Shown here one piece after another: positions 1-41,487 of a DNA stretch of 41,487 nt. Positions within the stretch are counted from its first letter, which is position 1, and each line of letters opens with the position of its first letter. The DNA lies in assembly GCA_025056175.1 (NCBI GenBank), contig JANWWK010000031.1, positions 1 through 41,487 on the forward strand, given 5' to 3'. The notes under the pieces were generated by a model. It searched no databases. It was given only the letters and a program-made list of their open reading frames with translations, and had not been told where the DNA came from. This stretch comes from Anaerolineales bacterium. GTDB taxonomy: Bacteria > Chloroflexota > Anaerolineae > Anaerolineales > Villigracilaceae. Both the position numbers and the translations under genes were made by a program.

Positions 1-146
1 GGCTGCGGGGTGGGAAAGTCCGGGTCGCCAACGTGCAGGGGGATGACTCGTTTTCCGACGGCACGCGCGGCTACAATTCGGTCGTTGAGCGAGACGGTCG
101 CTGATTGGCGAATCAGGTCGAGTTGTTGATTCAGGTTCACAATCAT
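1..146 (-). CDS. PLP-dependent aminotransferase class I/II, N-terminal fragment
   Basis: Only the first 48 codons lie inside the window; the gene continues beyond the left edge. Translating the minus strand from the ATG at 146 gives a start MIVNLNQQLD followed by SLNDRIVAARAVGKRVIPLH and then VGDPDFPTPQ. The G-x-P-D-F-x-T-P element is the N-terminal motif of fold-type I aspartate/aromatic aminotransferases, where it helps form the substrate-binding pocket. A GGAG Shine-Dalgarno element sits four to five bases upstream of this ATG. The gene is divergent from the large sensory block and is separated from it by about 218 bases. Substrate specificity cannot be judged from this fragment, and the PLP lysine is outside the window. 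Confidence 0.75.
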   Translation of the reverse strand, partial: MIVNLNQQLDLIRQSATVSLNDRIVAARAVGKRVIPLHVGDPDFPTPQ

Positions 147-237
147 TCTCCGGCAGAAATTCGGGTTATTATAACGTGCGTGGCGAGGAGAGATTACAAA
201 CTCGCAAAGCCTGGATAATCGTTTTCCACACCGAACT

Positions 238-246
238 TGATATAAT
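238..246 (+). promoter_or_regulatory. Extended -10 promoter for the sensory block
   Basis: TGATATAAT matches the extended -10 consensus (TGn followed by TATAAT) perfectly. There is no convincing -35 hexamer at the usual distance, which is tolerated by extended -10 promoters. Transcription would start near 252-253 and leave a leader of about 110 bases before the first receiver gene at 365. The leader contains a possible hairpin (AGGATG around 293 pairing with CATCCT around 312). This is the best promoter-like signal upstream of the block and nothing comparable was noticed in the short gaps inside it, so it may serve the whole block. Confidence 0.55.
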
Positions 247-364
247 ACTTTCAGGTCAAACCCGCGATAAAATAGGATACAAATGGGCTGCAAGGATGCT
301 GTTATCCATACCATCCTGCTCCTCAAGTAGAATTCAGTTACGGAGATACATGTAAAGGAAGCCT

Positions 365-748
365 ATGTTCAGTGATGAAAATCTTGGCACAATTTTATAT
401 GTGGAAGATGACCCGAATAACCGCACGTTAATCCGCCGAATTTTGGGGGCCGAAGGATACACTGTGCATGAAGCACCAAACGCTGCCATAGCACTGGAAA
501 AGTTAAAAACGCTGAAACCCGACCTGATTTTGATGGACATCAACATGCCCGAAGTAGATGGCTACACCCTGACAGCGCAAATTCGCGCTATGCCGGAAAT
601 GAGCAGCGTGCCAATTATTGCGCTAACGGCCAACGTCATGAAAGGTGACCGGGAACGGTCTCTTCAGGCCGGTTGTGATGGATACATTCAAAAACCGATT
701 GACATTGACACTATTGCCGCTCAAATTCAACGATTCATGAAAAGATGA
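365..748 (+). CDS. Single-domain response regulator (CheY-like receiver)
   Basis: This 127-residue protein is a receiver domain with no output domain. The acidic pair is Asp15/Asp16 in the string YVEDD, the phosphorylatable aspartate is Asp58 in LMDINMP, the switch threonine is in ALTANV, and the conserved lysine is Lys110 in IQKP. All receiver signature residues are present, so it should accept a phosphoryl group. Such stand-alone receivers act as phosphorelay intermediates or bind a protein target. It is the first gene of the block and precedes the second receiver by six bases. AAAGGAAG just before the ATG is a good ribosome-binding site. A likely phosphodonor is the hybrid kinase at 25521-29462, but that is inferred from the shared operon only. 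Confidence 0.9.
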   Translation: MFSDENLGTILYVEDDPNNRTLIRRILGAEGYTVHEAPNAAIALEKLKTLKPDLILMDINMPEVDGYTLTAQIRAMPEMSSVPIIALTANVMKGDRERSLQAGCDGYIQKPIDIDTIAAQIQRFMKR

Positions 749-754
749 GCCTCC

Positions 755-1222
755 ATGAGCACCGATAACACCCCTCCCACCAATCCGCTCAAAGAAGCGG
801 GCCGCAAACCGGGCATCTCCAAAGATACGACCGTGCTGGTCGTGGAAGACAACGTCTCCAACTTCGTGCTGATTGCCCGTCTGCTTGGTTTCATGGGTAT
901 TCACTGCGAGTGGAAGACCTCCGGCTACGAGGTGGTCGAATACGCAGATACCCTGCCGCGCCTGGATTTGATTTTGATGGACATCCGCTTGCCATATGAA
1001 GACGGTTACGGCGCAATGAAGAAAATCCGCCAATCGGAACGGCTGAAGTCGGTGCCAATTATCGCCGTTACGGCAGAGGCCAGTCAGGAACAGATGAACA
1101 AGGCGCGCGCTGCTGGCTTCAATGGCTTTTTGGGCAAGCCGCTCGACCCCGACCGCTTTCCTGACCAGATACGTCGAATTTTGAGCGGAGAGCCCGTGTG
1201 GGAAATTCCCTACGAAGAGTGA
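755..1222 (+). CDS. Response regulator with N-terminal extension (receiver only)
   Basis: The protein has 155 residues: about 24 polar residues (MSTDNTPPTNPLKEAGRKPG and a few more), then one receiver domain. Key residues are the acidic pair in VVEDN (about residues 31-32), the phosphoacceptor Asp76 in LMDIRLP, Thr106 in AVTAEA and Lys128 in LGKPL. There is no DNA-binding or enzymatic output; the last dozen residues are acidic (EPVWEIPYEE). It differs clearly from the preceding receiver, so the two are not a recent duplication. The gene follows the first receiver by six bases. After it comes a 71-base gap with a terminator-like hairpin, the widest gap inside the block. Confidence 0.9.
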   Translation: MSTDNTPPTNPLKEAGRKPGISKDTTVLVVEDNVSNFVLIARLLGFMGIHCEWKTSGYEVVEYADTLPRLDLILMDIRLPYEDGYGAMKKIRQSERLKSVPIIAVTAEASQEQMNKARAAGFNGFLGKPLDPDRFPDQIRRILSGEPVWEIPYEE

Positions 1223-1232
1223 CAGACAAGCC

Positions 1233-1276
1233 GAGCGAGGGCTCCTCAGCAAAAAGGAAACTCTCGCTCTTTTCTT
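1233..1276 (+). terminator. Terminator- or attenuator-like hairpin
   Basis: GAGCGAG at 1233-1239 pairs with CTCGCTC at 1263-1269, and the stem can extend by one G-U and one G-C pair around a 19-base loop. It is followed immediately by TTTTCTTC. It sits between the two receiver genes and the first GAF gene. The loop is large and the T-run short, so it could terminate only part of the transcripts, giving more receiver mRNA than sensor mRNA. No folding calculation was run. Confidence 0.45.
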
Positions 1277-1293
1277 CATGAACTGGACCACGT

Positions 1294-3501
1294 ATGAACG
1301 ACACATCAACGCATTCAGTTGACTACCGAGATTTGCTTCGGATGCACGAGGCAAATTATGCCGTCTTTCAAGCAAAGACGGAAAAAGAGATTGAGCAAGC
1401 CATCCTGAAAGCGTTTCAAATCTGCCCATACGCTGGTCTTTATTACGTCGTGAACGAAGTTGGCCTGGAACGCGTTCTGACGTATAACCCTGCCAGCAAA
1501 CAAGAGATTGAAGACGCACCCGCGCAAATTGACCTGACGCCGGCGGAGATTGTGCGCTTTTTTGCGCGCGAACCTGCTGTGACGAACATCCAGCCAGAGA
1601 GTTTACCCGAAGCGTTGGTCTTGTTCCTGAGTAAACAGGCATGGGAGCGGGCAGCTGTCATCCCGGTCATGCAGGATGTGGTTGTCCTGGGCGTATTGCT
1701 GATGCTGGCGCAGCCGGGCGAGAAGATAAACCAGGACACCATTGCCCCGCTGATTTATCTGGCAGAGGCCATCCCCACTGCGCTGGATAGCGTGAAAGCC
1801 GCACGGGTGACGAAACAACGTCTGCGTGAACTGGAAAGCATTTCAGAGACCAGTCAACTGATTTCGTCCTCAAACAACCTGGAGCAACTATACGAACTAC
1901 TGCACAAGCAAATCAGCACAACCATCGGGTCAGATGTAAACGTTGCAATTGCGATTTACGAACCGCTGAACGAAACCATCGAGATTCCTTACATGGTGCA
2001 GGGTGGTGTAAAGCGCAGCGTGGAACCGTTCCCCCTCGGTGAGGGGCTGGTCTCCATTCTCATTCGTACCCGCCAACCATTAATGCTGGTAGAAGATACC
2101 GAACGGCGCGCACGCGCCCTTGGCGCAAAATTTGTGGGAGCGCCGCCAAAATCCTGGCTGGGATGTCCGCTGGTGATTAGCAACGAAGCAATTGGGGCGC
2201 TGGTGGTACAAGATTTGGTGAATGAACAGCGCTTCACGCAAGACGACTTGCGCTTTCTGATTGCGCTCTCTGCTCAGGTGGCCGGGGCCATTTACAACAT
2301 CCGTCTGTTGGAAGAAGCCCGCCGGCGCGCGCTACAACTGGAGACAGTGGCCGAAATCTCGCGCGAAGTATCCAGTTCGCTCATCATAGATAACCTGTTG
2401 CTGCAAGCGGTGAACCTGTTGCGCGAACGGTTCAATTTTTACCACGCTGCGGTATTCCTGCTCGATAAAGCAGAAGAATACGCCGTCATCCGCGAGGCTA
2501 CCGGCGAAGCCGGCGCACAGATGAAACGCGCCGAACACAAACTGGGCGTGGGATCGAAATCTCTGGTTGGGCGTGCAACGCTTGAAAAGGAAGCACAGGT
2601 GGTCAACGATGTTTCCAAAGACCAGAATTACTATCCCAACCCGCTTTTGCCAGACACAAAAGCCGAAGCCTGTTTGCCGCTCAAGGTTGGCGACCGCGTT
2701 CTAGGCGTTTTGGATGTGCAATCTACCCGCCTGTATGCTTTTACTACTGAAAATATCAAGATTTTGCAAATTCTGGCCGACCAGTTAGCAATTGCCGTTG
2801 TCAACTCGGAACTGTTTGCCGAAGCGCAAGAACGCCTTTTACAGCACCGCTTGTTTCACAATGTTACCAAAGCAGCAGCCTCTTCGACCAATATCGAAGA
2901 AGCCCTCAACAGCGCCGTACAGGGATTACAGGTGGCGCGGGGCGGCGACCAGATTGCTATTTTGCTGTCCGACAAAGAGCAGAAAACGCTGGAGGTTCGC
3001 GCCTCGATTGGTTACCCCAACGACGAATCAGCGCGTTTGAAAATCCCCTTTGGAGTGGGCATTACGGGGTGGGTTGCCGCACACAAACAGTCGCAAAGAG
3101 TGAATGATGTCACCAAAGATTCCCGCTATATCGCGGTCAACTCTAAAGTGCGTTCGGAATTGGCCCTGCCGTTAATTTACCGCAATCAAGTGCTGGGCGT
3201 GTTGAACATCGAAAGCACAAGTCTAAACGCATTCACCGAGAATGACGAGGAAATGCTCGGCACACTGGCGGGCAGCCTGGCTGCCATCATCGCCCACTCC
3301 CGTCTGCTGGAGCAATATCGCCAACAAGTAGAACGAGAACGGCTGTTGTATGAAATTACCAGCAAAGTCAGACGCACAACCGACCCGAAAAAGATTCTGG
3401 CGATTACCGCTGAAGAGCTGAGTAAAGCCACCAATGCGCACCGCACAGAGATAGCAATTGAACTGGATGATGCAGTGCGCTTACCCGCGGCGAGCAAATA
3501 G
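1294..3501 (+). CDS. Soluble multi-GAF protein without output domain
   Basis: This 735-residue protein has no signal peptide or membrane segment. It appears to hold four GAF-type modules joined by helical linkers: a divergent one at about 20-165, then about 180-340, 355-510 and 525-672. The last two carry hallmarks such as FNFYHAAVFLL, NPLLPDTKAEACLPLKVG and GVLDVQS. After the fourth GAF come a helical linker and a tail (EITSKVRRTTDPKKIL to IAIEL). This tail resembles the first helices and first strand of a further GAF domain, cut off there, and the same ending recurs in the nine membrane sensors downstream. There is no kinase, cyclase, EAL/GGDEF or DNA-binding part. GAF domains bind small molecules or mediate dimerisation; the ligand is unknown. 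A scaffold or cytoplasmic sensor role is inferred. Confidence 0.85.
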   Translation: MNDTSTHSVDYRDLLRMHEANYAVFQAKTEKEIEQAILKAFQICPYAGLYYVVNEVGLERVLTYNPASKQEIEDAPAQIDLTPAEIVRFFAREPAVTNIQPESLPEALVLFLSKQAWERAAVIPVMQDVVVLGVLLMLAQPGEKINQDTIAPLIYLAEAIPTALDSVKAARVTKQRLRELESISETSQLISSSNNLEQLYELLHKQISTTIGSDVNVAIAIYEPLNETIEIPYMVQGGVKRSVEPFPLGEGLVSILIRTRQPLMLVEDTERRARALGAKFVGAPPKSWLGCPLVISNEAIGALVVQDLVNEQRFTQDDLRFLIALSAQVAGAIYNIRLLEEARRRALQLETVAEISREVSSSLIIDNLLLQAVNLLRERFNFYHAAVFLLDKAEEYAVIREATGEAGAQMKRAEHKLGVGSKSLVGRATLEKEAQVVNDVSKDQNYYPNPLLPDTKAEACLPLKVGDRVLGVLDVQSTRLYAFTTENIKILQILADQLAIAVVNSELFAEAQERLLQHRLFHNVTKAAASSTNIEEALNSAVQGLQVARGGDQIAILLSDKEQKTLEVRASIGYPNDESARLKIPFGVGITGWVAAHKQSQRVNDVTKDSRYIAVNSKVRSELALPLIYRNQVLGVLNIESTSLNAFTENDEEMLGTLAGSLAAIIAHSRLLEQYRQQVERERLLYEITSKVRRTTDPKKILAITAEELSKATNAHRTEIAIELDDAVRLPAASK

Positions 3502-3507
3502 CAGATT

Positions 3508-5439
3508 ATGAAAGAAGCCAACCTCCTTCAACCCGCTCTCACACTTCGCTTGATGAAATGGGCAGGCAGATATTATCCGCTTCTGGTGATTGCGATTGCC
3601 AGAGTGATTTGTGGTTTCCTCGGAATTTTTCTGAGTAACATCATCAGCCGCAACAATGGGAATTTGTCCTCAGAACAAATCAATACAGTCTATTGGGTCA
3701 ATCTAGGGCTGTCGCTGCTTGGAGATTTGCTCGTCCTGGCAGTAATGGCCTCCCTCAACCGGGAGCTAATGACCCGCCTGGAACAATGGAAACACGGCAA
3801 CAAAATGAGCGAAGGACGGGTGGAATTACGGGCGTGGCAACAAGCCAATACCTTCACCTGGAATTACAGTCTGACAGGAATTGCGATTGCTGTGCTCGTC
3901 AATACGTTACCGTTGCTCGTTTTTCAATCCATCTCATTGCAGGTAAACACAAACCAGCTGCTGTACTCAGCATTTGGCACAGGCATAGCGGCTATCATTA
4001 CGCTGACCACTTCCGTTATCATTATCGAGACCCTGATGCATCCTGCACGCCTGATTCTGCTGCCCACCAGTTTCGATTTCCAGATAAAAGGTGCAGTCGG
4101 GGCGCGGCTGCGCACCAAAGTCATTCTCTCCACGCTTGCTGTCGTGATGGTGAGTGTGTTAGCGCTCGCTCCATTGGGATATTCGCGCACCTACCGGGTA
4201 ATTTACGAGACAATTGGCTCGCTGAGCACCTTACAAGAACTCCAGACGAGCATGATTGCCGTTACAATGATTGTCCTGGCGCTGGGGGGAGCGATAGCCT
4301 TCTTCAATGCGGAAACCAGCGCAGCCCCAATTCGGGAACTGGTTGAAGTCTTTCGGAACGTAGAGCGAGGCGACCTGAAACAGCGCGCGCGCGTTATCGC
4401 AACAGATGAGACTGGTGAACTCGCTATCTACTTCAACCGCATGATTGCGCGCATCGAAGAACTACAACTCAACCTGGAAAAACGGGTACAAGAGCAAACG
4501 GAAAAATTGCGTGCTTCCAACGAAGTGGGACGCATCGCCAGTACCATCCGTGACCCGGATGAATTGATTTCCCGCGTCGTGAACCTGATTGCAAAAACGT
4601 TTGATTATTACTATGTGGCTATCTTTCTGGTTTCATCCAATGGGCGCTGGGCAGAAATCGTGGATGCTACGGGTTCGGCAGGCGAAATTCTGAAAGCACG
4701 CCGGCACCGTCTGCAAGTTGGCGGCACCAGCATGGTCGGCAGCGCCATTGCTACGGGTCAGGCGCAGATTGCTATGGACGTAGGCGAAGCGGCGGTGCGC
4801 TTTAATAACCCGCTCCTGCCCAACACCCGCTCTGAGCTGGCGTTGCCGTTGATTGCTGGCGAGCGAGTCATCGGCGCACTGGATGTGCAATCCGTCCGCG
4901 AAGCCGATTTTAAGCCAGATGACATCACCACTCTCCAAAGCCTGGCCAGCCAGGTGGCCATCGCTATCGAAAATGCGCGTCTGTTCCGCGAAATGGAAGA
5001 TGCCCTGACCGAACTACGTCAAACCAACCGCCAATACATCCTTTCAGCCTGGCAGGAACAACTTCAAGCCGGAAAATTAGAATACATCGTCAAAGCGCCT
5101 GATGTTTCGGAAGCGAAAGAAACCCGAGAAATTTCGGTCAATTTAAGCGTGCGCGACCAGCCGATTGGCTACATTCGCCTGGAAACGAGTGGAGAGTGGA
5201 CGGAAGAAGACCAGGCATGGGTCGAATCGCTCGCCACCCAGGTTGCCATCTCTCTGGAGAACGCCCGGCTGGTGGAAGACAGCAACCAGGCCGCAACACG
5301 CGAACGTCTTTCGGCCTCGATTATTCAAAGGCTGTGGTCCAGCCAATCGGTGGATGGCATTCTGCAAACCGCTGTGCGCGAGCTCGGACGCGCACTGGAA
5401 GCCTCTGAAGCCGCCATTGAACTTAAATTGGAGAAGTAA
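3508..5439 (+). CDS. Membrane sensor: 6 TM, HAMP, GAF, truncated GAF tail
   Basis: The protein has 643 residues. Hydrophobic segments lie at about 22-46, 61-83, 118-142, 151-175, 203-225 and 246-268. A HAMP linker follows (268-322; note the GDLKQRARV and DETGELA elements), then a coiled coil (LEKRVQEQTEKLRASNE) and a GAF domain at about 345-492 with NPLLPNTRSELALPL and GALDVQS. Next is a C-terminal GAF half at about 540-590 (VNLSVRDQPIGYIRLE to ISLENARL) and the shared truncated tail (598-640). There is no Cache insertion. A six-helix plus HAMP layout is known from some class III adenylate cyclases, but no cyclase domain is present here. It lies six bases after the soluble GAF protein. The ligand is unknown. 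Confidence 0.85.
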   Translation: MKEANLLQPALTLRLMKWAGRYYPLLVIAIARVICGFLGIFLSNIISRNNGNLSSEQINTVYWVNLGLSLLGDLLVLAVMASLNRELMTRLEQWKHGNKMSEGRVELRAWQQANTFTWNYSLTGIAIAVLVNTLPLLVFQSISLQVNTNQLLYSAFGTGIAAIITLTTSVIIIETLMHPARLILLPTSFDFQIKGAVGARLRTKVILSTLAVVMVSVLALAPLGYSRTYRVIYETIGSLSTLQELQTSMIAVTMIVLALGGAIAFFNAETSAAPIRELVEVFRNVERGDLKQRARVIATDETGELAIYFNRMIARIEELQLNLEKRVQEQTEKLRASNEVGRIASTIRDPDELISRVVNLIAKTFDYYYVAIFLVSSNGRWAEIVDATGSAGEILKARRHRLQVGGTSMVGSAIATGQAQIAMDVGEAAVRFNNPLLPNTRSELALPLIAGERVIGALDVQSVREADFKPDDITTLQSLASQVAIAIENARLFREMEDALTELRQTNRQYILSAWQEQLQAGKLEYIVKAPDVSEAKETREISVNLSVRDQPIGYIRLETSGEWTEEDQAWVESLATQVAISLENARLVEDSNQAATRERLSASIIQRLWSSQSVDGILQTAVRELGRALEASEAAIELKLEK

Positions 5440-5445
5440 ACACTC

Positions 5446-7122
5446 ATGTCCTTCGACGCTTCCTTCCAAAAGCCATCGTCTCTTGCTTTGGGAGATTTAT
5501 GGAACACCCTGACGCAACCTTCGCGCCAGGTAACTGACTCTTACGAGCGACGCGAGGCACAACTGACTAGCGCGATAGCTCTGTTGAACATTCTGTTTAA
5601 CAGCGTGGCGGCCGTGTTTACCCCCGGACAGGACCTGCGCGAAATCCTGCTGGCTTTCGGTCCACTGATTGGCCTTTCGGTAACGGCCTATCTCATAGCA
5701 CGCACACGGTTCTTTCGGTTGGGCGCTTTTCTGATTGTGGTTGGCTTGTTTGCTTCAGCATATAGCGCAATTGTCTTTGTAAGGCGCGATGTAGTATATA
5801 GCCTGTTGGTTTATATCAGTTTGGGATTAGCGGTAGGAAGCGCACTGCTTTCGGGGTGGGCTGTTTTTCTTTTGTTGGGAATCAATGCCGCAGTTGTCCT
5901 GTTTGGTTTACCGGCGCTGGGGGTTGCACTGCCCGAAAACCTGGGCGGAGCACTCGGCCCACTCACGAACCTGGGATTGGTGCTTATCGTCTTGAACTAC
6001 TTCCGCAGGCAAATCGAACAACAACGGCTTCTAGATGCACAACGCGCTAACCAGGAATTAGCGAACATTCGCGAAACTCTGGAGGAGCGCATCGAAGAGC
6101 GTACCAAGGAATTGAACCGGCGCACTGCACAACTCGAAGCCTCTACAATCATAGCACGCTCTGCTGCAACCATACATAACCTGGATGAACTGCTGAAAAA
6201 CGTGGTAGAACAAATTGCCGAACGCTTTGGCTATTATCACGCCGGCATTTTCCTGACCGACCCTGGTGAGAAATTCGTCATCTTGCAGGCTGCATCATCC
6301 GAAGGTGGAAAGAAACTGATAGAGCGCGGCTACAAAGCCGCCATCGGACGACAAGGCATCGTAGGGTATGCTGCCTACCAGAAACGCCCGCGCATCGTGC
6401 ATGATGTTTCAGCCGACAGCACCTATCTCTACCTTCAGGAATTACCCGAAACGCAATCTGAGTTGGCCCTGCCGCTCATTGCCCGTAACCGCGTCATCGG
6501 CGTGCTGGATATTCAGGCGGACGAACGCAATGCTTTCAAATTCGATGATATTTCCACCTTGCAAAACATGGCCGACCAGGTGGCCCTGGCCATAGACAAC
6601 ACTATCCTGTTGCAGCAAAGCGAAGCCAGCCTGCAAGAACTGAGGGCACTTAACGCCGCCAACGTTGCAAACACCTGGCAGATTCGCCTGAAACAGACCC
6701 GGCAGGGTTTCGTCTATACACCACTGGGAATCTCTGCAATTTCAGAAGAGTATTCTTCCGCAACACAATCCCTCAACGAAAAGACGATGGTTATTCCGGT
6801 CAATCTGCGCGGGAAGGTCATCGGCAACATCATACTCAAGCGCAAAGAAAGCGAGCGCCCCTGGAACGAAGCCGAGCGTGAAATGGCGGAACGTATCGCC
6901 GGACAGGTTGCGTTTGCGTTAGATAATGCCCACACCCTGGAAGAATCGCAACGCCGTGCCGCACGCGAACAAACCGTTAGCGAGTTCTCCAACTACTTCA
7001 ACCGTTCTCTCGATATCGATTCGTTGTTAGAAAACGCCGTCCGCAAATTACACACCCTGCCACAGGTGGCAGAAGTCTCGGTGTTCATCCATCCAGAGAG
7101 AGCAAACCAGAAAATGAAATAA
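5446..7122 (+). CDS. Membrane sensor: 6 TM, coiled coil, GAF, truncated GAF tail (no HAMP)
   Basis: The protein has 558 residues. About six hydrophobic segments lie between 42 and 187, with very short loops and no sizeable extracytoplasmic domain. A coiled coil follows directly (RRQIEQQRLLDAQRANQE to about 232, containing LEERIEERTKEL), then a GAF domain at about 245-388 (FGYYHAGIFL, RQGIVGYAA, ETQSELALPL, GVLDIQ). A C-terminal GAF half at about 447-497 (VNLRGKVIGNIIL to ALDNAHTLEE) and the truncated tail at 508-549 (VSEFSNYFNRSLDIDSLLEN to VAEVSVFI) close the protein. In this copy the usual NPDLPxTRSE loop is altered to QELPETQSE, so its GAF pocket may differ. There is no HAMP and no catalytic domain. 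It most likely senses membrane state or a membrane partner and passes this to a shared output. Confidence 0.84.
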   Translation: MSFDASFQKPSSLALGDLWNTLTQPSRQVTDSYERREAQLTSAIALLNILFNSVAAVFTPGQDLREILLAFGPLIGLSVTAYLIARTRFFRLGAFLIVVGLFASAYSAIVFVRRDVVYSLLVYISLGLAVGSALLSGWAVFLLLGINAAVVLFGLPALGVALPENLGGALGPLTNLGLVLIVLNYFRRQIEQQRLLDAQRANQELANIRETLEERIEERTKELNRRTAQLEASTIIARSAATIHNLDELLKNVVEQIAERFGYYHAGIFLTDPGEKFVILQAASSEGGKKLIERGYKAAIGRQGIVGYAAYQKRPRIVHDVSADSTYLYLQELPETQSELALPLIARNRVIGVLDIQADERNAFKFDDISTLQNMADQVALAIDNTILLQQSEASLQELRALNAANVANTWQIRLKQTRQGFVYTPLGISAISEEYSSATQSLNEKTMVIPVNLRGKVIGNIILKRKESERPWNEAEREMAERIAGQVAFALDNAHTLEESQRRAAREQTVSEFSNYFNRSLDIDSLLENAVRKLHTLPQVAEVSVFIHPERANQKMK

Positions 7123-7144
7123 GTTCTCGATTTGGAACCTGCCC

Positions 7145-9907
7145 ATGCTCCAACAGATTTTTGACCTGCCCAATGATCAACCCGAACTTCCCGCCGAAAA
7201 ACGCGGTCTATATCAATTGCTTGCAGCCGGCGTGCCGGCTATCGCTACTTTTCAGCCGCTCATCGGGCTTTCGATGTTCGTCGTTGCCGGGTTGACCATG
7301 GCCGGCTATCTGGATACACCGGAGCAAATCCATCTGCTCTGGTTGGTCGGTGGAATCAACCTTCTCAACGGCCTGCTACACCTTCCCATCTTGAATCTGA
7401 TACGACGTAACCAGCTAAATGCAGTGGCTTTTCTGCTTGTCGTGTTGAACGGAGGCCTTTCGGCCATCCAAATTTTGCTTTGGAAAGATGTTTTATGGTT
7501 CCCCTTAGGGCTGGTTAGCGCGGTTATCGGCGTCTTCTTAATCGTGCCTGGCTTTCGACGGCTTTATAAAATTCTGATTTTCCTGATTGGTGTCGTTCTC
7601 TTTGCACTCGTCATTATTTTAGATGCCCAAATTGCTTACCCGCGCCTGCACCAGGAAAATCTCAGTCACTACCTGGCGCTGTTTCTGTACATCGTTCTCA
7701 CGTTTGCCATGGTTGCACTTGCTGCAATCAATGGGCTGGTGAATTTTCAAGCAATTTCAAGACGGATGGTCTCGAATTTCACCACGCTAACCGGCATCAC
7801 TATCCTGGTCTTCATCACGCTTGGCACCTTCTCGAATTACCTGGATAGCCGCAAACGCGCCTACGAACAACTGGAAATCATTACCAATCTGAAAACCGCC
7901 CAAATTGAGTTGCTCCTGGAGCGGCTGCACCAGCAAGTTTCTCAGCCGCTTGAAGATACAACCGTCTTACGCCTAGTGCAATCGATTTTGAAGAGCAATC
8001 CCGAAAATGCCATTACCAAAATTGACCTGGAAGTCTTTCGTTCCTATCTTTCTCGCCTTCCACGCCAGGCCGACGAAGAATACCTTTTGATTGATGCCAA
8101 CGGCAGGGTGCTTCTATCCACTAATAGAAACATGGAAGGAATGTACGTGGCATCTTACACGCTGCTCGAAAAAGCCCGCCAGGCACAATTGTTCAGCATT
8201 GAAAAGGATTTTCCCGGCGCACCGGTACGATACTCGTTGTTTGTCATTCAACCCATCAATCAAGCCGAGCAGTTTTTGGGCATGCTGGTCTTTCGTACCA
8301 CGTTCGATGCCATCAACAACATTACGAAAGTCACGCCAACCACCAGCAAAACGCTGGAAACCTATCTGGTCAGCCGTATCGAAGGCCTGAATGTTCCAAT
8401 CACCGAAATCCGTCAGAGCGTTGAGCAAATTGATACTCCCCCTACCCGACAGGCATTCGGCCAGTTTCTGACCAACATACGAGAAGAATACTGGAATTAT
8501 GCCGAAAAAGAAGTCTTTGGTCACTTCGTTTTTATACCGCAATTGCAATCGGTGCTGATTTCAGAAATTCAACAAGAGGAAGCGCTCGCCAGCCTCTTTA
8601 CCGCCTTGCCGGTTTACCTTGCGCTTGGCAGCGTGATGATACTTCTATCAATAGTTACCGTCTTGACCATATCACAAACGATTAGCCGCCCTCTGGAAGA
8701 AGTTGCCCAAAAAGCTGCCCTGCTGGCAGGTGGTAAACGGGACATACGAATTACCTCGCACCGTCAAGACGAACTCGGCGCCCTGGCCGCCAGCTTCAAC
8801 AAAATGGCCAGCGAATTGCAAGACCTGGTACGTACCCTCGAAACCAGAGTAGCTGAACGGACCCAAGAGCTGCAAAAACAGGCCAATTACCTGCGTATCG
8901 CGGCGGAAGTAGCGCGCGATGCCACAACAGCACAAGACCTGGAAGAACTCCTGCATCACGCCGCACAGTTAGTGCTGGAACGTTTCAATTTCTACCACAC
9001 CGGCATCTTTCTGATTGACCCCGATAACGAATACGCCGTTCTGCGTGCCTCCCCCACCGAAGCCGGACGCCGGATGCTGGAACAGGGTCATCGTCTGAAA
9101 GTGGGACAAACCGGTTTGGTAGGCTACGTTGCAGCCGCCGGCGTTCCGCGCATTGCGCTGGATACCAGTCAAGATGCCGCATACTTCAACAACCCTCTTT
9201 TGCCAAACACCCGTTCGGAAGTAGCCATTCCACTCAAAATCGGCGACCAGATACTGGGCGTGCTGGATGTGCAAAGCACCGAGCCGGAAGCCTTTACCCA
9301 AGACGACATTGCGACCTTGCAAGTGATGGCCGACCAGCTTGCACTTGCCATTCAGCGCGTCCAGCTGGTGAGCGAGTTACAGCGTAATCTGAACGAACTC
9401 AACAACACCTACGCCAGCTTGACCACAGAAAACTGGCAAAAATTCAGTCAGCAATTTGAATTTAAACCTGGTTACGTGTTCGATGGCTTCCAGGCTATGC
9501 CTTTGCAATCGCTCCCGGAAAACGCGCAACAGATGCTCTCCAAAGGGCGAACGATCTATCTTGAGTCGCAAAGAGACGAGCAAGGCGCGACCATTCTCAC
9601 GCCGCTCAAATTCCGCGAACAGGTCTTAGGCGGCGTCGTGCTGAGATTCCACACCCCGAATGTAGACCGAGAAACCATCAATCTGATTGAAGAAACCGCG
9701 GCACGTCTCGCAGGCGCGATGGAAAACGCGCGCCTGTATTCCGAAAGTCAACACCTGGTGCAACGCGAGCGCGCCGTCAGCGAAATCTCCAAACAAATTA
9801 CGTCCTCGTTCAATATCGAAACAATTTTGCGGACCGCCGTAACTGAAATTGGGAAGCGATTGCCCGACGCCGAGGTCATCGTAGAACTGAAACAAGAGAA
9901 GGACTGA
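7145..9907 (+). CDS. Membrane sensor: 6 TM + extracytoplasmic Cache-like domain, HAMP, GAF, truncated tail
   Basis: The protein has 920 residues. Six hydrophobic segments fill about 22-199. A seventh (212-231) begins a TM - periplasmic domain - TM unit whose extracytoplasmic part spans about 232-483. It contains Cache-like elements such as EEYLLIDANGRVLLSTNRN and a FLGMLVF strand, but this domain is more divergent than in the other Cache sensors here. The second membrane helix (484-508) leads into HAMP (510-563), a coiled coil (ETRVAERTQELQKQ), GAF (about 597-742, with NPLLPNTRSEVAIPL and GVLDVQS), a C-terminal GAF half (816-863) and the shared tail (877-915). There is no output domain. The extra six-helix bundle in front of a complete Cache receptor is unusual. 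The ligand is not predictable. Confidence 0.85.
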   Translation: MLQQIFDLPNDQPELPAEKRGLYQLLAAGVPAIATFQPLIGLSMFVVAGLTMAGYLDTPEQIHLLWLVGGINLLNGLLHLPILNLIRRNQLNAVAFLLVVLNGGLSAIQILLWKDVLWFPLGLVSAVIGVFLIVPGFRRLYKILIFLIGVVLFALVIILDAQIAYPRLHQENLSHYLALFLYIVLTFAMVALAAINGLVNFQAISRRMVSNFTTLTGITILVFITLGTFSNYLDSRKRAYEQLEIITNLKTAQIELLLERLHQQVSQPLEDTTVLRLVQSILKSNPENAITKIDLEVFRSYLSRLPRQADEEYLLIDANGRVLLSTNRNMEGMYVASYTLLEKARQAQLFSIEKDFPGAPVRYSLFVIQPINQAEQFLGMLVFRTTFDAINNITKVTPTTSKTLETYLVSRIEGLNVPITEIRQSVEQIDTPPTRQAFGQFLTNIREEYWNYAEKEVFGHFVFIPQLQSVLISEIQQEEALASLFTALPVYLALGSVMILLSIVTVLTISQTISRPLEEVAQKAALLAGGKRDIRITSHRQDELGALAASFNKMASELQDLVRTLETRVAERTQELQKQANYLRIAAEVARDATTAQDLEELLHHAAQLVLERFNFYHTGIFLIDPDNEYAVLRASPTEAGRRMLEQGHRLKVGQTGLVGYVAAAGVPRIALDTSQDAAYFNNPLLPNTRSEVAIPLKIGDQILGVLDVQSTEPEAFTQDDIATLQVMADQLALAIQRVQLVSELQRNLNELNNTYASLTTENWQKFSQQFEFKPGYVFDGFQAMPLQSLPENAQQMLSKGRTIYLESQRDEQGATILTPLKFREQVLGGVVLRFHTPNVDRETINLIEETAARLAGAMENARLYSESQHLVQRERAVSEISKQITSSFNIETILRTAVTEIGKRLPDAEVIVELKQEKD

Positions 9908-9910
9908 AGC

Positions 9911-12685
9911 ATGTCCATTCCGCAAAACACCGTCATGCCTTCAAACGATACCACGCACATCCAGCAAACAAATTTGCGCGTTATCAGCCTGGTGGTAATG
10001 CTGGGTGGATGGGTTCTCGCGCTTGCATATGTGCTTGGTTATGTCATCTCACGCGATGCGCGTTTCCTGCATCTGATAGCTGCCCAAAGCGCTTATAGCA
10101 TCGCGCTCACCATCGCATGGGTGCTTCAGCGCGCAGGACGTCACCGCGCCTCAACCTGGTTGATGTTCCTTTCTACCTTTGTCGCCAGCATCTTTATGGC
10201 CCTTACTATCGAAGGCATTGGTGTGGTGCTGGGCGTGCTGGTGGCAATCATCTTTTCAATCATTGCCTGGCAAACTCTTTCAACCCGCAGTGCGGCACTG
10301 GCAATACTGGTCAGCCTTCTGGCAGGCATTGCTATTGCATGGATAGATATCAATACCCCCGCACCCAACCGGCTGACAGGCGGATTTTTCGTGACCACGC
10401 TGCTGATTGTTGCCGGGGGCGTGGTCATCTTCATCTTGCTCATCAACGCCTTACGCGGAATTGAATTTCGCCGGATTGGCGCCCAGATACGAGCAGCCTT
10501 TCTGGTCGTCTCTATCTTGCCAGTGCTTATCGTCACTGTGTTCCAAACTGCTACGCTGACAAACGTTCTGACCACCCAGGCCAGCAATGCCTTGCGACAA
10601 AATGCAGAACTGGTGACAGAACGTGTCAATACCCAACTGTTTCTGCTTGCCAGTTACGTCGAGGAAGATGCCAGCAATCCGGTCATCCGCAATTATCTGC
10701 AAAAACCGGATGGAAGTGTCTCGTTTCTTGTCCTGTTGGCCTCGCGCTATCCCGGCTTGATTTCGTACGGCTTGCTGGATAAAGATGGGATTCTCGTCAT
10801 AGACCATCGAGGAAGCACACGTGGTAACGAAAGGGATACGGCATACTTCCAGGCCGCGGTTTCGACCCGTATCACTTACATCTCCGACGTCGTATTAGAC
10901 GAAGATACCCGACGGGGGGTGTTCTTCGTGAGCAAACCGGTCCTCGATGAACAGGGAAAACTGCTGGGCGTTCTGCGCGCCAAAATATCCGGCGAGCAAA
11001 TTCAATCTATCGCTCAAGAGAGCGCAGCACAGTTTGGAACGGGTTTCTCGGTCGTCATTTTAGACGAAGCAAATATCATCCTGGCACATAGCGCCAGGCC
11101 CGAATTGCGTACAAAAATACTGGCCATGCCCGGGCAAACCACACTCAATACCCTGCAACAAGCCGGGCGACTGCCGCTGGCTGGAGAAATCAGCGCCAGG
11201 ATGGATGAATTGGCCGCACAAATTGAACAAGCCAACCCGCAAACGCTCTTTACCGGTTCACTTCTCCCTGGTGAAACAACCGGAGATTACATTGCGCTCT
11301 CTTCCACAATGTACAAGCCCTGGAAAGTGCTGACCGCGCAAAATGCAGGTGTCTTCCTGGCTCCCGCGCGCAATCAGGTGTTGTCCACGCTGTTGATTAT
11401 CCTCTTCCTGTTGGGGGCAGTGTACTTCGGCGCGAACCTGACCACAGGGCTCCTGGTCACTCCAATTAATCGGCTGGTTGCAGCCGCACAGGAGTTAGGC
11501 AAAGGAAACCTGGATACACCACTGGCACTGGCACGCAAAGACGAACTCGGCACCCTGTCGGCCGTGCTGGACAATGCCCGCCGGCAGATTTACGACCTGC
11601 TCCAAACCCTGGAGCAACGGGTCGAAGAACGTACCCAGCAACTCACTCTCGCCAATGCGAGAAACGAACGCCGCGCCCAGCAACTGACTACCGTTTCGAT
11701 TGTGACCCATGCGATTGTCAGCGTGCAAAATGTAGATGAGGTGCTGGAAACCATCACCAGCCAAATCAGCGAGGCCTTTGGCTATTATCACGTTGGCATC
11801 TTCCTGCTCGATGAAAACCGCGAGTACGCCGTGTTGCGCGCGGCCAACAGCGCCGGCGGAAAGGCCATGCTTGCGCGTGGACACCGCCTGCGGGTTGGCA
11901 GACAGGGCATCGTGGGGAACGTCACCAACACCGGGCGCTACCGTATTGCATTGGATGTCGGTGAGGATGCGGTTTTCTTCAACAATCCCGATTTGCCGTA
12001 CACACGTTCCGAAGCTGCTTTTCCGCTCATTATCGGAGAGGAAATTATCGGCGCGCTGGATGTACAAAGCACCGAACCAAATGCGTTTAGTGAAGACGAC
12101 CTGACCGTGTTAGGCCTGCTAAGCGACCAAATTGCCATTGCCATTCAAAACGCCCGCCAGTTCGAGGCCACCCGTCAGGCTTTTGCCGAATTGCAGCAAC
12201 TCTACGCAGCCTCCCAGGAAATCGGCTGGCAAAGCACAACAGGGGAGGGTGACATCATCGGGTATCGTTACGCCAAAGGAAATTTGGAACCCTTACAGAA
12301 AATGCCGGAAACCGCCACAACCACCCAGGACAATACGCTCACCATCCCGATTGCACTGCGCGAAAAGGAATTTGGCGTCTTAAAAATCCGACATTCTGGT
12401 CGCAAATCGGGGTGGACGGAGAACGAGACCAGAATGTACGAAGCAATTGCAGAACGCATGTCCTTTGCGCTCGAAAACGCCCGACTATTTGCCGAATCCC
12501 GCCGGCGCGCCAACCTGGAGCGCAACGCTGCCGAAGCCGCTGCTAAAATCAGTTCGTCCAGCCAATTTGAGAGCATTCTGCGTAGAGCAGCAGAAGAAAT
12601 CAGCCGCTTCCTGGATGGAGCAGAAGTCCTCGTTCAAATTCAGCCGGAGACGCTCGAAAAACCGGCTGGCAAACTGCCAGAGTAA
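9911..12685 (+). CDS. Membrane sensor: 6 TM + dCache, HAMP, GAF, truncated tail
   Basis: The protein has 924 residues. Six N-terminal hydrophobic segments (about 23-179) precede TM7 (192-214). The extracytoplasmic domain (215-488) is clearly of the double Cache type: LISYGLLDKDGILVIDHRG, then RDTAYFQAA, and a second lobe with VVILDEANIILAHS; the dipeptide KPW before WKVLTAQNAG is typical of the Cache exit. TM8 (489-510), HAMP (510-565, KGNLDTPLALARKDELG), coiled coil (LEQRVEERTQQL), GAF (607-749), C-terminal GAF half (808-858) and truncated tail (873-910) follow. dCache domains usually bind amino acids, other small organic molecules or nucleobases, but the specificity here is not readable by eye. 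The solute-binding lipoprotein starts six bases after this gene. Confidence 0.87.
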   Translation: MSIPQNTVMPSNDTTHIQQTNLRVISLVVMLGGWVLALAYVLGYVISRDARFLHLIAAQSAYSIALTIAWVLQRAGRHRASTWLMFLSTFVASIFMALTIEGIGVVLGVLVAIIFSIIAWQTLSTRSAALAILVSLLAGIAIAWIDINTPAPNRLTGGFFVTTLLIVAGGVVIFILLINALRGIEFRRIGAQIRAAFLVVSILPVLIVTVFQTATLTNVLTTQASNALRQNAELVTERVNTQLFLLASYVEEDASNPVIRNYLQKPDGSVSFLVLLASRYPGLISYGLLDKDGILVIDHRGSTRGNERDTAYFQAAVSTRITYISDVVLDEDTRRGVFFVSKPVLDEQGKLLGVLRAKISGEQIQSIAQESAAQFGTGFSVVILDEANIILAHSARPELRTKILAMPGQTTLNTLQQAGRLPLAGEISARMDELAAQIEQANPQTLFTGSLLPGETTGDYIALSSTMYKPWKVLTAQNAGVFLAPARNQVLSTLLIILFLLGAVYFGANLTTGLLVTPINRLVAAAQELGKGNLDTPLALARKDELGTLSAVLDNARRQIYDLLQTLEQRVEERTQQLTLANARNERRAQQLTTVSIVTHAIVSVQNVDEVLETITSQISEAFGYYHVGIFLLDENREYAVLRAANSAGGKAMLARGHRLRVGRQGIVGNVTNTGRYRIALDVGEDAVFFNNPDLPYTRSEAAFPLIIGEEIIGALDVQSTEPNAFSEDDLTVLGLLSDQIAIAIQNARQFEATRQAFAELQQLYAASQEIGWQSTTGEGDIIGYRYAKGNLEPLQKMPETATTTQDNTLTIPIALREKEFGVLKIRHSGRKSGWTENETRMYEAIAERMSFALENARLFAESRRRANLERNAAEAAAKISSSSQFESILRRAAEEISRFLDGAEVLVQIQPETLEKPAGKLPE

Positions 12686-12691
12686 CCCTTT

Positions 12692-13678
12692 ATGAAACGA
12701 TTGACCGGTGTCTCTCTCCCGCAATTTATTTACTTCCTGTGGGTGTTCGCCCTGCTGACTTCCTGCGGACAGGCTCCTGATACAGCCAACGCACCTGCCC
12801 GCCCTCTGCGCGTGGAGTTTGCCGAATGGTGGGGCGATTACACCCTTCTCATCGCGCAAGAACAGGGTTTTTTCCAAAAATATGGTGTCGAAGTCGAGCC
12901 AGTGTTCTATCCTGTCTTCTCCCGCGCCTTGCCCGACCTTGCGGCGCAGCGAATTGACGGTGGATTATTTGCGCTTGGTGATGCCATTAGCGTCTCAAAA
13001 TACACAGACATCAAAGTTGTGGCGGTGTATGATAACGGCAGCTACAACACTATCGCCGCCACACCAGAAATCAGGCGCATCCGTGATTTGACCGGAAAAC
13101 GGATTGGCGTACAGATTGGCAGCACCTACGAGCTGCTCATCAACGAAATGCTGGCTTCGGTAGGCATGAGCCTTTCAGATGTCACCCTGGTCAACGTCAA
13201 TCCTGAAGACGTTCCCGCCAATCTGGGGAAAACTATCGAAGCAGGCTTTGTATACGAACCCTACACTTCGCAGGCGCTCGCACAAGGCAACGTCCTGCTG
13301 GTCAAAAGCCAGGAATTCGTCGGTCTCTACCCCGATGTGATTGTGTTCCATGCCAGCGTGGTCAACGAACGCCCCGATGACATCCGCGCTTTTCTTAAGG
13401 CCTGGTTCGAGGCGGTGGAATTCCGACGACAAAATCCCGCAGAAGCCCGGCAAATCATTGCCCGTTACTTGCAAAAACCAGAAGAAGAAATTATTCCTGA
13501 CGATTCGCTGGAGATATTCAACCTGGAGGATAACTACGACTTGTACAGCGAACAGCCCTCCAGAAAACGCTCAATTTACCAGACCGCACGCCTGAATGCA
13601 GATTTCCTGGTACGCATTGGCGTGTTACCCGCCCAGCCCGACCTGAACGCATTAATTACATCCGATTACCTGCCCTGA
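12692..13678 (+). CDS. Solute-binding lipoprotein, NMT1/THI5-like
   Basis: The protein has 328 residues. It starts with a lipoprotein signal peptide (hydrophobic stretch FIYFLWVFALLTSC, lipid-modified Cys25). The mature part fits the NMT1/THI5/SsuA family of periplasmic binding proteins: LRVEFAEWWGDYTLLIAQEQ followed by GFFQKYGVEVEP, a GALGDA-type turn (GLFALGDAISV), DLTGKRIGVQIGST, and a hinge ending in GFVYEPYTSQAL. Relatives bind thiamine precursors, sulfonates, nitrate or aromatic compounds and normally work with an ABC permease and ATPase. Neither lies next to it; it sits between two Cache-type sensors in the same orientation. A role in presenting ligand to a sensor rather than to a transporter is therefore plausible, but transport with distant subunits remains possible. 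Confidence 0.82.
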   Translation: MKRLTGVSLPQFIYFLWVFALLTSCGQAPDTANAPARPLRVEFAEWWGDYTLLIAQEQGFFQKYGVEVEPVFYPVFSRALPDLAAQRIDGGLFALGDAISVSKYTDIKVVAVYDNGSYNTIAATPEIRRIRDLTGKRIGVQIGSTYELLINEMLASVGMSLSDVTLVNVNPEDVPANLGKTIEAGFVYEPYTSQALAQGNVLLVKSQEFVGLYPDVIVFHASVVNERPDDIRAFLKAWFEAVEFRRQNPAEARQIIARYLQKPEEEIIPDDSLEIFNLEDNYDLYSEQPSRKRSIYQTARLNADFLVRIGVLPAQPDLNALITSDYLP

Positions 13679-13703
13679 ACCACCAGCCAGAAGAGTTCGC
13701 GCT

Positions 13704-16433
13704 ATGATGACCGGCCAATCGAAACCCTTGTTCGACGAAACAAAACAAGCCGCCCAACGGGAGAGAAACACCTACCGGATTGGATTGTGGAGCGGTATTC
13801 TGTTTACGCTGATTGCCATCGTTTCGACGATTTCCACCATCCAGACCGGCTTATACGTCTTTGGCGGCATTGCACTTGTCGTCGTCATTGCCGCAATTAG
13901 CTTTCTGGCAGCTTACCTGGCACGGCGCGGGCGGGGAAGCTCGGGCGCTGCCATTCTGGTCGGAACAATTTTGTTGGCCGCCCTGACGTTGCCGGTGATT
14001 GCCAAAGGACAGGGAATTCCGCTAGCGCTGCTTAGCGTCATTATCGTCTCCACAATTGCGTATTTTACGTTGACCCCACGCTGGACGGTACTTGCGACCA
14101 TTGCCAGCATTCTAATTGGCCTGCTTATCATCCTGGCTGATTTCTTCCTGCCTGATTTTGGTATTCCCAACGACCCACGGGTTACTTATGTCATCAGCGC
14201 AATTACAGGAATCATTTACTTGCTGGCTCTTGCCCGCCGGTTTGGGGATTTCTCTTTGCGGGCAAAACTGATAGCGGCCTTTTTGTTGATTACCCTCCTG
14301 CCCATCCTGGCGCTGAGTGTGTATAACAACAATGTAACGCGCAGTATCCTGACCGACCAGGCACAAACCAGCCTGAACACCCTGGCACTTGAAACCGGCC
14401 AGAATATAGACCAGTTTATCCTGTCGCAGCTCGACGTTCTCAAGATGGAGGCGCAACAGCCAATTCTGACTGACTTTCTTCAGAGAAGCCAGTTTACCCG
14501 AGACGAAGCGCTGGAAACCGCCGCCTTGAAAACACTGCTCACCTTCCTGCGCAAAAATCCGGTGTTCATCCAGTCGTATGCTTTGCTGGATATGAGTGGA
14601 AAAGTCGTCCTCAGCACCAATCCAACCCAAAATGGACGAAACGAAGGCCAAACGGACTACTTCCGCCTGGCGGTGCTACAACAAAAACCGCAAGTTGCTA
14701 CGACAAGCAACTGGAGTGATGCACCCATTCTGTATTTCATTTCACCAGTACGGGCCGAAAGCGGGCTACTGGTTGGCATGTTGCGCGCCGAATACGATGC
14801 CGTGCTTCTGCAATACCTGGTTAACAGCAGAACCATTCAAAGCGCACTCGGGCAGAGAGTTCTCTTACTCGAAAAAGCAACAAGCCTGCGACTGGCCGAC
14901 ACACAAGAACCCGAAAATCTATACCAGCCGTTCCCAGCGCTGAAAAATGAAATTCAGGTTCTTGTTGCCTTGTCCACGTTTTCCATCCCTGTGGAAAACG
15001 AAGAAAACTTTTTTGCCGTGGGTCAACCACTGACGACACGTCCATGGGCAGTGGTTGCCCTGCAGCCCGAAAGCACCGTTTACGCCCGCGCCGAAACGCA
15101 GGCGCGCACGCTCATTCTCGTCTCCATTGGGCTGACAGTCTTTTCGCTAGCGCTTGCGCTTTCAACAGCCCAATTTATTTCCCGGCCCATCGCCTCGCTG
15201 GCACGCGTCGCCCGTGCAATTATCGCCGGCGACCTTTCAGCGCGCGCGCAAATCCGTACTGAGGACGAAGTGGGGCAGCTGGGAACTGTCTTCAACGAGA
15301 TGACCACCCAATTAAGCCAGACACTCTCCACCCTCGAGCAACGCATTAAAGAACGCACGGACGAACTGGAACGCGCGACCCGGCAAAGCGAACAACGCGC
15401 CCGGCAACTCCAAACCATTGCCGATGTATCAAAAATCATCACCCGAGAGCAAAACCTGGAAAAACTGCTCCCGCTGATTACTGAGACGGTAAGCGAAAAG
15501 TTCGGTTATTACCATATCGGCATTTTCTTTCTCGATGAAACACGCCGCACCGCCGTGTTGCAAGCGTCCAACAGCCCTGGTGGACAACGCATGCTCGAAG
15601 CCGGTCATCGTCTTCCGGTTGGCACAGGCAGTATTGTGGGATACGTTTCGCTCACCGGCAAACCACGCATTGCTCTCGACGTAGGTGCGGATGCCGTCTT
15701 TTTTGACAACCCCAACCTGCCCGAAACCCACTCTGAAATGGCTTTGCCCCTGTCAACACGCGGTAAAGTCATTGGCGTTCTCGATATTCAAAGCAAAGAG
15801 CGCGGCGCGTTTCGGCAAGAGGATGTGGAAAGCCTGCAAATTCTTGCCGACCAGATTGCAATTGCCATCGAAAACGCCCGCCTGTTCGATGAAAGCCAGC
15901 GCCGTCTGAAAGAAACACAGAACGTTATTCAAACCTACCTGCAGCAAGAATGGTCAGCCTTTGCCCGGCGGCAAAACACAGTCGGATATTTCCATAGCCC
16001 GGTGGGTGGAAAATTACTCGAACGCCCCATCCAGGCCGAAGAAATCGAACAAGCCATCCGCAAAGGCGGCATCGTACAAAAAGAGAGCAAGACAGGCGAA
16101 ATGAATATCATCATGCCAATTTTACTGGGAAATCAGGTCATCGGTGCCATTCGCGCACAACCCTCCAACCGGAAACGCGAGTGGAAGCCTGAGGAAATCA
16201 ACCTGTTACGAACAATTACAGAACGCGTCGGTCTGGCGCTCGATAATGCTCGCCTGTTGGCTTCCATTCAACGCCGTGCAGCAAGGGAACGCACCGTCAG
16301 CGAAATTGCGGCCAGAATCAGCGCAGCGGCAGATATAGACGACATCCTGAAAACTGCTGTTCAGGAAGTCGGGCGCGCTTTGAATGACGCTGATGTAGTG
16401 ATTCAACTCAAACAATTTGAGGATGAAGAGTAG
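13704..16433 (+). CDS. Membrane sensor: 6 TM + dCache, HAMP, GAF, truncated tail
   Basis: The protein has 909 residues. Six hydrophobic segments lie at about 27-177 and TM7 at 187-207. The dCache domain (208-466) shows FIQSYALLDMSGKVVLSTNP, then QTDYFRLAV, ILYFISPVR and LVGMLRAEYD; the exit strand is RPWAVVALQPES. TM8 (467-490) leads to HAMP (491-543, AGDLSARAQIRTEDEVGQLG), coiled coil (LEQRIKERTDEL), GAF (584-727, with GYYHIGIFFLDE and NPNLPETHSEMALPL), a C-terminal GAF half (801-851) and the shared truncated tail (864-903). The arginine of the TRSE motif is replaced by histidine. It follows the solute-binding lipoprotein by 25 bases, so it and the preceding dCache sensor are the natural candidates to read that binding protein. 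Confidence 0.87.
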   Translation: MMTGQSKPLFDETKQAAQRERNTYRIGLWSGILFTLIAIVSTISTIQTGLYVFGGIALVVVIAAISFLAAYLARRGRGSSGAAILVGTILLAALTLPVIAKGQGIPLALLSVIIVSTIAYFTLTPRWTVLATIASILIGLLIILADFFLPDFGIPNDPRVTYVISAITGIIYLLALARRFGDFSLRAKLIAAFLLITLLPILALSVYNNNVTRSILTDQAQTSLNTLALETGQNIDQFILSQLDVLKMEAQQPILTDFLQRSQFTRDEALETAALKTLLTFLRKNPVFIQSYALLDMSGKVVLSTNPTQNGRNEGQTDYFRLAVLQQKPQVATTSNWSDAPILYFISPVRAESGLLVGMLRAEYDAVLLQYLVNSRTIQSALGQRVLLLEKATSLRLADTQEPENLYQPFPALKNEIQVLVALSTFSIPVENEENFFAVGQPLTTRPWAVVALQPESTVYARAETQARTLILVSIGLTVFSLALALSTAQFISRPIASLARVARAIIAGDLSARAQIRTEDEVGQLGTVFNEMTTQLSQTLSTLEQRIKERTDELERATRQSEQRARQLQTIADVSKIITREQNLEKLLPLITETVSEKFGYYHIGIFFLDETRRTAVLQASNSPGGQRMLEAGHRLPVGTGSIVGYVSLTGKPRIALDVGADAVFFDNPNLPETHSEMALPLSTRGKVIGVLDIQSKERGAFRQEDVESLQILADQIAIAIENARLFDESQRRLKETQNVIQTYLQQEWSAFARRQNTVGYFHSPVGGKLLERPIQAEEIEQAIRKGGIVQKESKTGEMNIIMPILLGNQVIGAIRAQPSNRKREWKPEEINLLRTITERVGLALDNARLLASIQRRAARERTVSEIAARISAAADIDDILKTAVQEVGRALNDADVVIQLKQFEDEE

Positions 16434-16438
16434 CAGGC

Positions 16439-18394
16439 ATGGAAACTCTGCCCACCGCCCAACCCACGCCCCACAGAAAAACCGTTTCTCTCCGCGCACT
16501 GCTTGCGGTGAGTTTCTCGTTGGTATCCAGCTTGGTCGTAGCTGCGGTCATCGCCGCGCTGTACATTGGCTTCAGCCAACAAATTCGAGAAGACCTGCGT
16601 ACCCGCATCAAAAATGTCGCGGCCATTGCTGCTTTACAACAAAACGGTGACGAACTGGTGCAAATTTCCTCCGAATCAGACCCGCTCTACCGGAAAATGC
16701 GGGAACAGAACTTGAAAATCGTCGCAACCGAGCCAGATATCGCTTACGTTTACACCATGCGAAAAGATGAACAGGGCATCTTCTTTGTGGTGGATGTCGG
16801 TGGAGCAGGATACGAAGATACAGCCATCTTTGGCGAACGCTATCCCGATGCCAGCCAAACTTTATTGAATAATTTCGACATCCTGGAAACAGCCATTTCC
16901 GACGAGGAAATCTACACCGATAGTTTTGGTTCGTTTCTCGGCGGATACGCCCCCATTCGCAACAGCCAGGGCGAAAAAGTCGGTGTCATCGGCGTTGATT
17001 TGAAAGCCGACGCAGTCCTGCAGAAAGAAAGGCAATTTCTTTTTATCTCATTGGGAGTGTTTGGGCTTTCATTCGTAGTGATTATCATTGCAGGCTGGGC
17101 CATTGGCAACCGCCTGGCCCAACCAATCAGCGCACTGGCAGAGTCGGTGCAGCGAATTGCCTCTGGCGACCTGGCCTATCGGGCCGAACTCGAAACAACT
17201 TCCAAAGAAATTGACCAGTTGGCTGAAAACTTCAACAAAATGGCCGTTGCATTCAAAAACCTGGTCGAAAGTCTGGAAAGACGCATTGCCGAACGCACCG
17301 AAGAGTTGCGTCAACGCGCTTTGCAGCTGGAAAGCAAATCGCGCGAGTCCGAGAAGCGTGTTCACCAGTTACGGGCAATTGCCGAAGTGGCGCGGACGAT
17401 TTCAACCATTAAAAATCTGTCAGACCTGCTTCCCAACATCGCGGCAGTCATCAGCAAAGAATTCGGTTTCTATCACATCGGCATTTTCTTGGTAGACGAT
17501 ACCAGAGAATACGCCGTGCTGGCGGCCAGCAATTCCGAAGGCGGTCAACGCATGTTGAAGCGCGGCCATAAACTCAAAATTGGCGAAATTGGCCTGGTTG
17601 GTTTTGCAGCGGCCACCGGTCAAGCACGCATCGCGCTCGATACGGGCGCAGATGCCGTGTACTTCGACAATCCCGACCTGCCAAACACCCGCTCCGAAAT
17701 TGCGCTCCCCCTAAGAGTTGGCAGCGAGGTCATCGGTATTCTGGACGTGCAAAGTGAACAAACCGAAGCATTTAGCGAAGAAGACATCGAGCTGTTGATT
17801 ATTATGGCTGACCAGGTCAGCATCGCCATCCAAAATGCCCGACAATTCGAGGCGGCGCAACGGGCAACCGAAGAAGCCCAGGAACTGTACCGCCGTTACA
17901 TTCTGGGAGAATGGCGCTCGCTGATACGCGAGAGGGAACGACAAGGATACCGCTACTCAAAAGCCGGTGTTGGCCCCCTGAAAGCCCGTGTTCAATCACT
18001 GGAAGTGAAACAGGTAGAAAAGACTGGCAAAACCAATGCCTCACAGCAAGAAACCGGCAAGCCGATGGTGGTGCCTATCAAACTGCGCGACGAAGTATTG
18101 GGTGTTTTGAACATCTCCTCCGAAAATAGTCGCATCTGGGAAGAAGATGAAGTGAACATGGTGGAATCGATTGCTGAGCGCGTAGCGCTGGCAATAGACA
18201 ACGTTCGGCTGCTGGAAACCTCCCGTGCGCAGGCCGCCCGTGAAAAAACCATCAGCGAAATTACCGCGCGCATCGGCAATTCGGTTAATCTGCAAAACGT
18301 ATTGCAAAGCGCAGTCGAAGAACTTGGGCGTATTCTGCCGGGTGCCGAAGTGGCAATTCAACTTGGTGCGAAAAGCGAGAAACCACAAGGATAG
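16439..18394 (+). CDS. Membrane sensor: TM - Cache/PDC-like - TM, HAMP, GAF, truncated tail
   Basis: The protein has 651 residues with classical receptor topology: one N-terminal TM helix (about 20-43), an extracytoplasmic domain (44-197), and a second TM (199-221). The domain looks like a single PDC/Cache module (IAYVYTMRKDEQGIFFVVDV, a GGYAPIRNSQGEKVGVIGVD strand pair). HAMP (223-277, ASGDLAYRAELETTSKEI), coiled coil (LERRIAERTEELRQRALQLE), GAF (327-469, NPDLPNTRSEIALPL), a C-terminal GAF half (542-593) and the truncated tail (604-642) follow. It lacks the extra six-helix bundle of its neighbours, so the cytoplasmic half is the constant part of the family and the membrane part is exchanged. 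No output domain is present. It starts five bases after the preceding sensor. Confidence 0.87.
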   Translation: METLPTAQPTPHRKTVSLRALLAVSFSLVSSLVVAAVIAALYIGFSQQIREDLRTRIKNVAAIAALQQNGDELVQISSESDPLYRKMREQNLKIVATEPDIAYVYTMRKDEQGIFFVVDVGGAGYEDTAIFGERYPDASQTLLNNFDILETAISDEEIYTDSFGSFLGGYAPIRNSQGEKVGVIGVDLKADAVLQKERQFLFISLGVFGLSFVVIIIAGWAIGNRLAQPISALAESVQRIASGDLAYRAELETTSKEIDQLAENFNKMAVAFKNLVESLERRIAERTEELRQRALQLESKSRESEKRVHQLRAIAEVARTISTIKNLSDLLPNIAAVISKEFGFYHIGIFLVDDTREYAVLAASNSEGGQRMLKRGHKLKIGEIGLVGFAAATGQARIALDTGADAVYFDNPDLPNTRSEIALPLRVGSEVIGILDVQSEQTEAFSEEDIELLIIMADQVSIAIQNARQFEAAQRATEEAQELYRRYILGEWRSLIRERERQGYRYSKAGVGPLKARVQSLEVKQVEKTGKTNASQQETGKPMVVPIKLRDEVLGVLNISSENSRIWEEDEVNMVESIAERVALAIDNVRLLETSRAQAAREKTISEITARIGNSVNLQNVLQSAVEELGRILPGAEVAIQLGAKSEKPQG

Positions 18395-18400
18395 TTGTAT

Positions 18401-20155
18401 ATGAAAAAGTGGTTGCAACCATTTTTTATCACTGCCGATGTCGAAGACGAATCGTACCTGCGTCTGTTGCGCGGCATTTTGAGCATTGCACTCATCGGTC
18501 TCACGGCGCTGCTCGTTGTTCTGTTTATTACTCAACCAGAAAATACAACTTCCATGCTCATTCTTGGCATTCTGGAAGTTGCTGTCATACTTTCGCTGTG
18601 GCTTTCCACCCAAAGAATTTACTGGCCCGGGCAAATTCTGATTCCCGGGCTAACCATTGCCGCCATCACCATAATGGCAAATCTCTCAAACGGAATGCAC
18701 GATACAGCAATGGCAGGATTTCCACTTGCTGTTGTGCTTGGTGGCTTAATCCTGGGCCGACAAGCCATTCCGATTATCACTCTAATCACCCTGACAGGCG
18801 TATCTATCGTAGCGTATCGTGACATGGCAGGCCTGAACCCATCCTTCATGGCCGTCAAAACCGGTTGGGATGACTTGCTGGTTTTTTCCACAATTCAAAT
18901 CATCATTGCGGCATCTTTGAGTGCCTTAATGAACCGCCTGGATAGGGCTTTGCAGAAATCACGAGAAAATGAACAGGCACAGCGGCGTGCCAACGAAGAA
19001 CTGCGCCAGCTTCAGGCCAGCCTGGAAGAACAGATTGCTGTGCGAACGCTGGAACTGGAACAGCGTACTCAGGAACTGTCTGAGCGTTCGGTTGAGCTGG
19101 AGTTAGCAAACATTCGTACCCAGAAACGTGCGGCGCAGCTACAGGCAATCGCCGACACCACCCGTGCGATTGCCAACGTACGTAACCTTAACGCACTGCT
19201 GCCACGCATTGTAAATGTGGTGAGTGAACGTTTTGGTTTCTATCACGTTGGCATTTTCCTGGTTGATGAAAGCAACCAGTTTGCCATCTTGAGCGCGGCC
19301 AATTCGGAAGGCGGCAAGCGCATGCTGGCACGCGGCCACCGCCTGGAAGTCGGCGGAAAAGGTATCGTGGGATACGTTACCGGCACAGGCCTGCCCCGCA
19401 TTGCACTCGATACCGGCACGGATGCCGTTTTCTTTGATAACCCCGACCTGCCCGAAACGCGCTCCGAAATGGCAATTCCGCTGATTATCGAAAAACAGAT
19501 TATCGGCGTACTCGACCTGCAAAGCAAACACCCAAATGCGTTTACACAAGAAGATATCGAGGTGCTTTCGACACTGGCTGAACAAATCAGCCTGGCGATT
19601 GAAACCGCACGGCTGTTCGAGCAAAGTCAGAAACTGTTGGCCGAGGCCCGGGCCAGCTCCCAGCAGTATGTTCAGCGCGAATGGAGCAGATTAACAGATA
19701 GAAACGAGGTTCTTGGCTTCCGATACACTATGAGCGGTATAGAGCCATTACCGTCTCCTATTCCCATAGAGGCTTCCGCCTTCTCCGCACCCGAGGGTAT
19801 CGCCACGCAAACCGGTGCAAACGCTATGCTCGCTGTACCAATTCAGGTACGCGGCGAATCGATTGGCGTCCTCACCGTTCGCGTTCCTGAAAAAAATCTT
19901 TGGAAACGAGACGAAGTGGCCATTGTGAAAGCCGTTGCCGAACGCGTTGGCATCTCGGCGGATAACGCCCGGCTGTACGAGGAATCACAACGGCGCGCCG
20001 AAAAAGAACGCACTATCGGCGAAATTTCCCAAAAATTGAGTAGTACAACCAATCTGGAGAACATTTTCCGCACAGCATTGCAGGAACTCGGTCAACTTGT
20101 TCCTGGTGCGGAAATGTTCATCGCGCTGGATACAGACCAACGAGCCGAACAATAG
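18401..20155 (+). CDS. Membrane sensor: ~5-6 TM, coiled coil, GAF, truncated tail (no HAMP)
   Basis: The protein has 584 residues from the ATG at 18401. A TTG six bases upstream is in frame, but AAGG at 18387-18390 is better spaced for the ATG. Hydrophobic segments lie at about 24-45, 51-70, 77-95, 103-139 (one or two helices) and 158-177. There is no HAMP; a long coiled coil (about 178-250, with LEEQIAVRTLELEQRTQEL) leads to GAF (about 268-412: RFGFYHVGIFLVDE, NPDLPETRSEMAIPL, GVLDLQS), a C-terminal GAF half and the truncated tail (ISQKLSSTTNLENIFRTALQ to MFIALD). Its N-terminus (MKKWLQPFF, then DVEDE) resembles that of the sensor at 22984 (MIKKWKLPSPPVF, then DEE), so these two are closer paralogues. 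The signal sensed is unknown. Confidence 0.84.
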   Translation: MKKWLQPFFITADVEDESYLRLLRGILSIALIGLTALLVVLFITQPENTTSMLILGILEVAVILSLWLSTQRIYWPGQILIPGLTIAAITIMANLSNGMHDTAMAGFPLAVVLGGLILGRQAIPIITLITLTGVSIVAYRDMAGLNPSFMAVKTGWDDLLVFSTIQIIIAASLSALMNRLDRALQKSRENEQAQRRANEELRQLQASLEEQIAVRTLELEQRTQELSERSVELELANIRTQKRAAQLQAIADTTRAIANVRNLNALLPRIVNVVSERFGFYHVGIFLVDESNQFAILSAANSEGGKRMLARGHRLEVGGKGIVGYVTGTGLPRIALDTGTDAVFFDNPDLPETRSEMAIPLIIEKQIIGVLDLQSKHPNAFTQEDIEVLSTLAEQISLAIETARLFEQSQKLLAEARASSQQYVQREWSRLTDRNEVLGFRYTMSGIEPLPSPIPIEASAFSAPEGIATQTGANAMLAVPIQVRGESIGVLTVRVPEKNLWKRDEVAIVKAVAERVGISADNARLYEESQRRAEKERTIGEISQKLSSTTNLENIFRTALQELGQLVPGAEMFIALDTDQRAEQ

Positions 20156-20164
20156 GATACTCGC

Positions 20165-22987
20165 ATGGATAGATTGCAATCTCTCTACCAAGCCTTAACG
20201 CCATCAGCCCGCAGGGTCTTTTGGGTCATTGTTACTATTGCGGTCTTGCTGACAGGTTTGAGTATTGCTTTGCTTGAATCGCTGTTGCTATCGGCTACTC
20301 TGCTCGACCTGATTGGGGTCTCTGTCCCCTATTTGTTGGCTGCTATCGCCATTCTCAGTGCCGTCAGCATTCTGTATAACCGCGTTTCATTTGGCGTTTG
20401 GTTGTTTTTTATCAGTACACTGGCAGCCATGCTTTTCCTGCCGTTCATCCAGGAGGGCATCGCGTTTCAGGCAGCCCTTCTGGTGCTGGTTGTCACTGTA
20501 TTGGTGCCATTACAAGCCAGCACAGGACAAAAAACGACAGCAACTGTTATCACCGGAATCACCGTAAGCGGCCTGATTATTGCCATAGATATTCTGTGGC
20601 CTGGCATGCGCGCAAAGGTTGCACCGCGCGATGAACCTGCCCTTCAAGTAGTCACGATTGCGCTGGGGTTGCTTTTGTTGGTCTCTATCGCTTCACAGTA
20701 TTCCTCGCTGAATCTGCGCAGCAAACTCCTGGTCATCAGTGTGGGGGCAAGTTTACTTTCGATTATCGCTGTCACTGGAGCCGCAACCTTTTACAGCCAA
20801 ACAGCCTTGACGCAAAATGCGCGCGAAAAACTGCTGACTGCCGCCCGCCATACTGCCACAGCCATAGATGATTACCTGCGCTTCAACCTGGAACATGTCA
20901 GCGCCGAAGCAGCCTTGCCCGCGTTTTACCGCTATCTCGCCAAATCGAATACCGAACGGCGCGGTCTGGCCGATGTACAGGCTACCCTGCAAGCCCTTGC
21001 CAGGCGCGACACAGAAAATATCCGTTCCTATGCGCTTCTGGATAGCAACGGCAACATCATTTGGGATACCCGCACGGTCGGTCTTGCGGTTGGACCAGGC
21101 AAAAACCAGAGCGAGGAAGACTATTTCCGCGTGCCTTATCGAGAGGGCAAGCCGTACATCAGCCCGGTACGCTTCCTGCCAGGCGGTACAGGCCGGGCCT
21201 TCTACATCAGCGCGCCGGTGCGAGACCCCTTCGACCAGAGCGTTGTGGGCGTGCTGGCAATTGAACTCCGCGCCGACCTGCTGGACGACATTTTGCGCGA
21301 GAATGCAAACGCAGCAGGCGCCTCTTCCTACGCCATTTTGCTCGATGAGTACAATCTTATCTTATCAGACCCGCTGCATCCAGAGCGAACCTTCCGTTCA
21401 GCAACTCAACTCACCGCTGCACAGGTCGCCTTCCTGCAAACGCAAAAACGGTTACCGGCTGATGCAAACGTCTTTGAGATTTCGCTGGAGATGAACGCTT
21501 TTGCCCGTGGGTTGAGCAACATCAACCGCTCCCCCTTCTTCACGAGCGGAGACCGCGCTTTTGAGGAAAGTATGCAAGTCGCCGCCGTCTTTACGGGCAG
21601 ACAGCCCTGGAAGGTGGCTTTTGTGCAGCCCGTATCGGTAGCGCTGGCGCCCGTCCTGCAACAAACCCGCGCAATCACCGCTGCTGCCTTGCTCACCAGT
21701 TTCTTGCTGGGGCTGGCGACCCTGTTCCTGTCCCGCACCATCACCAACCCCGTTGCCATGCTGACCCGCACCGCAGAAGAAATTTCCGCAGGCAACCTGA
21801 ATGCGCGCGCGCAAGTTCGCTCACGGGACGAACTCGGCCAACTTGCCAAAACACTCAACGCCATGAGCGACCAGCTTCAACAAACCCTGGCAGGTCTGGA
21901 AACCACGATTGCCGAACGCACTGCTGACCTGGAAGCAGGCCAAAAACAACTCCTGGAGCGCTCTGCCGAACTGGAAGCAGCCAACCGGCATGCGCAACGC
22001 CGCGCTGAGCAGTTGCTGGCTGTTTCCACCGTCTCAAACGCAATTGCTACTGTGCAAAACCTGGATGAATTGCTCCCACTGATTACGCGCACCATCAGCG
22101 AAAAATTTGGCTTCTACCACGTGGGCATCTTCCTGAACGATGCCAGCAATCAATTTGCCGTCTTGCGCGCGGCCAACAGCCCTGGCGGACAACGCATGTT
22201 GCAGCGCGGTCACCGCCTGAAAATCGGTGAAACCGGCATTGTCGGGAACGTCGTCGCCACGAACCGCCCCCGCATTGCGCTGGACACCGGCACCGACGCC
22301 GTTTTCTTCAACAATCCTGACCTGCCTGAGACGCGCTCCGAAATGGCGCTACCGTTACGGGATGGACCGGTTGTCATCGGTGCGCTCGACGTGCAAAGTA
22401 CTGAACCCAACGCATTCTCGGAAGAAGACATCGAAATCCTCAGCGCTCTGGCCGGGCAAGTCAGTACGGCCATCCGCAACGCACGTTTGTTCGAGGAAAT
22501 TCAGCGCTCGCAGGCCGAGTTACAAACCCTGTTACAGAAAGATGTTGAACAGCAGTGGCGTGATGCTATGCAAAAAATGCAAAAGAGTGGCTACTACTAC
22601 GATGGCGCGGCGCTTCTGCCCATAGAAAAACCGCCTGCCACAGACGATAAAACGCTCCTGTTTCCAATTACAGTGCGCGGTCGAACGATTGGTAATCTGG
22701 GCATTCGTCCTCCCACAGACCGCCCACTGACGCAAGAGGAAATGGAAGTTATCCAATCGGTGAGCGAACGACTGGCGATTGCAGCAGAGAACGCCCGCCT
22801 GCTTGAAGACTCGCAAAAACGCGCCGCCAAAGAACAGATAATCGGCAAAATTTCAACCAGGATTAGCGAATCGATTAACCTGGAAAACATTCTACAAGCC
22901 GCCGTGGAAGAACTTGGGCAGGTATTGCAAGGTTCACAGGTTTCGATACGGCTTAAGAGCGGCTCGCCGCCAGGGAAACAGGTATGA
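20165..22987 (+). CDS. Membrane sensor: 6 TM + dCache, HAMP, GAF, truncated tail
   Basis: At 940 residues this is the longest of the membrane sensors. Six hydrophobic segments lie at about 18-180 and TM7 at 187-210. The dCache domain (about 211-495) has the textbook pattern: IRSYALLDSNGNIIWDTRTV, SEEDYFRVPYREGKPYISPV, AFYISAPVRDPFDQSVVGVL and a second lobe with SYAILLDEYNLILSDPLHPE. TM8 (about 497-520), HAMP (AGNLNARAQVRSRDELGQLA), coiled coil, GAF (about 617-760: KFGFYHVGIFLNDA, NPDLPETRSEMALPL, GALDVQS), a C-terminal GAF half (about 830-880) and the truncated tail (ISTRISESINLENILQAAVE to VSIRLK) follow. The stop codon overlaps the ATG of the next gene (ATGA), pointing to translational coupling. 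Ligand unknown; bases around 21000-21250 encode the membrane-distal Cache lobe. Confidence 0.87.
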   Translation: MDRLQSLYQALTPSARRVFWVIVTIAVLLTGLSIALLESLLLSATLLDLIGVSVPYLLAAIAILSAVSILYNRVSFGVWLFFISTLAAMLFLPFIQEGIAFQAALLVLVVTVLVPLQASTGQKTTATVITGITVSGLIIAIDILWPGMRAKVAPRDEPALQVVTIALGLLLLVSIASQYSSLNLRSKLLVISVGASLLSIIAVTGAATFYSQTALTQNAREKLLTAARHTATAIDDYLRFNLEHVSAEAALPAFYRYLAKSNTERRGLADVQATLQALARRDTENIRSYALLDSNGNIIWDTRTVGLAVGPGKNQSEEDYFRVPYREGKPYISPVRFLPGGTGRAFYISAPVRDPFDQSVVGVLAIELRADLLDDILRENANAAGASSYAILLDEYNLILSDPLHPERTFRSATQLTAAQVAFLQTQKRLPADANVFEISLEMNAFARGLSNINRSPFFTSGDRAFEESMQVAAVFTGRQPWKVAFVQPVSVALAPVLQQTRAITAAALLTSFLLGLATLFLSRTITNPVAMLTRTAEEISAGNLNARAQVRSRDELGQLAKTLNAMSDQLQQTLAGLETTIAERTADLEAGQKQLLERSAELEAANRHAQRRAEQLLAVSTVSNAIATVQNLDELLPLITRTISEKFGFYHVGIFLNDASNQFAVLRAANSPGGQRMLQRGHRLKIGETGIVGNVVATNRPRIALDTGTDAVFFNNPDLPETRSEMALPLRDGPVVIGALDVQSTEPNAFSEEDIEILSALAGQVSTAIRNARLFEEIQRSQAELQTLLQKDVEQQWRDAMQKMQKSGYYYDGAALLPIEKPPATDDKTLLFPITVRGRTIGNLGIRPPTDRPLTQEEMEVIQSVSERLAIAAENARLLEDSQKRAAKEQIIGKISTRISESINLENILQAAVEELGQVLQGSQVSIRLKSGSPPGKQV

Positions 22988-24759
22988 TAAAGAAGTGGAA
23001 ACTCCCCTCCCCGCCGGTCTTTGCTGGCGATGAAGAAAAAACCAGCCGCGCTCAGGCCTTGTTTCAACTGCAGGTGACGCTGGTCGTTTTGGGTTTGGCA
23101 ATTGTGCCAGTTGCGTTGTTCAACCCGGCACAACGAATAATAGTTCTTGCCACGGCCTTATTCACAAACGCTGCATCCCTCCTCAGCTACTTTCTCACCC
23201 GCAAAGGGCGTTTGAACGCGGCAGCCTACATCGTTCTTTTTTCGGTTACCGCTGCATTGATTTACCTGGACTACACCGGACGCGGCCAAACGCGCCCGCT
23301 TTTGATTTTCTCAATTATCCCTATCTTCGTGGCCGGCTGGGTGCTTGGAGCGCGCGCCACCATCGGTGCAGCCGTTGTAATGGCAATTTCACATGGGATT
23401 TTTGTGTACATGGATGCACAAGACCTGTATTCCTTTGAAGCCACTCCCATCCCCGACATTCAGAGGATATTTGTGGTCGGATTAGGATATGTAACTACTG
23501 CCATCCTGTTCCAACTGGCCTTGCGGCGCATTCAAATTTTGTTACAGCAAGCGCGCATCAGCGAACAGGCTGCCCGCCAGAACAGCCTGCTGCTCGAAGA
23601 GGCCCAAAGCGAATTACAAGCCTATATTGCCCGCCTGGAGAACACCGCACAGGAATTGCAACGACAATCCGAAGCGCTTACGCAACAGGCACGAGAACTG
23701 GAAGAAGCTAACCTGGTCAACCGACGCCGCGCACTCGAATTTCAGGCTGTTGCCGAAATTTCACGCGCCATCACCGAACTCCGCGAACTGAATGAACTCC
23801 TGCCAAGCATTGCTCAAACGGTAAGCGCCAAGCTCGGACACTATCACGTCGGGATTTTCCTGCTCGACCCGCAAGGCGAATACGCCATCCTGGCGGCCAG
23901 CAACAGCGAGGGCGGGCAGCGCATGCTGCAACGCGGTCACCGCCTCGAGGTTGGGAAAAAGGGTATTGTAGGCTATGTGGCAGCCGCCGGCATTCCCCGT
24001 GTGGCGCTGGATGTTGGTCAGGACGCAGTGTACTTTGACAACCCCGATTTGCCAAACACCCGCTCGGAAATTGCCCTGCCGATGATTGCGGAAGGACGCA
24101 TCATCGGCGTTCTGGATGTACAAAGCACGCAGCCAAATGCATTTGGTCAGCAAGATATCGAAATCCTTTCTACCCTGGCCGCACAAATTGGGGCAGCCAT
24201 CGAAAACGCGCGTCGTTTCGAACAAACGCAAAAAGCCTTGCTCGAGGCGCAAACCATTTACCGCCAGGAGATGGAAAGCGGCTGGAAGCGCCTGGCGCGC
24301 CGCCGTAAGCTGACAGGCTTCCGCTACGACAACTTGAAAATCACTGCGATCGAACCAATAGACTCCCAGACGGCTGAACAGATTGCCGCACAAAAAATTG
24401 TTCTCGAAACAAACGAACAGGCCTCGCGCCTGAGCCTTCCCATCGTCATCCGTGAGCAAGTTATCGGCGTCCTCGAGGTTCAGTCAAATGGCGGGCGTAG
24501 CTGGAGCAAAGACGAAGTGGACATTGCCCAGGCAGTGGCCGAACGGGTTGCTCTGGCTGCTGAAAATGCCCGTCTGTTCGCGCAAACAACCGAGCGTGCC
24601 GAACAAGAACGAAAAGTCTCGGAAATTACATCCAAAATCCGCTCGACCAACGACCCCGACGAAATGATTCAAATCGCCATCAACGAACTCAAGCAGGCCC
24701 TCAGCGTCAAAAACGTGCGGATTCTCCCTTACCAACCAGCCGAGCAACAAAAAGGCTAG
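22984..24759 (+). CDS. Membrane sensor: ~6 TM, coiled coil, GAF, truncated tail (no HAMP)
   Basis: The protein has 591 residues. Hydrophobic segments lie at about 29-46, 53-71, 78-95, 105-122, 126-143 and 161-180. A coiled coil (about 180-255, with LENTAQELQRQSEALTQQAR) replaces HAMP. The GAF domain (about 268-412) has LGHYHVGIFLLDPQGEYAIL, NPDLPNTRSEIALPM and GVLDVQS. A C-terminal GAF half (LPIVIREQVIGVLEVQSNGG to AAENARLFAQ) and the truncated tail (EITSKIRSTNDPDEMIQ to NVRILPYQ) close it. Its tail is the closest to that of the soluble protein at 1294 (both have TSKxRxTxDPxxI), as if the first and last members of the series belong together. The next gene, ten bases on, is the ParA ATPase with a strong AGGAGG ribosome-binding site. 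Confidence 0.85.
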   Translation: MIKKWKLPSPPVFAGDEEKTSRAQALFQLQVTLVVLGLAIVPVALFNPAQRIIVLATALFTNAASLLSYFLTRKGRLNAAAYIVLFSVTAALIYLDYTGRGQTRPLLIFSIIPIFVAGWVLGARATIGAAVVMAISHGIFVYMDAQDLYSFEATPIPDIQRIFVVGLGYVTTAILFQLALRRIQILLQQARISEQAARQNSLLLEEAQSELQAYIARLENTAQELQRQSEALTQQARELEEANLVNRRRALEFQAVAEISRAITELRELNELLPSIAQTVSAKLGHYHVGIFLLDPQGEYAILAASNSEGGQRMLQRGHRLEVGKKGIVGYVAAAGIPRVALDVGQDAVYFDNPDLPNTRSEIALPMIAEGRIIGVLDVQSTQPNAFGQQDIEILSTLAAQIGAAIENARRFEQTQKALLEAQTIYRQEMESGWKRLARRRKLTGFRYDNLKITAIEPIDSQTAEQIAAQKIVLETNEQASRLSLPIVIREQVIGVLEVQSNGGRSWSKDEVDIAQAVAERVALAAENARLFAQTTERAEQERKVSEITSKIRSTNDPDEMIQIAINELKQALSVKNVRILPYQPAEQQKG

Positions 24760-24769
24760 GAGGACGATT

Positions 24770-25558
24770 ATGGCCTATGTGATTGCTATCTCAAATGAGA
24801 AAGGCGGCGTGGCAAAAACCACAACCACGTATTCATTGGGTGCTTCGCTGGCAGAAAGCGGTAAAAAAATCCTGCTGATTGACCTGGACCCGCAGGGAAA
24901 TCTGACGCTTGCAAATGGTATCGAACCGGGCAAAGCGGTCAAGACCAGCCACGACGTTTTGCTCAACGGCCTGAGCATCACGGAAGCCATCGCAAAAACC
25001 AGCACCCCAGGTCTGGAAATCGTCCCGGCCAGCCCGACGCTTATCGAAGCCGAGCAAAATCTGCCTTTGCGGAGCAATTATGCCTTTACGCTAAACAACG
25101 CTTTACGCCAGGGGGCGCTTGTTCACGAATATGTCTTGCTTGATTGCCCTCCTTCGATGGGAGCGCTGACTTACAACGCCCTGACCGCTGCCGAATTGCT
25201 CATCATCCCCACGCAGGCAGAGTATTTCTCGGCGTATGCCCTGCGCGACATGATGACCCTCATCCGCCGCGTGCGGCGCGATTCCAACCCACGTCTGGCC
25301 TACCGCATCCTCATCACCTTGCTCGACCAGCGCAATCGGACACACAAAGTTATCCGCGAACAACTGGAACAAACCTTTGGCAGCGGCTTGTTCCAAACCG
25401 TCATTGAAATAGATACCCGCTTGCGCGAAAGTCCGATTATCGGTTTACCGATTACGCAGTATCGTCCCACCAGCCGCGGCTCGCAACAATACCGTGTCCT
25501 GGCGCAGGAGTTAATCGAATATGTCCAGCAACAAAAAAATTCGCAATCGTCTCAATAA
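24770..25558 (+). CDS. ParA/Soj-family positioning ATPase
   Basis: This 262-residue protein has the deviant Walker A box KGGVAKTTTT with both signature lysines near its N-terminus, the A' motif LIDLDPQGNLT, and the Walker B region YVLLDCPPSMG. ParA-family ATPases dimerise on ATP, coat the nucleoid through basic C-terminal residues, and move or space a cargo whose partner protein stimulates hydrolysis. No ParB gene or clustered parS-like repeats are visible, so a chromosome or plasmid partition role is not supported here. Orphan ParA proteins encoded beside chemosensory genes (Rhodobacter PpfA, Vibrio ParC) distribute receptor clusters. The position inside a sensory block, and the 38-base overlap with the kinase gene, suggest the same kind of job. 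The AGGAGG at 24758-24763 predicts good translation. Confidence 0.88.
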   Translation: MAYVIAISNEKGGVAKTTTTYSLGASLAESGKKILLIDLDPQGNLTLANGIEPGKAVKTSHDVLLNGLSITEAIAKTSTPGLEIVPASPTLIEAEQNLPLRSNYAFTLNNALRQGALVHEYVLLDCPPSMGALTYNALTAAELLIIPTQAEYFSAYALRDMMTLIRRVRRDSNPRLAYRILITLLDQRNRTHKVIREQLEQTFGSGLFQTVIEIDTRLRESPIIGLPITQYRPTSRGSQQYRVLAQELIEYVQQQKNSQSSQ

Positions 25559-28500
25559 ACTGTTTACCGACATCGAGACCACTGAGGGGCAGAAAGTCAG
25601 CGTAAGCAAGCCGGCACAACAGGAAGCCCGCGCAGAACGACCTGGTGTTGCGCGCAGGCAGCAATCTGCGCCTGCAATGGAAACAGCGATGACGAGCGTT
25701 CTGACTGCCGTACGAGAAGACGCTTCGGTCTTTGCCCTGCCATTTCGAGTCGCTTCAGAGTGGAATCTGCTGGAACTGGAAGCAGAACCCTCTTACGAGT
25801 GGGACGAACCCGAACAAAAACTGGTCAGCCAGATTGCTGACCAGCTGGGGCTGGCCCTGCAAAACGCGCGTCTCTTCCAACAAACCGAAGCTCAAAACCG
25901 GGAACTGGCTGTCCTCAACGAGATGGCACGGGAAATTTCCTCGCTCCTCTCGGTAAAAGAAGTGTCACAGGCCATTTATCGGTACGCTGGACAATTAATG
26001 GACGTCACGGACTTCTTCGTCGGCATCTACCACCCCGAAAGCGACGAAATCTCATTTCCAGCAATTTACATTGATGGACAGCCCGCCGGCCTGGAAAAAA
26101 CCACCCTCGAAAACGGTCTTACAGCCTACGTCATCCATCACCGTCAAGCGCTTTTGTTGCCTGACCGTGTGCAAGAACGCGCCGAAGCGATGGGGATCGA
26201 AATCCTTTTGCTTGGCGATGACGTCATTCCGCTGTGCTGGCTTGGCGTGCCACTGGTGATAGGTGAGCAAACACTTGGCGCAATCGTCGTACAAAACACG
26301 ACAAAACCATATGCCTACACCGAACGGCATCGTGATTTACTGTCTGCCATGGCAAACCAGGCGGCCATCGCCATCCAGAACGCCCGGTTGTTTGACGAAA
26401 GCAAAAAACGCGCCGAAGAACTGGCCGCACTGAATGAAATCGTGCGGGTGGCATCCGAAGAAATCGAAGTTGACAAAATCATTCAGGCAGTTTACCAAAA
26501 GACCGCTGAGCTGCTGCCGATGGATGCCTTCATCCTGGCCTTATATTCAAATGAGTTGATTGATTACCGTCTGGTGGTGGACGAAGGTCAGCGCTATGAA
26601 CTTCCGCCCTCTCCGCTCGGGAACAACACCATTAGCCAGGTGTTGCGGGAAAAGAAATCCCGCCTCATCCTGCGCACGCGCGAGGAAGTGCAGGCGCTGG
26701 AGCAAAAAAACGTTGGGCTTGGCACCAACAAAATTTCGTCATCGCTCATTTATGTTCCCTTGCTTAAGGGTGCAAACGTACTGGGGGTGATTTCTGTCCA
26801 GAGTTATCGCTACAACGCCTATACGCAAAACGACCTGGCACTGGTCGAAAACATCGCCGGGCAAATGGCAAACCTGATTCAGAATGCCTTCCTCTACGCC
26901 AACCAGCAAAAGACTCTCCGCGACCTGGAACTGATTAACCGCCTGACCTCGCTGGTAAGCGGCTCCCTGGAAATCCAGGCCAGCCTGCAAACGATTGCAG
27001 AAGAATTGCAACGCACCTTCCAGCTCGGTCACGTGGGCATTGCCCTGTTCGACCAATCTTACACCACGCTCACCCTCACTGCCGATGCACCCCTGCCCCC
27101 CGACGGCAAAGGCGACATCGGTACCACCTTCCCGCTTGCGGGCAGCCTGGCAACCCAACAGGTGCTGGAAACCAGAAAACCTGTTTTCGTATACGATGTT
27201 TTGAACAATCCTCTTACCGTGAACATCAGAGCCATCCTGGAAAAGCGCGGCACAAAGAACATGTTGCTCTTCCCGTTGCTGGCAGGCAACGAAGTGATTG
27301 GCACAGTGGGCTTCGATACCTTCAAACTCGAAGACACGTTCTCAGATGACGAAATCCAACTTGTTACGACCATCCTGTACCAGGTTGCGACCTCCGTCCG
27401 CAATGCACAATTGTTCAGTCAAACGCAAGCGTCCGAAGAGCGCTTGCGCCGTCAAAACCAGTATCTGGCGGCAGCCAGCGAAGTGTCCCGGCTGATTACC
27501 ACCACCCTCGATATGGACGTGATGTTCAGCAATGCGGTGGAAGTGATTCGCTCCAAATTCGGCTATTACTTCGTTGGGTTGTTTCTCCTGGACGAGAACA
27601 GTTACAACGCCATCCTGCGAGAAGGCACCGGAGAAGCAGGATACCAGCTCAAGCAACGTCAATATACCGTGTCAGTCGGTTCGAGAACGGTCATTGGTTC
27701 AGTGACAGGCACAGGTTCGACCAAAGTGGTCAACAACACCGCGCTCGACCCCCTCTACCGCCCCAATCCATTCCTGCCAGAAACGCGCTCCCAGGTCGGC
27801 TTACCGCTCAAAAGCGGCGCGCGCATCATCGGCGCATTGGATATTCACTCAAACGAAATCAATACCTTTCAACCGGAAGAAGTTGCCGTGCTGGAGACCC
27901 TGGCAGACCAGCTCTCCCTCGCCGTCCAAAACGCGATGTCGTACCAGCAATTGCAGAAAAACATGGAAGAGCTGAAGCAGATGGACGTCATCAAGAGCCA
28001 GTTCCTGGCAAACATGTCCCATGAGTTACGCACCCCTCTCAACTCCATCATCGGCTTCTCGCGCGTCATCCTCAAGGGAATTGACGGCCCTATCACCGAA
28101 CAGCAACAACAAGACTTGCTGGCAATTTACAACTCCGGTCAACACCTGTTGGGCCTCATCAACAATATCCTCGACCTCTCGAAGATTGAAGCCGGTAAGA
28201 TGGAACTGACGTTCGAAGAACACAACATAGCCGATGCCATCAACAGCGTGGTCTCGACCTCGGCCGGCCTGGTGCGCGACAAACCCATCAAAATCCTGCA
28301 AAGTGTGGAAAGCGGCCTGCCCACCGTGCGCGCCGACCCCATGCGCTTGCGCCAGATTCTGCTCAACCTGGTTTCGAACGCTGTCAAATTTACCGAGCAA
28401 GGCACCGTTACCATCAGCGCCAGCCTCCACACCCCCTCGACCGGCATTCCTGAAGTGTTAATAAGCGTCACCGATACCGGGCCGGGCATTGCGCCAGAAG

Positions 28501-29462
28501 ACCAGAAAAAACTGTTCCAGGCCTTCTCTCAGGTCGATTCCTCGGCCACCCGCAAAACCGGCGGCACCGGATTGGGGCTTTCGATTTGTAAACACCTGGT
28601 CGAAATGCACGGTGGAAGAATCGGCGTTCACAGCACACTCGGGAAAGGAAGCACATTCTACTTCACCCTGCCGCTTTTCAAAACACCATTGCCCGAGGCG
28701 CTGGATGAGCAACAGCGCATCATCCTGTGCATAGATGATGACACGCAAGTCATCAGCCTGTATGAACGCTATCTCAAATCGCAGGGGTATCAGGTCATCA
28801 GTGCAACCAACCCTATCACCGCCAAAGACATGGCGCAGCGTATCAAACCTTATGCAATTACGCTCGACATCATGATGCCAGAGATGGACGGCTGGTCGTT
28901 GCTGAAAGAACTCAAAGCCGACCCGGAAACGCGCAACATTCCTGTTATCGTATGCAGCATTATCGAAGAACAAGATAAAGGCTTCAGTTTAGGCGCAGCA
29001 GACTACCTGGTCAAACCCATTTCACAAGAAGACCTGCTCGCTTCACTGCGAATGCTCAACGGCGATGGAAGCATCAAAGAAGTTTTGATTATTGATGATT
29101 CGCCTGATGACCTGAACTTGATGGCACGAATAGTGAGTGAACATGGGAAATATCATGTTCTGACGGCACAAGGCGGCGAACAAGGCTGGCAAACCCTGCT
29201 GGAAAAACGTCCGCATGCCGTCATTCTCGACCTGTTCATGCCCGACATGAATGGGTTCACCATCCTGGAACGCCTGCGTACTACCCCGGCTCTGCGCGAC
29301 TTGCCGATTGTGGTGGTGACAGGCGTTGAATTGAACGCGGAACAAAAACGGCAGCTGGATGAATTTGGAAAAACCTTGCTGCAAAAAGGCATGCTGCGCG
29401 AAGAAGAACTCTTCGCTACACTGGAAAAAGCGCTGAAACGGCTCGAAGCGCCTTCCAGATAG
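25521..29462 (+). CDS. Soluble hybrid histidine kinase with GAF repeats and two receivers
   Basis: The protein has 1313 residues and no membrane segment. Order: a basic, probably unfolded N-terminus (1-55); the C-terminal half of a GAF domain (about 68-118, ending LALQNARLF); four GAF domains (about 145-293, 310-460, 478-640, 660-810); HisKA with phosphoacceptor His834 in NMSHELRTPLNS; HATPase_c with N-box NLVSNAVKFTEQG, G1 DTGPGIAPE and G2 GTGLGLSICKHL; receiver 1 with Asp1116 (LDIMMPEMDG); receiver 2 with Asp1237 (LDLFMPDMNG). It is the only histidine kinase in the window. Its start codon lies inside the ParA gene, with AGGAG about ten bases upstream. The GAF half at the N-terminus matches the part of a GAF that the sensors' tails lack. 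No HPt domain is visible, so how phosphate would leave the receivers is open. Confidence 0.92.
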   Translation: MSSNKKIRNRLNKLFTDIETTEGQKVSVSKPAQQEARAERPGVARRQQSAPAMETAMTSVLTAVREDASVFALPFRVASEWNLLELEAEPSYEWDEPEQKLVSQIADQLGLALQNARLFQQTEAQNRELAVLNEMAREISSLLSVKEVSQAIYRYAGQLMDVTDFFVGIYHPESDEISFPAIYIDGQPAGLEKTTLENGLTAYVIHHRQALLLPDRVQERAEAMGIEILLLGDDVIPLCWLGVPLVIGEQTLGAIVVQNTTKPYAYTERHRDLLSAMANQAAIAIQNARLFDESKKRAEELAALNEIVRVASEEIEVDKIIQAVYQKTAELLPMDAFILALYSNELIDYRLVVDEGQRYELPPSPLGNNTISQVLREKKSRLILRTREEVQALEQKNVGLGTNKISSSLIYVPLLKGANVLGVISVQSYRYNAYTQNDLALVENIAGQMANLIQNAFLYANQQKTLRDLELINRLTSLVSGSLEIQASLQTIAEELQRTFQLGHVGIALFDQSYTTLTLTADAPLPPDGKGDIGTTFPLAGSLATQQVLETRKPVFVYDVLNNPLTVNIRAILEKRGTKNMLLFPLLAGNEVIGTVGFDTFKLEDTFSDDEIQLVTTILYQVATSVRNAQLFSQTQASEERLRRQNQYLAAASEVSRLITTTLDMDVMFSNAVEVIRSKFGYYFVGLFLLDENSYNAILREGTGEAGYQLKQRQYTVSVGSRTVIGSVTGTGSTKVVNNTALDPLYRPNPFLPETRSQVGLPLKSGARIIGALDIHSNEINTFQPEEVAVLETLADQLSLAVQNAMSYQQLQKNMEELKQMDVIKSQFLANMSHELRTPLNSIIGFSRVILKGIDGPITEQQQQDLLAIYNSGQHLLGLINNILDLSKIEAGKMELTFEEHNIADAINSVVSTSAGLVRDKPIKILQSVESGLPTVRADPMRLRQILLNLVSNAVKFTEQGTVTISASLHTPSTGIPEVLISVTDTGPGIAPEDQKKLFQAFSQVDSSATRKTGGTGLGLSICKHLVEMHGGRIGVHSTLGKGSTFYFTLPLFKTPLPEALDEQQRIILCIDDDTQVISLYERYLKSQGYQVISATNPITAKDMAQRIKPYAITLDIMMPEMDGWSLLKELKADPETRNIPVIVCSIIEEQDKGFSLGAADYLVKPISQEDLLASLRMLNGDGSIKEVLIIDDSPDDLNLMARIVSEHGKYHVLTAQGGEQGWQTLLEKRPHAVILDLFMPDMNGFTILERLRTTPALRDLPIVVVTGVELNAEQKRQLDEFGKTLLQKGMLREEELFATLEKALKRLEAPSR

Positions 29463-29471
29463 GAGAGAGGA

Positions 29472-31157
29472 ATGTCGTTTGTCATTCGTTGCCTCGATTG
29501 CGGTCACGAAGCGCCGTATCACCCTCTCATCATCAACTGCCCCCAATGCAAAAGCCAGTGGCGGCAGGCAATTTACGATTACACCAAAGCGGCTCCAATC
29601 CTGCGACAAGAACTCCCCAAACGTCCTTTCGATTTGTGGCGTTATCGTGAAGTTTTACCGGTTCGCAACCCCAACCCCGGTTTGTACTTAGGTGAAGGCG
29701 GCACGCCGCTCATCCGTGCGGTCAACATGGGGATGATGCTCGGCTGTCCGGGCATTTACATCAAAGATGAACGTCAAGGACCGACAGCCTCCTTCAAAGA
29801 CCGGCAAGCCGCCCTGACGATTGCCGCCCTGAAGGAAGCCGGCATCACCGAAATGGTAGCCGCTTCCACCGGAAACGTAGCCATTGCCTATTCGGCCTAC
29901 GCCGCCCGGGCGGGCATCAAACTGTGGGCGTTCGTCACCAGTCTGGTGCCAGCCGTCAAAATGCGTGAAATTGCGCTCTACGGCAGTCAGGTCGTCAAAG
30001 TCACCGGCTCCTACGACCAGGTGAAACAAATTGCTGCTGAGTTTGCCCATAAGCGCGGTCTATACCACGACATGGGCACTCGCACCATTACCTCGGTCGA
30101 AGGTATGAAAACGATTGCCTACGAAGTAGCTGAACAATTGACCGAACAACTCGGCCCGCCCCCCAACACCCCACCGGGAGAACTGCGCTGGCGCGTGCCA
30201 GATTGGTACATCCAGTCTGTAAGCGGTGGATTAGGCCCGGTAGGCGTTGCTAAAGGCTACCGCGAAATGATGGCAATGGGACTGACTGACCGCCTGCCCG
30301 GAATCATTGCCGTCCAATCCGAAGGGTGCGCCCCAATGGTACACGCCTGGAAAGACGACCTGGAAGAGGCCATTCCGGTTACCAATCCCAAGACTCACAT
30401 CGAAACCCTTGCCACCGGCACACCCGGGCGCTCCTACACCCTGTTGCGAAAGGAGATGAAAGAACACGGTGGCCTGTTCGAGAGCGTAACCGACGATGAA
30501 GCCTTCCGCGCCATGCACGTCCTTGCCAAAATGGAAGGAATCTCCGCCGAACCAGCAGCAGCAGTGGCTTTTGCAGGGCTATTCAAACTGATTCGCGCCG
30601 GCGTCATCAAGCCGACCGATACGGTAGTGGTCAACTGTACCGGCCACACCATGCCTGCTGAGCCGCTCGTGTTAGGCAGCGGCTGGGCGCGTAATGTGGT
30701 ACTGCCACAGGCCGAAACAAGCGCCGTCAAAACCATCACCGAAGAAGAAGGCTTACTGGCTGCGCTCAGCCGGGTTGCGCCCGACCGTTTTCCTCGCGTG
30801 GCAATCATAGACGACACGCCCGATGCACGACGCCTGGTACGTCGTATTCTGCAATCGCAAGGGGATTTCACCATCTTCGAGGCCGCCGATGGACGCGAAG
30901 GCCTCGACCTGGTCAACCGTGAACACCCCGACCTCATTATCCTCGACCTGATGATGCCAGAAATGGACGGTTTCTCTGTGTTGGATGCGCTCAAAGCCAA
31001 TCCTGATACGGCTGAAATTCCTGTTATCGTTTCGACGGCCAAAGAATTGACGCTCGAAGAAAAAGCTCGCCTGCAAGGCCAGATTCAAGCACTCATGCAA
31101 AAAGGGGATTTCATGAGTGACGAATTCCTCGAAGAAGTGAAGGCGCTCTTACGCTAA
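29472..31157 (+). CDS. thrC: Threonine synthase fused to a C-terminal receiver domain
   Basis: The protein has 561 residues. Residues 1-30 form a zinc-ribbon-like start (Cys7, Cys10, Cys23, Cys26). Residues about 30-420 match threonine synthase: LYLGEGGTPLIRA, the PLP-binding Lys109 in GPTASFKDRQ, the STGNVAIAYSAYAARAG loop, SVSGGLGPVGVAKGY for the phosphate cradle, and TGHTMP near the end. The enzyme converts O-phosphohomoserine to threonine and phosphate. A short linker leads to a complete receiver (about 437-561) with acidic pair in AIIDD, phosphoacceptor Asp492 in LDLMMPEMDG and a lysine in MQKGD. Threonine synthases normally end before this point. The gene is nine bases behind the kinase and has AGGAG before its ATG. 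Phosphorylation control of enzyme activity or location is inferred. A related beta-replacing PLP enzyme cannot be excluded. Confidence 0.88.
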   Translation: MSFVIRCLDCGHEAPYHPLIINCPQCKSQWRQAIYDYTKAAPILRQELPKRPFDLWRYREVLPVRNPNPGLYLGEGGTPLIRAVNMGMMLGCPGIYIKDERQGPTASFKDRQAALTIAALKEAGITEMVAASTGNVAIAYSAYAARAGIKLWAFVTSLVPAVKMREIALYGSQVVKVTGSYDQVKQIAAEFAHKRGLYHDMGTRTITSVEGMKTIAYEVAEQLTEQLGPPPNTPPGELRWRVPDWYIQSVSGGLGPVGVAKGYREMMAMGLTDRLPGIIAVQSEGCAPMVHAWKDDLEEAIPVTNPKTHIETLATGTPGRSYTLLRKEMKEHGGLFESVTDDEAFRAMHVLAKMEGISAEPAAAVAFAGLFKLIRAGVIKPTDTVVVNCTGHTMPAEPLVLGSGWARNVVLPQAETSAVKTITEEEGLLAALSRVAPDRFPRVAIIDDTPDARRLVRRILQSQGDFTIFEAADGREGLDLVNREHPDLIILDLMMPEMDGFSVLDALKANPDTAEIPVIVSTAKELTLEEKARLQGQIQALMQKGDFMSDEFLEEVKALLR

Positions 31158-31192
31158 TACAATTGTTTTCGTTTTTGTCAGGATTTTTTTGT

Positions 31193-31230
31193 ACACGGGT
31201 CATACCTAACAAAACTGTGTATGCCCGTGT
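31193..31230. promoter_or_regulatory. Inverted repeat downstream of the sensory block
   Basis: ACACGGG(t)CATAC at 31193-31205 is mirrored by GTATGCCCGTGT at 31219-31230, giving a 12-base-pair stem with one bulged base and a 13-base loop. There is no T-run after it on the plus strand; a run of seven T lies just before it (31184-31190). It therefore does not look like a standard intrinsic terminator. It lies about 22 bases upstream of a possible -35 element for the next gene, so an operator is possible. Confidence 0.45.
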
Positions 31231-31251
31231 CCACTTTAACATGCAATCGTT

Positions 31252-31281
31252 TTGTTGTCGAAATACATCGGCAACTAGAAT
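31252..31281 (+). promoter_or_regulatory. Sigma70-type promoter for the DMT permease gene
   Basis: TTGTTG at 31252-31257 and TAGAAT at 31276-31281 are separated by 18 bases, a good fit to a housekeeping promoter. The start point would fall near 31288, exactly at the first in-frame ATG of the permease gene. That ATG would then have no ribosome-binding site on the mRNA, which favours the ATG at 31333 as the real start. Confidence 0.45.
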
Positions 31282-31332
31282 GGGCGCATGACGGTACGCG
31301 CTCTGACAAGCAACTGGCTGGAAAGGATGAGG

Positions 31333-32280
31333 ATGGCAACCAAAACGCGACAGGGCCTGGGGATTATCGCGGCTCTGTCTTCCGCAATGTTTCTGGGGAT
31401 GAATCCCGTGTTAGGGCGGTGGGCTATCCTGGAAGGGTTCTCGCCCCTGTTGGTGGTTGCCATCCGTACCGGTATGGCTGGTCTGATGATGCTGGTCTAT
31501 CTGCTGGTCTTCCGGCGACAGTTTTTTTACATCTTCCCGGTCGGCTTGTTTGGTTGCTTCCTGGCGGGTGCGCTCAACGGCTTTGGTTCATTGCTGTACT
31601 ACCAGGCGTTGGGGTCTCTGCCTGCCAGCCTGGGGCAGTTGCTCTACTCTCTCTATCCCTTGTTTGTAGCCCTGTTCACGTTTCTGGATAAACAACCCGT
31701 CAGTCGGCTGACCTTCATCCGCGTGGGCATTGCAGCCATAGCCGTCTTTTTGCTTACCCAGGCCGATGGCGCCAGCGCGCCCCTGCCAGCCGTCTTGATG
31801 ATGCTGGGGGCGGCCGTTCTCTACGCGCTTCACATCCCCATCAACCAGCGCGTATTATACGAAATCCCGGCACCGACCGTCACCCTCTATACGCTGCTTT
31901 CGATGAGTCTGGTGACGGCTCCCTTCTACCTGATATTCGACCGGACACCCCCTCAACCTGGCGGCGAATGGACGCCGGTGGTCTTGCTCACACTGGTCAC
32001 ATTTGCTTCGCGCTTCACACTGTTTCTGGGCATCAAAAACATCGGCGGATTGCAGGCCGCCCTCTTGGGGTTGGGAGAGTTGTTCATCACGTTTTTGCTT
32101 GGATATTCCCTGCTGAACGAAAGATTGACCACCCTGCAAATCATCGGAGCAGGCATTCTGGCAATCAGCATGTTGCTGGTAGCACTGGAAAAACAAGACC
32201 CCACCCGCCGCCACCCCAAAGGCGGCTGGCTGGCCTGGCTGCATCCGCCTGAAATCAAACCCTGGAGCCTGCAAGATTGA
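31333..32280 (+). CDS. DMT-superfamily (EamA-type) permease
   Basis: The protein has 315 residues from the ATG at 31333, which is preceded by AAAGGATGAGG; in-frame ATGs at 31288 and 31327 are less likely starts. About ten hydrophobic segments form two EamA repeats, the first beginning IIAALSSAMFLGMNPVLGRW and the second LMMLGAAVLYALHIPINQRV. The first half-repeat ends with SLPASLGQLLYSLYPLF, typical of drug/metabolite transporters. The family exports amino acids, purines or other metabolites; a threonine or homoserine exporter next to a threonine synthase would make sense but is not shown by the sequence. A promoter and inverted repeat lie upstream, so it is probably its own unit. It converges with uvrB across a 145-base gap in which I see only a weak ACGCC/GGCGT hairpin. 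Confidence 0.87.
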   Translation: MATKTRQGLGIIAALSSAMFLGMNPVLGRWAILEGFSPLLVVAIRTGMAGLMMLVYLLVFRRQFFYIFPVGLFGCFLAGALNGFGSLLYYQALGSLPASLGQLLYSLYPLFVALFTFLDKQPVSRLTFIRVGIAAIAVFLLTQADGASAPLPAVLMMLGAAVLYALHIPINQRVLYEIPAPTVTLYTLLSMSLVTAPFYLIFDRTPPQPGGEWTPVVLLTLVTFASRFTLFLGIKNIGGLQAALLGLGELFITFLLGYSLLNERLTTLQIIGAGILAISMLLVALEKQDPTRRHPKGGWLAWLHPPEIKPWSLQD

Positions 32281-32425
32281 GGCAGAAACCCTGGCAGTTG
32301 CGCTAAAACTACGGGATAACGCCAAAAAGCAGGCGTCTCTAAGGTACGGTCAAAAGCTTTTCGTCATTTCCAGCGCGTCTGTCTTCCCGCTTCGTCCGCC
32401 GTTCACACAGTCAGGTGAGTTGCCA

Positions 32426-34486
32426 TCATCCTTCTCCGGCCAGAAGTTTGATTTTCTCCCACGGTTTGAGTTTCTCATCATCCGCCAGCAAAGCTTTCAA
32501 CTCGAACAGTTCATCGCGCAAAGCGGCGGCGCGCTCAAACTCCAGGTTTCTGGCGGCTTCTTTCATCTGCTTCTCCATTTCTGCAATCAAACGTCTCAAT
32601 TCGCCCTGCGAGGCCGCCTCGGCGCTCCGACGGACGCGGTATTGCCCCTTTGGCTCACCCAGTGCCATCGCCCGTTCCCGGCCTTCGCTCGAAAGGGAAT
32701 CAGTCAGGTCGCGGATGGCTTTGTGAATACTGACCGGTACAATACCGTGTTCCTGGTTGTATTTGATTTGTTTGGCACGGCGGCGATTGGTTTCAGTAAT
32801 GGCAGCGTTCATCGAATCGGTCACACGGTCGGCGTACATGATGACTTTACCGTTGACGTGCCGCGCCGCACGGCCAATCGTCTGGATAAGCGCCGTGCTG
32901 GAGCGCAGGAAGCCCTCTTTATCGGCATCCAGAATCGCTACCAGAGAGACTTCCGGCAGGTCGAGGCCCTCGCGCAGCAGATTAATGCCTACCACCACAT
33001 CGAAGACACCCAGCCGCAAGTCGCGCAAAATTCCCACCCGTTCCAGCGTGTCTATCTCGGAATGCAGGTAGTGAACCTTGATGCCCAATTCTTGCAAATA
33101 AGCCGACAAATCTTCGGCCATGCGCTTGGTGAGCGTGGTGACCAGAGCGCGTTCGCCACGTTCCACGCGGGCGCGGATTTCGCCCACCAGGTCATCTACC
33201 TGGCCTTTGGTTGGGCGCACTTCGATTTCCGGGTCCACCAGGCCGGTTGGGCGGATAATTTGCTCGGCCACATTTTCGGCGCGTTCCAGTTCATAAGGAC
33301 CAGGCGTGGCAGATGTGTAAACAGTGTAGCCCATACGCTGCTCAAATTCCTCGAACTTGAGCGGACGGTTATCCAGCGCGGAGGGTAAACGAAAGCCGTA
33401 CTCAACCAGAATTTCCTTGCGCACCCGGTCACCATTGTACATGCCGCGAATCTGTGGCACGGTCATGTGGCTCTCATCCAGAACAAGCAGGTATTCGGAG
33501 GGAAGGAAATCAATCAGCGTCCAGGGCGGCGTGCCGGGTGCGCGGCGGTCCAAATGACGGGAGTAGTTCTCAATGCCAGAGCAATACCCCACTTCCTTAA
33601 GCATTTCCAGGTCGTAGCGGGTACGCTGTTCGATACGCTGGGCTTCGAGCAGTTTTCCCTGTTCGTTGAACAGTTTCACCCGTTCCGCCAGTTCGGCTTC
33701 GATATCGGCAATGGCCTCTTTAAGCTTTTCTTCGGCAGTAATGTAGTGCTTGGCAGGAAAGATGTCAATCGCATCCAGGTCGCCATGCAGTTCGCCGGTG
33801 AGCGGCGTGAATTCGGTGATACGCTCCACCTCGTCGCCAAAGAACGTAATCCGATAACCGCGTTGTTCCGAATAGGCCGGGACAATTTCAAGCGTATCCC
33901 CGCGCACGCGGAAGGTGCCGGCACGCAATTCCAGGTCATTTCGCTGGTACTGTCCGTCAATCAACATGCGTAAGAGCGCATTGCGGCGATAGAGCTGCCC
34001 TACCGCGAGATGCACCGAACCGCGTAAGAACTCTTCTGGCGACCCCAACCCATAAATGCACGAGACCGAAGCCACAATAATCACATCCTTACGCGAGACC
34101 AGGGCTGTGGTGGCCGCCAATCGCAGGCGTTCGATTTCTTCGTTGATTTGGGTCTCCTTCTCAATATACAAATCGTGGCGCGGAACGTACGCTTCAGGTT
34201 GATAGTAGTCATAGTACGAAACAAAATATTCAACCGCATTGTTCGGAAAAAATTCCTTGAACTCGGCATACAGTTGCGCCGCGAGCGTCTTGTTATGCGC
34301 CATCACGAGGGCAGGCATTTGCAGTTCCTGAATGACCGATGCGATGGTAAAGGTCTTACCGGTGCCGGTTGCGCCAAGCAAAACCTGATGCTTCTTGCCG
34401 GCACGAACACCTGCGACCAGAGAAGCAATCGCTTCTGGCTGGTCACCGGTAGGGACAAAAGGAGCATTCAGTTGGAAAGCAGGCAT
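32426..34486 (-). CDS. uvrB: UvrABC excision nuclease subunit B
   Basis: The protein has 686 residues from the ATG at 34486, chosen because GGAG lies six bases upstream and the product then begins [20 protein letters not shown] as in the family; an ATG six codons earlier has no site. Visible motifs are Walker [10 protein letters not shown], the damage-gripping beta-hairpin region ([13 protein letters not shown]), [20 protein letters not shown], the helicase motifs [20 protein letters not shown] and [12 protein letters not shown], and a C-terminal UVR domain ([20 protein letters not shown]). UvrB is the damage-verifying ATPase of nucleotide excision repair, loading UvrC after UvrA. The length is normal and all motifs are intact. 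It stands alone on the minus strand. No convincing SOS box was found upstream. Confidence 0.97.
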
Positions 34487-34642
34487 AATTTTCTCCACAC
34501 ACAAACAGGAACAGGCGTTCTATTTTAACCCGATTTCGGGACGCTTTTTGTAAATTCCTATCCTGTTTGTTTTCAAAAACGGGTAAAATTGGTCAACATT
34601 TGTGAACAGTACTTCCTATCGTTGCTTTCGGGTATTGAATGA

Positions 34643-34656
34643 CAGGCTGACGCCTG
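34643..34656. repeat. Short palindrome (CAGGC-4-GCCTG)
   Basis: CAGGC at 34643-34647 and GCCTG at 34652-34656 form a perfect five-base-pair hairpin with a four-base loop. It lies in the 232-base divergent gap between uvrB and the hydrolase gene. The same arms with another loop occur at 41205-41218 before the last gene, which hints at a small dispersed palindromic element. Two copies in one window are too few to be sure. Confidence 0.35.
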
Positions 34657-34718
34657 CGCCATGAATGGTACAGGTTATCAAGCATCGGTGACCTGTGCAG
34701 GGAGAAAGACGCAAACCG

Positions 34719-36110
34719 ATGATACCACTTGAAGTCCTCGAAGCCAACTTCCAACGTCTTTGCGAGCGCATCCAGAGCGAGATGAAACGGCTCAAAGTGC
34801 CGGGCGCAGCGGTGGGAGTGTACCATGAAGGGCAAGAACACACCCTTGGGCTGGGACGCACGAGCGTAGAAAACCCTTTACGGGTAACTTCTGAAACACT
34901 GTTTCAGATTGGCTCAATTACCAAAACCTTTACCGGCACCGTCCTGATGCGCCTGGTAGAAGAAGGACGCCTGGATTTGGATACGCCGCTCCGTAAAATT
35001 CTGCCTAAATTCAAAATGGCAGACCCCGATGTAGAAAAGCGCGTGACTACCCGCCATTTGCTCACGCACACCGGCGGCTGGCAGGGTGATTATTTCGATG
35101 ACTTTGGCAACGGCGACGATGCCCTGCAAAAGATGGTCAAGCGAATCCGCAAACTGCCGCAAATCACCCCGTTGGGCAGTTGCTGGTCGTATTGCAACAC
35201 TGGCTTCAACCTGGCCGGGCGCGTTATCGAAGTTCTGACCGAACGCCCCTACGAACAGGCCATCAGGGACTATCTGTTTGCGCCGCTGGGAATGCACCAG
35301 AGCTTCTTCTACCCGGATGACGCCATCCTGACCCATCGCTTCGTGGTCGGTCACTGGAAGACGGGTAAGCGCGTCACGGTGGCACGGCCCTGGGCCATTG
35401 GACGGGCAGGCAATCCGGTCGGCGGGGCGCTCAGTACCGTGCGAGACCTGCTGATTTACGCCCGCTTCCAATTAGGAGCATCCACAGAAACAGCAACTCA
35501 GCCGCCCCTGCGCCGGGAAACACTCGAAGCCATGCGCGTTGAACAGGCCGACGCCGGCGGACGCGGCAAGATGGGTTTAACCTGGTTCATCCGCCAGGCA
35601 GGTGGATTGCAGATTTACAGTCATGGCGGCGCAACGCGCGGTCAACAGGCTGCATTTCACTTCATCCCACAAAAAAACTTTGCCGCCGTGCTGCTGACCA
35701 ACAGCGAAACAGGCGGCATTCTCACCGATAGTTTTCTGGCATGGACGCTGGAAACGTATTTCGACCTGACGCTCCCCTTGCCCCAGACGCTACCCAAAAG
35801 CGAAGACGAGCTGACCGAATACGTTGGGCGGTACGACCTGCCGCTCTCAGCCTTCGACCTGCTGCCCGGTGACGGCGTTCTCATCAAAAAAGACATCCCG
35901 CGCGGTGGCTTTCCGACTCCTCAATCCCCCCCTGCGCCGCCAGAACCAGATGTGCGCCTGGCGTTCTACGATACCGACCGGGTCATTGGTCTGGACGAAC
36001 CACGCAAAGGAGCATTCGGCGAATTTCTACGCGACGAAAACGGCAAAGTACGCTTCCTGCGCTTAGGTGGACGGTTACATCCCAAACTTGAATCTATACT
36101 GATGACATGA
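34719..36110 (+). CDS. Serine hydrolase, beta-lactamase (class C/PBP4*) fold
   Basis: The protein has 463 residues from the ATG at 34719; a GTG 24 bases upstream is in frame but has no ribosome-binding site, whereas AGGGAGAAAG precedes the ATG at a somewhat long distance. The SxxK motif is SITK in FQIGSITKTFTG, with the nucleophile serine. The second motif is YCN (WSYCNTGFNLAGRVIE), and HTGGW marks the usual loop. A SHGG motif, replacing KTG in this family, lies in IYSHGGATRG. These define the esterase/D-aminopeptidase/class C beta-lactamase-related family. There is no signal peptide, so the enzyme is likely cytoplasmic. The last 100 residues form a separate, lipocalin-like C-terminal region as in other members. 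Substrate unknown. It starts an overlapping gene cluster. Confidence 0.87.
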   Translation: MIPLEVLEANFQRLCERIQSEMKRLKVPGAAVGVYHEGQEHTLGLGRTSVENPLRVTSETLFQIGSITKTFTGTVLMRLVEEGRLDLDTPLRKILPKFKMADPDVEKRVTTRHLLTHTGGWQGDYFDDFGNGDDALQKMVKRIRKLPQITPLGSCWSYCNTGFNLAGRVIEVLTERPYEQAIRDYLFAPLGMHQSFFYPDDAILTHRFVVGHWKTGKRVTVARPWAIGRAGNPVGGALSTVRDLLIYARFQLGASTETATQPPLRRETLEAMRVEQADAGGRGKMGLTWFIRQAGGLQIYSHGGATRGQQAAFHFIPQKNFAAVLLTNSETGGILTDSFLAWTLETYFDLTLPLPQTLPKSEDELTEYVGRYDLPLSAFDLLPGDGVLIKKDIPRGGFPTPQSPPAPPEPDVRLAFYDTDRVIGLDEPRKGAFGEFLRDENGKVRFLRLGGRLHPKLESILMT

Positions 36111-36886
36111 TGAAAATACGCGCTCTTCCCTTCCTCTTCTTGATACCTGTCCTGTTGCTCTCGGCCTGTAACCTGCCAGGCCCTGCACCGCAAGCCGCCC
36201 CGCCCACAGCCGACCCTGGCCTGGTCAGCACCATCGCCGCCCAAACACTTCAGGCACTGCCCTCCGCTACCCCGATGCGCACCGTTACACCCACTTCCTC
36301 CCAAACCCTCACTCCAACAGCGACCTCCACGCCCACCATCACGCCCACGTATGAAACGCCTACAGCGCGTTTCGATACCAACACGAACTGCCGCGCCGGC
36401 CCCAGTACGACCTATCCGGTGGTTGTCGTCTGGCGCAAGGGGCAAAAAACAGAAATTGTCGGCAAAGCCGAATTCGACGATTTCTGGCTGGTCAAAACCC
36501 CAAACAAAAAGGACACCTGTTGGGTAGCGCGCGAACTCATCCAGACGAGCGGAAGCGTGCATCTTGTGCCGACCGTCACTGCACCGCCCACACCAACCGC
36601 GGCACCACCCAAAGCGCCCGGGTGGAAGAACTGGACGTATTCCTGCACGTATGCGCCGGGTGGCAGTAATGCGACCGTACAGATGGTCTGGTCAGACAAC
36701 GCCCTGAACGAAGACGGTTACAACGTCTATCGTAATAATCAGGTCATTGCTGCCTTCGGGCCGGATGTGACCGCCTACACCGATACGGCGTTCGTCACCT
36801 CGGGCGGCTCGCTGACGTATTACATCGAGGTTTATAATACAGCCGGCAGCACGCGCAGCAGCACCATCACCGTCACCTGTCAATGA
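36107..36886 (+). CDS. Lipoprotein with SH3-like domain and FN3-like C-terminus
   Basis: The protein has 259 residues. It has a lipoprotein signal peptide (LPFLFLIPVLLLSAC, lipid Cys21). A Thr/Pro/Ser-rich spacer (about 45-85) follows, then a bacterial SH3-like domain (about 86-148: FDTNTNCRAGPSTTYPVVVV, then GQKTEIVGKAEFDDFWLVKT and DTCWVARELI), another Pro/Thr spacer, and a fibronectin III-like segment (about 170-259: VQMVWSDNALNEDGYNVYRN and TYYIEVYNTAG). The paired cysteines Cys-N-C-R and DTCW may form a disulfide. SH3b domains usually bind cell-wall or other surface ligands. The ATG overlaps the stop of the hydrolase gene (ATGATGA). The function is not known beyond a surface-exposed binding protein. 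Such spacers are common in Chloroflexota lipoproteins. Confidence 0.8.
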   Translation: MMKIRALPFLFLIPVLLLSACNLPGPAPQAAPPTADPGLVSTIAAQTLQALPSATPMRTVTPTSSQTLTPTATSTPTITPTYETPTARFDTNTNCRAGPSTTYPVVVVWRKGQKTEIVGKAEFDDFWLVKTPNKKDTCWVARELIQTSGSVHLVPTVTAPPTPTAAPPKAPGWKNWTYSCTYAPGGSNATVQMVWSDNALNEDGYNVYRNNQVIAAFGPDVTAYTDTAFVTSGGSLTYYIEVYNTAGSTRSSTITVTCQ

Positions 36887-37155
36887 CCGTATCTAACACG
36901 CGTATAGACTTTCTGCGCCTGCTCTCGGCACGGCTTGAGCGCCTCTCGGTCGATTCGATTTGGGCGCGCCGCGCCAGTGGTCTGCGCCGCTCCCTGTTCA
37001 AAGCACTCGAATCAGCAGAAGCCGGCCACGAATTGCCACCAGAGCAGGTAGATGCACTTCTCGAACGCAGCTTCGACATTCTCCGCAAAGCCGCACAGGA
37101 GATTCCCGCTTCTGGCGAACTCTCTGACCCACGCAGCGAAAGAAAACAACCATGA
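36883..37155 (+). CDS. Small hypothetical protein (90 aa)
   Basis: This is a 90-residue, soluble, largely helical and charged protein (IDFLRLLSARLERLSVDSIW, then ASGLRRSLFKALESAE and a region rich in Leu, Glu and Arg). I do not recognise a family. It has no cysteine, signal peptide or membrane segment. The start overlaps the lipoprotein stop (ATGA), and its own stop overlaps the glutaredoxin-like start (ATGA), so translation of all three is probably coupled, which supports it being a real gene. Confidence 0.7.
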   Translation: MTVSNTRIDFLRLLSARLERLSVDSIWARRASGLRRSLFKALESAEAGHELPPEQVDALLERSFDILRKAAQEIPASGELSDPRSERKQP

Positions 37156-37436
37156 GCGCAACCGACCGATACACCCTTCATCCTTCCCAAATCGTGTTCT
37201 ACGGCACCTCCTGGTGCGGTGATTGCCGCCGCGCAAGGCAAGTGTTTGCACAAAACCAGGTGCCCTATGTGGAAATTGACATTGATTCCGACCCGAAAGG
37301 CGAGGCTTTCGTCAAACAGGTCAACCACGGGAGTCGTTCCGTCCCGACAATTGTTTTTCCCGACGGTTCGACTCTGACCGAGCCGGATAACGCCACCCTC
37401 GCCGCGCATCTCAGGCGTTTCAAAGTCTCCGCCTGA
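37152..37436 (+). CDS. Glutaredoxin-like protein (NrdH/mycoredoxin type)
   Basis: This 94-residue protein has a thioredoxin fold. The redox motif is CGDC in YGTSWCGDCRRARQVF, and the cis-proline loop is RSVPTIVFPDG. The pattern TSWCGDC and the small size fit mycoredoxin-like and NrdH-like glutaredoxins, which reduce protein disulfides or mixed disulfides with low-molecular-weight thiols. The final element LTEPDNATLAAHL matches the helix after the active-site sheet. It overlaps the preceding small gene by four bases. The electron donor cannot be inferred. Confidence 0.88.
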   Translation: MSATDRYTLHPSQIVFYGTSWCGDCRRARQVFAQNQVPYVEIDIDSDPKGEAFVKQVNHGSRSVPTIVFPDGSTLTEPDNATLAAHLRRFKVSA

Positions 37437-37490
37437 CCTGCGCACGGCTCAAGACCTTTGGAGCGGGCTCTTCACGAAAACCACGCACGC

Positions 37491-38300
37491 ATGAACATCG
37501 AAATCCGTGACCTGTGCCACATTTATCCAAACGGCGTTGAAGCTCTGCGCGGCATCTCGCTTTCTATTGGCACAGGCGAGCAGGTGGCACTGATAGGGCA
37601 GAACGGGGCCGGCAAGACCACGCTGGTCAAGCACCTGAACGGCCTGTTACGACCCACCCGTGGCGAAGTATGGATTGGGGATTGGGAAACCCGCCAGTTT
37701 TCCGTCTCCCGTCTGGCGGCACGGGTAGGGTACGTTTTTCAGAACCCCGATGAACAATTGTTTTGCAAAACGGTCGAAGAAGAAGTTGCCTTTGGGCCGA
37801 AAAATCTCGGCTTCGACCCGGTGCAAACCGCAGCAATGGTGGAAGACGCCCTGATGCTCACAGGTCTGTGGGACAAACGTGGTGTCAACCCGTATGATTT
37901 ATCGCCTACCGGGCGCAAAATGACCGCCCTGGCATCGATTCTTTCGATGGACACCCCCATCATCATCCTGGATGAACCCACCACCGGACAGGATGCCGCC
38001 ACCACCGCACGCATCGCTCAAATCATTGCCCGCCTGCGCAAGCGCGGCAAAACGGTCATCACCATCACCCACGATATAGATTTCTGTGCTGAGAACTTTG
38101 CACGGGTCATTGCCCTGTTGCAAGGTCAGGTGCTGCTGGATGGTCCGGCGCGCGAGGTCCTGGGGCAGGAAGAACTGCTCGCCCAGACGTACGTCGAACC
38201 CCCACAACTCACCCGGTTGGGAAAACGGCTTGAATTGCCCGAAACCATTTTGAATCAAGATGAATTTCTGCGTGCCTATCGCAAGGTAACCACCCATTAA
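37491..38300 (+). CDS. ECF/CbiO-type ABC transporter ATP-binding protein
   Basis: The protein has 269 residues from the ATG at 37491, which yields the family start MNIEIRDLCHIYPNGVEALR; a TTG 33 bases upstream only adds unrelated residues. Motifs: Walker A GQNGAGKTT, Q-loop FQNPDEQLFCKTVEEEVAFG (characteristic of ECF/CbiO ATPases), Walker B IIILDEPTTGQD, and H-loop ITHDIDF. The ABC signature is unusual: DLSPTGRKMTALAS stands where LSGGQxQR is expected. ECF ATPases power uptake of vitamins or metal ions together with EcfT and a substrate-binding S protein. No EcfT-like gene is adjacent; the next gene is a DUF418 membrane protein. The transport substrate is unknown. Confidence 0.88.
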   Translation: MNIEIRDLCHIYPNGVEALRGISLSIGTGEQVALIGQNGAGKTTLVKHLNGLLRPTRGEVWIGDWETRQFSVSRLAARVGYVFQNPDEQLFCKTVEEEVAFGPKNLGFDPVQTAAMVEDALMLTGLWDKRGVNPYDLSPTGRKMTALASILSMDTPIIILDEPTTGQDAATTARIAQIIARLRKRGKTVITITHDIDFCAENFARVIALLQGQVLLDGPAREVLGQEELLAQTYVEPPQLTRLGKRLELPETILNQDEFLRAYRKVTTH

Positions 38301-38320
38301 AACTCTTTTTTGGGGGAAAA

Positions 38321-39478
38321 ATGACATCCTCTCTGCATCCTGTCAGCGCGTCTGAACGCATTCACATTCTCGATATTTTGCGCGGTTTTGCCCTGTTTGG
38401 CATCTTGCTCGTCAACATCAACGGCTTCGCCAGCCCGTCATTTCTCCCCGGCTATCATTCAAGCGCTTCTCTGCCCTGGTACGATGCTCTGGCCGATGCC
38501 GCCATCCTGTATTTGGCCGACGGCAAATTTTTCACCATTTTTTCGTTTCTGTTCGGACTGGGGTTTTCTGTGCAAATTACACGCGCAGAAGCCAGCAGAC
38601 GTTCTCTGCTTTCCTTTTACCCGCGCCGTCTGCTAGCGTTGCTGGGGTTCGGCCTGTTGCACGCCAGCCTGTTCTGGGTGGAAGACATCTTGCGTCTATA
38701 TGCCCTGCTCGGTTTTGCCCTGCTGGCCTTCCGCAACGCCTCGAACCGCGCTTTGTTGAAATGGGCAGCCCTGTGGCTGACGTTGGGGTATGCTCTCAGC
38801 CTGGCACACGACCTGGTAGAAGCAAACCTGCCTGACCTGGCGACAACGGGAGCAGAAATCTACCGCACAGGTTCGTTCTGGCAAGTGGTCGCTTTTCAAA
38901 CGCGCTGGGGATGGTATCTTTTTCTGCAGGAAGCACAAGTGCAGGCGGCCAGCGTGCTTGCCTTATTTCTGCTTGGCTTGCTGGCCGGGCGGTTACACTT
39001 CTTCGAGAATCTGCCTGCACACCGCCAGCGGCTGAAAACCATTTTCTGGCTCGGATTACTGCTCGGCCTGACGCTCAACCTGCTCGATGCCCGACTCGAA
39101 GCACCCTGGCAGGCTAACCTGATTTTCATCCTGGCAGCACTGTGCCTCTCGGCAGCATACATCAGCGGCTTATCTTTGCTTTCGCTCACCACAAGCGGCG
39201 CCCGGTGGCTTGCGCCGCTTGGACAGGCCGGACGCATGGCGCTGACCAACTACGTTCTGCAATCGGTAGTGTGTTCACTCCTCTTCAACGGTTATGGATT
39301 GGGATTGTACGAAAAAGCAGGAACAGCCAGTTTGCTCGGCATGGTTGCAGTTCTCTACGCACTGCAAGTATGCCTGAGCAGCTGGTGGATGAGCCACTTT
39401 CAGTTTGGTCCGCTCGAATGGGTCTGGCGCGCGCTCACCTACTTACAAAGACCTGCCTTTTGCCGCCTCTCACGTTGA
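38321..39478 (+). CDS. DUF418-family membrane protein (YeiB-like)
   Basis: The protein has 385 residues and about nine to ten hydrophobic segments. The start ERIHILDILRGFALFGILLV is the hallmark of DUF418/YeiB proteins. It is followed by a loop (INGFASPSFL), FFTIFSFLFGLGFSVQ, and a C-terminal DUF418 region with GQAGRMALTNYVLQSV and FGPLEWVWRALTYL. The family resembles membrane acyltransferases and has no firmly known reaction. It starts 20 bases after the ECF ATPase and is probably the last gene of the cluster. Its stop codon lies within the -35 element of a promoter for the next gene. Confidence 0.88.
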   Translation: MTSSLHPVSASERIHILDILRGFALFGILLVNINGFASPSFLPGYHSSASLPWYDALADAAILYLADGKFFTIFSFLFGLGFSVQITRAEASRRSLLSFYPRRLLALLGFGLLHASLFWVEDILRLYALLGFALLAFRNASNRALLKWAALWLTLGYALSLAHDLVEANLPDLATTGAEIYRTGSFWQVVAFQTRWGWYLFLQEAQVQAASVLALFLLGLLAGRLHFFENLPAHRQRLKTIFWLGLLLGLTLNLLDARLEAPWQANLIFILAALCLSAAYISGLSLLSLTTSGARWLAPLGQAGRMALTNYVLQSVVCSLLFNGYGLGLYEKAGTASLLGMVAVLYALQVCLSSWWMSHFQFGPLEWVWRALTYLQRPAFCRLSR

Positions 39479-39503
39479 CAGCGCAATCCTGCGTCAGTAC
39501 AGT
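39475..39503 (+). promoter_or_regulatory. Sigma70-type promoter upstream of the small membrane protein
   Basis: TTGACA (39475-39480) is a perfect -35 hexamer and is separated by 17 bases from TACAGT (39498-39503), a four-of-six -10 match. The TGA stop of the DUF418 gene is inside the -35. The start would be near 39510, leaving about 80 bases of leader before the ATG at 39589, which has the strong ribosome-binding site AAGGAGG (39578-39584). Confidence 0.55.
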
Positions 39504-39588
39504 TTCATGATAAAAATGCCGCAAAGCACAGCAGGGTATTGTACAATAGAGGGAGGTTACATCTCCCCAGAAACGGCAAGGAGGCAAC

Positions 39589-40038
39589 ATGGATTCTACA
39601 AGCACATGGATTATCCTGGCAGTGGGCAGTGTGGCCGGGCTGGTTGTTGTCATCGTCCTGGCGCTTTTGTTCCGCAAGCGCAATCAAATCAACCTGACGG
39701 CTGCAACCACAACCCGGCCAGAATGGATGCGTCAAACGCCGCCCGCAGAAACCATTCAGGCCACTTTGGAAAAAGGTGTCAGTGCACAGGTCTTCGACCA
39801 CGCCCCTGGAGAACGTCTGGCTGCACCGTTTGCCGAGCAAATTGAAGACATCGTGCGAGCGCGCCTGGCCGCACGCGCCGATTTAAGCCATTACCGGGTA
39901 GATTTCGGCACCGCCCCTGATGGCAGCCTGGAAATTCACATTGACGACCAGAGATTTTCCGACCTCGAATCCATTCCAGACGAAGCCTTAAAAACGCTCC
40001 TGCGCCAGGCCATCCAGGACTGGCAGAGCCGGCAATAA
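39589..40038 (+). CDS. Small membrane-anchored protein of unknown function
   Basis: This 149-residue protein has one N-terminal membrane helix (about 8-28: IILAVGSVAGLVVVIVLALL) followed by positively charged FRKRNQ, predicting a cytoplasmic C-terminal part. The soluble part has a Thr/Pro-rich spacer and then an alpha/beta domain (about 75-149) with VRARLAARADLSHYRVDFG, SLEIHIDDQRFSDLESIPDE and a helical end. I do not recognise the family. It has its own likely promoter and a strong ribosome-binding site. The M20 peptidase begins about 28 bases after it, so the two are probably co-transcribed. Confidence 0.75.
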   Translation: MDSTSTWIILAVGSVAGLVVVIVLALLFRKRNQINLTAATTTRPEWMRQTPPAETIQATLEKGVSAQVFDHAPGERLAAPFAEQIEDIVRARLAARADLSHYRVDFGTAPDGSLEIHIDDQRFSDLESIPDEALKTLLRQAIQDWQSRQ

Positions 40039-40066
40039 ACTCATGCTATTCCCTTTGGAGACATCG

Positions 40067-41188
40067 ATGCCCGACTTCACCGCCCGCCTGCCCGCCATGC
40101 TCACCCTGCTGCAACGGCTGGTTGAAACCGAGTCCCCTTCCAACGACAAAGCCGCCGTAGACCGGGTTGGGGCGCTGGTGCTGGAAGAATGCCACCGCCT
40201 GGAGGCGCAGGTGGAAATTGTAGAAAATGCCGAAACCGGTAATCATCTGGTTGCACGCTGGAACGCACACCTTCCCGGTCAGCCCATCCTGCTCCTGCAT
40301 CACATGGATACGGTCTTCCCGCTGGGGATGCTGGCACGTATGCCGTTCTACACCCGCGATGGCAAAACGTATGGACCGGGCGTCCTGGATATGAAAGGGG
40401 GCATTGTCATTACTCTGGCGGCGATTGAAGCCTTGCGAGATGCCGGCCAGTTGAATCGCCCGGTGACGGCGTTGTTTACATCTGATGAAGAAATTGGCAG
40501 TCATACCTCGCGCGCGCTCATTGAGCAGCTGGCAGCAAAATCGGCGCTGGCGTTGGTGATGGAATCGGGATTGGAAAGTGGCGCGATTAAGGTCTGGCGC
40601 AAAGGCGTGGGTGATTTCGTTGTGCGGGTCCGAGGACGGGCAGCACATTCGGGCGGAGAACATGAAAAAGGCCGCAGCGCCATCCGTGAGCTGGCGCACC
40701 AGATTCTTGAAATCGAAAAACTCACCGATTACCGCCTCGGCACCACTGTGAACGTAGGCGTGATTCGCGGCGGTACAGTGACGAATGTTGTACCGGAAGA
40801 AGCTGTTGCAGAAGGTGACATTCGCATCCTCGTGCCAGAAGAGGCCAGACGTATTGAGGCGGCACTCAAAGCCCTGAAACCGGCCTTCCCCGATACGCAA
40901 GTGGATGTGACGGTCACTTTCAACCGTCCCCCTTTGCCTTTCAATGAACGCAATCGGGCAGCGTTTGCACAAGCACAGGCCATTGCCGCTGCCGAAGGAC
41001 TGCCGCTTGAGGCAGGCGGTTCCGGCGGCGGCTCCGATGGCAATTTCATCGCTCCGCTGGGCGTGCCTGTGCTGGATGGACTGGGGGCAGTCGGTGCTGA
41101 TTACCATTCCGAACGCGAGTGGATTTACACCGAAAGCCTCGCCACCCGCGCCCGGTTGGTTGCGGCACTTTTACGGGAGTGGGGATAA
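40067..41188 (+). CDS. M20-family metallopeptidase (glutamate carboxypeptidase-like)
   Basis: The protein has 373 residues from the ATG at 40067, which has GGAG six bases upstream; the in-frame ATG at 40043 has no such site. Metal ligands and catalytic residues of the family are visible: LLHHMDTVFP (His and catalytic Asp), GPGVLDMKGG (bridging Asp), TSDEEIGSHTS (catalytic Glu and ligand Glu), and a late YHSEREW histidine. The middle part (about 170-280: FVVRVRGRAAHSGGEHEKGR) is the dimerisation lid. The best match is the ArgE/DapE/CPG2 group of dizinc exopeptidases or deacylases, closest to glutamate carboxypeptidase; the true substrate is uncertain. There is no signal peptide, so it is cytoplasmic. 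Confidence 0.9.
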   Translation: MPDFTARLPAMLTLLQRLVETESPSNDKAAVDRVGALVLEECHRLEAQVEIVENAETGNHLVARWNAHLPGQPILLLHHMDTVFPLGMLARMPFYTRDGKTYGPGVLDMKGGIVITLAAIEALRDAGQLNRPVTALFTSDEEIGSHTSRALIEQLAAKSALALVMESGLESGAIKVWRKGVGDFVVRVRGRAAHSGGEHEKGRSAIRELAHQILEIEKLTDYRLGTTVNVGVIRGGTVTNVVPEEAVAEGDIRILVPEEARRIEAALKALKPAFPDTQVDVTVTFNRPPLPFNERNRAAFAQAQAIAAAEGLPLEAGGSGGGSDGNFIAPLGVPVLDGLGAVGADYHSEREWIYTESLATRARLVAALLREWG

Positions 41189-41204
41189 ATCATCAGATAG
41201 CAGT

Positions 41205-41267
41205 CAGGCTTCCGCCTGTTGGCTGCCTGAAGGCAGCTCTACATTATACAGCCGCCTTAAAACGGCG
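41205..41267. repeat. Cluster of three short hairpins after the M20 gene
   Basis: CAGGC-TTCC-GCCTG (41205-41218), GCTGCC-TGAA-GGCAGC (41222-41237) and CGCC/GGCG around TTAAAAC (41253-41267) follow one another. The second is a compact tetraloop hairpin with a perfect six-base-pair stem. No long T-run follows, so this is not a classical terminator, though it may stabilise the 3' end of the peptidase mRNA. The first hairpin shares its arms with the palindrome at 34643. Confidence 0.4.
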
Positions 41268-41324
41268 TCACATCAGGGAACCGACTGTCCCGGTCGGGCG
41301 TCCTGTGGGAGAGGAGAAGCCGCC

Positions 41325-41487
41325 ATGACGACTGAACAAACACCCCGTATCTCAACACGATGGGCACTTGCGTTCATCGGCTTTTTAATTATTCTGGTCG
41401 TGATTGTGCTGATGCTCATCCAGTCACCACAGACTCTCTCCAGATTGTGGCGTACGCCTGGTCCGCAGGTAACGATTGCAGTCCAGG
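41325..41487 (+). CDS. Membrane protein, N-terminal fragment
   Basis: The reading frame starts at the ATG at 41325, preceded by GAGAGGAGAAG, a strong ribosome-binding site, and runs off the right edge after 54 codons. The visible part is MTTEQTPRISTRW, one membrane helix (ALAFIGFLIILVVIVLMLIQ), and then SPQTLSRLWRTPGPQVTIAV. This could be a membrane anchor for an extracytoplasmic or cytoplasmic domain that lies beyond the window. The family cannot be identified. Confidence 0.6.
   Translation, partial: MTTEQTPRISTRWALAFIGFLIILVVIVLMLIQSPQTLSRLWRTPGPQVTIAVQ

Follow-up and report, generated by a model that had tools for sequence, protein, structure and literature searches.

Response regulators whose output is a metabolic enzyme are already known. 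The available sections of one account (PMC5847659) describe KaiC-REC and glycosyltransferase-REC proteins in archaea and read such enzyme-receiver fusions as placing metabolic enzymes under environmental control. As presented there, the archaeal fusions are narrow in spread, whereas the fusion of a pyridoxal phosphate (PLP) enzyme to a receiver described here (PALP-REC) is found across many families of its class. The available main text of that account makes no mention of threonine or pyridoxal, and the accessible portions of PMC5847659, PMC3018481 and PMC7090099 report no PLP enzyme-receiver fusion; in what is accessible of PMC7090099, thrC appears only as an expression target. Likewise, a literature search conducted mainly outside subscription journals yielded no description of a threonine synthase or other PLP enzyme joined to a receiver. 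A PLP enzyme in the output role was found in no account searched.

By both sequence and fold, the nearest solved relatives of the enzyme half are threonine synthases (ThrC). The enzymes of Thermus (1uim, 1v7c), M. tuberculosis (2d1f) and Arabidopsis (2c2b) share with the protein studied here, fusion A, their fold, the PLP lysine and the ASTGN loop. In a VIA comparison covering residues 5-397, threonine synthases matched with Z scores of 35.7-42.1, and the entries listed above include the best fold matches (36.5-42.1 among listed entries; 42.1 to 2c2b, 36.5 to 1uim and 1v7c); the sequence match to 1uim has an E value of 2.5e-41. Unlike ThrC, fusion A carries a C-terminal receiver, and the NSxNPxR and GNAGN motifs of ThrC become DxGxR.. 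and SGGxGP in the fusions. Threonine synthases of the PRK08197 type (NF006050) also possess the N-terminal zinc ribbon of fusion A. One protein of this family (L175, 571.6 bits on NF006050) is a 392-residue frame without a receiver that, unlike the fusion, keeps the KEPYR motif. Cysteate synthase and CapA2 (9k3c) likewise resemble fusion A in fold (Z 39.1), with residues 9-391 matching the enzyme half in a 435-residue CapA2 chain; on the cysteate synthase model TIGR03844, fusion A scores 116 bits and so falls short of the cut-off (324.9).

The window, by which we mean the whole 41,487-nucleotide stretch analyzed, belongs to a 3.57 Mb genome of 95 contigs (G000) and encodes fusion A behind a long row of sensory genes (Table 1). 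The gene limits given in the initial annotation hold, since one intact frame runs from ATG to stop with no internal stops. A Shine-Dalgarno-like GGAGAGAGGA lies immediately 5' of the ATG. Pfam recognizes both halves, PALP at residues 73-391 (218.8 bits, cut-off 35) and Response_reg at residues 443-528 (72.1 bits, cut-off 30.2).

Table 1. Features of the PALP-REC locus, with positions in the window.
Feature	Position	Strand	Basis
PALP-REC fusion protein (fusion A), 561 aa	29472..31157	+	Open frame; Pfam PALP and Response_reg; homologues
N-terminal zinc ribbon, Cys7/10/23/26	29490..29549	+	Near-invariant cysteines; putative metal binding
Fold-type II PLP domain, residues 73-391, Schiff-base Lys109	29688..30644	+	Pfam PALP; fold matches
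Altered substrate-site motif D200-M-G-T-R204-T-I-T-S208-V, replacing ThrC NSxNPxR	30069..30098	+	Alignment with 1uim/2zsj ThrC and 157 fusions
Linker, residues 398-440; variable middle 413-425, conserved EGLLAAL 426-432	30663..30791	+	Alignment; pLDDT
Receiver domain, residues 443-561; Asp447/448, Asp492, Thr522, Lys544	30798..31154	+	Pfam; residue tallies
Two stand-alone receivers (365-748, 755-1222)	365..1222	+	Pfam
Ten GAF, HAMP-GAF and Cache-HAMP-GAF proteins and one NMT1-type binding protein (12692-13678)	1294..24759	+	Pfam
ParA/MinD-like ATPase, between receptors and kinase	24770..25558	+	Pfam AAA_31
Hybrid histidine kinase: four GAF, HisKA, HATPase, two receivers; likely phosphodonor	25521..29462	+	Pfam; conserved upstream
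EamA-type transporter, probable exporter	31288..32280	+	Pfam EamA, 98.3 bits; conserved downstream

Our preferred reading, at a probability of about 0.6, is that fusion A is a response regulator with a PLP enzyme of ThrC descent as its output. The enzyme would probably take a substrate other than that of ThrC, and the neighboring kinase would act as the switch. In such a system, the row of GAF/Cache receptors would feed the kinase encoded directly upstream, which would phosphorylate Asp492 of the fusion. Once phosphorylated, the receiver would change how active the enzyme half is, how it assembles or which partners it binds, perhaps via the conserved EGLLAAL segment ahead of the receiver. The enzyme itself would most likely catalyze an elimination or a replacement, with some other amino-acid-like compound as its substrate, and in subfamily A the EamA transporter may export the product. 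A wider proposal, which we regard as speculative, is that Anaerolineae and some relatives possess dedicated response regulators that act by chemistry, the amino-acid-derived product of a kinase-gated PLP enzyme being exported by EamA as a signal or shared metabolite. The fusion offers a conserved and testable case of a phosphorelay whose direct target appears to be a PLP enzyme, in place of transcription or cyclic-di-GMP. Identifying its substrate would define a new enzyme activity and supply the output so far missing for large GAF/Cache receptor operons.

Residue tallies for both halves are based on 157 fusions, which were reduced to 138 distinct sequences by dropping identical copies. On the receiver side, Asp448, Asp492, Pro496 and Lys544 are invariant in all 138; residue 522 is Thr in 118 and Ser in 20, and residue 447 is Asp in 77 and Glu in 61. 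This is the residue pattern expected of a working receiver, and the key residues that the initial annotation described as intact (Asp448, Asp492, Thr522, Lys544) are all present in fusion A. The protein has the residue set of a response regulator (acidic pair, phosphoacceptor Asp, Thr/Ser, Lys), and its gene adjoins that of a histidine kinase. In a tree of 51 receivers, those of the fusions cluster with the neighboring hybrid kinase's terminal receiver, away from the stand-alone receivers of their own operons, at a support of 94/92 that is below the 95 mark and not full.

The neighborhood is also consistent with a kinase-regulator pair. Only nine bases separate the kinase stop from the ATG of fusion A. 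Neighborhood counts were made on 133 distinct loci of 160, with subfamily A delimited at 62% identity or above. In this subfamily, the kinase is upstream in 90 of the 94 loci with room for it, and an EamA gene is downstream in 86 of 90. One locus scored as lacking the kinase (L091) does have it, split over several frames. Outside subfamily A, 22 of 33 loci have the kinase upstream and 26 of 29 have it on one side or the other, but only 2 of 34 have EamA close downstream. Both the 22 of 33 and the 2 of 34 count against our preferred reading, as do three subfamily A loci (L100, L019, L163) that have no kinase neighbor in the available stretch and adjoin genes for a NUBPL-type ATPase and peptide deformylase. 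The description of the fusion gene as closing the sensory operon holds only in part, since the conserved EamA gene usually comes after it in close homologues.

Some further features of these neighborhoods were recorded. The fusions of L100, L019 and L163 lie beside NUBPL/NifU-like genes, and L100 and L019 also have an ARMT1-like phosphatase gene. In L078 of genus g60, an IF-2B-family gene precedes the fusion; in L073 of the same genus, the preceding gene was identified by eye as mtnA. No kinase was found upstream in either locus. The interval between the fusion and EamA genes in the window contains a near-perfect inverted repeat at 31193-31230 (acacgggtcatac / gtatgcccgtgt, one bulged base), with T runs before rather than after it when inspected by eye.

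Upstream, Pfam detected no kinase or methyl-accepting domain in the ten receptor proteins, which apparently share the one downstream hybrid kinase. The amino-acid-sensing Cache motif in its strict form was not found in the window's four Cache/HAMP receptors; the single loose match is at residue 820 of the protein encoded at 13704-16430, outside its Cache stretch. The motif hence lends no support to a closed amino-acid loop. The ParA/MinD-like ATPase, which may position the receptors, is encoded upstream of the fusion in 63 of the 69 named loci whose upstream sequence spans 5.5 kb or more. A second full-length fusion in the same genome (fusion B, contig C5) is 52% identical to fusion A. It is encoded in an operon comprising receptors, a kinase in which no receiver was found, fusion B and two receivers, an order that amounts to a simple kinase-regulator arrangement as judged from gene content. 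With an adjoining hybrid kinase, many genera and two paralogous systems, the coupling of a PLP enzyme to an intact receiver proposed in the initial annotation is borne out.

An AlphaFold2 model of fusion A, built from an alignment of 81 rows, all of subfamily A and 68-95% identical to the first, has a mean pLDDT of 77.7, dropping under 50 for residues 391-429 and for parts of the receiver. As a result, no contact between the domains can be read from it, and it does not separate allostery, dimer control and docking. The receiver could be a docking or localization module that, for example, brings the enzyme to the kinase or a cluster positioned by ParA, with phosphorylation leaving catalysis itself unaltered. 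We consider this unlikely, but it draws support from the low-confidence linker with its variable middle, from the frequent ParA gene upstream and from the existence of members with two receivers (PALP-REC-REC). The variable linker, the low pLDDT at 391-429 and the sub-95 support of the receiver grouping also count against our preferred reading. Against docking, the EGLLAAL segment that directly precedes the receiver is conserved (Gly427 in 137/138, Leu432 in 136/138), and a scan of nine operon B proteins detected no ParA family. On this conservation, EGLLAAL is a fair candidate for the element that couples enzyme and receiver in a switched response regulator.

Turning to the enzyme half, the initial annotation described the PLP enzyme as complete, and this is confirmed for Lys109, the ribbon cysteines and the PLP-phosphate loop SGGLGP (251-256). 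The protein has the fold-type II PLP domain, Schiff-base lysine and ASTGN loop of a threonine synthase. Lys109, Ser132, Gly134, Asn135, Gly252, Gly253, Gly255 and Gly391 are kept in all 138 distinct fusions, although the rows were partly chosen by the SFKDRQ motif, which contains Lys109 and was also part of one search pattern. A motif-free check was thus made on 160 loci at which tblastn gave a near-full-length fusion; Lys109 and Gln112 were found in 159 by pattern and in the remaining one, L180, by eye. These loci include three that are outside the set of 157, namely L180, L184 and L038, the last being the same place as L002. Among the ribbon residues, Cys10, Cys23 and Cys26 occur in 138/138 and Cys7 in 137/138, with one gap.

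The substrate site is different. In Thermus ThrC, we take N154, S155, R160 and N188 to be the residues that bind the phosphate of the substrate, O-phosphohomoserine. All four are kept in the five solved ThrCs compared, and the site is likewise retained in the four canonical ThrC rows aligned. Their equivalents are kept in none of the 138 fusions: the Asn154 position is never Asn, the Ser155 and Asn188 positions are always Gly, and the Arg160 position is occupied by Ser (86), Ala (40), Gly (6), Cys (2), Val (2), Thr (1) or Pro (1). The ThrC stretch N-S-x-N-P-x-R-x-E-G-Q-K-T (Thermus 154-166) becomes D-x-G-x-R-x-I-x-x-x-E-x-M-K-T. In its place, the fusions have fixed residues of their own, with R101, Q112, K185 and C286 each present in 138/138, Asp200 in 134/138 and a basic residue at position 204 in 133/138 (121 Arg, 12 Lys). 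The site hence looks rebuilt rather than decayed, which suggests that the enzyme half probably acts on a substrate other than that of ThrC.

Profile scores bear this out only partly. Among the best 25 of 118 families, fusion A is below every threonine synthase NCBIfam cut-off, with its highest score on NF006050 (254.1 against 303) and 145.8 bits on the thrC model TIGR00260 (cut-off 167.1). Fusion B narrowly passes TIGR00260 (173.2 against 167.1 bits), which counts against our own non-ThrC reading. The genome also encodes a canonical ThrC on contig C74, scoring 309.3 bits on TIGR00260 and keeping NSINPYR, and a ThrB (264.3 bits, cut-off 168.25). In the relatives sample, a separate ThrC-type match, as defined by E value, identity and open-frame length, is present in all 48 fusion-bearing genomes; by hand count, the match is to the C74-type ThrC (E 1e-60) in 37 of them and to the C56-type in the remaining 11. 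As a result, the fusion is never the sole ThrC-type candidate in those genomes.

A second unfused ThrC-like protein of the same genome (L003, contig C56) has NTGYNPFT where ThrC has NSINPYR. It narrowly misses TIGR00260 (166.5 against 167.1 bits) and may likewise be no ThrC.

These data bear on whether the fusion is a genuine threonine synthase, in which case the kinase would tune threonine formation from O-phosphohomoserine and other residues would hold the phosphate. Such a role is quite improbable, though several observations speak for it: threonine synthases are the closest solved relatives, fusion B passes the thrC model, O-phosphohomoserine should be available given the presence of ThrB, and the invariant Arg101 and Lys185, together with the mostly basic residue 204, could hold phosphate in another way. 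Against it are the replacement of the ThrC phosphate contacts throughout the 138 fusions when canonical ThrCs retain them, the failure of fusion A to reach any threonine synthase cut-off among its best 25 of 118 families, and the ThrC of C74 or C56 type encoded elsewhere in the fusion-bearing genomes. The label of threonine synthase thus stands as a family resemblance and not as an identity. With the site residues gone, the models missed and canonical ThrC and ThrB in the genome, the earlier suggestion that threonine synthesis is an output of the sensory array is not upheld; judged on these sequence comparisons, the enzyme half is probably neither an ordinary threonine synthase nor the maker of the cell's threonine. 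The fusions lie near the threonine synthase models, and it is unsafe to count them untested as the ThrC of a cell.

The PALP half might instead be a ligand sensor or scaffold: it would bind PLP together with an amino acid, carry out no useful turnover, and signal to the kinase via the receiver. We find this very doubtful. The departure of the substrate site from ThrC would suit it, as would the constant presence of the receiver: every complete copy of the enzyme-half clade that was read has one, and no unfused clade member was shown among nine partial-match stretches from the 298-genome sample (at or above about 47% identity). Six of these stretches reach a contig edge (L177, L178, L180, L182, L183, L185), two have a broken frame (L179, L184) and one is a full fusion (L181); L177 and L178 end before the receiver and are therefore uninformative on fused versus unfused status. 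However, the unbroken conservation of Lys109, Asn135 and the PLP-phosphate loop in 138/138 goes beyond the needs of binding alone.

That the fusion is a frameshift or assembly error joining two genes near 30770 can be dismissed, as the join recurs in all 48 matching genomes of the 61-genome relatives sample, in 101 of 298 genomes by count and in many separate assemblies that include the single-contig genomes G018, G070 and G266, and dN/dS against the near relative L009 is low in the linker (0.042) and on either side of it (enzyme 0.018, receiver 0.009), albeit with synonymous sites near saturation. These ratios point to strong purifying selection on both halves, and the join is, on this comparative evidence, real and old.

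The PALP-REC fusion occurs in many uncultured Chloroflexota. In the relatives sample, which includes the source genome, 48 of 61 genomes match at E 1e-60, and in our reading all 48 carry one or more fused copies. Of the 298 genomes in the class sample, 122 match; 101 are counted as fused, a few of them via partial-length matches, and the other 21, which match at weak E values (1e-61 to 1e-67), are counted on that basis as having unfused ThrC-like proteins. The phylum sample gives 42 matching genomes of 400 at E 1e-70, including seven that lie outside the class. The fusion is spread over many families of the class and two families outside it. The coupling had initially been called rare, which fits the literature searched, in which no such output domain was found, but not the class, in which the fusion is common. 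In an enzyme-half tree of 104 rows, 92 fusions form one group with 100/100 support, apart from three unfused ThrC-like groups; the long branches that separate the groups call for caution.

Among the best 80 named loci listed, titles are of Chloroflexota groups, including Candidatus Aquidulcis, which belongs to that phylum; the exception is one titled Blastopirellula marina, all titles being submitters' labels. The 1695-residue frame of L064 was considered as a kinase-PALP-REC-REC protein, but this was rejected on reading its first 1000 residues as an out-of-frame stretch; in our reading, the protein is probably a PALP-REC-REC of about 710 residues. A 1484-residue frame at L073:1333-5784 resembles ribonucleotide reductase and, inspected by eye, shows intein-like insertions.
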